The translations under genes were made by a program, and so were the position numbers. Below are positions 1 to 64,000 of a DNA stretch of 64,000 bases, one piece after another. Under the pieces are notes generated by a model. The model saw only the letters and a program-made list of their open reading frames with translations. It did no database searches and was not told the DNA's origin. This stretch comes from Argopecten irradians (Eukaryota > Mollusca > Bivalvia > Pectinida > Pectinidae). Numbering within the stretch: position 1 is the stretch's first letter; each line of letters starts with the position of its first letter. Location: NCBI RefSeq assembly GCF_041381155.1, contig NC_091142.1:40101604-40165603 (forward strand). The letters are read 5' to 3'.

Positions 1-142
1 TGCTACTGCTACATTACTCTACTACATGTGTAATCGTCACAGCTGCTGTGCAACATACACATATAATTTGGCATTATGCTTTTTGCTGCGGTATCATGAT
101 GGCTTCAAATCTGACCACTTTGATAAACTGCAAGTCAGGAGC

Positions 143-237
143 CTATCTCGGGTAACATCTCCCAAGCCGTGAGACTACGTGATACCGCGCTAGTCTCTCC
201 TCCTGCTGCTGACATTCACGGGCACCGTCACAGATCC
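143..237 (-). CDS. Probable last exon of the vWA gene (Cys-rich tail)
   Basis: The vWA exon ends in phase 1 at a GTAAGC donor. At 238-239 there is an AG on the minus strand, and reading on in the matching phase gives ICDGARECQQQEERL, then about 15 more residues and a TAG at 143-145. The total coding length then becomes exactly 637 codons. The charged, cysteine-bearing sequence looks coding, but the acceptor has a weak pyrimidine tract and the implied intron is 2.3 kb, so this is an inference. Confidence 0.4.
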
Positions 238-2540
238 CTACCAATCAATCTAATATTTTGTTTACTTTCCCATATATACTCTATCAAATTTACTTTTAAT
301 ATAACTAACATTTCTAATCTAACTATCAATTCATTTTGTTTCAAATTCGATGCTGTGTTTTAACATCCTTCTCTTTAAAACTAGTTCCGTGGTAAAACGG
401 CTCTCCTTCAAAATGTTTCCAACAACGACATTGTGATGTAAACGATTTATCTTGTTAGTTTTATTTAAAGTTATGGGTAAAATTTTTTTTATCTTTTTGA
501 ACAGAATAAAATTATAATGTTGTTATAAAAGTAAATGTACAATATTTTAAAGAAAAAACACATGTAGCATTTCATGGGTTTTTTTCAGATGACAGCACTT
601 ACAACGATTATTCATGTGTGAAATTTGATATGCAAATACATTCTTTCATCAATGGTTTCAGAGATAAAAAAAATTATACAGTGTAAATAAGCATATCCGT
701 GCATTGATTTTTTTTATTTAAGAAAATATAAAAAAATTGTTTGGCATCGATGTAAAGAACGTTTATACTCTGTTATTACCATACATGTAATACCTTCAAA
801 AAAGATTGGTTTCAAATATACTCTCGTAAATAAGTATATCTGTGTACGATGATATTTTTCATTCGAAAAAATATATATGTAACTTGTTTTGCTATCGATG
901 TAATGAACGTTAATAGGTTTAATCGTTTTATGCATTCTTACAAATATACTTTCAGAAGGAAAACGTGCATAATTAAAGTCATGACTTCAATCTGCACAGC
1001 AGTAAGTATGTGGCCATGGTGTCATGCTTCGGGACGCCTTATCATAATAACAAACACATGAGGTAATGAGATGGCGGACGCAGGGGGTCATGCTGACCGG
1101 TCAAGCTAGCATAATGGGGCCCACAACAGGGACCACGATTTACAAGCAGTCTATTTACTGTATTCCATTCTCAAATAGAGAAATATATAGCAATAAAAAA
1201 GAAGTGTGAAATAGAGGACTTATTGCACCATTCCTGGGAACATTTCATCTGTAACAAGTTTATATCAATAACAAATTAATAAAGTTTATTATTTAGCCTG
1301 GGTGTAACCTGCCATGTGTGCATCTCACCTACAAATAATGAAATATGCCATGGCTTGTTAGTTAGATATATCACTCATTTTGACTATGGAATTAAATCCA
1401 TGTCTGGCGGAAGTCACTACGGTTCTGACTCGGCCTATGATTAATTATAAGGAGAACACAACAGGGCTCGGAAACAGTGGTCAAGTAGGGCATGTGTTTA
1501 CAGTACAAATTTTATATACATTAGGTCAAGGATTTCACTTATAAATCATTGATTATATGTATTATTTCACATAATAAATCAAAACATATAATATTTTCTA
1601 TTGTAATATATACATTGTTTGTAAGGTATAAAATTAATTAGCAAATCAAAATCTCGTGTTCTCTTTGTTGACTTTTCTGATGCTTCGACCAATCTGAGAA
1701 AAGGAGATATATGTAGACAAGAGGAAATTGTCAAAAAATTATTCAGAGATAAAATACTATGTTTGCCAGCCCAGGTTTATTAATTACTACCCTTAGTAAA
1801 CGGAAATGATAAGCAGAGTAGATATAAACAATAATTAATGAAAGGAAAATAAACATACTAGTACATACATACTAGTACATACTTATTTGAAACAACCAAT
1901 CAAACGTTTATAAAACCTGTTCAATCAGATTTTATATATCGCGTCAATAAAGTATATTTGTACTAATGAAACCCTTTACATGCGGCGATAAATCGGAAGT
2001 CTCATACCGTCATGTATATTTTTTTCATCTATCTCTTGAATAATATTTTTTAAACACACAATGTTCTCACAACAATAGAAACATTTAAACTCATCAAACT
2101 CATCGAAAGTTATATAATGATTTTATTGCATTTGACACAAATTCATTTATCTTTAATTTAGGAGAATCGGTACATATATAATATACACTGCCCTCCAAAA
2201 GTTCTGTTACGTATACATTTTGACAAATAAAATTAAAAAACAAAATAATTCCAATATCGTTTTAGTTATAATGTGAATATTTTATTGTCCAAATACAATT
2301 TTTCAAGATAATTCAATGGCACTGAGTTCATGTTTTTATACAGAATTAGGAGAGTTGTAACTTAACTTTTGAGGGCAGTGCATATAATATAGCGTTGGTG
2401 TATTCATTGAATGTTTCTGATACAAATATTAATTTAATATACTTTACGCAAATTCGTAGATAACATAAATTTTACAGGTATAATATATATATTCATGAAA
2501 TGTATCAAAACATTTGAATATAGAAAAATGCATTGCTTAC
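238..2540. other. Inferred intron 9 of the vWA gene
   Basis: This is 2.3 kb of AT-rich DNA. Apart from the MITE at 2184-2382 and a short direct repeat near 1855-1880 (catactagta units), I see no exon or other element that I can support. Confidence 0.35.
2184..2382. mobile_element. MITE, about 200 bp, Tc1/mariner-like
   Basis: It has terminal inverted repeats CACTGCCCTCCAAAAGTT (from 2186) and AACTTTTGAGGGCAGTG (ending 2380), flanked by AT/TA-rich sequence consistent with TA target duplication. The interior is AT-rich and non-coding. It lies in the inferred last intron of the vWA gene. Confidence 0.65.
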
Positions 2541-5500
2541 CGTAGCAGATAGCACTAACGAAATCCTGGACATCGCTCGTTTCAATCACTTCCACTGGGT
2601 CCCTCGTCAGCCAGTAAGTGTACCACGAACTGGGTGTGAAGACTAATGACTTGATATTGTCACGTGATCTGAGCCCGTATCCCGCCGCTAATATGGACAC
2701 GTTGCTGTCGCGGAGGTTCTGCAGCGCGGAGGAAAGCATACTATCATTAAGTCCATCATATTGACCATCTGTTATTACCATCACAAACTGCTGTCTTGAC
2801 CAGCTGGCATTGTTGGTCAGATAAGAGGATAGGTTATACAGGGCTGTGTCGATCCTGAGAGGGGGCAATTGCACTGTTGCGTTAGGGTTCATTGTGGTAG
2901 AAGTGAAAATGTTAGTGGAACCAGACGGGGCTGTTGAGTTAATATCCACAGTTGTTGGTGATGCCGTCGTCGTTGGGATGGGCGTAGCTGCATCACTGAT
3001 TCCTGTAGTATAGCCGTTAACTTGAGATCCCACCGTTACACCATCTTCAAACGAAATCAGTGTTTCAAATGAAATGTCAAATATGTGCAGAGAAAACTCT
3101 GTATTCTTCACAACATCAATCATCTTTTTGATAAATTTTATTGCCACGTCAATGTCGTCGCTCTCCGTCAATCGAGATCTCACGATCAGAAATGACATCT
3201 GTGACATCGCAAGGCAGGCTGGAACAAAATCAAATACTATGATAAATGCAGGCTAAATATTAACGTACCACCATTAAAGTATTATACGTAGACGCGCATA
3301 AATATAAAAAAAATACCAAGAACAAATATTCCCCGAAGTGTAAGCGTTTTCTTGAAAAGGACACCACAATATACACAGGACGCCAGCCATTGCTAAAGAC
3401 ACTCGCCATATAAGAAAGACCCACCATAGATGTATAATTTCAAATACCAGTGTATTTTTTATGTTTTGTTATTTGTACATCACATACCATGATGATGTTC
3501 GTGACTGAAATCTTGTCAACCAACTTATTTTCGCGGCGACATAGTTTCGCATTTTCACGCATGAGGATTTAGTTTCGTATTTCACGCCTGAGGATTTTGT
3601 TTTGCGATAAAGACATATTTTAGTTCTAATTTGTCTGATTTAAAATATTTTGCTGGAATTTATTTCAGCGAATTGTTATCGCCTGTAGTTGCTTTACAGT
3701 AGTCTTTCCTTAAACAGCATTAGGCATTACCGTCGCATTGGAAATACATATCGAGGGAGACCATAGGCTCTCCGTTATCGTCGGGTGGTATGAAGGTAAG
3801 CGACAGGTCTTGTCTGTTATAGGTAATCTTCAGATTGGTGGGTTTACTAAAGACGATGATCTCCTTCCCTTTGGTCAATAGTAGATCAAGCACAGGTGAC
3901 TGGCTGTCAATACTGGTATTGAGACCGGCGTCGTACCCCTTCACAACACACGGCATGATGCTCTTAATTCGGACGTTCATCAGGGCACCGTCCACGTTGT
4001 TTTGAAATGAGGCGTTCAGAAAGAAATCGTTGTTACTCTGAACGTTGGTTATGTTCTCCCAAAAACTGGGATCGTCCATTATGTCCTTCGTGTCCACAAT
4101 CATCTATAAAATTAGCATTGGTGAGAAATGATTGATTGCATTAGATGTTTTGAAATGATTATTCATAATTACATAATTACATTGTAATTTGGAAATCAAC
4201 CATAATATGTTTACCTGTTACTGCAGCACCATTGTTGCTCAATAAAAAATTACGTATTTTTGTCAATTTGTGATTTTGTCATTTTCAGTGACAAGTATCA
4301 GCCAAATATTTTTGATCATACGAATTCGTGTTTTTCAATTTAATAAAGCCGTTGCATAAATTTAATTAATTACACATGTGTAATATAACATATCGGCATT
4401 ATGAGTGGTTTATTTAGCGTGAATGGTATTCTAAAACGACCTTTTGCTTTTACAACGAATTTTAAAAACATATAATACCTCAAGTTGGTCATCTCCGCCG
4501 TAGAGGTCAATGAAGTCGCCATCTTCGTCCCGTATGACCGTCCGAGTTGTCCCTGTGTTGATCATTCTTTGGTTTTCTACATACGTGTACTTATTCTGAT
4601 GATAGGATAGCACCTACAACAACAATGCAATTATATCAGTGAAAATATCTTTTCTAAATTTTTTTTTTAATTTTACACTTTTTTACAGAACTTTTTTTTT
4701 ATTTCACCAGCTTTCAAAAATGAACTTAAGATATTTATATATATATATATCAGTAGCATATAACAAATCAAAATTCACAATTCTATATCTTGACTGAACA
4801 CCATCAGTCATTAGAATTTTAGTGACTAGCCGAACTTAATAATTGTGATTAAAATGAATTAATCAGTGTTTTATATTATTGAAAAATACAAGCAACATGC
4901 TCTAGTATATTCACACGTATAATACATTCTTTGCAACAAAGATACCAAACATGTTTTATCATTCATACTCACAAAGCCTAATCATCAATAATCTCCGCGT
5001 GATCCTTGTAATCCTAACCTATAGAGCCCCCAGGGTGCTCTCCCCATATTACGGCGCTCATTAGCATGTGTATGTATCATTTTTCTCCTGCCACGCTTAT
5101 TATGGAATGTGCGTGTTGTGGTGAGGGGGAGGCTTTGGGATGGGTAGAGGGATATACAACCTTGGAGGACAGAGGAAATTAAATATCTCCTACACGGCTT
5201 AAGATATTACAAATAAAACTTTACAATATACTTAAAACATTCTGACTCTAGTCGCAAAGAATTGTGGAGATAATTGTGATTTTGTTGAGTAATCTGAATT
5301 GAATCTCAGGGGTCAATTTATCAGAAGACGCACGTATACTAAAAGCTCCGTGTCATTGTACTGGACAGAGTCCGGTCTCACGTAAGGGATGTCCAGTGTA
5401 CTGCTATATTTAGTAACCATCTCATCCAGTTGTGTCCCTTTACTCTTGATTGTTGCTATGACAATGTTTCCTTGCTGAATCTCGATTTCGTTGCTTGACG

Positions 5501-8500
5501 TCGGAGTATTGATTACAAGTGTCATGAACTGCAGTAGTTTTTCCTCCGTGGAGTTAACATACGCCAAGGACTAAAACAATCAAAGTGAAGACGAGTCCTT
5601 TACATATGGAATTTTATGAGACTGAGTTTAATGTATTGATCTGTTTTCTTCATTAATTAACATATTTTCTCTGTAGTTTACACATTTAGTGAACTATTTT
5701 ATGAGAAGAATATGAAGCATTTAGTATCTTGCGAATGAAAAGATGACTAAGGAACCGGTTTTCCGTAAAACTTTGATCAGCTGTTACAATTCACGGCCTA
5801 AAAACCAAATCCAACCATTTCCCGGACTGATCCGACCGTTTGTGTCAATAAAAACACAATAGGGTCACTGCGATTATAAACTCTGTCGTGCAAACTTGTC
5901 CAGATTTTAATATCAGAAATTATTGGGGTTTTTTTTGTCCAAACACAAACAAATATGCAATTTCCACACTCATAAGCAACAAAAGGATCAATATTTTCTA
6001 TATTTTTCACTTCAATGAGCTGGATGTGCTTGTCATTTGCATACAGCACATGTTTGCCTAATCATACTTCTTTGACAGCACCACAAACCGGCAAAATAAC
6101 GACACCATCATTAAAATTAAAATCAATAAATAAAGTTCGGATTATGCATGTATAGTGATCAATGTAATTTCGTTACCTTGGTACTATCGATGGAACAGCT
6201 AGTCGGGTTGTCTGCTGTGCACGTAAGGAAACTGATGACATCCAGCATAACTTCTACCATTCTGATCAGCTCTGTTAAAGATCATGTTTATTTTAATCAA
6301 TTTACATTCATATAAAATCCATAATGGTCAACACTTTTTTTAAAGATGCTACACCGCCGACAGAGCATAAATGATATTCATCATTTGAACAATAATTGGT
6401 GTTTAATCGTGTATACATATATATGCCTAATAAACACAAAAAAAACAAACACAAAATATTTTTTTCGTCTTTAGTGCATGCGCAATCATTACTTCATTCT
6501 ATATAAGATACAGTGTCACGGAATTTTTTCGGGATGCAATTAATTACTTTTCATATTTTTAACTTGAAGTAAAATTTGAAGCTCAAATTTTTCAACGGTG
6601 GTAATGGTGTAAAGTAAGTAACTTTTGTAACTGAAGAAAATATATTAAATCGTCTGCTCCTGTTCTGGATAGTGAAAAAATACCCTTTGTCAGCAGTGGA
6701 GCATTTTTAATTAATACATGTATAATTATGATATTTGTAAACCTATTTCTATTTTCCAATTACACGTTTTTTCTGCCTACAAAATCAGTCATTTTTTAAG
6801 TATACATGTCCTCACTATAACTCGCCTACACATAACATAGAGTTATTTGCCCTTGCGAAATATAATGGCTGTGATGTCACGTTCGAAGCTGTGTGGGTGA
6901 AAATGATACCATTTTCTCAAAAATTGACGTCATACAAACAAAACATGACGTAAGAATTAATGTCTACTCGCAAGGGCAGATCACTCGTATATACAATCTG
7001 TATACACAGGTGTATGTAAATGTATGTTTCTTATATAAAGCGTTCCATTATCATATAGATCAGTTCATAAGCAGTATTAAAATAATTATTTAACTTACAT
7101 ATCAAATATCTAATGTGTAACTTCTTTGTTTAGTTTATGAAAAGACAATGGTTAGGCAAAAAATATGTATGTCTGTTTAGGGTTACATTGGCAAAATATA
7201 ATAGGGTCGGTAGGTAGTTTTTTTATTTTATTTTTTTTAGTGTCGTTCACTCTAAAGTAATGGCCAGAACTGGAGTCTGACATCGAAATCCGGTCTTTTA
7301 ATTTTCTTATAGAAAAGTGGAAAAAATTAGGGTTGGGGTTAAAAATTTAGTGTCGGTCGGGTAACCACAAACAGACATTTTTTTTGCCTTATTGATCACG
7401 GGTAAATACACCGTTTCCGAAATACAACGTTCAGTCAATTTAGTTATGTGACTTTCATCCAATCGGAACTCCTCGGATGTGACACAATGGCATCCATTTT
7501 GAAACTAATTAAGGGACTTTTTTCATAACAACTAGCTGCCACCCTCGAAAAGTGTCAGTTCGTCGATGCTGTGTTTTCCGTCTCGAAGAAAAAAATTGTT
7601 ACATTCAATTTCTTAAAATACGACTTACGTTATAGAAATTCAATATTTCAATAATGATTAATTTTCTTGTGCGCAGTTAGGGCGTAATTAGGTTTCCCGG
7701 CGAAGATAAATGTTTGATTATTTCCATATTCTTACATCTATAATGTTATGTTTTACATCCGAGGAGTTCCGGTTCATTTTCATCCCCACGTGGCTTTATT
7801 TAGGACACATTTGAAACAAAATGGCAGCATATGTAATGCTTGTACATGAGTGGAAAATTACATAGTATGACAGAACATTTAACTTTAATTTTCGAAACAT
7901 GTTGCATTAAATGTAATCCAAATATGCATGAAAAATGAATTTAGACATTTCACAAGGAAATGGCATGTTATAAGTTACGGCATCAAATTAAACTGTCACA
8001 ACAGTATCTGACGTCACACTCATAAATATTTCATAACTTACATCTATCTGGGTACTTTTTTTCCAAAAATCAATAACAAATAAGAAACACAAAACATAAG
8101 TTTGTCTTAGTTCCATTATCGGGCAAGTATTACCAACAATGACCTTTACTCGGACATTGGTATTCTCTGCCTATAAGTGTCACCCGACACCGCCATGACG
8201 GAAAATGTGCCCTAAATTTTTCGCGGTCACATGACCAAATCAACGTTTTTTTTATCTCCATCCTAGAAGAGTTCATTGTATCCAGGAATCGGCGTATTCT
8301 GTAATGTCCTTACCTGTCGCTATAGCAATCATACTGGTGTCGTCTAACGGTGTTTGGCCATACTTAATGATGACGTTATCTATCATACTCCCGGTCTCAA
8401 ACTGGAAAACAATCCCATGCTAAATGTAATAATATATGTAAAAGCTCATTATACTCTAAATGGCCATTGGAGTTGCATCTGTATTTGAATTCATCGTTAC

Positions 8501-10822
8501 TAGTTAATTAAAAGGGAACAAACGTATAAACATGGTGACGGTCTGAGATTGCATTCGATTTGTTAAAAAAATATCCACAATATTTACGCCCGTTACTATG
8601 GAGACGAATTATGATTGCAGTGATTCTCTTAAGTTTTCTCATCTGTGGATTACTACAGTAATGATAAAATATGTTGTTAATTTAAAATTCACTATGGTCT
8701 ACTATCTCGTCATTTCTTTTTCTTTTTAACAATATGCATCGACCTCGGCCTTGATTTTTATTTCAAAATATTCAAAACCCAAGATGGAGTTGAACCTACC
8801 AAGGACTCCTCCAGGGTTTCGTCCTGGTTGGCGAGGTCTGTCGATAAAATTTGTCGGACATCCCTAAGATTTGTGAGGGTGGTGCTGGCATTAGAAGTAT
8901 CGTCATAAAACGTCGGGATAGACACCATCAAACACTGTCCTGTAAAATTATCCCATTTCATAAAATCTAAGATGTCTCAGCAATCGTTTACAAGCGCGTT
9001 ATCTGCTCACATAGCAGTTAATCATTATGACCATTATAGCATCGAATGTACGTTTTTTCAATTGTGATAATAAAATGATAATCAAAATGTAAATAAACGG
9101 TTCCTTTATTTGTTTTATCGACAAAATGGACGAGTGCCTGATCAAACTTTACAAGCGTCTAAAATGACTACCATCTCGCTGTAAGAATGCTAGAGTAAAT
9201 CAAAACCCTCAATATCCGGTCATAGCGCTCAAGTCACTTTCAATCCATATTTACTATCGACAGAACATCCTAATCCCTTCCCCACGCATGCCAATATAAA
9301 ATAAACACCATATACATGTCGACGACAAGCTGGATTTGTTGAATAAGGGAATTAATTTATAACTATTAATTAAGTTCATGTTTTAGTGATCATATGCTGG
9401 AACAAAATTATAAATGGTTTAGTGAAGTTGGCTCGACATACGACATTCGACATTCAATATTAAAAAAAAAAATATAAGATCTTGCTGGCCAACGAGCGAT
9501 TTTTTTAATGTTGTGCAGCTCGACATACGATATGTTTTCCTACTAAGTATAGATACTTACTGTATCCACACCGACATGTTGAGATGAGCACGGACAGGAA
9601 AATCCACACGATAACCTAAAGGAGACAAAGTAACGAATCATCACTGACAGAAAACAGCTGTATTTTTTCACGTGCGCTGATTCCATTGACTTCCTATAAT
9701 CCTATTGGTTGATCCATTGTTTGAAAGTCGGACATGTTTGTTGAACATTGTAATACGAATGTGTTAATAAATGTTACACTGCAAATGTAACACTGCTAAA
9801 TACATAAGAAATGCTGCTGGATAAAAAGAATACTGTAAAAATTATAATACATACTTTACTTTATTTACAGAACGAAAAGGTTAACCGAAAATTATGAAAA
9901 TATTTATTTCCCAAAGATCGTTAATTCGAAGCGAGGAAGTATCACTAACGCCACTCACAGCTTCTTCACAATAAACCGACATTTTGTCCACATCTTTCAG
10001 TAAAGATTCTATAAGCCTGGATGGTTATATTGAGAAGGCAATACGTCAAGTGTATTTAATTATCTATTATATATCTTAAGTTTAGAATTTGACCGCTTTC
10101 CTGATGTACAGCACAAACGAAATGTCCCCTCTCCCCAGATTTCTACGTTGAAATGAGGATAAAAATTGTTGGTATACATTTCAATCAAGGACGCCAATAA
10201 GATAATAAAACATACACCTGGCTCGATGTATTCATACTTTATCGATATCCCTATTTCTTGTCATTTTATATGTAAGAGTACGTGATTTAGATATGTAATA
10301 AGATTCGGTACATGTTCCTGAACATGCAGATACATCATGACAAAATTTACACGTTCTCTTTGAACCTGGCGGAATCACAATTTTAGACAAAATGTCTTCA
10401 AAGGATATTTAAAACTATATCATATATTTTTTTAATAGCATTTGAACAATAATTAGTGTTTAATCGTGTGTGTATATATAGGTTCTATATATATCTTATT
10501 AACACAAAAAATAATATGAAAAATATATTTTGCTGCTGGTGCAAACGCAATCAGTATTTCATTCCATACAGGACATAGTGGCACTAAATGTTTTCGGGAT
10601 GCAATTCATTTTTTTTTTGTATATTTTTATCTTGAAGTAAAATCAGAAGCTCAAACTTTTCAAAGTAGGTAATTGTGTAAAGCAAGTAACTTTTATAAAT
10701 GAAGAAAAATAGTAGATCGTCTGTTCCTGGTGTTGATAGAGAAAACAACATTTGACCGCGGTGGGGCATTTTTAAAATAATAAAATGTTTTAAAGGCGTT
10801 AACTCACCCGACCAGGCCACAT
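2541..10822 (-). CDS. Secreted von Willebrand factor A domain protein, multi-exon
   Basis: Nine exons join in phase on the minus strand: 10808-10822, 9561-9615, 8800-8939, 8314-8401, 6177-6271, 5334-5570 (donor could be 6 bp earlier, same phase), 4479-4613, 3731-4103 and 2541-3218. Nearly all introns have good GT/AG signals. The start is ATG TGG CCT GGT CGG then a GTGAGT donor; exons 1-2 give a signal peptide (MWPGRVIVWIFLSVLISTC). Residues about 25-379 are extracellular-looking with several N-glycosylation sites; they faintly resemble the region before the GPS in polycystin-like proteins, which I do not claim. Residues about 385-600 are a vWA fold: FIKKMIDVV helix, FVMVITDGQYDG strand and metal loop, AAGYGL strand. 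The first MIDAS motif (DxSxS) reads VRSRL, so metal binding is doubtful. A Thr/Pro/Ser-rich insertion interrupts the domain. With a likely last exon at 143-237 the protein is 636 residues. Function unknown; probably an extracellular adhesion or matrix protein. Confidence 0.78.
6340..6710. mobile_element. TTAA-flanked MITE, copy 1
   Basis: About 365 bp flanked by TTAA at 6340-6343 and 6707-6710, with inverted ends starting AGATGCTACACCGCCGACAG and ending GTCAGCAGTGGAGCATTTT. The interior shares the motif GAACAATAATTGGTGTTTAA and the same order of segments with copies at 10409, 24994 and 42476. TTAA targeting is typical of piggyBac-type transposases; no transposase is present. It lies in intron 5 of the vWA gene. 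Confidence 0.8.
6831..6995. mobile_element. Palindromic MITE with TGACGTCA, copy 1
   Basis: An imperfect palindrome: the left arm carries GAGTTATTTGCCCTTGCGA and the right arm TCGCAAGGGCAGAT, with TGATGTCA, TGACGTCA and TGACGTAA inside. It is clearly related to the element at 58947-59128. It lies in intron 5 of the vWA gene. Confidence 0.55.
7155..7388. mobile_element. MITE, 234 bp, PIF/Harbinger-like
   Basis: Terminal inverted repeats of about 28 bp (GGCAAAAAATATGTATGTCT at the left; complement of the right end GGCAAAAAAAATGTCTG) continue to GGTTAC on both sides. A TTA flanks each end, as expected for the 3-bp TWA target of PIF/Harbinger. The interior is non-coding. Confidence 0.6.
7464..7771. 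mobile_element. MITE, about 308 bp
   Basis: It is bounded by near-perfect 19-bp inverted repeats: CGGAACTCCTCGGATGTGA at the left and TACATCCGAGGAGTTCCG at the right. No target duplication is clear and no coding sequence is seen. It sits just downstream of the Harbinger-like MITE, in the same intron. Confidence 0.55.
10409..10775. mobile_element. TTAA-flanked MITE, copy 2
   Basis: The interior matches the copy at 6340 (GAACAATAATTAGTGTTTAA, then the same downstream order), ending GCGGTGGGGCATTT followed by TTAA. The first ~20 bp have decayed, so the left end is less certain. It lies in intron 1 of the vWA gene, 33 bp from the first exon. Confidence 0.7.
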
Positions 10823-12001
10823 CTTGCTTACTTCTGCGATCACATGAAAAACCATCTGAACGCGAGGTTATGTATTTAATATTCTTATTTTCGTCTGTTC
10901 TTAGAGGTCAATAAAATCAATTTTATAATGCTCGCCGTGTGGCGGCGGTTATAATTCAATGAAACAAAGATACAATGTTTGTGCAGTGAAATGGGTTGTG
11001 TTTAAAGTTCATAATGAGTAAACATAGCCATTCATATCACGCTGCCAATTAAAATTTTTCTATTCAGAATAGCTTACAACGAAGATATATATCTTAAAAC
11101 TGTATTCTGTATTGAGGTTCATATATATATGCGTATTTACATTTTTTTAAATTAAATTCGCAAATATACTTGTGTGGAATTAATTCAAATGAGATGATCT
11201 TAACCCGCTGAGCTACCATTACGCAACATTCACACTGTATTGAGAGCGCTAACATTGTATGTTAAAAGTAAACATGTGGATGATAAAGTATAACGATCAA
11301 CTGTTTAATCAGAAGTCAACATTAGGAAAAGTAAGTCATTTGACATTTATTTTAGGAATAGTGAGATGTCGCTATCAAGAAATGGGAAATTAAAGTTCGA
11401 ATTTGCAATAATCCTTCTTATCGTATAACTTTAATGTTCGCTTCTTTTCGACTTACGTGTATCTTTATTCATTCAAAATGCAGAAAAGGTCATATACACA
11501 GGTACTATTTCTTCACATGAAATTCACCTTTTTGCCCCGGTTCACGTGAAAGTCACATGTTTGTTTGTTTGTTTGTTTGATTTATTAACGTCCTATTAAC
11601 AGCTATGGTCATGTAAGGACGGCCTCCCATGTATGCGGTGTGTTGCGTGTATGTTGTGCGAGGTGCGTGTTTTGGAACTTCACATGAAGAAATGATGCCT
11701 GTGTATTGCTTCCATGTTAACAAGTTAGATTCCGTGTTAGAGTTTGCTTTTTGGATATAGTCGTTCTGTTAATAATAGAACATTATAGAACACTCGATTT
11801 ATTAATAATTTGTACCAGCAACTAATTATAACTTCACGCAAAGAAAATATTAATTAAATTTCCAATTTGACTTTAAAACTGTACACCTGTTGAAATTTTA
11901 GACAAACTTTCAATGAAGTATGGCAATTACAAATGTACATGTTTATGTAACCTGAAAAATATCATTCAATAAATTGTCAGGAATATGTCCCGGTAAGCTT
12001 T
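10823..12001. other. Intergenic, upstream of the vWA gene
   Basis: No gene is seen. It should hold the promoter of the vWA gene (to the right of 10822), but I recognise no clear core promoter motif. It contains the dispersed-repeat fragment at 11556-11690. Confidence 0.5.
11556..11690 (+). repeat. Fragment of a dispersed mollusc-type repeat
   Basis: A (GTTT)n run leads into TTATTAACGTCCTATTAACA and a GGTCATGTAAGGACGGCCTC segment. The same opening is present at 27430-27480 (TTAGCGTCCCATTAACAGCC, then GGTCATTTAAGGATGTCC), so this is an interspersed repeat. The class is not determined. Confidence 0.6.
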
Positions 12002-13957
12002 ACAAGAGATCCCAGAGGGATCTTGGCGCCCACCAAAGAATGATCTATGTCTGACAAAGGAAAGAGGGATCTTTTCTCTGCTTTTCAAACTTTTGCAAAC
12101 ATATTACATATAAAATTTGAGACAGATCGCTTCAGTACTTTCTGAGAAACAGCAGTAACAAACTTCAACTATCAAAATCCAAGATGGCTCCTTGGCGGCC
12201 ATCTTGTTGATCGATCGGTCCCAAATCGAAATATGCACAGCTAGGGCCCTAGGGGAACCTATATATGAAATTTGAGACAGATTCATTCAACACTTTCTGA
12301 GAAATAGCGATAACAATCTTTAACTATCAAAACCCAAGATGGCAGCCTGACGGCCATCTTGTTGACCGATCGATCCAAAAACGCATTATGCACAACTAGA
12401 GCCTTAGGGGAATCCACATATAAAATTTGAGAAAGATCCCTTCAGTACTTTGTGAGATATAGCAATAACAATTTTTAACTACCAAAATCCAAGATGGCTG
12501 CCAGGCGGCCATTTTGTTGACCGATCGGTCCCAAAACGCAATATGCACAACTAGTGCCCTAGGGGAACCTACATATGAAATTTGAGAAAGATCCCTTCAG
12601 TACTTTGTGAGATATAGCGATAACAATCTTTAAGTATCAAAATCTAAGATGGCTGCCTGGCGGCCATCTTGTTGACCGATTGGTCCCAAAATGCAATATG
12701 CACAACTAGGGCCTAAGGGGAATACACATATAAAATTTGAGAAAGATCCCTTCAGCACTTTGTGAGATATAGCAATAACAATTTTTAACTACCAAAATCC
12801 AAGATGGCTGCCTGGCGGCCATCTTGTTGACCGATCGGTCCCAAAACGCAATATGCACAACTAGTGCCCTAGGGGAACCTACATATGAAATTTGAGAAAG
12901 ATCCCTTCAGTACTTTCTGAGAAATAGCGATAACAAACTTTAACTATCAAAATCCAAGATGGCTGCCTGGCGGCCATCTTGTTGACCGATCGGTCCCAAA
13001 ACGCAATATCGCAACTAGAGCCCTAGGGGAACCTACATATGAAATTTGAGAAAGATCCCTTCAGTACTTTCTGAGAAATAGCGATAACAAACTTTAACTA
13101 TCAAAATCCAAGATGGCTGCCTGGCGGCCATCTTGTTGACCGATTGGTCCCAAAATGCAATATGCACAACTACGGCACTAGGGGAACCTACATATGAAAT
13201 TTGAGATATATCCCTTTTGTACTTTCTGAGGAATAGTGATAACAAACTTTAAGTATCAAAATCCAAGACGGCTGCCTGGCGGCCATCTTGTTGACCGATT
13301 GGTCCCAAAATGCAATATGCACAACTAGGGCCCTAGGGGGAACCTACATATGAAATTTGAGAAAGATCCCTTCAGAACTTTCTGAGAAATAGCGATAACA
13401 AACTTTAACTATCAAAATCCAAGGTGGCTGCCTGGTGGCCATCTTGTTGACCGATCGGTCCCAAAACGCAATATCGCAACTAGAGCCCTAGGGGAACCTA
13501 CATATGAAATTTGAGAAAGATCCCTTCAGTACTTTCTGAGAAATAGCGATAACAAACTTTAACTATCAAAATCCAAGATGGCTGCCTGGCGGCCATCTTG
13601 TTGACCGATTGGTCCCAAAATGCAATATGCACAACTACGGCACTAGGGGAACCTACATATGAAATTTGAGATATATCCCTTTTGTACTTTCTGAGGAATA
13701 GTGATAACAAACTTTAAGTATCAAAATCCAAGACGGCTGCCTGGCGGCCATTTTGTTGACCGATTGGTCCCAAAATGCAATATGCACAACTAGGGCCCTA
13801 GGGGAACCTACATATGAAATTTGAGACAGATCCCTTCAGTACTTTCTGAGAAATAGCGATAACAAGAATTGTTAACGGACGGACGGAAGGACGGACCACG
13901 GACCACGGACAAAAAGCGATTTGAATAGCCCACCATCTGATGATGGTGGGCTAAAAA
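12002..13957 (+). mobile_element. Helitron/Helentron-like non-autonomous element A with tandem array
   Basis: The 5' end has a hairpin, AAGAGATCCCAGAGGGATCTT, followed by GGCGCCCACCA. The centre is a tandem array (about 12110-13870). The array is followed by a (GGAC)n tract, then a 3' hairpin GCCCACCATCTGATGATGGTGGGC and CTAAAAA. GCCCACCA near the 5' end is complementary to TGGTGGGC near the 3' end. A hairpin followed by CTRR is the usual Helitron 3' signature. No Rep/helicase is present. The element at 27516-31314 has the same plan. Confidence 0.65.
12110..13870. repeat. 155-bp tandem array, about 11 units
   Basis: Each unit holds CCAAGATGGCTGCCTGGCGG, CCATCTTGTTGACCGATCGG, a GCACAACTAGGGCCCTAGGG segment and ATGAAATTTGAGAAAGATCC. 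Successive AAGATGGC motifs are about 155 bp apart. Each unit also contains its own inverted repeat (CAAGATGGC...GCCATCTTG). The stretches 13033-13245 and 13498-13710 are almost identical and 465 bp (3 units) apart. Confidence 0.85.
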
Positions 13958-15044
13958 TCGCAAAATGACTCCAGCTACTTTTAAGCTTCATCCAAACGTT
14001 TACATAGAGTAAGCCAGAATACTAATGAAGGGAGAGGATTGACATATACCGCCTCCAGGCCCAGGAATGTTGGAGATTTACAAAAGTAATATTAACCTTA
14101 CACTGTATATGTATATATCAACAACTTAAGAAGTGACATGGAATAAACAATGATTTATTAACTTAAAGTAACATTTAATTATTGCAAATAACAAGAAATC
14201 ATAACTTCATTACAACACTTGTCGTATAAATAGTATTCCTCACAACATTTAATAATTATCTGTACATACATGTATGTATCCGTTCATGATATTGCTGTGA
14301 TAATCGATTTTGAGTTTCTTGAGCGATACAATCAACATTTGTTTCCAAATCTAGTCAATACCGTGATCTATAACCCAAACATCAAGTTGGCAGCCTCTAT
14401 TTGAAAGTCTAGTAATTCAATGATATACTGAAAATCGCTTAATTTTTGCGAGATTTCGCGGTGAATTCAGACGTCTCATGATGTATCAATTAGAAAATGT
14501 AGATATCTTTAACTGTCCTTGATGGCGATTTTTTTTTTTTTCGTGAATATGCTCAAATGAACGAAGACACTAATAATAGTACTATATATTACGCAAAAAA
14601 AATGATTTGTAGTAAATGGCGACAAATGTTGTTTTTTCCCAATCTACGACTGATTCAGCTTCCATACCAACTTCTGTGAAAGTATTCATTTTCAGTGCTT
14701 GAAGCACCCAAGAATATTGAGAGCTAAAATATGATGGCGCCCATTTTATTTTCTGTAGGATCGTAAATATAGTAATGACAATATTTTGGCGAATTCATCA
14801 TTTGGCTTTCTTTTTGAAAATCAATTTTGTGCTAAAATGTTATTGGACCAAAATAGATTTTACGGTATTTCGGATGACGGGTGCTTTATGACACGTAAAG
14901 CGACTTGTCTTAGTAATGAATTTAATTAACATCGTAAACAGGTCAGTTCTTGGACTGAAACAAACATATTGCAAATAACAACCCACATAAAAGAACTACT
15001 CTCAGTAGCTATCAAAAGAAACATTGCAAACCTTGTACAGTACT
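13958..15044. other. Intergenic, no feature seen
   Basis: AT-rich sequence with homopolymer runs (for example near 14530). I see no supported gene or repeat. Confidence 0.5.
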
Positions 15045-15727
15045 TAATGCGTCTAACATTCCCTCAAATGCGTTTTAGATTCGTTTGCGTTTCTTTCGTT
15101 TAGTTTCGTTTGCGTTTTGTTTCGTCGAGCGTTTTTCGTTTGCGTTTCGCGTTTTCGTTCGTTTGCGTTTCGATTCGATTTCGTTTGCGTTCGTTTGCGT
15201 TTTGATTCGTTTTGGCTTTCGTTCGTTTGCGTTTGCGTGCGTTTGCGTTCCAATTCGTTAACCGGATGTTATTCATTGATATTTGATTAGGAATGGTTGA
15301 CTGCGCATGTGTTGGCTAAACTAAAAGTGGAGTCAAACGACGGTGTAGGCCGATAAATTTACGTGTTCTGGACAATGTAGTAAACATACACAAATAAATT
15401 AAAAAAAAATCCTTTTGTATATAGACATTAATTACATTTGATACGTGTAACCTGTGAAATAGACATCGCTTTCAGAATCCGGATCACTAAGCTACCGATC
15501 CCGATCGACATTTATGATTGCATTCTGGTCTTCCGGTCACGCTTTCACTTCGTTTACGTTTTTCGTTTTCGTTTGCGTTTTTCGTTTTGCGTTTAGCGCT
15601 TAACGAAACGCGTTTTTCGTTTTAAGCTATTCGTTTTTCGTTTGCGTTTTTCGTTTTCGTTTGCGTTTTCGTTCGTTTTCGTTTAACTGCGTTTCGCGTT
15701 CGTTTCGAGGAATGTTAGACGCATTAG
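15045..15727. mobile_element. TIR element filled with CGTTTG-type repeats, 0.68 kb
   Basis: The ends are inverted repeats: AATGCGTCTAACATTCC at the left and GGAATGTTAGACGCATT at the right, both flanked by AGTACT. Just inside each end lies 100-180 bp of degenerate CGTTTGCGTTTTCGTT simple sequence, in the same orientation on both sides. The centre (15260-15540) is unique-looking. Open frames here are products of the simple repeat. The family is unknown to me. Confidence 0.6.
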
Positions 15728-15865
15728 TACTGCTGTAGATATTGCTCTATTTTAATGCGTTTTCATTTAAAGAGCAGGGCTCAGTTGTTTAAAAGGTGAG
15801 TGGGTTAGTCACAGTTTAACGGCAATTTTCAAATGAAGATGAAATAATTTCTGGTAATACAAATT

Positions 15866-16150
15866 AAAGGGCCACTACCTTTCCGAAACGGCTTTTAATT
15901 TTTAAAATAGGAATGTAAAACGAGATCAATAATTTTGTAGAGTCGCAGAAGTTATTAACTATACGTTTACTAGCACACTTATCATCACCTTCAGAACTGT
16001 TTAATTATAATAAATAAAATATTAATTTTCATAACGCGGGTCGTTTTATGTTTCCCGCCGTCGTCCTAAATGCCGCGCGGTAGTTGACTATCACTGCGCC
16101 ACACGGCAAAACAGCGAAATGAATCTCCACTGTTATCGTACATTAGACAG
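15866..16150 (+). repeat. Dispersed repeat related to 45345-45655
   Basis: The stretch TCATAACG ... TTTCCCGCCGTCGTCCTA ... CGCGGTAGTTGACTATCACT matches TCATAACG ... TTTCCCGACGTCGTCCTA ... CGCGGCAGTTGACTATTACT at 45420-45480. It is a single copy of the segment that is amplified there. Confidence 0.6.
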
Positions 16151-16427
16151 GAAATCTTGCATATGTTTGGTGTTGTAACCTCATCTTAAGCCATCGATAT
16201 ATATTTTCTTTTGGTATTAATGTTTGTTGTTAGATTGTTAGTGAAGATATCATCACAAATTTCAAAGCAAATGAGAAATTAACATTTCACTAATCGTGTG
16301 ATTAAACTAATCATCTTTGTAACAACCGGGCCCAGGTAAGTAATCTTCGTTTTAACGAGGCGATATGTAGAAAATAATAAATGAAAATAGTAACAACAAT
16401 AACTAAACACTCTACATCACAGGATAA

Positions 16428-16590
16428 ATGACGCCATGTGGTACTGACTTCGACATATTAATGACGTCAAGTGATCCTGACTTTGACATATCGATGACGT
16501 CATGTGATACTGACATTTACATTTTAATGACGTCATGAGATCCTGACTTTGACACGTTAATGATGCCATCTTATTATGACGTTAACACGT
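16428..16590 (+). repeat. 33-bp minisatellite carrying TGACGTCA sites
   Basis: Units begin at 16428, 16461, 16494, 16527 and 16560 (period exactly 33): ATGACGTCATGTGATCCTGA, then CTTTGACATATTA. Three units keep a perfect TGACGTCA (CRE/ATF palindrome) or one base off it (TGACGTCAA context). The last unit is partial. Any regulatory role is speculation. Confidence 0.8.
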
Positions 16591-18913
16591 CATTATGATT
16601 GGCTTAAATAGTAAATTAGAAACAAAGTAATCTTTAATTAATACGATGAAAATATTGAAATTTAAAGTGCTTTAAACTTTAACACTAAACACAACTACAG
16701 TTCCGCTGAATGAGAAGATAAACCATTAAGAAGAGATTAGTTTTAGTATAGATTTAAATATCGAAATATATGTACATATATTTATCATCTTACATGAAGG
16801 TACATCATGTGTGAAAATTCTTGCGGACAAAAATAAATATTGCCGACGAAAACCTGACAATAGCGACAAAACTGATTTAATGTATTTCAAACAATGACTA
16901 AACTAACTTGCATATTATGCTTTCAGCGATGCTAGTTTGCATTATCCTTAAAATACACATGTATAGTTAATTCTTTACCAAAAACTTGTAAGAAATAATG
17001 TCAGATACATGTACAATACATACTGTAACTTATCAGTCCTAATGATTACCTTCGACGTATAAAATAATAACAAAGCAACATCAATGAAAACAATTTTACA
17101 ACTACCAAAACGTTTCTCTTCTGCAATAAAAAGACTAGACATATAGTTATTGTATAAAGGAATGTAAACTTTTCTTTCACAGTAATAATGTATATACTAT
17201 ATAGTGGAAATAGACTCAAAATTAACTTTCCATGAACAGATTATTTAAATGAACATTTTATAATCAAACTTTATCTATAAACACATACACACAATTTAGT
17301 ATTTGCAATACCAACAGTACGGCAGACATGTAACTTTAAAAAGATACAAAATACAAACAGAATCAAAGGACTTACATTTAAAACAAACGAAAATGAAACA
17401 GAAGATTTTTTTATAAAATAAGATCGTGCTATCTTAATAGCAAATAACGTACTGTACGTGTACTTATTTTAGCGATATTCTAATAATTTTCACGCCTTTC
17501 GAGTTCAGGTCATTGCTCTCAATTTTGTCAGAATTTTGTCATCACATGAAGAATTAGAGGATATCCTTTGTTTCTTGATGAATTACACCAATTCTATTTC
17601 ATCGAGTGAGGTGGAAACGAGTCGTATTTTTGTGAGCATAACGTCATATATCTACACAAAATATATGACGTCATCTTTGTGCACAAACTAATGACGTAAC
17701 AATCAAAATGGTATTTTCACTGTCAAAAGTGCATTGCGATTGGTCAAAGGTGAGTGAAAATATCTCTTTTATGTTCACCGTAAAACCTTATATTTCACTG
17801 TGAAAAAAGTAATAAAACAAAATATATGGATGCGCAGTGATAACACGAATCCAGGACAGCTCTATTAAGTCAATAACCCTTCATGGCGAGGAACATTTGA
17901 ATGTACTAATTTAAGTACACGTACATTAATAACTTAAAAAATAATTTACTCGCATAGAAAAAAAGTAACAAAACAACACAATGAAATACGTAGTTACGAT
18001 CGATAACGCCGATAATAATTCAATGGAATCATTTTTAGAGAATAATAAATTAAGATTATCATAAACAACCATTATAAATAGCTTTTATTATGACTATTAA
18101 CATGGAATAAATATTGTATATCAATTGTGTCAATATAGATAATCGACTATGGCAATATAGAGTTGACTAGTTATAATGTAGGCAGTATTGTAGATTTACG
18201 ACAATCTGGCTACGTTTTAATATAGCACAGGGATTAAAAACCTATTTTCATCCCCTGCGTTATGTGAAATATGACATGGTGACAATCAGCAGTGTGATTA
18301 CATATAATGTTAGTAGTGTAATTCTGGGTAGGCGACGATGATAACCGGGAATTGTTGTTTTTAGCACTGGGATATGGATTGCATCAGGAGTTGATTTGGA
18401 CTTTGTAACCGATAATAATCATTATTTAAATAAAACTGTTTTGAGTACAGAGTCTCATCAAAGCACCAACATGACTTACAATAAATAGAAGCCATCTAAT
18501 CAACACCCTTACACTACAGAATTCTGTATTGCATAAAGTTCATTTGTATTTGTAATTGAACAGGAACAAGTGAGGGATAATATATAACTTATTGTTGGCC
18601 TTGATTCTCGGTAATATTTTATGAAAACACTGACTATATCAAATCTTAAAAGGATCAGGTAACTGTATTTGCTGCATATTAGGATTGTCTGATCTGGCGG
18701 GTAGATACTGAATGCTAGTTACGGCATCAGTTATGCGAAAAATACGTTACATGTATTTTCTTTGAAGCAAAATGGCGTTACGTTCACAAACCTGACGTTA
18801 ATCACTATAATGATATGCAAGTCTTAGATAAAATTGTCAAATAGACTAAAGCAATAAATTTCTAATTAAAATGCGTTAAAACACACCCAGGAGACTATTA
18901 TAGTATCTAGGTC
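16591..18913. other. Intergenic, mostly featureless
   Basis: It is AT-rich. The one structure I see is a small palindromic piece at about 17600-17720 (GCATAACGTCATATAT / ATATATGACGTCAT, then AATGACGTAACAATC), related to the TGACGTCA hairpin elements at 6831 and 58947. Part of this region may be 3' UTR of the zinc-finger gene. Confidence 0.45.
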
Positions 18914-19092
18914 CAGTGTCACAAACATTCCTTAACTTTAATGAAATGCTGAACTTAAACGTCTCCATAAAAAAGCATTACAGGTTTTAAGGCTGGCTCT
19001 TAAGAGTTTTTCCTAAAACTTCTGTAATGCTTTACTATGGAAACCTTCAAGTTTAAGGAATACCGTATCATTAAGGACTGTTCGTGAAACTG
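18914..19092. mobile_element. Hairpin MITE beside the zinc-finger gene stop
   Basis: An imperfect palindrome of about 180 bp with ends CAGTGTCACAAACATTCCTT and AAGGACTGTTCGTGAAACTG and inner arms AAAAGCATTACAGGTTTTA / TAAAACTTCTGTAATGCTTT. It begins 42 bp past the stop codon of the zinc-finger gene, so it is probably transcribed in that gene's 3' UTR. Confidence 0.65.
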
Positions 19093-19133
19093 AACTCTGC
19101 TTGCACACAATGCCGTTATCTGATGTTGTCTGT

Positions 19134-22100
19134 TTAAACAAGCTTGCTGTGGAATCTATTCATATGCCTCACCAGTTGTGACCCACTTTTGAATTTAGCC
19201 TTACATATAGTACAGATTTCCAGGCTGTCCAGACTATGTGTCTTGTGATGTCTGTGTAAAGCACTCTTCCAGGCAAAAGACGAATCACAACGATCGCACT
19301 TGTATGGCTTGTCTCCCGTGTGCGTCCTGTAATGGTCGTCATGGTTATGGCGGTATGCAAATGATTTCCCACAGACGTCACATGTGAAAGGTCTTTCTCC
19401 TGTGTGAACCCGCATGTGTAATTTGACAGATTCCAGATATGGAAATCTTTTCCCGCACGTTTTACAGCTGTAGGGAAGCCTACCAGTATGAGCCATCATG
19501 TGGATTCTCAACCCGCTGGCAAAGGGGAAAGTCTTCTCACAAATTTCACACTTGTATTTCAACATCCTTGCTTCTTTTTCCCTTTTGGCCTTTGACATCA
19601 GCTCATCTGGGCGAAAGTGCAGTGCATAGATGTCCATCGCGTCTTTCGAATGAACCCTTAAGTGAATTTTTAAACCTATCGAAGAGATGAAGCCTCTACC
19701 GCATAACTTACACGTAAGCTTTTCGTCAACTGCATCTAAAGTATTGGCCGTTTCTTTTACATCAGTCTTCATTTGCGTGCTATCTGCGGTCGGAGAGGGT
19801 AATTCGGTAGAGATCACGGGTGACGTTGCTGTGTCACTTTCAAATGGAATTTGATGACCGGAGGGTTGGGTAACTATGTTTGGTGTGACGCAAGACTCTT
19901 TCTTCAATTCGGTACAGCGTACCACATTAGAAATCAACAAAGAATCGCTATCAGAAAATTCTTTCTTTATTGTTCGGTTCGAGTCTTCATTCAGTAATAT
20001 GTTCGATTTATCTCCACTTTCGATTTCATTTTCTCCTTCACGACTAGTTCCATTGATACATGTGATGTTTGATAACAATACTGGATTAGTCGGTAAGGTT
20101 TCAGATTGCACATTATCTACTTCCGATGGCTTTGTTTCAATTCTATTAACTTGAATGTATATACCGAGATCATCCTGCAGCTGCATTTTTTCATTTAATA
20201 TATTCTGTATAGATTTTGGTAATATGGAATCTGAAGAAAGTCCGTTGGTCACTGGGTGAGAAATGTCGAGAGAAGATTCGGTAGATATTTCCGCTGTTTC
20301 TGGAGATAGTCCGTTGGTTACTTGGTGAGAAATGTCAAGAGAGGACTCGGTAGATGTCTCCGGTGATACTTCTTTGTGATATTTCTCATTATGGTACATC
20401 AATGTTTCCATATTTGCAAAAACAGCTTGACAGTCATGACATTTATATACGACTGACTTGACAAACTTACAAGTTTTCTTTTCCTTGTGAGCCGCCCAGT
20501 CGGTCCGGCGCCGGAAATCCCTCCCACAGACGTCACATTTGAATGGTTTAGTAATGGAATGTGTCTTCACATGACGATGTAGCCCACATCTCCAGGCAAA
20601 GGAGGCGTCACATAGACTACAGACGTAAGGTTTAATGCCGTCATGCGCTCTCATATGATCTTCTAATAGACTTTTAACTTTGAACGCTTTAGGACAAACA
20701 GTACATTGAAACGGTCTGATATTTGTATGAACCCTTGAGTGTACTATCAGATCAGTTTTTCGTGAAAATGCTTTCTTACATATCTCACATGTGTGGGCCA
20801 TTTCTTCAAAATGTTTCCGGACGTGGATATGGTAGTAAGACATACTCAGAGAATTGCCACAAATTTCACAGTTCACCATTTTCTCATCAGACATCAATTT
20901 TTCCAAAGTTTTTGCGCGTCCACTTTCACTCTGCTCTTTATCCATTGAAATGGTCACTTGACGTTTATGACACTTCAGGCCTTCGAGATCAAGATCACCC
21001 ACAGATCCATTATGTATTGCATTTGCAAGTTTCGGTTTTAAACAACGTTTCGGTGAGCTGCCGTTGATGACGGAAGATTTTGCTTTCTTTCTGTCGCAAA
21101 GTTTCTTGCTTAGCAGACGCTGCAAATCTTGGTTCAAGTGCGTCCGTTTGCCTCTGGTATAAGGAAGTTTGCCAGAATCCGGATTTGTTTCTTGTATTAT
21201 GTGGTTCAAATATGTCTCTTTTTGTGTACAGCTTGGAACCATTTCATGAGTTGTGTTGTTTGCAAGCGTCTCCATTTGTGCGCCGTTTGGAACCATTTCT
21301 TTTGTTGGGTTGGTTACTAATGTCTCAAAGTGGCCTTCGTGTGACGTTATATACATACTAGCTGTACCTTCATACAGATTATGGTCCGTATACTTCTCTA
21401 CCGGTTCCTGTTTTATTATCACAGTATCAGTAGAGAGGTTATCGTTTGACTTAGCTTGGTCTGTGGCATCAGCTGCTTGATCCGTATTTATCATACCTAG
21501 TCTACCGTTCCGAGAAGACGAGCGTGTGGTAGGAGATACGTGATCTCTTTTGTGTTTATTTAAATGTTTTTTATTCGTAAATCGAGCTCTACAATCTCCA
21601 AAATCACATATATAATGGTGATCATACAAATGCGTCTTTTCGTGTTTTACAAGATCATGCTTTCTCCAGCATTCATAAGTGCATATTGAACATGCGTAAG
21701 TTTTTGGTCCTGTTGAATGAAGTCGTTTGTGTCTACTGAGAGCACATCTCCAGGAGAATCTAGCATCACACTTGTCACATTGGTATGGCTTGTGTCCTTT
21801 ATGGGCTTGAGCATGGTCCTTCTGACGGCTTTTAGTTGCAAAACCTTTCCCACAAATTTTACAGACGTACGGTTTTTCGCCTGTATGTGATCTGTAATGA
21901 ACTTTGAGAGCTTCTCGCTGAGCAAAATCTTTATCGCAGATGCAGCATTTGAATGGTCTCTCTCCATTATGAATTCGCATATGAGCACCTAAATTGTAAA
22001 CACGTTTCCCGCATATCTCGCACGAGAATGGCTGTGGGCATAGTTTTGCGTTGCTATCTACTGTTGCTTTGAAGATCATGTCGTTAGAGGATTTGATTTC

Positions 22101-23015
22101 ATTACCTTGAATTTCTTCTACATTAACGTATACAGTATCAGCTGTAGATTTGTCATTTGCCTTAAATAATTCGGATAGATTTTGTACTAGGCAGCAGTCA
22201 TCGTCAAAAGAAATATTGGTGTTGGCTATTTCTGAGTTTTCCGAGATTCTATCTGCCAGGGTAGAGTCTGCAATCTCACCAGAACTCTTCGTGTTAAATA
22301 TTACGGAACTCTCTGTATGAAGTCCTTGTTCCTCTTGAATCATGGAATGTACAGTGTTTCGTTGTCGTTCCTGTCGACGATGTGATCTCATGTGATATTC
22401 ATACAAATTCTTCTTTTCAAATACTTCATCACAAATATCACACCTGTATGATTGCTTTGAGGAATGAATTTCTTTAAGGTGCCTTGAAAGATTCCAGCTG
22501 TTATTGTAGGTCCTGTGGCAAAGATGACATGGGAATGCTTTACTACCATTCTTGTGTCTTTGTTGGTGTCGATAAAATGCATGGTACCATGTGAAATCCA
22601 TACCACACTGATCACATATATACGGCCTCCGTCCGGCATGTGCAGCCATGTGGTCATCATAGTTCACCTTCTGAGAAAGTTCTCTCCCACAAATGTTACA
22701 TTTGTACAATTTAGCTTTGTCCTCCATATTCTCGTGCATCTTTTCATGCTTGATAAGCCATATTTTGCTGGTGAATTTAAACTTACATGTTTTACAGTTG
22801 TACTGCTTCTTTTCTTTTGACTTCTTCCTCTTGCCTCCTACGATATGGGTCTGTGTGTAATAAGGTCGTGAGACGGGTCGAACTGGAGCAATGTAGTTAG
22901 CATACTTATCTGGTTCTAGTATTTGTCCATTTACCACAGATGTTATGTGGTCAGACTCGTCCGTACACGCGTCAATCTGCTCTGTTTTGACCTCCACAAG
23001 ACCACTTGGCTCCAT
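19134..23015 (-). CDS. C2H2 zinc-finger protein, 23 fingers, 1293 aa
   Basis: One uninterrupted exon encodes a probable nuclear DNA-binding protein. Start is MEPSGLVEVKTEQ, and an acceptor AG at 23087-23088 just upstream implies a 5' UTR intron. Fingers come in four clusters: 5 at residues about 72-215, 6 at 330-490, 6 at 712-881 and 6 at 1100-1290. Most have the C-x2-C-x12-H-x3-H spacing with TGEKP-like linkers; finger 6 is short, finger 11 has a widened C-C spacing and finger 16 ends in Cys (C2HC). Each cluster holds one pair in which a finger ending in a DHxxxH-type motif is followed by one with FxW before RHxxxH. Linkers are acidic and serine-rich, with SUMO-type sites (VKTE, IKQEP, IKKEF). 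There is no KRAB, BTB or ZAD domain. DNA target and role are unknown. Confidence 0.93.
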   Translation of the reverse strand: MEPSGLVEVKTEQIDACTDESDHITSVVNGQILEPDKYANYIAPVRPVSRPYYTQTHIVGGKRKKSKEKKQYNCKTCKFKFTSKIWLIKHEKMHENMEDKAKLYKCNICGRELSQKVNYDDHMAAHAGRRPYICDQCGMDFTWYHAFYRHQQRHKNGSKAFPCHLCHRTYNNSWNLSRHLKEIHSSKQSYRCDICDEVFEKKNLYEYHMRSHRRQERQRNTVHSMIQEEQGLHTESSVIFNTKSSGEIADSTLADRISENSEIANTNISFDDDCCLVQNLSELFKANDKSTADTVYVNVEEIQGNEIKSSNDMIFKATVDSNAKLCPQPFSCEICGKRVYNLGAHMRIHNGERPFKCCICDKDFAQREALKVHYRSHTGEKPYVCKICGKGFATKSRQKDHAQAHKGHKPYQCDKCDARFSWRCALSRHKRLHSTGPKTYACSICTYECWRKHDLVKHEKTHLYDHHYICDFGDCRARFTNKKHLNKHKRDHVSPTTRSSSRNGRLGMINTDQAADATDQAKSNDNLSTDTVIIKQEPVEKYTDHNLYEGTASMYITSHEGHFETLVTNPTKEMVPNGAQMETLANNTTHEMVPSCTQKETYLNHIIQETNPDSGKLPYTRGKRTHLNQDLQRLLSKKLCDRKKAKSSVINGSSPKRCLKPKLANAIHNGSVGDLDLEGLKCHKRQVTISMDKEQSESGRAKTLEKLMSDEKMVNCEICGNSLSMSYYHIHVRKHFEEMAHTCEICKKAFSRKTDLIVHSRVHTNIRPFQCTVCPKAFKVKSLLEDHMRAHDGIKPYVCSLCDASFAWRCGLHRHVKTHSITKPFKCDVCGRDFRRRTDWAAHKEKKTCKFVKSVVYKCHDCQAVFANMETLMYHNEKYHKEVSPETSTESSLDISHQVTNGLSPETAEISTESSLDISHPVTNGLSSDSILPKSIQNILNEKMQLQDDLGIYIQVNRIETKPSEVDNVQSETLPTNPVLLSNITCINGTSREGENEIESGDKSNILLNEDSNRTIKKEFSDSDSLLISNVVRCTELKKESCVTPNIVTQPSGHQIPFESDTATSPVISTELPSPTADSTQMKTDVKETANTLDAVDEKLTCKLCGRGFISSIGLKIHLRVHSKDAMDIYALHFRPDELMSKAKREKEARMLKYKCEICEKTFPFASGLRIHMMAHTGRLPYSCKTCGKRFPYLESVKLHMRVHTGERPFTCDVCGKSFAYRHNHDDHYRTHTGDKPYKCDRCDSSFAWKSALHRHHKTHSLDSLEICTICKAKFKSGSQLVRHMNRFHSKLV

Positions 23016-23369
23016 TCTGACGCTTTCCGTGACTTCTTAGCTAACAGCGACGTAATCCTGGGTCTTTTCTCCACTCCATTCTGAACCTGAAAGTATATAA
23101 AACATTTGTCATGGACGTGGTAGATAATTAAACTCAAGGACTTATTGTTTCTTCGAAAGGTCGTGGTGACTGGAGCAAGTTACTCTCAACATTGACTATA
23201 AAATGATATGTAAGACAAAAACCTCACCTTCCCCATCCCCTAAATTTGCAACCAGACAGAATGGACAAATGGTAGTACTATATCATATCGCCAACACCCC
23301 CTCTCCTATTCCAATCAACTGTTTTAAAACTTGTTGACTAGTGGTGTTCTTTTAAAATGTCATGTATAC
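23016..23369 (-). other. 5' UTR exon part and intron of the zinc-finger gene
   Basis: The minus-strand acceptor TATACTTTCAG ends at 23087, so 23016-23086 is 5' UTR and the sequence to the right is intron. The first exon and promoter are not identified. Confidence 0.5.
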
Positions 23370-23590
23370 TTTCACCTAGCCGCCGGCGTTCCATCCCCGA
23401 CATGGACGTAAAAAGGTCAGGGGTCACCTGCCCGATCATGTGGGTTTTCCCTGGGCACTCCGGTTTCCTCGCACACTAAGACCCCTCACGCCCTTACATC
23501 CGGGCCATCTAGAGTGATTTATATAAGTTGTGTAACTTGTTTCTCAATCGATATAAAATAAATAAAGTTTATATTGTATGTATACTTTGA
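23370..23590 (+). repeat. Dispersed repeat fragment ending in A/T-rich tail
   Basis: A GC-richer block (GGTTTTCCCTGGGCACTCCG, GTTTCCTCGCACACTAAGAC, CATCCGGGCCATCTAGAGTG) is followed by AATAAATAAAGTTTAT. The base composition is unlike its surroundings and the tail resembles a retroposon or SINE end. The assignment is from memory of mollusc repeats and is tentative. Confidence 0.4.
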
Positions 23591-23765
23591 TCACTGACTC
23601 AAACTGGTGCCATCCTCCATTTCAATTTTCGGGTTTTAAACATGGTTACACCACTGAGTTCCCCTGAATAGCCAAACACCTGTATGGGGAAGAATTTTCA
23701 GTATGGTTTATGAATGCTCCTTAAACGTGAATGCATAACTATGAACACAAATACAAGAATCTATG

Positions 23766-24707
23766 TAGGGCTGAAACGATTAGTCGAATAATCGGAGGCG
23801 ATTAGATTAATGAAGCTAATTGCTGATAATCGATTAAAGATTTTATTAATCGTTAATCGTAACATGCATAGCCAGTGCATTGTAAGCTGACTAAGTTAAA
23901 CACGTTGACAGATCATGGATTTCTGAGTAAGTCATTCCGACTGGAGTTTCATCTCTTTATGTACATGTTTTGAACTCAACAAAGCATATATGATGTGAGA
24001 AATACTTGTTAAATTACGTCTCTGTGGAAGTTAAAGTCATTAATCAATGAAAGTGGATGTCATGAGAAAGCTTGCAACACGCTGTTCGCCAATTTTCACT
24101 AGCGATCGACTCCATGTTGTTACGTCACGGAGGCCTAATCGCCGCCGGGACGCTCGGGAGCGGAAGGAGCAGTAATCTTGAACATTTAAATTTTACTATT
24201 GCATGTGTTTATCATATAAAAAAGATTGTTTTTGTTCATATTCTAATTGAATATAAGAGTTGTTGATTTATTTTATTTTTTTGATCACGGAAATAAAAAA
24301 GTTCATTGACGAAAATTTGGTCATGTCGCTTCGTGGCGATCCAAATTTGGTTGATTAGTCGTACGTGTGAAGGTCACGTCAAAACAGCGGGTTAGCAGAC
24401 TTGATTTAAACGATGTTACGGAAGACGATATAGGAACGGAATTCAGAGCTTATTTGGGATAAAATACGTTTGTTTTGTCAATAAATCTATTCTTATTTGT
24501 TGGTAAGCTTATATTATGTAAGGCATGTCCTCTGTCATATTATACGGTAGGTGTTATTATTAGTTGATAACAAAACATGGCGGACGTTTTCAGTAGTCAG
24601 TAGTTGAAAAAATATAGTTGCCTTCAATTCAAACGATTAATCGATTAGTAATCGATTACATGTGACCGAATAATCGAATACAAAAATTACTAATCGTTTC
24701 AGCCCTA
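23766..24707. mobile_element. Non-autonomous hAT element, complete, 942 bp
   Basis: The ends are TAGGGCTGAAACGATTAGT and ACTAATCGTTTCAGCCCTA, followed inward by AATCGATTAATCG-type repeats on both sides. A perfect 8-bp target duplication, AATCTATG, flanks it (23758-23765 and 24708-24715). TIR and 8-bp duplication are diagnostic of hAT. The interior has no transposase frame. Confidence 0.9.
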
Positions 24708-24993
24708 AATCTATGTCACAAAAAATGATCCATTTCATAATTTCTGTTACATTGTAGTATGGTTTATGAAAACCTGAATTATCAAAATTTATTTGTTTGC
24801 ACTAGGGCATATCCCTTTACAGTGCGCAAAGATATTTTTCTTTGTGAAGTTATCAACATTTAAAACAAATAGGTAATATTATGATATAACAATTTATATG
24901 ACAATTATGAATAATTCAGCACTTTTCTAAGATAATAAAGCAATGAAATGTACATTATGCAACACATTTCCATGAGAGATTCAATAAAAATCT

Positions 24994-25339
24994 TTAAATC
25001 AGAGCATAAATGATATCCATCACTTGAACAATAATTGGTGTTTAATTGTGTATAAACATGTCTAATTAACACAAAAATAAATAATATAAAATAACTTATT
25101 TCGCCTTTGATGCATGCCCAATCAGTACTTCATTCCATATAGGATTTAGTGCCACAGAATTTTTTTTCGGGATGCAATTAATTATTTTCCATATCTTTAA
25201 CTTCAAGTAGAAACTCAAACTTTTCAATGGTGGTATAGTGTACAATAAGTAATTTTTGTAACTGAAGAAAATTACTAAATCGTCTGCTCCTGTTTTTGAT
25301 GGTGAAAAATGCCATTTGTCAGCAGTGGAGCATCTTTAA
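24994..25339. mobile_element. TTAA-flanked MITE, copy 3
   Basis: The same internal order as the copy at 42476 (GAACAATAATTGGTGTTTAA and onward), ending GTCAGCAGTGGAGCATCT then TTAA at 25336-25339. The left TIR has lost most of its sequence after TTAA at 24994. Confidence 0.75.
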
Positions 25340-25351
25340 TGATTTCAAAGG

Positions 25352-25489
25352 CACTTTACGCCATTCTCACAGAGACTTAACGCCATTCTCACAGAGACTT
25401 TACGCCATTCTCACAGAGACTTTACCCCATTCTCACAAGGACTTTACGCCATTCTCCCAGGGACTTTACCCCATTCTCACAGGGACTTG
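25352..25489 (+). repeat. 22-bp minisatellite, 6 units
   Basis: Units CGCCATTCTCACAGAGACTTTA start at about 25359, 25381, 25403, 25425, 25447 and 25469. The array begins directly after the right end of the MITE at 24994-25339. Open frames crossing it are repeat artefacts. Confidence 0.85.
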
Positions 25490-26303
25490 GCATGAATCTC
25501 CAACCAATGGTCAATCTACATTGTATATTATTATGGACAAGCATTCCTGAAATGCTGTCAGGACATTGTGAAAGCGCTTCAAATTTAAATTTTGTCGAGT
25601 CATTTTATTTTTTCTACATGTATGGAAATATATATATTGACTGTTGGTTGTCAAGTGCCATTTCCAAGACCTCCAAAGTACTATGTAGCACAAAGGTAGT
25701 ACCACCTTTACATTGTTCTTTTTGTATGGACCAACATCAGTGGGCTGAGGAAAAAGTACAATATTGATTGGAACCAGTTATAAAATCTACTGTTTAAATA
25801 CTAATTACTCCTGACCAGGACTGTAGATACCGCTGTGATATCACGTGGGTAAACATCCTAGGTATTGACCAAAATCAACAAATCATTTGAAACTTTCACT
25901 ATTTGATTTCTATGTGATACTACAAGCTGTATAAACATTAACAGGGAAATTAAAACAGAAAATTAGTCTGAAGGTAAACAAGTACTATAAGACCTTAGTT
26001 TTTATCGAAAAAGTTTATTGACAGCTTGTTTTATCAGTTTTCCAAGGTAGTGGACATAAATTTATATATGTACATGATGTATACATGATATATATGTACA
26101 TGATATATAGCTTGTGTCAGCATTGATATTCTGCAATCATATACAATGTACCAACAGGATATAAAGTAAATGCATTAATCTTGTACAGTCACTGCTATGT
26201 ACAATTTATCTTGATTTTATCATCTTCTAATAATGTATTTAAACAAGAGTATTATACTTAACTCAATAAGGTCAGTGAAATCCTCACTATTCATATTATT
26301 GCA
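25490..26303. other. Intergenic, no gene seen
   Basis: AT-rich; a short degenerate ATATATGTACATGAT repeat at 26065-26108 is the only structure noted. Confidence 0.5.
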
Positions 26304-26489
26304 TAAAAGAGCGAGTCCAACACGGTAGTTCCTTCCAGTAAGCTGATTTTTTAATCAGATATTGTTGACATGTTTCGACTCTAAGCGAGTCACCCTCAGA
26401 ACTCGCCTAGAGTCGAAGCATGTCAACAACTATCTGATTAAAAAATCAGCTTACTGGAAGGAACTACCGTGTTGGACTCGCTCTTTTAT
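26304..26489. repeat. Palindrome with ~86-bp arms and ~10-bp loop
   Basis: The left arm TAAAAGAGCGAGTCCAACAC... reads back as ...GTGTTGGACTCGCTCTTTTA, meeting around the loop CACCCTCAGA near 26391-26401. The arms differ at only a few positions, so a long hairpin could form. Probably a foldback-type MITE. Confidence 0.85.
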
Positions 26490-27419
26490 ACATTTACCTC
26501 GATTCCAAGTGAGGCCTCTGTATTCTTTTGAATCCACGGCCGGTTCCATCAAGAATTTTTCTATAACCCAGGACGTTGCGCCTCCACCCCCCGTAGTGAT
26601 TACTCATATTATTATGAACTATTGAGGGCAGTAGTGACTCTTATTTAGTGTTTTCCATGATTAATTCGACTTTCTGGTTCATAAGAGTAATATCCATTTC
26701 AAAACACACAGGTTATAAGTAGGTAGATAGGTGTTTACTAGCTCATGTTATTGATGTACCGTATTTGACCCAATTTATGTCAAGGTAAGTGAAATAGAGG
26801 CCTCAAATAGGGGAGGTGATTTTATAGGGATAAGGGCGTTTGTTTGGTCAAATACATAATGTCATTTTTCAGAAAATCAACAAGAAGGACTAAACAGTTA
26901 TTCAGCCTTTATCAGTGCTTATTAATGAAGTTAAAGCCAATTAGAGTTCTCAACTAATGGGAGGCAACTAGTAGTAGGAATTGATTTCATTTTCAAATCG
27001 GTGATAAAAATCTGTTTTCAAAGTTTGAAATGGCTGTACCATTACAGGAAATAAGTGTAACTGTTGTTTCTTGTTGTTTCTTTAATACTAGACAGTAACC
27101 ACTATATAGCATATCATCAAACATGTAGTAAAATGTACATTGTATGTCATTGTGTGTTTTATATCAGACTCAGGGGGAGTTTTTCTTTGTGCTTGGAAGT
27201 TTTGTGTGGGAATGAATTCAGGCCATTTATGAAGATCTGCCAAATATATCTAAAGCTGGTGAAGTAAAGTTCACAATACTATTTTGAAATGATGATATAT
27301 ACATAATTTCTAATTGTGTCCTTGTTTACTTCTAGAGGATAAAAAAGTATCTGTCCCAAAATTGGAGGATTTCAAGCATGCTGGTTCAGATCCACTCTCT
27401 ACCGTTGTGTTAAATCAAA
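26490..27419. other. Intergenic, no gene seen
   Basis: I find no supported gene; short open frames here lack coding character. Confidence 0.5.
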
Positions 27420-27515
27420 CTGGAATGGTTTGGTTAGATTAGCGTCCCATTAACAGCCAGGGTCATTTAAGGATGTCCAGGTTTGTTGGTGGAGGAAAGC
27501 CAGAGTACTTAAAGA
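27420..27515 (+). repeat. Left part of a dispersed repeat split by Helitron-like element B
   Basis: It contains TTAGCGTCCCATTAACAGCC, GGTCATTTAAGGATGTCC and GGTGGAGGAAAGCCAGAGTA, matching in its first part the fragment at 11570. The right part resumes at 31315 (GGTCAGTACCTGGCAATTGC, then CACATAGGATTCAAACTCAC). The joined order is that of a common mollusc repeat as I recall it. Confidence 0.55.
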
Positions 27516-30500
27516 ACAAGAGGCCCAGAGGGCCTGTATCGCTCACCTGGTTTGTAATGCCAAGTAATGTTCTGAATACAGGTTCATTGTTTCTTTTCTG
27601 AAGGAATTTTAATATTAACCTCTAAATCCCCTATTGGGCCCCACCCCTCCCGCCCCCAGGGGGTCAGAGCCAAAATTTATACAAGTTCTGTTCCCCTTCT
27701 TCCAAGGATGTTTATGGCCAAATTTGGTCACAATCCAAACAAAACTCTAGGACAAGAAGTGATTGATAGGATTTACCTCTATTTCCCCTATTGGGCCCCA
27801 CCCGTCCTGCCCTCGGGGGGCCAGAGTCAAAATTTATACAAGTTCTGTTCCCCTTCCCCCAAGGATGTTTGTGGCCAAATTTGGTTACAATCCATGCAGA
27901 ACTCTATGACTAGTAGCGATTTAAAGGATTTACCTCTATTTCCCCTATTGGGCCCCGCCCCTCCTGCCCTCGGGGGTCAGAGCCAAAATTTATACAAGTT
28001 CTGTTCCCCTTCCCCCAAGGATGTTTGTGGCCAAATTTAGTTACATTCCATTCAGAACTCTATGACTAGTAGCGATTTAAAGGATTTACCTCTATTTCCC
28101 CTATTGGGCCCCGCCCCTCCTGCCCCCGGGGGGTCAGAGCCAAAATTTATACAAGTTCTGTTCCCCTTCCCCAAAGGATGTTTGTGGCCAAATTTGGTTA
28201 CATTCCATTCAGAACTCTATGACAAGTAGTGATTTAAAGGATTAACCTCTATTTCCCCTATTGGGCCCCGCCCCCCGCCCCTCCTGCCCCTGGGGGATCA
28301 GAGCCAAAATTTATACAAGTTCTGTTCCCCTTCCCCCAAGGATGTTTGTGGCCAAATTTGGTTACAATTCATGTAGAGCTCTAGGACAAGTAGAGATTTA
28401 AAGGATTTACCTCTATTTCCCCTATTGGGCCCTGCCCCTCCTGCCCCCAGGAAGTCAGAGCCAAAATTTATACAAGGTCTGTTCCCCCTCCCCCAAGGAT
28501 GTTTGTGGCCAAATTTGGTTACATTCCATTCAGAACTCTATGACTAGTAGCGATTTAAAGGATTTACCTCTATTACCCCTATTGGGCCCCGCCCCTCCTG
28601 CCCCCTGGGGACCAGAGTCAAAATTTACACAAGTTCTATTCCCCTTCCCCCAAGGATGTTTGTGGCAGAATTTGGTTACATTCCATTCAGAACTCTATGA
28701 CTAGTAGCGATTTAAAGGATTTACCTCTATTACCCCTATTGGGCCCCGCCCCTCCTGCCCCCGGGGGATCAGAGCCAAAATTTATACAAGTTCTGTTCCC
28801 CTTCCCCCAAGGATGTTTGTGGCCAAATTTGGTTACATTCCATTCAGAACTCTATGACAAGTAGTGATTTAAAGGATTTACCTCTATTTCCCCTATTGGG
28901 CCCCGCCCCTCCTGCCCCTGGGGGATCAGAGCCAAAATTTATACAAGTTCTGTTCCCCTTCCCCCAAGGATGTTTGTGGCCAAATTTGGTTACAATTCAT
29001 GTAGAGCTCTAGGACAAGTAGAGATTCAAAGGATTTACCTCTATTTCCCCTATTGGGCCCCGCCCCTCCTGCCCCAGGGGGTCAGAGCCAAAATTTATAC
29101 AAGGTTTGTTCCTCCTCCCCCAAGGATGTTTGTGGCCAAATTTGGTTACATTCCATTCAGAACTCTATGACTAGTAGCGATTTAAAGGATTTACCTCTAT
29201 TTCCCCTATTGGGCCCCCCCCCCTCCTGCCCCCCGGGGGACCAGAGCCAAAATTTATACAAGTTCTGTTCCCCTTCCCCCAAGGATGTTTGTGGCCAAAT
29301 TTGGTTACATTCCATTCAGAACTCTATGACTAGTAGCGATTTAAAGGATTTACCTCTATTTCCCCTATTGGGCCCCGCCCCTCCTGCCCCCGGGGGACCA
29401 GAGCCAAAATTTATACAAGTTCTGTTCCCCTTCCCCCAAGGATGTTTGTGGCAAATTTGGTTACATTCCATTCAGAACTCTATGACAAGTAGCGATTTAA
29501 AGGATTTACCTCTATTTCCCCTATTGGGCCCCGCCCCTCCTGCCCCGGGGGATCAGAGCCAAAATTTATACAAGTTCTGTTCCCCTTCCCCCAAGGATGT
29601 TTGTGGCCAAATTTGGTTACATTCATTCAGACTCTAGACAAGTAGGATTTAAAGGATTTACCTCTATTTCCCCTATTGGGCCCCGCCCCTCCTGCCCCGG
29701 GGGTCAGAGCCAAAATTTATACAAGTTTGTTCCCTTCCCCAAGGATGTTTGTGGCCAAATTTGGTTACATTCCATTCAGAACTCTATGACAAGTAGCGAT
29801 TTAAAGGATTTACCTCTATTACCCCTATTGGGCCCCGCCCCTCCTGCCCCGGGGGACCAGAGCCAAAATTTATACAAGTTCTGTTCCCCTTCCCCCAAGG
29901 ATGTTTGTGGCCAAATTTGGTTACATTCCATTCAGAACTCTATGACTAGTAGCGATTTAAAGGATTTACCTCAATTTCCCCTATTGGGCCCCGCCCCTCC
30001 TGCCCCCTGGGGACCAGAGTCAAAATTTACACAAGTTCTGTTCCCCTTCCCCCAAGGATGTTTGTGGCCAAATTTGGTTACATTCATTCAGAACTCTATG
30101 ACAAGTAGCGATTTAAAGGATTTACCTCTATTTCCCCTATTGGGCCCCGCCCCTCCTGCCCCCTGGGGACCAGAGTCAAAATTTATACAAGTTCTGTTCC
30201 CCTTCCCCAAAGGATGTTTGTGGCCTAATTTGGTTACATTCCATTCAGAGCTCTATGACAAGAAGCGATTTAAAGGATTTACCTCTATTACCCCTATTGG
30301 GCCCCGCCCCTCCTGCCCCCAGGGGGTCAGAGCCAAAATTTATACAAGTTTATTCCCCTTCCCCCAAGGATGTTTGTGGCCAAATTTAGTTACATTCCAT
30401 TCAGAACTCTACAACAAGTAGCGATTTAAAGGATTTACCTCTATTTCCCCTATTGGGCCCCGCCCCTCCTGCCCCCGGGGGATCAGAGCCAAAATTTATA

Positions 30501-31314
30501 CAAGTTCTGTTCCCCTTCCCCCAAGGATGTTTGTGGCCAAATTTAGTTACATTCCATTCAGAACTCTATGACTAGTAGCGATTTAAAGGATTTACCTCTA
30601 TTTCCCCTATTGGGCCCCGCCCCTCCTGCCCCCAGGGGACCAGAGCCAAAATTTATACAAGTTCTGTTCCCCTTCCCCAAAGGATGTTTGTGGCCAAATT
30701 TGGTTACATTCCATTCAGAGCTCTATGACAAGTAGCGATTTAAAGGATTTACCTCTATTACCCCTATTGGGCCCCGCCCCTCCTGCCCCCAGGGGGGCAG
30801 AGCCAAAATTCATACAAGTTCTGTTCCCCTTCCCCAAAGGATGGTTGTGGCCAAATTTGGTTACATTCCATTCAGAACTCTATGACAAGTAGCGATTTAA
30901 AGGATTTACCTCTATTTCCCGTATTGGGCTCCGCCCCTCCTGCCCCCGGGGGACCAGAGCCAAAATTTATACAAGTTCTGTTCCCCTTCTCCCAAGGATT
31001 TTTGTGGCTAATTTTGGTTACAATCCATGCAGAACTCTAGGACAAGTAGCGATTTATAGGATTTACCTCTATTTCCCCTATTAGGTCCCGCCCCTCCTGC
31101 CCCGGGGGGTACAGAGCCAAAATTTATACAAGTTCTGTTTCCCCTCCCCCAAGGATGTTTGTGGCCAAATTTGGTTACAATCCATGCAGAACTCTATGAC
31201 TAGTAGCGATTTAAAGGAAATGTTGACGGACGGATGGACAGACGACGGACGGACGGACCGACGGACGCCGCGCCATGACATAAGCTCACCGGCCCTTCGG
31301 GCCAGGTGAGCTAA
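27516..31314 (+). mobile_element. Helitron/Helentron-like non-autonomous element B with tandem array
   Basis: The 5' end CAAGAGGCCCAGAGGGCCTG forms a hairpin and is followed by GCTCACC. A long tandem array follows, then GACGGACGGATGGACAGACG and more (GACG)n, and finally a 3' hairpin (GCTCACCGGCCC / GGGCCAGGTGAGC) and CTAAAAA. The 5' GCTCACC is complementary to the 3' GGTGAGC. The plan is the same as element A: CCCAGAGGG hairpin, inverted subterminal block, ~156-bp array, GACG tract, hairpin, CTAAAAA. No replication protein is encoded. Confidence 0.65.
27560..31220. repeat. ~157-bp tandem array, about 23 units
   Basis: Each unit contains GATTTAAAGGATTTACCTCT, CCCCTATTGGGCCCCGCCCC, CAGAGCCAAAATTTATACAA, CCAAGGATGTTTGTGGCC and TTACATTCCATTCAGAACTC. 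The units are highly similar, with small indels in the C/G runs. These indels generate long spurious open frames. Confidence 0.9.
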
Positions 31315-31470
31315 AAACCATTGACTATAGGTCAGTACCTGGCAATTGCAACTGCCCCACATAGGATTCAAACTCACACCTAAAGGTAAAGGGCTTGTGG
31401 CTGGGCTCACACTAACTTTCCAGTCACCAGACACGGATGCAAACAAAGTGGATGCAGAGTGGGCAGTATG
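31315..31470 (+). repeat. Right part of the split dispersed repeat
   Basis: It resumes the repeat interrupted at 27515: GGTCAGTACCTGGCAATTGC, ACTGCCCCACATAGGATTCA, AACTCACACCTAAAGG. The boundary with the Helitron-like element is CTAAAAA|CCATT. Confidence 0.5.
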
Positions 31471-31824
31471 TCCTAAGTCAGCAGCCAGATTGGGTCAGTA
31501 GAGCTATGTAACTACATCAGAAGCCTCGCCAGGTCTGGAGAATTCCAGAATGCTCATAGTGATCTCACTCGAGCACTTCTGAAGGCTATCACAGATAATG
31601 ATGCAGATTAAATTTGTTTTATCATTTTTTTAATTATGATTATTTAGAAATATTGCCAAATTTTTCAAACGTCTTTTATTTCAGAAGTCCAGAAATAATA
31701 TTATTATATTTCTGCTATTAACTGAATTTATTTCTCTTCGGGTATGCAGAAGAATTAAGATGTACGTATTATTAATTTCAGATTTATCATTCTTTATTAT
31801 TTGTTTTAAAAGTTGCAGATGCCA

Positions 31825-33503
31825 GGGACGACATCCTTAAGCAGGGGGAGAATGTGGCAGGGTAATTAATTATGTAATTAATTAAGTATGTAATTATTAT
31901 TAGTGTATTTATGTATATTTATTCATTAAGCTGCACCCCTGCACTACATGTATGTGTTGTCCCAGTACTGTCTATATGTCACTGTCCTGTATACCTGTAT
32001 ATTACCTGGAATGAGAGAGTGCATGGATGGATGAGCACATTCTTTGATAATAGGTGTGGGTAGGTACCAGTCAGGTGACTTACCTGGCTGGTCAGCTGAT
32101 TGGTTTTTTTTATTTTATTGGTTTATAGATATAATAATGTGTGTTTTTATTGGTCAAACTTTCCCTCCAAAATTCTATCTTTGGAGAACTTTCTTTTGTC
32201 TCTGGGCAGTTCACAGAGAGAGTTTAATGAGAGCAGGTGTGTTTTGGTCTCTCAGATATTTTGTGGAATTTGGATATATCTAACAGGAAATTCTTCTACT
32301 TCTGCAAGTCTTCTTTTTCTATTTCTTAATAATAATGTATATCCTGTGCAATGTTCATAAAGTAAATTATCTATCATTTGCCTTATTTTGGTAGAATTAT
32401 CAGAATGTATTAAAAATTAATTTTTGAAGAAGTTAAATTGACTTGAAAGTGTAAAAGCATAAGTATGTATTCGAATTTAACAGTAATTGTCCATTTATAT
32501 AGACAATGTGATATGTATATATTGATCTCTATTATAACCATCATCGAGATGGAAAATTCGTGATTTGTATGGAGATATCTTATTAGTTTGTAGACCTTTT
32601 TGTGATATTATGTATTTTATTCATGTATAGGACCCTGGTCCAAAGATAAAAATGTAAACCTAAAAGATTGAAGCCTAATTGAGTCGGCCCATAGCCAGGT
32701 GTGTATTTATATGTGTATATCTTTGTATTTGTATTAGAATATGATGTAAGTAATGCATTGATAGTGTTATACAAAATGTATGTTGTAGTGTCTAAGTGGG
32801 TAGATTATCTCCCCTTAGACTAGCGTAATTTATTGTATAGTTTGTAAAGGGGCGAATTGTCTCCCCCTGATATTATATGGTATTATATGGCATAGAGGAG
32901 ACAGATTGTCTCCCCTGATTGTAGATTATTGAGGGAAAAGATTGTCTCACCTTGTATTTATTATAGATAGCAGAATGGTTTGTAAATTTTCTTACATACA
33001 CTGTAGTTTGTTGAAGGGGGCGAATTGTCTCCCCTGATATTGTATGGTATTATATGGCATAGAGGAGACAGATTGGCTCCCCTGATTGTAGATTATTGAG
33101 GGAAAAGATTGTCTACCCTTGTATTTATTATAGATAGCAGAAGCTATATCTATTAGTGTAAAGTCTAATTTACAATAGTTGTTCTGGAGTTTATAAAGAG
33201 ATTAACTCTAATATTATTTATATATATTGTGAATCTGATGTTGATATACTGTAGGCTACATAGGGATATTGTATGAACATTGTATGTATGATTAATATGA
33301 ATGTTATGTTATTAGGTATTATTGAAATGTGAACTTATACTTAATGAGTCTTGTTTTATCGTGTTACATACTCTAGGCATATACGCATGTACACTTGTAC
33401 ATATATAGACAATAAAGCATCATGACTCAGAAGATGGATTGTGTCGTTATTTTCTAACAACATATCACCTGTATCATCTGGGACTTAACCCAGCCCAGCA
33501 ACA
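31825..33503 (+). mobile_element. LTR retrotransposon fossil: polypurine tract plus 3' LTR
   Basis: A polypurine tract (AGCAGGGGGAGAA) is followed by TGTGGCAGGG at about 31852, the start of a long LTR of roughly 1.6 kb. A poly(A) signal AATAAA lies near 33411 and the end is near CAACA at 33503 (end approximate). The family is most likely Ty3/gypsy-like, judged only from the tract and LTR start. It is broken: almost none of the internal region is left and no coding domains are seen. The age is uncertain; the LTR is AT-rich and holds a ~168-bp internal duplication. Confidence 0.6.
32838..33150. repeat. 168-bp tandem duplication inside the LTR
   Basis: Two nearly identical copies run GGCGAATTGTCTCCCC to TTATTATAGATAGCAGAA, offset 168 bp. 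A GATTGTCTCCCC-like motif occurs about seven times across the pair and just upstream. Confidence 0.8.
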
Positions 33504-34039
33504 TATGGTACAGTAACTGATTAATCTATCAACTGTTTTAGACTTGCTATGAAAGTAATGCAGCTGAAAAAACTATGTTTGAAGCTTTTGTCTGCATGAT
33601 TGGATATCAGGTGTGTGAAGAAAAACTTTAGCGTATTTTGCGAATAAGGATGAATTTATTTTAGCAATTAGCCAGATCGATTTGTTATTAACGAAAAAGC
33701 GAATGGGTAGCTTGAGCCCAGTGTGGTAATATGTTGGGACAACTTAATCACTCAGCCACTGCATGTACTTATACAAACAACTTGTGCTTAATTCATAAAG
33801 CACTTTTTTCTGAATTTACCAACAATTCAATGTGGTACCAGATTTTTGTGAGACAAAAGGCTAACATGGTCATGTACTACATATACCATCAAGTGTATAT
33901 TTTTAATACATTATGGCTATTTGTATAATTGGATACTACATGTAGCATAAGAGGAGCAATCAGTGATTTGAACATATAGTGTTAGGTAAGTCTCTGACAC
34001 TCTGAGGCAAAGAAGCATGCTGAGACTCGGCTGACAAGG
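33504..34039. other. Intergenic, no gene seen
   Basis: AT-rich; nothing supported. Confidence 0.45.
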
Positions 34040-34125
34040 GTATGCTTCTTTGGCTCAGTCAGTAGAACAGAGGACTTTTCACCCCATAGACCTGGGTTTG
34101 ATTTCTGCATGATTGCAACACTCGA
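34040..34125 (+). repeat. tRNA-related sequence (SINE head or tRNA pseudogene)
   Basis: A box A-like TTGGCTCAGTCAGTAGAAC is followed about 40 bases later by a box B-like CTGGGTTTGATTTCT, the spacing of an RNA polymerase III promoter in a tRNA. The loop CTTTTCACC resembles a Glu anticodon region. The stems are poorly paired, so it is not a functional tRNA. A SINE head is likely but no SINE body is recognised. Confidence 0.45.
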
Positions 34126-35375
34126 TAGGAATGTGTATTTTTACCTTTACATGTCACCTAAAATAATGTACTGTACCTGTGCACTAATAGGACAAAACAT
34201 CCAGTAGACCCTTGAGAGTATGTTTTTGACTCCCAAAATGGCTGATCAAAACAGCAATCGAACAAGACATCGTTTGCAAAATGAGATGGTTCTTTGTTTT
34301 CAATACATGTCATTACATAATATATATGCATTTTGAGAGAAAATAACTCCACTATTTGAGGAGGAATCTCAATAGGGGTTAGTGCATGAGTACTAACACA
34401 GGTGTGCAATATGGCACTGCCCGTTACCTGTGTACATTTGTAGGTGTTTTAGTGGTCACACATGACTTGACGTTGTGCACTTCTCAGCTACTAGTTTACC
34501 TGTAGTTTTAATGTAGTGCATTGCTAGTTTAAATATAGTGCACTCCAAGGGCGTAAAAACATCTGTCTGCATACTTCAGACATGTACACAGATGTACTGA
34601 AAACACTGTGCACAGTTATATGCAAAATTATATGATGACTTGACTTATGTATAGAGATCTAGTAGCATCGTGTATTAATAACAGATTAATTACAAAGTAA
34701 ATGTCATGGCTCGTTGTGTTACATTATGCATAAGATATGAATTAACTTTTTGTCCCAACCAATCAATGTGTGAATGTATAATATATGCCGACTCTGGACA
34801 CCGAGAACCCTTCTTCTTTCAGACATTATCGTCGCACTTCGAAAACATGAATAGCGTTTTCGGGAAATTGCTTGACATACTTAGCCTAATAAAGGTCAAT
34901 TGAATTAAAGAAAATATTTTACATGTCTAAACTTACTGTTTTCCACTGAATGGAGTTTATATATGGTCTTTGTCTTTCATTTGATCGTCCGATATCTTGA
35001 AATAAATCGATAAGCGGAAGTTTTATATTAGCATAATAATAAACGAGACGAAAACTGTTTATATAATTCCGGAAAGAATTTAATTTTAAAACTCAACACT
35101 GCGGATGTAATGTTTCACTATATTTACATATAAAAAATATATCCATTGAGTTTACGTGGGGTGTAAACCTATATTTTCGATCATATTTTTTTCCTTTCAG
35201 TAGCTATCTACTGTATTGATATAAAATAACATGCATCAGCTCGTTGCATTGTTTAGGTTCGCGAACCTAAAAAGTCCGGGTTTACTTAAAAAAAATACAG
35301 AAATAAAAGAGTTACAGTGTATCAGGTAAAATTGATATAATCACGGGATAAAGAACCAAATAATATATTAAAAAA
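34126..35375. other. Intergenic, no gene seen
   Basis: No coding sequence or clear repeat beyond simple AT-rich tracts. Confidence 0.45.
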
Positions 35376-36428
35376 GGGACCGGCACGATTTTTTTAAATC
35401 TAACAGTATACAGATATATTATTATGGTATCAACTATCGAGAAAAACGGACCTTTTTTTAAAACCCGTGATTATTTTAATAAATGGGTTCTATACAACAT
35501 TGACGGATATCTTACCTTAAAGAGAAATAATTTATCTTTCCATTGAGTGCTTGATGAACAAAATTGGCCAAGTATTGACGAAGTTATGACTTGATGAATC
35601 GGGAAATTTACGAAAAATATGCTAGGTAGACATTTCCCTGTCCGGTCGAAATGTCGTCTCGGCTCTAATGGGTACCTCAAAACCAAGCCAAAATCACAAA
35701 ATCTACCTTGTGGTGGTAAACAGTACCCAGAACTGTGATCATGCACAATCTCCTTTGGAGGTGTCATGACTCGTACTTTGTAGAAACTCCATTTAAACAT
35801 CGTGTAGCTCACTTACTTTAACCGTCACCGCCGTGTTCATTTTTCTTTCGGAACGCTTCTCGACTTTACATATCGTGACTACATTATGCAAATTATGTTA
35901 TGTTGTGCTTGTGTGTAAACTCGAGAAGCGTTCCGAAGAACAAAATGAACATGGCGGTGACGGTTAAAGTAAGTGAGCTACACGATGTTTAAATGGAGTT
36001 TCTACAAAGAACGGGTCATGACACTTCCAAAGGAGATTGTGGATGGACACAGTTCTGGGTACTGTTTACCACCACAAGCGTAGATTTTGTGATTTTGGCT
36101 TGGTTTTTGAGGTACCCATTAGAGCCGAGACGACATTTCGACCGGACAGGGAAATGTCTACCTAGCATATTTTTCGTAAATTTCCCGATTCATCAAGCCA
36201 TAACTTCGTCAATACTTGGCCAATTTTGTTCATCAAGCACTCAATGGAAAGATAAATTATTTCTCTTTAAGGTAAGATATCCGTTAATGTTGTATAGAAT
36301 CCATTTATTAAAATAATCACGGTTTTAAAAAAAATAGGTCCGTTTTTCTCGACCGCCGAGTTCATACCCTTGATACTATAATATATATATATGTATACTA
36401 TTAAATTAAAAAAATCATGCCAGGTCCC
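35376..36428. repeat. 1.05 kb palindrome with ~500-bp arms
   Basis: The left arm (35376-~35870) returns inverted at ~35919-36428 around a ~50-bp spacer. The arms differ by scattered substitutions and small indels. Each arm, read outward from the centre, carries ATGAACAYGGCGGTGACGG, then an open frame beginning FKWSFYK that includes FLRYPLEPRRHFDRTGKCLP (left arm has VLRYP). Each frame reaches TCTCTTTAAG|GTAAGATATC, a good splice-donor match. It could be an inverted duplication of a gene's first exon, or a foldback transposon end. Confidence 0.85.
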
Positions 36429-36941
36429 TGTGATATATATATAAGGCAAACAAAAAATAAATTGAAAAAAGCCTAATAATTTTTCATAATTTTTAATGTT
36501 TTCACACTGATAAGATTTTCCCATCCCATTCTTTTTCAGGATATAATCATAAGCATTTTTTTGGTTGGAAATGATATGTGACAGTGTAAGATTCCACTTG
36601 TGGGAAATCTTTACAACATTTATAACAGATGGCCTTGTTAAGGTTCATGTAATGGCTTTAACCAGTGATATTTTGCAAGCCTAAAACGCATTACTGTGCT
36701 GCTATTGAACAGAACTAATTTCATTAATTGTTGGTATATACCATGGCTAACTGTCAGTCTTACTGTTGATAAGTAATTTGTGAAGCTGCTTGTAAATTTC
36801 AGTAAAATAAGAGAAAAATGTATATTTCTGGAGAAGACATAGAACTCGTGTGAATTGCATTGATTGCACCAAATAAACATGCTATAGTGTTCAGTAGTGA
36901 CTATGCCAGGTACTCCAACAGTTTGTTTGGCAAAATCGGAC

Positions 36942-37321
36942 CAGCGAATAGCGCAGGAGCCTATTGTTGTAAATGCAAATGGCTGCTTTAAATGGCGGAT
37001 CACAAATATAGCATATAAGAAGACATTTTAATTGATACAAGTGCTCTTATATACACTATAATGTACTCTGAACATGACAAGAAGAATATTTACGAAAAAA
37101 ATAGTTAAAATGTGGACTTTGAGGCTCTTTCCGGAAATTTGCATTTTTCGCCCCAAACAGATTGTTTGAACTATTTTTTTTCGTGAAGAGTCTTCTTGTT
37201 ATGTTCAGAGTACCTTATGGTGTCTATAAAAACATTTGTATCAATTGAGATGGCTTCTTATATGGGATATTTTTGATCCGCCATTTATAGCAGCATTTTT
37301 TAGGGATCCGGCGCTATTTGG
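36942..37321. mobile_element. Palindromic MITE, ~160-bp arms
   Basis: The left arm GCGAATAGCGC ... AAATGGCGGATCACAAATAT ... CTGAACATGACAAGAAGA reads back as TCTTCTTGTTATGTTCAG ... ATATTTTTGATCCGCCATTT ... GGCGCTATTTG, with a ~55-bp spacer. No coding sequence. Its right end abuts the start of the 0.9 kb duplicated segment. Confidence 0.75.
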
Positions 37322-38230
37322 CCTAGCTAGTGGTATGAAGCTGTCTCCAGTAAATATAAACCTCATGAATAACCACCGTCACTTTTACATCCCCTTGTAG
37401 AATTAAACAAAATGTCTCCGTTAGCCAAATATATACTGTAACCCTCACCCGTAAAACAGTAGTTCACCTCCAATTGAATACTTAGCCCACATGTCTGCTT
37501 CTGATTTGATGAAAATAAAAAAAACCTACCTCTACTATATGTAGGACATATGTATATTTTTTCCAAAACCAGATGCAGACGCCGGTTGTGACTTAGGGAA
37601 AAGACGCTAGCACACAAACTTCCGCCAATTAACCCCACACCTTTCGCAATGTTTACTCCATCCCAACTCGCACCGATAGTAATATACATATATATATATA
37701 GCTAACACCAAGATTATATGCATAATTCGAACTGCATAGATATAAAAAGAATCTCTCAATCCGAAAGATATGATATTCCTACCGGCTACGACGAATCATT
37801 TTGCTTCCCCTCGTTTCACTCAACTCTGATACACTGCGCATGCCTAGAAAATGGACTACCTACATGACCGATAAATACACGTATTTTAGTCAATAACGTG
37901 AGTAACTTATAACTATAGTAAAATCCCACAGACAGGGATCTGAGAATAAGTTACAGTTGATTATGATAAATGTCAACGTGAGATTTAAATAGTATTAATA
38001 TATTTAAATCTCTGATAGTCATTATGGACCCACAGAGTACAATTGACTATTTTAGACGTCTTAGGGGTCAAGATCAAAAATGGTAAAAAAAAACATACTC
38101 TACATTGTACATAAAAACAGGTCTTCAAAAAAAAACGGTTACTGTCGTTAGAAAGAGTCATAATTTTCTTTTCAAAATCACCATACACAATTATACAAAG
38201 TCTTATAATATTGTTTCATTTCAATTTCAG
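37320..38230 (+). repeat. Tandem duplication, copy 1 (5' exon, intron and acceptor)
   Basis: It matches 38279-39148 from GGCCTAGCTAG to TTTCATTTCAATTTCAG with small indels. It includes a donor-like site AATAAC|GTGAGTAACTT (exon end 37897) and a strong acceptor (ending 38230). In this copy the acceptor is followed by ATGAAATGGATTCAGTCGC, not by the synthetase exon. Confidence 0.85.
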
Positions 38231-38278
38231 ATGAAATGGATTCAGTCGCTTATTTCTCGTTGTGCATGCATGTTTTCT

Positions 38279-39148
38279 GGCCTAGCTAGGTGGTATGAAG
38301 CTGTGTATGTAAATATAAACCTCATGAATAACCACCGTCACTATCCTTACACCCCTTGTAGAATAAACAAAATGTCTCCGTGACAAATATACTGTAACCT
38401 CACCCGTAAAACAGTATTCACCTCCATTTTTGAATACTTAGCCCACAGGCGTCTGCTTCTGATTTGATGAAAATATAAAAACCTACCTCTACTATATGGT
38501 AGGACATTGTATTTTTCCAAAACCAGATGCAGACGCCGGTTGTGACTTAGCCTAGACGCTAGCACACACCACAACTTCCGCCAATCCCCCCCACACCTTT
38601 CCAATGTTTACTCCATCCCAACTCGCACCGATAGTAATATACATATATATATAGCTAACACCAAGATTTAATATGCATAATTCGAACTGCATAGATATAA
38701 AAAGAATCTCTCAATCCGAAAGATATGATATTCCTACCGGCTACGACGAATCAGAGTTGCTTCCCCTCGTTTCACTCAACTCTGATACACTGCGCATGCC
38801 TAGAAAATGGACTACCTACAACCGATAAATACGTATTAGTCAATAACGTGAGTAACTTATAACTATAGTGATCCCACAGACAGGGATCTGAGAATAAGTT
38901 ACAGTTTATTATTATATAATATCAGAGATTTAAATCTCTGATAATATGGACCCATCAGAGTACAATTGACTATTTTAGACGTCTTAGGGGTCAAGATCAA
39001 AAATCGGTAAAATCATATTCTACATTGTACATAAAAACAGGTCTTCACAAAAACGGTTACTGTCGTTAGAAAGAGTCATAATTTTCTTTTCAAAATCACC
39101 ATACACAATTATACAAAGTCTTATAATATTGTTTCATTTCAATTTCAG
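38279..39148 (+). repeat. Tandem duplication, copy 2 (upstream region of the synthetase gene)
   Basis: This copy directly precedes the synthetase coding exon. The donor-like AATAAC|GTGAGTAACTT ends an exon at 38847 and the acceptor AATTTCAG ends at 39148, implying a ~300-bp 5' UTR intron. The promoter probably lies in or upstream of this segment. Confidence 0.8.
38800..38847 (+). other. Candidate non-coding first exon of the synthetase gene (3' part)
   Basis: The donor GTGAGT at 38848 pairs with the acceptor at 39148. The exon start is unknown. A second version lies at 37897 in the upstream duplicate and could serve as an alternative first exon. Confidence 0.35.
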
Positions 39149-39170
39149 ACGCCGTGCTTCATCAGCAAAT

Positions 39171-40808
39171 ATGTCCAAATTCAGCTATTTATCCTGCCCA
39201 AACCCGAAAGAGCAACACTACAAATCCTTTGTCGATATCTTTAGGGAGAGAACTGAATCGACCCCCGATAAGGAGATATTCATACATAGACTCCCTGACG
39301 GAGGGAGAAAGGCACTAACGTACAAAGAACTCTCTGACAAGGCCACTAAACTCGCCAAGTATCTTGTATCTAAAGGAATATCAGTCGGTGATAGTTTTGC
39401 TATTATGGGAGCAAATTCCCTCGAGTGGGTCATCGGGGAAGTCGCCATTTTTATGACGGGGGCCGTGGCCGTCCAATGTCAAGGTTCTTGTGAAGAGTTC
39501 AACGAGACTGTACTGCTTCTGAAATCAACCCAATGCAAGGCGATTCTGCTCGACCCAAACAATGACCCCAGGTATTTATCGGAAATGTCAAAATTCTTTC
39601 AAGAAAAGGAAACACAAATCCGTGATCCCGAAACCCCCAGAGTAGTATTACTCAGCAAACCTGTTGGCGTTGACCTGCCATTTATCGGGGACATACTTTC
39701 AGAAGAGGAAGACTCAAAAGTGTTATTACCTGTAGTTCAACCAGAGAGCTCGGCTGTTATTTTTACAACCTCTGGATCGTCAGGGATACCAAAAATGGTG
39801 GAATTCACGCATTTTGCATTAACCAATTCGCCAATTGGAAACTTTTTCACGACTGAGAATGACATTACTTTTTCAGACAGGCCATTCACATGGCTAGGAG
39901 GAACGCCAATATACAGCCTTGCTGGCGGCTATGCGCGAGTTTTTACAGACCCAAAAATAATTTTGCAAGAGGAGAAAATTCAAACTGTCTGGGAAATTCT
40001 GAAGGAAGAAAAGTGCACTGTTGCAACACTTTTCCCCTATGCACTCAAAGACATGCTTGATAATGCAGAGGAAATCCTAGCGACAGGCTACAAACCTACT
40101 TCTATCGCGACAGGCGGCCAGATTCCTGGGAGCCACCTTAATGCTATCGCTGGGAAATTTTGCGAACGTATATACAGTGTCTACGGATCAACAGAAGTAG
40201 GCCTAGCCACCAGAGTATTCCTGACAGCGGAAACGGCAGTAGGAAATGTGGGAAACATGGTACCTGGCTATGAAGTCAAAATTATTGGAGACGGGAATAC
40301 AACTCTTGAACGCGGGCAAATTGGCGACATTGTCTTGAGATCGCCATGGATGTTGAAAGGGTACAGGAATTCTCCAGAAATGAATAAGGACTCCTTCCTT
40401 GAAGGCGGTTGGTTTCGAACGAGCGACATCGGTATCATAACTGAAGACGGAAAGTTTTTCATGAAGGGGAAATCTGCAGACGTTATCAGAAGAGGAACGA
40501 AGAAAATTATGTATAGCGCAGTGGAAATAGCAATGAATAATTTCCCAGGAGTCAAAGAAGTGGTAGTTGTAGCATTGCCGGATGCTCGTCTGCTGGAAGA
40601 GGTCTGCGCATGTGTAATCTTCGAGGACGATGTCAGTATCCCCGAACATGAATTGCGAAAATTATGTCTGGATAAACTGGGCGATAATGTAACTGGGGAC
40701 TCGCCGACATTTTATCTCACGTTTAAAACCTTCCCTCGACTGGGTAATGGGAAAATAGATAGGATAACGATCAAGAAAGAAGCCATGGAAATACTGAAGC
40801 TCTGCTGA
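39171..40808 (+). CDS. AMP-binding acyl-CoA synthetase-like enzyme, copy 1
   Basis: A 545-residue ANL-superfamily adenylating enzyme, complete, in one exon. Members activate a carboxylic acid as the acyl-AMP and usually pass it to CoA; the sequence looks closest to medium-chain ACSF2-like ligases, but the substrate cannot be read. Motifs: phosphate loop TTSGSSGIPK (~199-208), SVYGSTEVG (~336-344), RTSDIG (~415, with the ribose-binding Asp) and the C-terminal NGKIDR with the probable catalytic Lys (~525). The usual GRxKD hinge is divergent (KGKSADVIRRG). The ATG at 39171 is chosen because the acceptor at 39148 rules out upstream codons and because copy 2 starts with the same MSKFSYLS. There is no targeting peptide. 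An AATAAA lies about 185 bp after the stop. A paralogue follows 5.9 kb downstream on the same strand. Confidence 0.93.
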   Translation: MSKFSYLSCPNPKEQHYKSFVDIFRERTESTPDKEIFIHRLPDGGRKALTYKELSDKATKLAKYLVSKGISVGDSFAIMGANSLEWVIGEVAIFMTGAVAVQCQGSCEEFNETVLLLKSTQCKAILLDPNNDPRYLSEMSKFFQEKETQIRDPETPRVVLLSKPVGVDLPFIGDILSEEEDSKVLLPVVQPESSAVIFTTSGSSGIPKMVEFTHFALTNSPIGNFFTTENDITFSDRPFTWLGGTPIYSLAGGYARVFTDPKIILQEEKIQTVWEILKEEKCTVATLFPYALKDMLDNAEEILATGYKPTSIATGGQIPGSHLNAIAGKFCERIYSVYGSTEVGLATRVFLTAETAVGNVGNMVPGYEVKIIGDGNTTLERGQIGDIVLRSPWMLKGYRNSPEMNKDSFLEGGWFRTSDIGIITEDGKFFMKGKSADVIRRGTKKIMYSAVEIAMNNFPGVKEVVVVALPDARLLEEVCACVIFEDDVSIPEHELRKLCLDKLGDNVTGDSPTFYLTFKTFPRLGNGKIDRITIKKEAMEILKLC

Positions 40809-41298
40809 GAAAAAGGTAGCTTTATCATATTTACAGTTGCACGTCATCCAATCGATTGCCAACGTGCGAATCCATGGGTCATCGTAAACAATGCTGCAAT
40901 AAGCATAGGTATAGTGTAAGCATGCTCATGTACATGTATATCTAGTTGGCAGCGGTCAATGAGTTCCGTTTTAGCTGCTTGCTTATTAACAAATAAATGT
41001 TAAATGGTTCAAAAGATTCCTTCTAGCTTCTTTTTTTCATTTATATTCGTATGGTAACAGACACCCATCACTATTTTCAAGAATTAAATAAAGAAACACA
41101 GGTTATACATGGTTAGTATCTTTTAATACAAGGTTAATTTCGGTGTGGAACAAAGGAAAGCCCAAGGGGACAACTTGACAGATTTTTCAGGATTTTAAAA
41201 CGAAATTTTTCAAGGAAATATTGGCTTTGTAAAAAGGTTTTTGAGAAGTAATATTTCATTTGAAACAGAACAATTCGAATACTGAGCCTCCAAACACC
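40809..41298. other. 3' UTR and intergenic
   Basis: It holds the likely poly(A) signal AATAAA near 40992. Nothing else supported. Confidence 0.5.
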
Positions 41299-41408
41299 TA
41301 GTCCGCTAAACCTGCCTATTTTATTAGGCTTTTTTATTTTTTTATTTTTTTTTTGCCTAATATATATTTTTTTAAAAGCCTAATAATATAGGCAGGTTTA
41401 GCGGACTA
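41299..41408. mobile_element. 110-bp MITE with 9-bp target duplication
   Basis: The ends TAGTCCGCTAAACCTGCC and GGCAGGTTTAGCGGACTA are perfect inverted repeats, followed inward by TATTAGGC / GCCTAATA. CCAAACACC flanks both sides (41290-41298 and 41409-41417). A 9-bp duplication suggests Mutator-like mobilisation; 8-bp hAT is the alternative. Confidence 0.85.
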
Positions 41409-41521
41409 CCAAACACCAGCCAGATGTCAATTGAGCTAGGCCCCCGAAGACACAACAACTCACACCTTCCACACGTACTCCTATTTCTTGAAACATGTCA
41501 ATTTTGCAACAAGGTCTAACA

Positions 41522-41885
41522 AGATATCCAGTATAAGATTTAATTGTTGATCAATGCCATAGACGTTTATTGTGTATAGAGATTATCCATATCGTTAGGA
41601 ACGACAATTCGGTTACTGTGGAAACCAGATACCCAGTGTAATATTTAATTGTTGATCAATGTTATAGACGTTTATTGTGTATAGAGATTTTCCATATCGT
41701 TAAGAACGACAATTCTGTTACTGTGGAAACCAAATACCCAGTTTAATATTTAATTGTTTATCACTGCCAGACGTTTATTGTGTATAGAGATTATCCATAT
41801 TGTTAGAAACGACAATTCGGTTACTGTGGAAACCAGACACCAAGTGTAATATTTAATTGTTGATCAATGTCATAGACGTTTACTT
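41522..41885 (+). repeat. ~105-bp tandem repeat, about 3.4 units
   Basis: Units starting AGATACCCAGTGTAATATTT recur at 41522, 41628, 41732 and 41835. Each contains AATTGTTGATCAATG, AGACGTTTATTGTGTATAGA and CGACAATTCGGTTACTGTGG. Confidence 0.85.
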
Positions 41886-42149
41886 AAATGCTGTAGCAAA
41901 GTCCATTATCAAGTCAGTTTGTTTTGATTTTGGCGATTTGATATGTCCTGAATGAGAACAATGATTTTGTTTCGTTTTATCTTTTTGCACAGAAACCGCG
42001 TTGAAAGTCTGTCATATAAGATTTCGGTTTTTCCAAGGCGACTTATTCTGGTTTAGGAAATAATATGTATAACAATGACACACAACGCCATTTGTCTGTT
42101 GATATTCACAGCGAGTAGTTTTTAAGAGGTACCGCGAGCTGACTAGATA

Positions 42150-42204
42150 TTAGGCAAAATGTTTTTAAAAAAGCCTAATAAATATAGGCAGGTTTAGCGG
42201 ACTA
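42150..42204. mobile_element. Partial copy of the 110-bp MITE
   Basis: TATTAGGC ... GCCTAATAAATATAGGCAGG then TTTAGCGGACTA matches the right half of the element at 41299-41408. The left TIR is missing. Confidence 0.7.
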
Positions 42205-42475
42205 AGCTGCGAGTTGACCTAGTCTTGACCTAGTTTAGGACACTGCACATACGGTTAGTCAGGCGCTGCTAGCTGAGTGAGGAAGAATTGGAGATCTCAA
42301 CTGTAAAGTGTAAGTATATCACCATGCAAATATGTCATCTCGTGTGATATTTATATATAACATTACTTAAACACCATTGAAATAATTGATGTATGCTATC
42401 TATAGTTTCTTAACTTCGTAAATGCTTGAATGGTTGTTCTGATAGGTCTATGAGTTTTCCCCTTCAGTGGAAATA

Positions 42476-42839
42476 TTAAAGATGCTCCACCGCCGACAGA
42501 CCAAAAATGATATTCATCATTTGAACAATAATTGGTGTTTAATCGTGTATATAATAGTCTAATTAACACAAAAAATAATATAAAATAATTTATTTTGCCT
42601 TTGGTACATGCGCATTCAGTAGTTCATTTCATATAGGATATAGTGGTACGGATTTTTTTCGGGATGCAATTAATTATTTTTCATATTTTTAACTTGAAGT
42701 AAAATTAGAAGCTCAAACTTTTCAATTGTATTAATGGTGTAAAGTAAGTAACTTTTGTGACTGAAGAAAAATACTAAATCGTCTGCTCGAGTTTTTAATA
42801 GTGAAAAAATACCATTTGTCAGCGGTGGAGCATCTTTAA
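42476..42839. mobile_element. TTAA-flanked MITE, copy 4 (best preserved)
   Basis: TTAA at 42476-42479 and 42836-42839 flank inverted ends AGATGCTCCACCGCCGACAG and TCAGCGGTGGAGCATCT. The ~356-bp interior is AT-rich and non-coding. This copy defines the ends used to recognise those at 6340, 10409 and 24994. Confidence 0.85.
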
Positions 42840-44847
42840 CCATTGACCAATATAACATGTCACTGATTTAAACCTCTTACTAACCGTTTAGTATCTTTAC
42901 ACATAATAAAATGATTTCATAACAATAAATTCACTTTCAAATTTTCACTGCAAACTGATAATTATTTTTTCTTTGTTTTCATACCAAATCTGGTTTTCTG
43001 ATTAGCCAAAAATTTTTTTTGCATGCCTCTATGAAACAAATTTTGTTTGTAAACTTTTGTGAGAATGCGCGGATTCACAAGGTTTGTAAACAATTTATTT
43101 TCATACCCCGATAAAATTTAAAAAAAAATAGTGACATCAATGCTTAAATGAATCTGTAGTTTCTTATATCATGGTCTGGTGCATTGCTTCACTGACCTTG
43201 CAAAAGTATAACTTCACTTGTTATATATATTACGCATTCACAACAAGTTGTTTTCTAATTTCTGTGTGCAACTTAATACACATCGAAAATAGAGTCATAA
43301 TCTCTTAACTAACTATAAATAGCAAAATGTTTTACCAAACAACTGAATACTACATATTTTACTTTGCTCTGATTACATTTTATTTTTCACTATATCTATT
43401 TCAGTATGATTATTCTGCCATAAATATACCCTTGGATAGCGAAGTTGTATGTCTATCTGTGTCTGACTGTTTGTCTGTCCAATAAATATGGCAATGGAAA
43501 TTATCAAAACGCTCTAACGAAGAAATAAACTACTTATGTACTTGTGTAAATATCATAGATATGTTTTCTCGAATATCTTAATAATTGAAATGCAGCATTA
43601 TTTTATAAGAAGCAGATCGAAAGTGTCTTTCATCATTTACAAGCTTCAATAATAACAACTACTCACACTAACTGATAGTATATAGGGTGTGCTTTATGGA
43701 TTGAAGTAAGTCTCCTTTATTTGAATCCAGACATTGTGAAATAGCTACCTGAATATCTACAACTACTTAATTGGTCCCACATTTTAAAATACGTAATCTT
43801 AGACGGCCGTATAAAGGAACGTGAGTCATTCCAAAACGAGTAACATATAAAAGGAGCGGGTCGGTGTGGTTTCTACATACAATGTAGTCACTCAGCTAAC
43901 TGTTGTTCTACAATCATTTCAGATACGTGCACAGTTAATTTGCATAAATAAATATCGTTTTTGCAATGATGTTATCAGAATTAGGCATTAGTGAAAGGCT
44001 TGAATAATCGTGATTCTCCTTCCACTTAACTCGACTCTGTTTATCGACATGCATACTTCAAACTACCCTAAAACACAGAAAAGATATGATATTGTCAGTA
44101 AAGTTTCTCGTCATATATATATATATAACATGCAATAAAACTTGTATATGTACGACGTGGTAGAGCATAGCCAGGACCCTTAATCATCGTGTCTTAAATC
44201 TGGGCTGAACCCTGGGAACAATAAAACATGAATATATGACCAGACAGACACATATGTAAGCTAGCGATCAGTTTCCACAAGTTGTAAGAGCACATACATC
44301 TTTATTCATAACATGTAATGAAATACCCCACAATTTGATGCGTAATTACCGACTTGCTGCATCCCCATTTGTGTTCAAGAACTAAATATAGGACACAAGT
44401 TTATCTGACAATTTTGCTACCATGGTAGCTATTATAATCGGTAGCTTTGCCTGCCATGTTGTTGGAATTTCACATGGTTAGAAATAATCTCTTCACTGTG
44501 ATTTGTTGGCCAAAACTTTTTACGTGTTGATTGGTTACTTGTTGTTGAAGATGTCATGTGTGTAAGGGGTACCAGGGGGAAATTGTTGCAAACGAATTAT
44601 CTATTCAATATTGAAAATTCATTTTGGGACTCTTTTGTCTATGAAATCATTTCACCGGCATATCAGCCAATCAGAAGCAACGTTACAAACGACGACGCCA
44701 TTTTTTTCCTTTATGGGCTTATAAAGTAAATTTTTAAGCCAATTAAAATGCTAGTAATAAGCAAAATTGAATTATTGACCGACAACTAGAAAAAGCATTC
44801 GGACTTCTCTGGGTTTATTGAATGATAATCTTTAGTAAATTAAATTA
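42840..44847. other. Intergenic, no gene seen
   Basis: AT-rich sequence without supported genes or repeats. Confidence 0.5.
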
Positions 44848-45005
44848 TAAGGATTAATTTGAATATATTTTTTACGTTATGGAGATATAACACAAAAATC
44901 TGAGTGTACTCTCATCATAAATAGCTTCGCGGTTTATTTAGAGTACACTCAGATTTTTGTGTTATATCTCCATAACATAAAAAAATCTATTCAAGTTAAT
45001 CCTTA
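44848..45005. mobile_element. Hairpin element, ~65-bp arms
   Basis: The left arm TAAGGATTAATTTGAATATA ... CTGAGTGTACTCT and the right arm AGAGTACACTCAG ... TTCAAGTTAATCCTTA surround a ~27-bp loop (ATAGCTTCGCGG). The arms are nearly perfect, suggesting a fairly young foldback MITE. Confidence 0.8.
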
Positions 45006-45344
45006 GTTATTCTCTGAAATCACACAAGGAGGCGCTACATGTACTGAAAAGAATGAATCGGTAAGTCTAGAGAGGTTTCAAAAGTTCGATGATATGCCGA
45101 GTTTTGTTCATCCATATATAAACTGTAAGCTAGCTGATCATGACGTACTTGTAGTAACTGTTCGTACATGGGAGATGCTAAAACAAAATGTTTGGCTTTA
45201 CTTAGTGGATATTTGTTGAACTGTATGCGCTAAAGTAAAGTGCAGTTTTATCCGAAATAATTCTTACGCTTGTTTATATTATATGCGTATGTACATCGTA
45301 TTTCACCAACTTGTCCAAGTATATCCGTACTTCGTTCATTGTAT

Positions 45345-45655
45345 ATTAGACGGGAAACCTTTGGAAAAGGGTCCACTACACCTTCTAAACAACTTTATTA
45401 AAATATTCGAAACGTAATTCTCATAACGTATTTTGTTTCCCGACGTCGTCCTAGTTACCACGCGGCAGTTGACTATTACTATTTACCACGCGGCAGTTGA
45501 CTATTACTATTTACCACGCGGCAGTTGACTATATTACTATTTACCACGCGGCAGTTGACTATTACTATTTACCACGCGGCAGTTGACTATTACTATTTAC
45601 CACGCGGCAGTTGACTATTACTATTTACCACGCGGCAGTTGACTATTACTGCAGA
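45345..45655 (+). repeat. 28-bp minisatellite (7 units) inside a dispersed repeat
   Basis: The unit TACCACGCGGCAGTTGAC + TATTACTATT is repeated seven times from 45456 to about 45650; one unit has 2 extra bases. The left flank (TCATAACG, TTTCCCGACGTCGTCCTA) matches the single-copy form at 15990-16100. Confidence 0.85.
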
Positions 45656-46674
45656 CACGATTAGAGCTTTAACGAGTGCCATTTAAAAACATGAAAATTA
45701 ACTAATAATTAATAGATAGCAATACAAAGGACAGATCTAGACTATACTAATTCTACCTGACAGGTGTTTAACACTTTTTCGTGGATATTTAATTTTACGA
45801 TTTCCTATCGTCCGCGGAATACGCGAAAATTAACCGCACGCTACAATATAATTTATCAACATCAGTTCAAGTGTCACTGACATCTGTGAGATGCTGTCAG
45901 CAAAGTCATATATGATGTTTTCATCCACGATAGGGTTTTATCAAATGTTATCCTGTAGCAGTACACAAAAAGAAAATTCTTCACATGAAATCTAAACTTC
46001 AATTCGCTAGCCAGAGGTATACAGTACGATACCCTCCCCGAAACCATTGAAGTTTCCACACTGTGTCACCTGCTGGATCACCGCTGTTGCGACACTTCCA
46101 TTTACGTAATCAGCAACCAAACAATTGATTAAAAATACAGCACGTAATGTTAGCATATTTGTTTATTAGCTCAAACACCAGTTCTTGTGCTTCAAGCTTC
46201 AGTGTGTCCAAAGTGATGAAATCGAGTTATGTCTTTCCATAATTTGTTTAACTTTGTGAAACAGAAACCACAAGCTTTTCCTATTTGTCTGGAGACCAAT
46301 TACAACGTATCCAAGTACTTTTTAGCTTGTCTAAAATATTTATTTATTAATCATAAATAGTAAATAACACCATTCTAGACCGCTGGAGGAAGCTTTTGCT
46401 GCCAGACATGGTCACTGCCACCACTTCAGTTTAGTTTTGTTGATATATAAAGTGCGCGTTTCCATTGGTCAACTGAAACTAATTACATCAAACTAATCAG
46501 AATTTGAAAGCAAGATCTATCAAGGGTTTTAGGGAGAGTATCGCACTGAATATCCACGGCTATCGAAGTTGAACTGCGTTTGGCACTTTCAAAATATCAT
46601 TACATAACATTTTACGTTTCGAACTAAATATTTTTGAAATTGTTTTGTTTTCTTCAGACGCCATCTGTCAGAGA
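45656..46674. other. Upstream region of synthetase copy 2
   Basis: It ends with an acceptor, TTTTGTTTTCTTCAG (ending 46657), followed by ACGCCATCTG, parallel to ACGCCGTGCT in copy 1, so a 5' UTR intron is shared. The first exon is not located. I find no trace of the 0.9 kb duplication found before copy 1. Confidence 0.5.
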
Positions 46675-48322
46675 ATGTCGAAGTTCAGTTACCTATCCGC
46701 GCCTAACCCAGTTCAACAATACTACAAGTCAATAGTTGATGTTCTTAAAGAAAGGGCCGAGTCAACACCCAATAAAGAGATACTCGTACACAGGTTTCCT
46801 GACGGTGGAAGGAAAGCTCTCACATACAATGAACTGATACAAAAGTCTACAAAACTCGCCAAGTATTTTGTTTCTAAAGGGATATCTGTTGGCGATGCCG
46901 TGGCGTTGATGGGATCAAACACTCTGGAATGGTTTATCGGAGAGGTCGCCATTTTTATGACGGGTGCCGTGGCCGTCCAATGTCAAGGTTCTGGTGAAGC
47001 ATTTAATGAGACTGTATGTCTTCTCAAATTCACCAAATGTAAAGCAGTTCTACTCGAATCACATCCTGACGCTGATTATTTGTCGGAAATGAAGAATTAT
47101 TTTGGAGAAAAGAAAACGCAAGAGCAAAAAGTGGAAACGCCAATGATAGTGTTACTTGAAAAACCTGCGGGAATCCAGTTCCCATATATTGGTGACATAC
47201 TCTCACAGAATGAAGATCCAAGTGTAGTGTTGCCTAGGATACAACCGGAGAGTTCAGCACTGATTTTTATTACTTCTGGGTCGACTGGAGAGCCAAAGAT
47301 GGCTGAATACACACATATGTCAATTACTAATTCGCCTATGACGTATTATTTTTTCGCAGCAGAAAATGATACCATTTTTTCTGATCGACCATTCTCTTGG
47401 TTAGGCGGCACTCCTCTCTACACCATCCTCGGTGGAATGAAAAGAATCTTCACAGATCCGAAAATCATTTTGCAAGAAGAGAAAATTCAGACTGTCTGGG
47501 AAATACTAAAATCAGAGAAATGTACGATTGCAACTCTTTTCCCATATGCATTGAAGGATCTGCTTGACAACGAACAGGAAATCCTGAGGACAAATTTTAA
47601 ACCGCATTCCATTGCCACGGGTGGTCAAATCCCCGGAAGTCATCTAAATACAATATCCGGTCGATTTTGTGAAAATATCTACAGTGTCTATGGAGCAACA
47701 GAGGTTGGCGTAGCATCAAAGGTATTCCTCACGGCTGAAACGGAGGTTGGACATGTTGGCGACTGGCGAGTGCATTCCAGGATATGAAGCCAAAGTAATC
47801 GGGGATGACGACAAGACCTTAGAACGTGGTGAACTCGGCGGGATCGTTTTATGTTCTCCATGGATAATGAAAGGATACAAAGACTCTCCAGGGCTGAACG
47901 AAGCATCCTTCACAGAAGGCGGCTGGTTTCGTACAGGAGATATTGGAGTGATGACTGAAGATGGCGAGCTGTTCGTCAAGGGAAAGGCGGCAGATGTAAT
48001 AAAAAGAGGAACAAGAAAGATACTGTACAGTGCTTTGGAAATGGCAATTGGTAACTTTCCCGGGATAAGAGAGGCTGTCGTCGTAGCTGTACCGGATGAA
48101 CGTCTTCTAGAAGAAGTCTGCGCATGCGTCATATTTGAAAAGAATGTCAATATTACCGAACAGGAATTGGAAAAAATGTGTCGCGGTAAACTTGGTGACA
48201 ACATTATGGGGGACTCGCCGACATTTTATCTCACGTTTAAAACTTTCCCGCGTCTGGCTAACGGAAAAATTGATAGAATAAGTACCAAAACGCAAGCAAT
48301 GGAGATGTTGAAACTCTGCTGA
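46675..48322 (+). CDS. AMP-binding acyl-CoA synthetase-like enzyme, copy 2, with frameshift
   Basis: A paralogue of the gene at 39171 with the same start (MSKFSYLS), the same exon structure and the same end (EMLKLC against EILKLC). Motifs: TSGSTGEPK (more canonical than copy 1), SVYGATEVG, RTGDIG, NGKIDR. The frame that starts at 46675 runs to a stop at 47787 and the rest continues in another frame to 48322. The break is at 47758-47770, GGCGACTGGCGAG. Compared with copy 1 (VGNVGNMVPGYE), removing 7 bases would give VGHVGECIPGYE, so a 7-bp insertion is the simplest reading. Everything else is intact, so this is a very recent pseudogene, a polymorphism or an assembly error. If translated as shown, it would lose the C-terminal catalytic lobe. 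Confidence 0.85.
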
Positions 48323-49149
48323 TAATGTACAAACTGTGTCAAATGTCCAAGAATGCCTCTGCAATGAAACAAAATACCTTTTAATGCCTTAGAGCACTGG
48401 TGCTGAATTCCAACATATTCATACGGAAAATGTTTATTCATTTATATGGTCCTAGAATATAACCGATACCGGGCATATCATAATAAGGAACATAATACAC
48501 TACAATGACAGACAGATGACAGTTACCGCTATTAAACGGTTTATAATTTCGCCTATAACATCTGTAATATGTTGTTCTAACTCCAATGAAAACGTTTAAC
48601 TGTTGTTAAACAGATTATCTCGGATACTTTAAATGTTTTCTATAAAACATAGAATTTGTACAAAATTAAAACTTCACAGTCACAGAAGCTCTATTCAGTC
48701 TAATCAGATCTGTGTGTGTGAAGAAATAGTTGATAATTGTAGGTCAACGATATTACGTTGACGTCACCTCTTGAATTTTTCAATATTCATTTCGTTTCAG
48801 CAGAATTTCGACATTCAAAACTCAGGGGGTAGGGGTAACATATGCTTTTATTCGAAGAGAATGGGTTTATAATGTGACATTATTATTTTTCAGTGAAAAC
48901 ACTGGTTTTTGACAATCATAATTATCAGACATCCAATTTGCAAGATGTTGTTTTAGCTTGTCGTGGTATGGTAAAGGGTCGATAGCTATCATTGATTCAC
49001 AATAGTTCATAATCAAGCACGCTACTACATATGTTTTATTTTATTTTCAACATGTGTATGGACTCTATATTCAAAATTAGTTCATCATTGGAAAAGTTTG
49101 ACTTCTCAGCAGATAGGAGCCTTAACAAAAAAACAGGACGAAATAAATG
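48323..49149. other. Downstream of synthetase copy 2, no gene seen
   Basis: No near poly(A) signal and no supported feature. Confidence 0.4.
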
Positions 49150-49490
49150 CAGTGTTTTCACCTCCTATATATTTGGGGCCGAATTTCTGCCCTATTCCCA
49201 TATTGTATTTCTTGTATTTTTTCCCAAATCTATGTCTAAATTTCCCAAATCAGTGACTCTGATGCACATTTTGTGTTACAAAACAAAAACAATCCGGAAA
49301 TTCCAAGTCATATTTAGTATGTACATCTTAGACTGGTTCTTATGGAAGATAACTGTTTATTTCTACTTAATACCTTTTCCAAAATTTCAATAACACAGTT
49401 AAAAAATTTTCCTGAACTCCTACTTTATCGCTCAAAAATTCCCAATTTTCACCAGGGGGCAATTTCCCAAAATACTCAGGAAAAACACTG
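49150..49490. mobile_element. Candidate hAT-type MITE, 341 bp
   Basis: The left end CAGTGTTTTC and right end GAAAAACACTG are inverted and of the CAGTGTTTTTCC type common in hAT. TTTCCCAAAT-like motifs repeat inside. The flanking octamers (AAATAAAT, AAATGAAT) agree at 7 of 8 positions, one base out of register. Confidence 0.4.
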
Positions 49491-50835
49491 AAATGAATTA
49501 TGCAGTATTTTGTAAAACTTGTAGAGCAACAAACCACGAGAAATTAGTAATTTTTCATACAAATCATGCTCGGATAGCACTTCAAACCATCAATATAGTT
49601 GAGCGGATTTGAAAATAATAAGGTCAGTAATTGTTACTTATCCATCTACATGTACATATATATGCAGCATGTCTAATAGGAGATAACATTATTGAATCAT
49701 TTGTACTTTTTTCTCTGGTTTGTTCTTCACGTTAAGGAATGTCGATAAAAATGCCCCCCGATGATAATAATCTTAAAATCGTCGGTGATGCTACAAACAG
49801 CAAAAAAGTGAAAAATGTTGCCGGTATTTGTCGTTGTCAATATACCGTTGCTATCCTGTTGAAACGTCCAAGAAATGTCGCGGCATTGAAGAACCGAGTT
49901 GTAATAATCTATAAAAATCAGTCGCTGTCACTTTTATCAGTGGGACTTATCATTAGATATATCGGTATGGTAAATATTTCATATCACATTTAAGTGTTAT
50001 CGATTTAGCTCTAAGTACTGTTCTGTTTTATATCTTCTTTTTTCAAAACTTTTCACGTTGACACTTGAATATAGTATAAGCATTTTTCTCTTGGATATGG
50101 CATGAACATTAAAATTTAAATAATAAATATTTATTGGAGAATTTTGTCTAGCATTTATTTAGCTTTTATCGAAATCCAATATAGCAACTAATTTGAAGAA
50201 CATTTCCGAGAGCCGTGCCTCAGTGAATACATCGGGACAGTACAAATAATTGATAACAATTGTATCCCCAGCCAATCGTATCTACACTATCACCTTAATT
50301 ACGTTGGTAATAATTGCATCTGTTCATCATTACATATTTTATTGTTGTATGTCACATTCGATGATGATTATTTTCGGTGTTGGTTTATAGATGGATAGTC
50401 TGCTTAGATTATATAAAGTGTGGACAGAAACAAGAACGTGCTTGAGGCACATTATATATATCGTGTAACTCAGACTAAGTTACTCTACCTTAGAAAAAAA
50501 AATACATCAAATTCTGTACCTGGACGACTGCTGTTCTGGAGATTAGAAAGGTGTTTGAGAGACGAAAATCCTAGCATCGAATGACAGTTCAGATCATTCC
50601 AGTGCAATGTAAACACAGTGTCGATTTGGATGATTTCCACACATCAACACAAGATTTCATGTGCTTGATATTATCCAGTTTATAAAGTCAGACCTCCTAT
50701 ATTGAAAGAAATTTTATGAAGAGAGTGACAATATTCTCCCGTAAACGGTAACCTCACTTATTTTCACATTTATTGCCGCGTGTAATAATATAGTGTGTTA
50801 CACAGATCTAGTAACGGTATGTATTTGGTTAAACA
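49491..50835. other. Upstream of the GT31 gene
   Basis: AT-rich, no coding sequence recognised. A short open frame at 49739-49993 has no recognisable features. It presumably holds the promoter and 5' UTR of the GT31 gene. Confidence 0.4.
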
Positions 50836-52254
50836 ATGTCTCTTCTAAAGCTTGGCAACAGAAGACTTCTTCGCCGTATCAAGATTCTATGTTGTGGGGT
50901 ATTTATATATTTTCTTTGTTATATAATCCGCCAACTATACTTCACGGAGATCAACAAAGTGAGTACAACAAATAAGGAAACAGTTAAAAACTCAACTTTA
51001 TCAGTCTTAAGAACAATTGTCTACAGCACTAATGAAGAACAGAAGAGTTATTTTACCAAAACTGAAATTGATGAAAATCAACGGAATCACAATCTAACTG
51101 AAATCAGCGAAGGCAGGTTGAATTACGCCCAGAATGATGTCAGCAATAACCGACTGAATTACACCCACACTGAAAGTATCGAAGACCAATTGAATTACAC
51201 CCTAATTCAATATCACAAAGTTCGACTGACTTCCAACCAGACTGAAATCAAGGAAAACCAACCAAACAACGTCTTCACTGAAAATATCAAGAACAATCCA
51301 GTGATTTCAATCCGGCCGTTTGAAAACTTCAGTTATCCTCTAGATGTGGATATGGTAGAACTGGTTGAAACGTACAAAAAGCAAGGTTTTGTCAAAGAAA
51401 AAGTAATCAACCCGTTTCCATATCAGTCTATTACCAATCCCATGACAAAGTGTAAAGTAACAAAACGGAGGGGCAGAGAAGACAGCATCTTTATCCTATT
51501 TCTTGTTAAATCTTCTTACCATCATATAGCTCAACGCGACGCTATTCGACGCACGTGGGGTGACGAAAAATACATGCTATATTTCAACATCCGGACGATC
51601 TTTATCCTCGGACTTCCGCCAGGTGGCACAGATCCACGTGTCAACAAGGAATGGCTGGAGCATCGTGATATACTTCAGATGAATTTTGTAGACACGTATA
51701 TGAATAATACACTGAAAATGATGGCGAGTGTTTATTGGACGACCGAACACTGCTCAAATGCACATTTTATTACTATGGTTGACGATGATTTTTACGTTGG
51801 ATTGGAAACATTGATAACTCTTTTAGAGAAATTACCTCCACATTTACAACAGAGTTTATACTTAGGAAACATATTCACATTTAGGAATCCAAGTCGGGAC
51901 AGAGGATTCAAGTGGTACATTTCACCTAAAGAATACGCATTCGACCTTTTCCCGCCTTTTATCAACGCGGGGACCATAGTTATGTCTATGGACTTTGTGA
52001 AGGACGTAAGCATCGCTATGCCCTATACGGCCTTGTTTCGGTTTGATGACGTTTATATGTCGATTGTGGCTTACAAACTTGGCATAGCCCCTCTGGGGAG
52101 TAAACGATTCTGTAATTGTAAGATTCTACCCGGTATCAAAGACTATCTATTCAACTATATTGTGACGTCACATGGATATACGCCCAGGGAGCTTATAATG
52201 GCATGGGATCGACATATGAAACGTTCGGATATAACGCCAGCTCTAAACATTTGA
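50836..52254 (+). CDS. GT31 beta-1,3-glycosyltransferase (B3GALT-like), 472 aa
   Basis: A type II Golgi membrane enzyme of family GT31 (Pfam Galactosyl_T type), which adds Gal or GlcNAc in beta-1,3 linkage; the exact sugar cannot be read. Order: short basic cytosolic tail, membrane anchor at residues about 16-35 (CCGVFIYFLCYIIRQLYF), a long stem, and the catalytic domain from about 215. Family motifs: AIRRTWG (~236), MVDDDFYV (~315) as the metal-binding DxD, and FDDVYMS (~403), where family members usually have EDVYxG. The stem contains seven 12-residue repeats (residues 75-158) rich in NxT sites. The whole gene is one exon. Start chosen because it precedes the anchor directly. A partial paralogue lies at 63660 on the same strand and shares NFSYPLxVDMV and VINPFPY. 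Confidence 0.93.
   Translation: MSLLKLGNRRLLRRIKILCCGVFIYFLCYIIRQLYFTEINKVSTTNKETVKNSTLSVLRTIVYSTNEEQKSYFTKTEIDENQRNHNLTEISEGRLNYAQNDVSNNRLNYTHTESIEDQLNYTLIQYHKVRLTSNQTEIKENQPNNVFTENIKNNPVISIRPFENFSYPLDVDMVELVETYKKQGFVKEKVINPFPYQSITNPMTKCKVTKRRGREDSIFILFLVKSSYHHIAQRDAIRRTWGDEKYMLYFNIRTIFILGLPPGGTDPRVNKEWLEHRDILQMNFVDTYMNNTLKMMASVYWTTEHCSNAHFITMVDDDFYVGLETLITLLEKLPPHLQQSLYLGNIFTFRNPSRDRGFKWYISPKEYAFDLFPPFINAGTIVMSMDFVKDVSIAMPYTALFRFDDVYMSIVAYKLGIAPLGSKRFCNCKILPGIKDYLFNYIVTSHGYTPRELIMAWDRHMKRSDITPALNI
51058..51309 (+). repeat. 36-bp coding minisatellite, 7 units (stem repeats)
   Basis: Translated units of 12 residues: KTEIDENQRNHN, LTEISEGRLNYA, QNDVSNNRLNYT, HTESIEDQLNYT, LIQYHKVRLTSN, QTEIKENQPNNV, FTENIKNNPVIS. 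They are degenerate but in exact 36-bp register. N-glycosylation sequons recur (NLT, NYT, NYT, NQT). Confidence 0.85.
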
Positions 52255-52439
52255 CGTCCCATTGGATAGTCGGGAAGGTGTTGTTTTTTTTTTTGTTTTT
52301 TTTTCATAATTTCATGACGAATCTCGAAATTACTTCTTACTCGAATTCATTTCGTTTAAAAGCCGAGCATCCAGCTGAAGGCACTGCTTACCTTGAAATG
52401 AAATATATTTTATATTTACAAACACAATACTATATTATA

Positions 52440-52573
52440 CAGTTGTTGACTGGAGTTGAGGGCAACAGATGATTTGTTGGACCCGAAGACAAACTGTTGC
52501 CCAAGGCCGAAGGCAACAGTTTGTGTGAGGGTCCGACAAATCAGCTGTAGCCCGAAAATCCAGTCGATAACTG
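52440..52573. mobile_element. Hairpin element, ~130 bp
   Basis: An imperfect palindrome: CAGTTGTTGACTGG ... GATTTGTTGGACCC ... CAAACTGTTGCC against GGCAACAGTTTG ... GGGTCCGACAAATC ... CCAGTCGATAACTG. It lies 186 bp past the GT31 stop, probably in its 3' UTR. Confidence 0.75.
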
Positions 52574-53019
52574 TTTTTTATACCTATTGACTCAAAACAA
52601 TGCACTGACGTCATGAATTGTAGGTGAAGGTCACTCCTGTACGACAGCAAATTTTGACAGTCGATTTTAACAGTTCTTCGGACCGCTCGACGGAACAGTT
52701 CATTTATTGGCATTTTTGTCAGTAGAGTTTATAAGGAAACTATTTCATAGGGGTATAACAAATGTTTTTTATTATGCTCACAGTCTAGCTTACACAATTA
52801 TCTTTTTTCATTTATATCCATACATGTGTTATTTGCATTACACCATGTGATAAAATTTAGCATTCCTCTGAAAGTTTCGGTAACCTTTTGGTCTGATGAA
52901 AGTTCACGAGGTGTTTATAACAATTTATTGTAAATTTTATAATTTATTCGGTAATCATCTTTTTTTGTTGTTATTGTCATAATTGAATATCAAGATAACA
53001 ATAGAATAGCTTTTGTCCT

Positions 53020-56000
53020 TTTTTACGATGTATGCGACTACAGTTGCTTTTGTTTTTTACCGTGAGACTACAATAACTTTTGTTTGTTTACTATGAGACT
53101 ACAATAACTTGTTTTTTTAACATAATAACTTTTGTTCTTTTTACCATGAGACTACAATAAGTTTTGTTATTCACCGTAAAGCTAAAATAACTTTTGTTTT
53201 TACCATGAGATTACAATTACTTTTGTTTTTACCGTAAGACTACAACAACTTTTGTTTTTTACAATGAGACTACAGTAACTTTTGTTTTTACCGTGAAACT
53301 ACAATAACATTTGTTTGTTTACCGTGAGACTACAACAACTTTTGTTTTTTTTACAATGAGGCTACAATAACTTTTGTTTTTACCGTAAGACTACAATTAC
53401 TTTTGTTTTTTACCGTAAGACTACAATGTCTTTTGTTTTTACCGTGAGACTACAATAACTTTTGTTTGTTTACCATGAGACTACAATAACTTTTGTTATT
53501 CACCGTGAAACTAAAATAACTTTTGTTTTTTACCATAAGACTACAATTACTTTTGTTTTTACCGTAAGACTACAATGTCTTTTGTTTTTACCGTGAGACT
53601 ACAATAACTTTTGTTTGTTTACCATGAGACTACAATAACTTTTGTTATTCACCGTGAAACTAAAATAACTTTTGTTTTTAACCATAAGACTACAATTACT
53701 TTTGTTTTACCGTAAGACTACAATGTCTTTTGTTTTTACCGTGAGACTACAATAACTTTTGTTTGTTTACCGTGAGACTACAATAACTTTTTTTTTTTTT
53801 ACCGTGAGACTACAATAACTTTTATTTTTTACCATGAGACTACAATAGCTTTTGTTATTCACCGTGAAACTAAAATAACTTTTGTTTTTTACCATAGACT
53901 ACAATTACTTTTGTTTTTACCGTAAGACTACAATGTCTTTTGTTTTTACCGTGAGACTACAATAACTTTTGTTTGTTTACTATAAGACTACAATAACTTG
54001 TTTTTTAACATAATAACTTTTGTTCTTTTTACCATGAGACTACAATAACTTTTGTTATTCACCGTGAAACTAAAATAACTTTTGTTTTTTTCCATAAGAC
54101 TACAATTACTTTTGTTTTTACCATGAGACTACAATAACTTTTTTTACCATGAGACTAAAACAACTTTTTTTTACCATGAGACTAAAATAACTTTTGTTTG
54201 TTTACCATGAGACTACAATAACTTTTGTTATTCACCGTGAAACTAAAATAACTTTTGTTTTTTACCATAAGACTACAATTACTTTTGTTTTTACCGTAAG
54301 ACTACAATGTCTTTTGTTTTTTACCGTGAGACTACAATAACTTTTGTTTGTTTACCATGAGACTACAATAACTTTTGTTATTCACCGTGAACAAAATAAC
54401 TTTTGTTTTTTACCATAAGACTACAATTACTTTTGTTTTTACCGTAAGACTACAATGTCTTTTGTTTTTACCGTGAGACTACAATAACTTTTGTTTTTTT
54501 ACCATGAGACTACAATAACTTTTGTTATTCACCGTGAACTAAAATAACTTTTGTTTTTAACCATAAGACTACAATTACTTTTGTTTTACCGTAAGACTAC
54601 AATGTCTTTTGTTTTACCGTGAGACTACAATAACTTTTGTTTGTTTACTGTGAGACTACAATAACTTTTGTTTTTTTTTACCGTGAGACTACAACAACTT
54701 TTGATTTTTTACAATGAGACTACAATAACTTTTGTTTTTCACCGTGAAACTACAGTGACTTTTGTTTTTTACCATGAGACTACAATTACTTTTGTTTTTA
54801 CCGTAAGACTACAATGTCTTTTGTTTTTACCGTGAGACTACAATAACTTTTGTTTTTACCGTGTGAACTACAACAACTTTTGTTTGTTTACCGTGAGACT
54901 ACAACAACTTTGGTTTATTTTTCAATGAGACTACAATAACTTTTGTTATTTTTGAAACTAAAATGACTTTTGTTTTTTTACAATGAGACTACAATAACTT
55001 TTGATTTTACCGTGAGACTAAAACAGCTTCTTTTTTTTTTTACCATGAGACTACAATTACTTTTGTTTTTACCGTAAGACTACAATGTCTTTTGTTTTTA
55101 CCGTGAGACTACAATAACTTTTGTTTTTACCGTGAAACTACAATAACTTTTGTTTGTTTACCGTGAGACTACAACAACTTTTGTTTGTTTACAATGAGAC
55201 TACAACAAGTTTTGTTTTTTTTCAATGAGACTACAATAACTTTTGTTATTCACCATGAAACTAAAATGACTTTTGTCTTTTACCATGAGACTACAACAAC
55301 TTTTGTTTTTTTACAATGAGACTACAATAACTTTTGATTTTACCGTGAGACTACAATAACTTTTGTTTTTACAGTGAGACTACAATAACTTTTGTTTGTT
55401 TACCGTGAGACTACAACAACTTTTGTTTTTTTTACAATGAGACTACAATAACTTTTGTTTTTCACCGTGAAACTACAGTGACTTTTGTTTTTTACCATGA
55501 GACTACAATAACTTTTTTTTACCATGAGACTAAAATAACTTTTGGGTTTTTTTTTACCGTGAAGCTACAATAACTTTTATTTTTTGCCATGAGACTACAA
55601 TAACTTTTGTTTGTTTACTATAAGACTACAATAACTTGTTTTTTTAACATAATAACTTTTGTTCTTTTTACCATGAGACTACAATAACTTTTGTTATTCA
55701 CCGTGAAACTAAAATAACTTTTGTTTTTTACCATGAGACTACAATTACTTTTGTTTTTACCGTAAGACTACAATAACTTTTGTTTTTACCGTGAGACTAC
55801 AATAACTTTTGTTTGTTTACCGTGAGACTACAACAACTTTTGTTTGTTTACCGTGAGACTACAACAACTTTGGGTTTTTTTACAATGAGACTACTTTTGT
55901 TTTTTTGTTTAGACTACCGTGAGACTACAATAACTTTTGTTTGTTTACCGTGAGACTACAACAACTTTTGTTTTTTTACAATGAGACTACAATAACTTTT

Positions 56001-56780
56001 GTTTTTCACCGTGAAACTACAGTGACTTTTGTTTTTTACCATGAGACTACAATAACTTTTTTTACCATGAGACTAAAATAACTTTTGTTTTTTTTACCAT
56101 GAAGCTACAATAACTTTTATGTTTTGCCATGAGACTACAATAACATTTGTTTTTTCCATGAGACTACAATAACTATTTCTTTTGCCGTGAGACTACAATA
56201 ACTTTCATTTTTTACAATGAGACTACAATAATTTTTATTTTTTACAATGAGACTACATTAACTTTTGCTTTTTACAATAAAACTACATTAACTTTTGCTT
56301 TTTACTATGGGACTTTAATAGGCAACTAGTTTTTGTTTTACGATAAGACTACAATAGCTTTTGTTTTTCACGATGAGATTACAATAACTATCATTTTCTT
56401 ACGATGAGACTTCAATAGTTTTTTGGTTTTTTTTGAGACTACACTAACTTGTTTTTACGATGAGACTACACTAACTTGTTTTTACGATGAGACTACACTA
56501 ACTTTTTTTACTAACTAACTTGTTTTTACGATGAGACTAACTAACTTTTTTACGATGAGACTAACTTGTTTTTACGATGAGACTACACTTTGTTTTTACG
56601 ATGAGACTACAGTAACTTTTGTTTTACGCTAAAACTACAATACAAATGTTGCATTTATTTTCTATTACAACAATAATTTTCGTTTGTTTACGATGAGACT
56701 TTTACAATGGGACCAACATTTTTTTTGTTTTTACAACGAGACTACATTTACTTTTGTTTTTCACCAAGAGACTGCAATAT
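53020..56780. repeat. 3.7 kb minisatellite of ~27-30 bp units
   Basis: The basic unit is ACCGTGAGACTACAATAACT + TTTGTTTTT, with CCATGAGAC, CCGTAAGAC, CAATTAC and CAATGTC variants; well over 100 units. Variants recur in a fixed order (ATAAGACTACAATTAC, GTAAGACTACAATGTC, GTGAGACTACAATAAC, ATGAGACTACAATAAC, GTGAAACTAAAATAAC) near 53.52, 53.66, 54.25, 54.41 and 54.55 kb, a higher-order repeat of five units. The right edge from 56.3 kb is more degenerate. Confidence 0.9.
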
Positions 56781-56929
56781 TGATTGTTATGTCTTCGGGT
56801 GATTTGGGTAGTTTAGACTAAATCAGTTCAGAGTTTCTCGATTTAACTGGCTTTGGTTTACTTAAATTTCAACACATTTATTCAAAAAGCAAATGAATTT
56901 CGCATCAAGCAGAGCCTATTTTAGCCTTT

Positions 56930-57440
56930 TTGATCTCCTTTGTACTGACAAATATGTAAGGAAAGAAGCAAAGGAGAAAAAGAGGAAAGGATCAGAAAAA
57001 AATGGAAAAGAAAGAAATGAAACGGGATAAAAAGAGAAAGAAACAGAAAATGGGAAAAGTTAATGGAGAAGCTGAAACAGAGAAGGGCACTAAAAGGAAT
57101 AAAAACGTTATTGACAAGAAGTCATTAAACAATTAAAGACTTTTTTACCTCCGTGACCTTGAAGAAAGGTCAAGATCATTTCTTTGAACAGACTTGGTAG
57201 CCCTTCATGATACAGGCCCAATTTATGAACCATGGGCCTTGCGATTATTGAACATTCATAAGTCGTTTGAATCAAAAGTTTACGAATAGTGCAAGTCGAA
57301 TGACGACCGACGAAGTATGATGAGTATGCAGGAAATACATGAAAAGGAGAAGACGAGAATGACAACGCAAGACAGAGAAAGGGAAAAAAGGAGAAGTTAA
57401 AAAGGAATACGGAGAAAGAAGAAGAAGAAGATTTGTGTGA
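56930..57440. repeat. Purine-rich tracts flanking a short mixed segment
   Basis: 56955-57100 and 57340-57435 are almost all A/G on the plus strand (GAAAGAAGCAAAGGAGAAAA, GAAGAAGAAGAAG). Between them lies a mixed sequence with CTCCGTGACCTTGAAGAAAG and CATTTCTTTGAACAGACTTG that may be a dispersed repeat inserted in a longer polypurine run. Confidence 0.5.
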
Positions 57441-58563
57441 TGAAAATTAATTAGGACATAAGTGTACCATAATTATACGTTTATTAGGTGTGGATAGAGT
57501 TACAAGTAGTGATAACAAAACCAGCGGCTGCTATCGATACAAAACCGTGACTTGAATATTAGCGATAAGACAATAACTTCCACTTGAACAGACGCGACAG
57601 AAAATCCTAGTTAAATATTTATAATAGACACGTTATACTGTTTTATATGAGATATAAATTACCCTTAATGCGTAACGTCACACACATTAATATTTAATAC
57701 CATAAATGGGCACCACACCAGATCGGTTTTCGAACGTCATCAACATACCCGACAGAATGAGGGACGCCAGTCTTATATCGACATAATCACTGGTGACGAT
57801 ATGTAAAACTGCTCAGGTTATCAATATTTCAGATTGTGAACATTTTACGATATGGATTCACTGAAACAGATCATTGTTCTGGTGTAACAGACCGTAGATG
57901 GTAACCTGCTGTATCGACACCATCACCAGATCAGTATGTATAAATTATTCTCTTTTAATATCGCGGGTAGCTCAACTACATATATAATATTTCATCAGTC
58001 AGAAATGACGTCACACATTGAGCTGTCGATGGACCGCAGAACTAAAACAAAGAAATAATTCTAATTTACCGCGCCTTTATACAAGGTAATAGTCTCCATA
58101 TCTGCCGATAATACATTGTATAGGTTATATTTATCTATTAGTACATAGCGTGACTTTTTCTCGCGTTTTCATTGGCTATGGTTTCCCGCGGAACTATGGC
58201 TTGGCGCGCTTTTTGTTACGAACGTCATATTGACGAAAATGACGTCATTGTCGCTATTTGCGCTGGCAAACAAACTGTGTGCGGACGACGTTTTGCAAAA
58301 CATAAATGTCACGGTTTGGAAACTTGAATGCTGACAAATTTACATAAGAACAGAATAGCAAACTGAACTGAGCAGGCAACGAAATATGCAGTGAGTATTT
58401 TCAAAGATTTCTGCCTAGAAAATGTATTTAGACGCCTCCGATCATGACATTTCTAAACGTTAGACGTGGCTGCACGTTTGTTATTGGTGATCGTACATAA
58501 TTTTTTGTCCCGTCTTTTTTTTTTCAATTCGTTATGTACTTAAAACATTACTGCCTTCTTTTT
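57441..58563. other. Intergenic, no gene seen
   Basis: At 58130-58330 there is a CpG-richer patch with ATTGGCTATG and TTTCCCGCG motifs and several ACGTCA sites. At 58388-58396 GCA|GTGAGTATT could be a splice donor. A promoter and 5' exon is possible but not shown. Confidence 0.3.
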
Positions 58564-58668
58564 AGGGCACTATGGTCTAATAGTGTTGTCTTGTGATGGT
58601 ATAGTATCCTCGCCTCAGGCTCGGGTACTATGCCATCCCTCGACAACACTATAAGACCACAGTGCCCT
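58564..58668. mobile_element. Hairpin MITE, ~45-bp arms
   Basis: AGGGCACTATGGTCTAATAG ... GATGGTATAGTATCC against GGTACTATGCCATC ... CTATAAGACCACAGTGCCCT, with a CGCCTCAGGCTCG loop that is itself self-complementary. Confidence 0.75.
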
Positions 58669-58946
58669 CTCAACCAGGCCATAATGGATTTAGTACATCA
58701 CCCTCACATCACATGAAATGAGACCCATTTTCATGTCATAGTAACAGAAGCACGTCAAGCGACACCTCGCAACGCCATTTTCATTTCCACACCACGTTGT
58801 TACATTGCTTCACGAAAATTGAAAAGTGGATCATACAGTGAACTAACTGTCTTTTGCAGAAAAGCAACATTTGCTTCCATCCCCGCACACAACAGCCTGT
58901 CCGCCGATATAATGACGTCATGTAATGGTGGAGTCACAATTCCCAA

Positions 58947-59128
58947 TTTGCATATTACAGAGTTATCTGCACTTGCGAGTATGTATTGATTGTGACGTCA
59001 TGTGTTTGCGAGCGTAACGTCATACGTTTCGGTAAAAACGACGTGAATTGCGCTCATAAAATAAAGACGTAACAATCGATACCCAATCGATACCTACCCG
59101 TAAGGGATCTCACTCTGCAATATGCAAA
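58947..59128. mobile_element. Palindromic MITE with TGACGTCA, copy 2
   Basis: TTTGCATATTACAGAGT ... CTTGCGAGTA ... GATTGTGACGTCA at the left reads back as GACGTAACAATCGATA ... TACCCGTAAG ... ACTCTGCAATATGCAAA at the right. Inside are AACGTCATACG and GACGTGAATT. It shares arms with the element at 6831-6995 and core with 17600-17720. Confidence 0.7.
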
Positions 59129-59165
59129 GACGGAATATATTCACGTTCAATTTCGCGCCACTTCA

Positions 59166-59196
59166 ATAGTGCCCGCTTGCCCGGGCACTATTGCAA
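59166..59196. repeat. Short perfect hairpin
   Basis: CAATAGTGCCCG, then a CTTGC loop, then CGGGCACTATTG. It may be the end of a longer decayed element related to the AGGGCACTATGG hairpin at 58564. Confidence 0.6.
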
Positions 59197-60242
59197 ATAG
59201 TAGCTTGTGTGTAGCCAATCAGATTCCAGTATTCTTTCACGCGATATACTAATATGCTAAATAAATATGTAATAAAGAAACAGTGATGTAATTAGTGTGT
59301 AAAATTGCGATAACTAAGTATGGAAATTGGTATGAGCGCCCTTCTACGAAAAGAAACTGTATTGTTAAAAAAACAGTTTATAACCCTCTATACTAAATAC
59401 ATTATTATTATATCATTAAAATGGATATATTATGTGTACATTTCAATTGTCTAACTGCGGTACTAACTATCTTAACTTAATTTCCAATTTTATCACTTTA
59501 TTTCCTTCTTTTAATTACACAGAACTGTAACATGATTACAGAGTGATAAGCAAAATTGATTGAATACGTTTGCAATAGTATTTACTTTTAAAGTCGACAT
59601 TTCAAACTATTTGTGTAAAATCTAAAGCAAATTATCTTTTGAATCGTAAGTTACACACAATGGAAGGATCAATATTTCACCTTTTAGAGTCATTAAATGA
59701 AAACCTTATTCTTCAAACTTCTTGACATCATACTCGACATCAATGTTACTCCATCTTCATGTAGCCGCATTACGAAATGTTCCATGTTTGAATGAATATA
59801 CACAAACTTGATCTCATGAATGCAAAGTATGTTGACGTTTATAAAACTGAAACTTGGGTATATCAAAAGAAAGATAACTCTATGATCATATTACATGCAT
59901 CGGAGAAGCGATAACTTTGTTTTTCTGAAGCAGTTTGAAAACGTTAGATTTATATGTGTTGTAATTTTCATACTCACGAATCATGGAGAGCTTTTAACTA
60001 TGTTATTTACCACCAAAGGTTACCAATATTTTGATATTTCCAATGCTTACAATGCATTGGTTGTAATTTTGCAAGAACAAATAAGGGCTGAAAAGGAATT
60101 TTGACAGAACGGCTAAAAATCATTATATTTACTACTACAGTGAAGTGAAATGAGTACAAACCGACAAATCACGAAGCCAATTTTTGGTATACAATTTCAT
60201 GTCACATGTTAACAGTGTTATTGGTAATTTTAATGTGATTTC
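59197..60242. other. Intergenic, no gene seen
   Basis: AT-rich; the short open frame at 59895-60104 has no recognisable features. Confidence 0.5.
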
Positions 60243-60500
60243 TACGACGACCCATATACGCCATGTCAATATATACTTAAGAAACATAGTTTTGACAGTA
60301 GTTTCACACAAAAACGTTGCCAGCAATCACAAAAGCAGTCTTTTTTGGTCAAAACAGCGTTGACAAAATAATCTAAAAGCAAAGCAAAATTTGACAAAAA
60401 ACGACTGCTTTTGTGGTTGCTGACAACGTTTTTGTGTGAAACTACTGTCAAAACTATGTGGCTTTAGTGTATATTGACAAGGCGTATATCGGTCGTCGTA
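60243..60500. mobile_element. Palindromic MITE, ~98-bp arms
   Basis: The left arm TACGACGACCCATATACGCC ... GTTTTGACAGTAGTTTCACA ... AAAAGCAGTC and the right arm GACTGCTTTT ... TGTGAAACTACTGTCAAAAC ... GGCGTATATCGGTCGTCGTA surround a ~62-bp spacer. Confidence 0.85.
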
Positions 60501-62022
60501 CATTTCTGCAGGTATGTTTGATTCCAAACAAACATTAGGCGCAAAAAGCAGAAATTTTACAGTGCATAAATTCTATGTATTAACTAATGTTTATAAGGCA
60601 TTACACGTGTTAGGTTGTCCATTTCACTAATTTTCACAGCTTAATTAATCAAACCTGATGGTTTTCAATAGATTACTGGTGAAAAAATAACATGTCCAAA
60701 TTTTCGCCCACGGTACATATAACTTTAAAGGTTCCTATACGTGGAACCATCCTCGATATTCTAGAGTTACTAACAATTTCGTCCCTCGAATGTCGAGGAT
60801 GACGTGGAACAACTTCTGTTAAACATGATCAAATAAATTACAAATTACTATAGAGATCGCGGAACCAATTTATTTCACATAGACGTCAATGTTAACGTTT
60901 TCCACTGTCCAGGTAATATGAAGTTTCCAAGCTCGATCATTCATCACTTATTTTAATTTTAAAAAATGTAATCTCACACAAATGCGAATAAAAATTTTAA
61001 CAGTTTAAGGAATGTCATCTTGTTAAACTTTTAGGCAGGGGTCCCATATGGTTTTGAATTCTTCACTAAGAATCGCAAAATTGGAATCGTAATTATCTTC
61101 TTTGTCAGAAACAGATTTCACAACTTTCAAAATTTTTAAACATTTTACATCTTCACATGTTGTCCTAACCACATATTAAACATTTGAAACTGGTGCACTC
61201 TGAAACAGAAAGCTCTGCAACATTCATCTATTTATGAATTCTTCCAAAGGGAATTTCCATAAATCTATTCTTGTTTGATTCTGCGGTCACTATAATGCTG
61301 CAATAGAATTCAAGAATACATTGTATATAAGAAGTGCTAATCGCTTTGTTTGATCTAACAACATTCACTGATTGCTAAATGATAATTGCTGACATTTCAA
61401 AGTCAAAACTTGTTTCATGATATGTTTTCTACAAGAACATTAATGCCAAAATGTATTTGTAAGATATTTATTATAAAATCATTTATATATCATTTTAGAT
61501 TGTTTACAAAATTTATGATCAAGTGTGTGGAATTAGTCACGTCATGAATGTCAAACGTTGAAACAATTTTACATGTAGCTATAAAACGTGGGTGCTGGTA
61601 TGGCTAAACAAATCAAATGTGACTATCAATAATTGTTAATGTTTGTTTGTTTCTTATTTCTTTCTTTCTTTTACATATGATTTGATATACAATCATTAAA
61701 GCTGCTATTGTATGTATTCAAAACTAAGCAAATTGCCAATTATTTAACTGGTTTCGCTCGAAGCGAGACGCTTCTTTGATGCGGAGGAAAAGATACATTC
61801 ACTTAAGTGAATGAGTGTGTACTCCTTTTTACTTTCGTGGGAAATATATGAGCGAATTCGCAAACAGTACCAGAAATTCTATTCAGTGTCTAGTATCACT
61901 GAAACAATATGAAAATATTCAAAGACAATAATTACCAATCAAAGAATTACTTTACAGTATATACCTTTGCCATGAGCCAAGAAAAAGACGACACCGCCAA
62001 GCGAGATTTTCGATATCGTAAA
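60501..62022. other. Intergenic, no gene seen
   Basis: AT-rich; a weak inverted pair GTGGAACCATCCTCGA / TCGAGGATGACGTGGAAC near 60740-60810 is the only structure. Confidence 0.4.
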
Positions 62023-62092
62023 AATGACGTCATTCCGGTGAATGTGACGTCACTATTTAGCGGAACTTAATGACGTTTTCATTCACCGGAAG
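62023..62092. repeat. Short inverted repeat with ACGTCA sites
   Basis: TGACGTCATTCCGGTGAATG TGACGTCA at the left and AATGACGTTTTCATTCACCGGAA at the right, about 28 bp per arm. It may be a small member of the ACGTCA-bearing hairpin elements. Confidence 0.55.
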
Positions 62093-63659
62093 GTTCAAGT
62101 TGTGGGTCATGTTAGAAAAAGTTCATTCAGATGTGGAACATATTCACGAGATCGTATTGACGGATAAAGCATTTCGTATTGACGGATAAAGCATAAGTAT
62201 ATCCGGCAGTAGTTATCTGTCAGTATGTGGGGCAGTTGCAGGATAAATTTATGATTATGGCAGCACGGCCAAAAATCATTATACAAGTCATCCATGTTTT
62301 TGCGTTTTAATACTGAAGCACACTAAATAAACTGTTCACATTCCATTAGTATTAAGGTAGTACCACAATGCATGCATGGAGATAGTTATCTAAACCAAAA
62401 ATATCGAAATATTACAAACACTCAGACAAAGACATGCGATATACAAGGTATTCAGTATTTAAAAACAAGTAAAGCAATAAGGCATCAATTAACGAAATAT
62501 TGAATCACAACGTTTTGTATGGTATCTCAAATGTAGCGATACCAACCAACATTAAATTACACATAGCTGACTGCTTTGTGTCACTCGCTTGCTACGATAA
62601 AAGCATATTAACAATTAATCATGTTTTAAAAAAAAATTATCTGTCTGTTCGATTTAATTTTTTATATCATGCTTTACTTTATATACCATGCATGTTACAT
62701 ATGCACACGGCAATATAACTGTCAGAACCACCTAATCAATGATATCGCTATAATAGTATGACATCACAATGAGTTGTATACAATGTGAAATGAACATGAA
62801 TTTTTTTTTTATTAGATTGTGTTATTTAGTGAGTCCGATTGGTTATAAATTATCATCAAGGTGCGTGGATGAATACATGTCTTTCTAATTTACAAAATGA
62901 TGATATTGGAGAGAGAGAAGTTGTTATGGTTTGCATATAACAAACTGTTATGGTTTGCATATAACAAACTCCTGAGAGTATTGCTCTTTAAGAGACTGTC
63001 AGACTCTGGATATTTCACTGATCAATCTTACAGTTACGTGTAATTAGTTATTTCAGTACATACCAGCAGTATACATATTTAAACATGTTTGACGAAAGGA
63101 ACTATGGATGGATACATTAATTAAAAAATACTAATTGAAAGTGGGAAGCTTTGTGTTATCATGCATGACTAGATATTCGGTTGACAGACTCGTGAGTTTG
63201 AGCAGGTGGGTGCGAAGGATGCGATGCACTAGTATTGTAGTAGTAATTAATTCCGTCCTGGTGCACTTTCAAAACAACAGGAATAGTGTCATCGTCAGGA
63301 GTCATGGTAACCGCTTCCATCTCTTTCACCAGTCATGCGAATCGATCGACATTTTGTGCGTGCCATGCGTTATATCACAGCATTGGATAAAATCCTACAC
63401 AGTATTCCGCCCGGAAATTAACTTTTAGTTTACAGAATGGACCGTTCAAACACAATCGTTTTTCTTATTGGTGGAAAAAAAACGTCATAATTAATGTTTT
63501 CTTTGTGTCGATGTTAAAAAAATATCTTAACGATCTAAAATTTACGTTTGTTTAAAACTGGAGCGATGGGTAAGCTGACAGAATCTGATGAAGCCTATTG
63601 AGGATGCACGGTTGGGTTCAACTAGAACGGTAGTACTGACGTCAACAGGTCGCTAAAGA
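62093..63659. other. Upstream of the second GT31 gene
   Basis: AT-rich and non-coding as far as I can see. At 62922-62971 a 24-bp unit (GTTATGGTTTGCATATAACA + AACT) is tandemly duplicated. Confidence 0.45.
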
Positions 63660-64000
63660 ATGGCATTTAGAAATGTTAGCCGTAAAACCATTGTCGTATC
63701 ACTGACGTCAATAGTATCCTTGTTTTACGTTTTGGGGCTATTTAGCCTTGGAGAACAGCCATCGGACCCCATTTATATTGACTTTGCTACCAACTTCTCA
63801 TACCCTTTGGAGGTCGACATGGTCAAGTTGGTCTCTGATTATAAAAAGGGTTATATCATTAGAGAGGAAGTTATTAATCCGTTCCCTTACGGATTCATCA
63901 GGAACCCTTCGCACAAATGCAAACTGACTGAGCCAGAGCTTCAAATTCAGAAGCATGTCCACGTCCTATTCATGGTGAAATCTGCTTTCGATAACAGGCG
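63660..64000 (+). CDS. GT31 beta-1,3-glycosyltransferase, 5' part, cut by window edge
   Basis: The frame is open from ATG at 63660 to the last base (113 codons). It starts MAFRNVSRKT, then a membrane anchor at residues about 11-28 (IVVSLTSIVSLFYVLGLF), a short stem, and NFSYPLEVDMVKLV ... VINPFPYGFIRNP ... KCKLTEPEL ... VHVLFMVKSAFDNR. These align without gaps of note to the stem-catalytic junction of the gene at 50836 (NFSYPLDVDMVELV, VINPFPYQSITNP, LFLVKSSYHH). The GT31 catalytic motifs lie beyond the window. Same strand as the first copy, 11.4 kb downstream, so a tandem family. The stem lacks the 12-residue repeats of the first copy. Confidence 0.85.
   Translation, partial: MAFRNVSRKTIVVSLTSIVSLFYVLGLFSLGEQPSDPIYIDFATNFSYPLEVDMVKLVSDYKKGYIIREEVINPFPYGFIRNPSHKCKLTEPELQIQKHVHVLFMVKSAFDNR

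Follow-up and report, generated by a model that had tools for sequence, protein, structure and literature searches.

Two array-bearing elements on the minus strand

The window, i.e., the whole 64,000-nucleotide stretch of Argopecten irradians DNA analyzed here (C9:40101604-40165603), contains two complete array-bearing elements, designated E1 and E2; genome-wide searches covered 845.8 Mb. Both elements are located on the minus strand, on which they display the same order of parts: a 5′ terminal TTTTTAGC[CT]CACC, its inverted copy, a GTCC-type microsatellite, a central array, a 3′ subTIR matching the 5′ one, a palindrome, and a terminal CTCTTG.

E1 (positions 12003 to 13957) is of type 1 and has its 5′ end at the 13957 side, this limit counting in the terminal Ts at 13953 to 13957 (As on the plus strand). 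Its 5′ subTIR and the inverted copy form a perfect 12-bp hairpin (TAGCCCACCATC/GATGGTGGGCTA; 13926 to 13953), followed by a GTCC/CGTCC microsatellite (13875 to 13910, limits set by eye) and by 11.4 units of 155 bp (12105 to 13865). The 3′ subTIR core, GGTGGGC on the minus strand (12028 to 12034), is a copy of the inner arm of the 5′ hairpin, and the palindrome GATCCC-TCT-GGGATC with the terminal CTCTTG occupies positions 12003 to 12022. E2 (27517 to 31317) is of type 2, with its 5′ end at the 31317 side, and is inserted in a dispersed SINE-like repeat. Its 5′ hairpin, AGCTCACC..GGTGAGCT with an inner GGCCC/GGGCC (31284 to 31312), precedes a CGTC microsatellite (31225 to 31267), an array of 23.0 units of 157 bp (27614 to 31218), the 3′ subTIR CCAGGTGAGC on the minus strand (27541 to 27550), and the palindrome GGCCC-TCT-GGGCC with CTCTTG (27517 to 27534). 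The subTIRs measure 8 bp in E1 and 10 bp in E2. The 5′ hairpins fold strongly (z of −8.2 for E1, −6.9 for E2, and −5.6 for the F3 family described below), the 3′ ends more weakly (−2.7, −1.1, and −2.4, respectively). Conserved folding of the monomers was considered as well and rejected, with z values of −1.6 to 0.1.

The initial annotation had described these parts from the sequence, and they are indeed present: AAGAG starts at 12004 and 27518, GGTGRGCTAAAAA lies at 13945 to 13957 and 31305 to 31317, and the two arrays, the GACG tracts (the microsatellites given above), and both hairpins were recovered in each element. The drawn direction had to be reversed, the CTAAAAA side being the 5′ end and the AAGAG side the 3′ end. 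The “inverted subterminal block” exists and is now recognized as the 3′ subTIR, which is paired in sequence with the 5′ subTIR. The label “Helitron-like” was broadly right, although the strand was backwards and the anatomy is that of a Helentron or HINE. E1 and E2 are HINEs, i.e., non-autonomous Helentrons, and thus members of a very abundant, protein-less rolling-circle class, in which they constitute new families of a known kind of element. None of the 104 genome matches to the Rep profile PF14214 lies inside E1 or E2. Two open reading frames of 194 and 274 amino acids in the E2 array appear to be readings of the repeat.

Abundance and pairing of the ends

The end motifs singled out by the initial annotation were searched genome-wide and proved to be highly abundant. 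AAGAGNNCCCAGAGGG occurs at 3,903 places, compared with 3 for the reversed-pattern control, and GGTGRGCTAAAAA at 8,015, compared with 19. The intact 5′ hairpin of types 1 and 2, TTTTTAGCYCACC-N6..20-GGTGRGCT, is found at 5,331 places, the control giving 0. For detailed comparison, the first 30 matches for each of two motifs were taken from contig C1 with flanks of 1.5 kb (loci L017 to L076), so that the complete elements in this sample are short ones.

Across 46 distinct 5′ ends, the array always lies on the same strand as its 5′ end. All 27 type-1 5′ ends lead into a type-1 array, while the 19 type-2 5′ ends are followed by a type-2 array in 13 cases, by a type-B array, a close relative of type 2, in 4, and by no recognized array in 2. 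Eleven of the 46 come from loci fetched by whole-element similarity and are therefore biased; the 35 obtained through end motifs or from incidental loci (21 of type 1, 14 of type 2) agree with the full set. An exact inverted copy of the 5′ subTIR is present in 20 of 23 complete elements. Likewise, the 7-bp core of the 3′ subTIR is exactly that of the element's own 5′ type in 20 of the 23, the remaining three showing 1, 2, and 3 mismatches and none carrying the core of the other type.

The 3′ ends give a similar picture. Among 52 matches, 35 were of type 1, 8 of type 2, and 2 of F3, and 7 fell outside the rules, 4 of these being look-alikes within type-1 arrays. Type-1 3′ ends stand with type-1 arrays in 34 cases and with F3 as the best array type in one, type-2 3′ ends with type-2 (5) or type-B (3) arrays, and the two F3 3′ ends with one F3 and one type-B array. 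The latter, at L064, where an F3-type 3′ end adjoins a type-B array, is the sole candidate mosaic. Array-internal look-alikes of the 3′ end at L004, L006, and L007 were initially taken as ends and were dropped.

Insertion sites

Within the sampled loci, uninterrupted relatives, representing empty sites, were obtained for 4 of 23 joined flank pairs, namely those of E2, L010, L024, and L078. All four insertions lie in a run of Ts and show no other target duplication. Across 11 comparisons, the filled site had two more Ts than the empty one in six cases, three more in two, and the same number in one; in the remaining two it had one fewer. The element's own share of the terminal Ts may therefore vary. 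A variable number of Ts has been reported for Helentrons, according to the accessible part of that study (PMC4067079). A genome search with the flanks of E1 returned no empty site, since these flanks are unique in the genome.

A third family and its encoding Helentron

The family F3 has the same architecture as E1 and E2, with an array unit of 146 bp. In the passenger elements, the 5′ hairpin TTAGGTCRTCTGACC..GGTCAGGATGACCTA is followed by a CGTC microsatellite; intact hairpins of this kind were found at 2,130 genome places, with a control count of 0. The two termini of F3, 5′ hairpin and 3′ end, occur together in one element, at C13:36697092-36697805.

The 104 PF14214 matches include roughly 60 strong Rep places. 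One of them, at C9:37382274, belongs to an open frame of 3,067 amino acids, 1,387 of which were analyzed for domains. Specifically, these comprise a Rep domain (PF14214, E = 2.7e-26), which also matches that of Helraiser (E = 3.7e-9), a PIF1 helicase (E = 2.8e-18), and a C-terminal endonuclease. The endonuclease matches are weak (PF03372, E = 8.5e-4; PF14529, E = 0.006) and score below the Pfam curated cut-offs (19.6 versus 24.5 bits and 16.9 versus 27.4 bits, respectively). With Rep, PIF1 helicase, and endonuclease following each other in this order within a single frame, the encoding element conforms to a Helentron.

The 3′ terminus of this encoding element, GGTAGTCAGATGACC-GTTAA-GGCCC-TTT-GGGCC-TCTTG, adjoins a run of Ts and follows a short array with a 146-bp unit. 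The 170-bp F3 3′ end lies 6.93 kb after the Rep start at C9, 6.92 kb at C607, and 6.95 kb at a third Rep copy, C510. When 38 other places out of 2,154 candidates were scored, 31 reached the last or next-to-last base of this end, and many of these 31 stand behind 146-bp arrays. Hence, an encoding Helentron and one family of array-bearing HINEs have the 3′ end and the 146-bp array in common. Searches of open-access texts yielded no earlier link of this kind between an array HINE family and an encoding Helentron in a mollusc.

The initial annotation had called for an autonomous Rep/helicase relative with the same ends, and for the 3′ end of F3 such a relative exists; an encoding element with E1 or E2 subTIRs was not found among the four Rep 3′ flanks examined out of the roughly 60 strong places. 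These four are C9, C607, and C510, which carry the F3 end, and C626, where 3.3 kb of flank contained neither the F3 end nor a recognizable 3′ terminus for the 43-191 Rep group. For a sister Helentron at C11, the 851 bp available did not reach a 3′ end. A 5′ end for the encoding F3 element was sought upstream of its frame, over 5.2 kb at C9 and 2.1 kb at C510, and was found at neither locus; of 1,380 candidates, 40 were scored, and none of these lay near a Rep copy. The 3′ flank of the Helentron adjoins Rep in full or almost full length at C9, C607, C15, C510, C14, and C126, and is found likewise at C393, which has no Rep match; it is present at 70 to 71% beside four sister Rep places, and short pieces occur on C3, C183, and C90. 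No array HINE keeping this flank was seen among 20 candidates scored.

Relatedness of the array monomers

Eight array families picked from the sampled loci (E1, E2, F3, A, B, C, D, and G) were compared. The initial annotation had regarded the two arrays of the window as unrelated, an assessment that does not stand. With doubled monomers on the same strand, E1 and E2 aligned with a score of 169 compared with 116 ± 12 for dinucleotide shuffles (z = 4.5); in this rotation-free local test none of 500 shuffles, and none of 400 in a repeat run, was as good (0 of 900 in all). On opposite strands, no similarity above the shuffles was detected. In phased alignments, for which the phase was fixed by structure and the anchor left out, the two monomers showed 64% similarity (z = 2.7), and 7 of 1,000 shuffles were as good. 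The direct similarity of the E1 and E2 arrays is thus faint but significant.

Local comparisons arranged most families into two groups. E2, A, B, and G form a clear group (z of 6.5 to 21; E2 itself scoring 12.5 with A, 9.2 with B, and 7.0 with G), which family C joins in the other orientation as drawn (z of 6.0 with E2 and 6.2 with B). E1 and F3 constitute the second group (local score 177, 0 of 500 shuffles as good, z = 4.7; phased z = 5.6), and the E1-E2 similarity is the bridge between them. Local comparisons of E1 with A, B, C, and G (z of 0.4 to 1.4) and of F3 with A, B, C, D, and G (−0.5 to 1.8) were not significant. Family D (L049, 156 to 157 bp) showed a clear link to none of the other families compared.

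Phased z values were high within the groups (6.5 for E1b-F3, 6.1 for E2-I, and 5.7 for E2-J). Between groups they were highest for E1b-I (3.6), followed by E1-E2 (2.7, see above), E1-I (2.4), and E1b-E2 (2.2), and low for E2-F3 (1.2), E1b-J (0.9), F3-J (0.6), E1-J (0.4), and F3-I (0.4). Profiles of the E1 and E2 groups compared in fixed phase yielded a z of 3.9, with none of 400 shuffles as good (columns were shuffled, so that dinucleotides were not preserved), and the six best of 25 rotations of this profile pair all lay within about 24 bases of the structural phase. Judged by these alignments, the monomers within each group surely descend from one ancestor, and the E1 and E2 groups probably share one as well.

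Period and array length

The consensus monomers of the eight families measure 145 to 161 bp. In the C1 sample, 36 of 42 type-1 rows of the TRF output have a period of 155 to 157, the others being 143, 144, 144, 149, 163, and 163, and 7 of 12 type-2 rows have 156 to 157, the others being 112, 146, 151, 153, and 177; not all rows are independent, as several C1 loci overlap. The type-2 rows at 112, 146, and 177 are short and match weakly. For L028/L071, a unit that had drifted to 163 bp was considered and rejected, the TRF period there being 163 but the consensus 157 nucleotides. Widely varying periods and ends that do not occur together, which the initial annotation had named as evidence against its reading, were thus not encountered: the ends co-occur, and the periods remain close to the range of 145 to 161 bp.

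The number of units varies considerably. Genomic matches to E1 often stop at query positions 1400, 1554, and 1709, which points to changes of array length by whole units, and arrays of about 8 kb can be deduced from overlapping E2 matches on C7, C11, and C1. The Helentron frames at C9 and C510 each have an E1-type HINE upstream, and the two HINEs share their 3′ flank. The C9 copy is complete at 480 bp, with no array of two units detected by TRF, and the C510 copy has an array of at least 7.0 units that runs past the end of the stretch. If both go back to a single old insertion that was duplicated along with the Helentron, the array length must have been altered after insertion.

Discussion

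The best explanation of these observations, to which we assign a probability of about 0.86, is that E1 and E2 are HINEs moved in trans by a Helentron protein and that their arrays derive from one ancestral monomer kept in phase. By analogy with the known family, such elements would travel as single strands, as protein-less passengers of Helentrons. A Rep/PIF1-helicase/endonuclease protein would recognize the 5′ subterminal hairpin, the matching 3′ subTIR, and the 3′ palindrome, and would insert the element into T runs without target duplication; presumably, E1 and E2 depend on this protein or on a relative of it for their movement. One ancestral monomer would have followed the 5′ microsatellite in the same phase, the lengths of 155 and 157 bp being inherited, and the arrays may grow and shrink by whole units, also after insertion. 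With common descent of the monomers, near-equal periods need no further cause, and the surprise of seemingly unrelated cores with equal periods has mostly dissolved.

Three other explanations were weighed. The initial annotation had suggested modular exchange, whereby conserved ends would have repeatedly acquired unrelated satellite monomers, and a capture of unrelated monomers has been proposed for group 2 of the oyster Cg_HINEs in the accessible part of that report (PMC7492417). The faintness of the E1-E2 similarity, the isolated family D, and the mosaic candidate L064 would fit such a process, but none of the 46 5′ ends and none of the 23 complete elements mixes types 1 and 2, the single type-1 3′ end with F3 as its best array involves a family itself related to type 1, and monomers of different families align in phase, so that exchange appears quite improbable. 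A pure length constraint, under which the sequence would be free and the unit held near 150 bp by nucleosome packaging or the transposition machinery, would account for the narrow range of the eight consensus monomers; it also agrees with the 138 to 181 bp given for oyster HINE clusters (PMC7492417) and with a nucleosome-length idea already in print for oyster Helitron repeats (PMC8268682), insofar as these sources were accessible. However, descent alone predicts similar lengths, and the type-2 rows at 112, 146, and 177 bp exist, though short and weakly matching; we consider this constraint rather unlikely as the explanation.

Canonical Helitrons begin with 5′ TC, end with 3′ CTRR, and insert between A and T. 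Membership of E1 and E2 among them would agree with the rolling-circle class and, in the direction drawn by the initial annotation, with the 3′-looking hairpin beside CTAA. Yet the empty sites show insertion into T runs, the ends read TTAGC...CTCTTG, the subTIRs are paired at both ends, and the Rep/helicase of the sister family carries an endonuclease; neither TC/CTRR ends nor A-T insertion were found, and this identity was rejected as highly improbable. Returning to common descent in Helentron passengers, one may add a further proposal, itself unlikely, namely that the array is an inherited Helentron part, constant in phase and orientation and located next to the 3′ end in the Rep-encoding element and its passengers alike, whose length was kept while about one-third of its sequence diverged because the units act in transposition, e.g., in spacing or packaging, or as weak copies of the terminator.

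In the accessible part of the oyster report, Cg_HINEs are described with the order 5′ subTIR, complementary inverted repeat, microsatellite, repeats, 3′ subTIR, and palindrome (PMC7492417). Like E1 and E2, they possess a GTCY-type microsatellite, a central array (with monomers of 138 to 181 bp in oyster), and T-rich insertion sites without target site duplication, and they likewise fall into several families, some with related flanks but different arrays (PMC7492417). The likeness is one of architecture. While the arrays of Cg_HINE group 2 are called unrelated in that part of the report (PMC7492417), those of several families could be aligned in phase here, an indication that certain HINE arrays presently regarded as unrelated may be anciently related. 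Its authors state that they could connect the Cg_HINEs with none of ten autonomous oyster elements (PMC7492417), whereas F3 shares its 3′ end with a Rep-helicase-endonuclease element. For the field, this link through 3′ end and array, sought in the oyster study and not found there, should be of use; for the two elements themselves, identity and direction are settled, and “unrelated cores with a common period” becomes descent from a common monomer.

DINE-1 and HINE-Mo, as described in the accessible part of their report, resemble E1 and E2 in their subTIRs, inverted repeat, 3′ stem loop, microsatellite, and optional central repeats, in the order of these parts, and further in a preference for TT, variable terminal Ts, and a Rep/helicase/endonuclease partner, which here is that of F3 (PMC4067079). 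Their subTIRs are 11 to 15 bp long, compared with 8 to 12 bp here, and they share more than 95% identity with their partners, whereas the sharing observed here concerns the 3′ end and the array (PMC4067079). By description, the Pearl elements of other bivalves, with short arrays of repeats of about 160 bp between conserved ends, are also similar, as far as the accessible part of the oyster report goes (PMC7492417).

Arrays and tandem units outside the window

A genome-wide search for the hairpin motif located six intact 5' hairpins of the type-2 element, one of the two nonautonomous Helentrons (HINEs) of the window, at C1:5414116-5430923. Since these hairpins lie on the same strand and are spaced evenly, at 3,354 to 3,357 bp, the locus appears to consist of head-to-tail repeats of either whole elements or a larger unit. 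A similarity search with the sequence 3' of the F3-related Rep-encoding frame found fragments of this Helentron flank at intervals of approximately 3.95 kb at C3:40533996-40554207, probably another large-unit tandem array. In the genome similarity search, matches to the type-2 element overlap one another at C7:46050155-46058675, C11:42404727-42413283, and C1:69934524-69942300, which points to satellite-like expansions in which the type-2 array reaches about 8 kb.

Arrays of 145 to 146 bp with the sequence TTTGACCCC..AAGGTCA were present at three loci (L029, L045, and L052); they can be aligned with the monomers of the window's type-2 element, their drawn orientation being opposite. Some units of the type-1 arrays at L003, L004, L006, L007, and L008 contain CCCTAGGGCTCTTG-TTG, which resembles the 3' end of the type-1 element. 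At L064 (position 1004, plus strand), a type-B array, closely related to type 2, is adjoined by a 3' end of the third HINE family (F3), making this pairing the sole candidate mosaic among the loci compared.

Other features of the window

The type-1 HINE at L024 sits within a copy of an unlabelled dispersed repeat, whose four window copies (42505-42645, 25006-25151, 6367-6515, and 10439-10580) were recognized by similarity to the L024 flanks. The tandem-repeat listing includes approximately 116 copies of the 30-bp unit GACTACAATAACTTTTGTTTTTTACCGTGA (53036-56506) and irregular, CGTTTT-rich short repeats (15078-15684). Two adjacent frames (39129-40808 and 46645-47787) are predicted to encode AMP-binding enzymes; close to this pair are predicted frames for a C2H2 zinc-finger protein (19134-23015, minus strand, 1,293 aa) and a galactosyltransferase (50836-52254).
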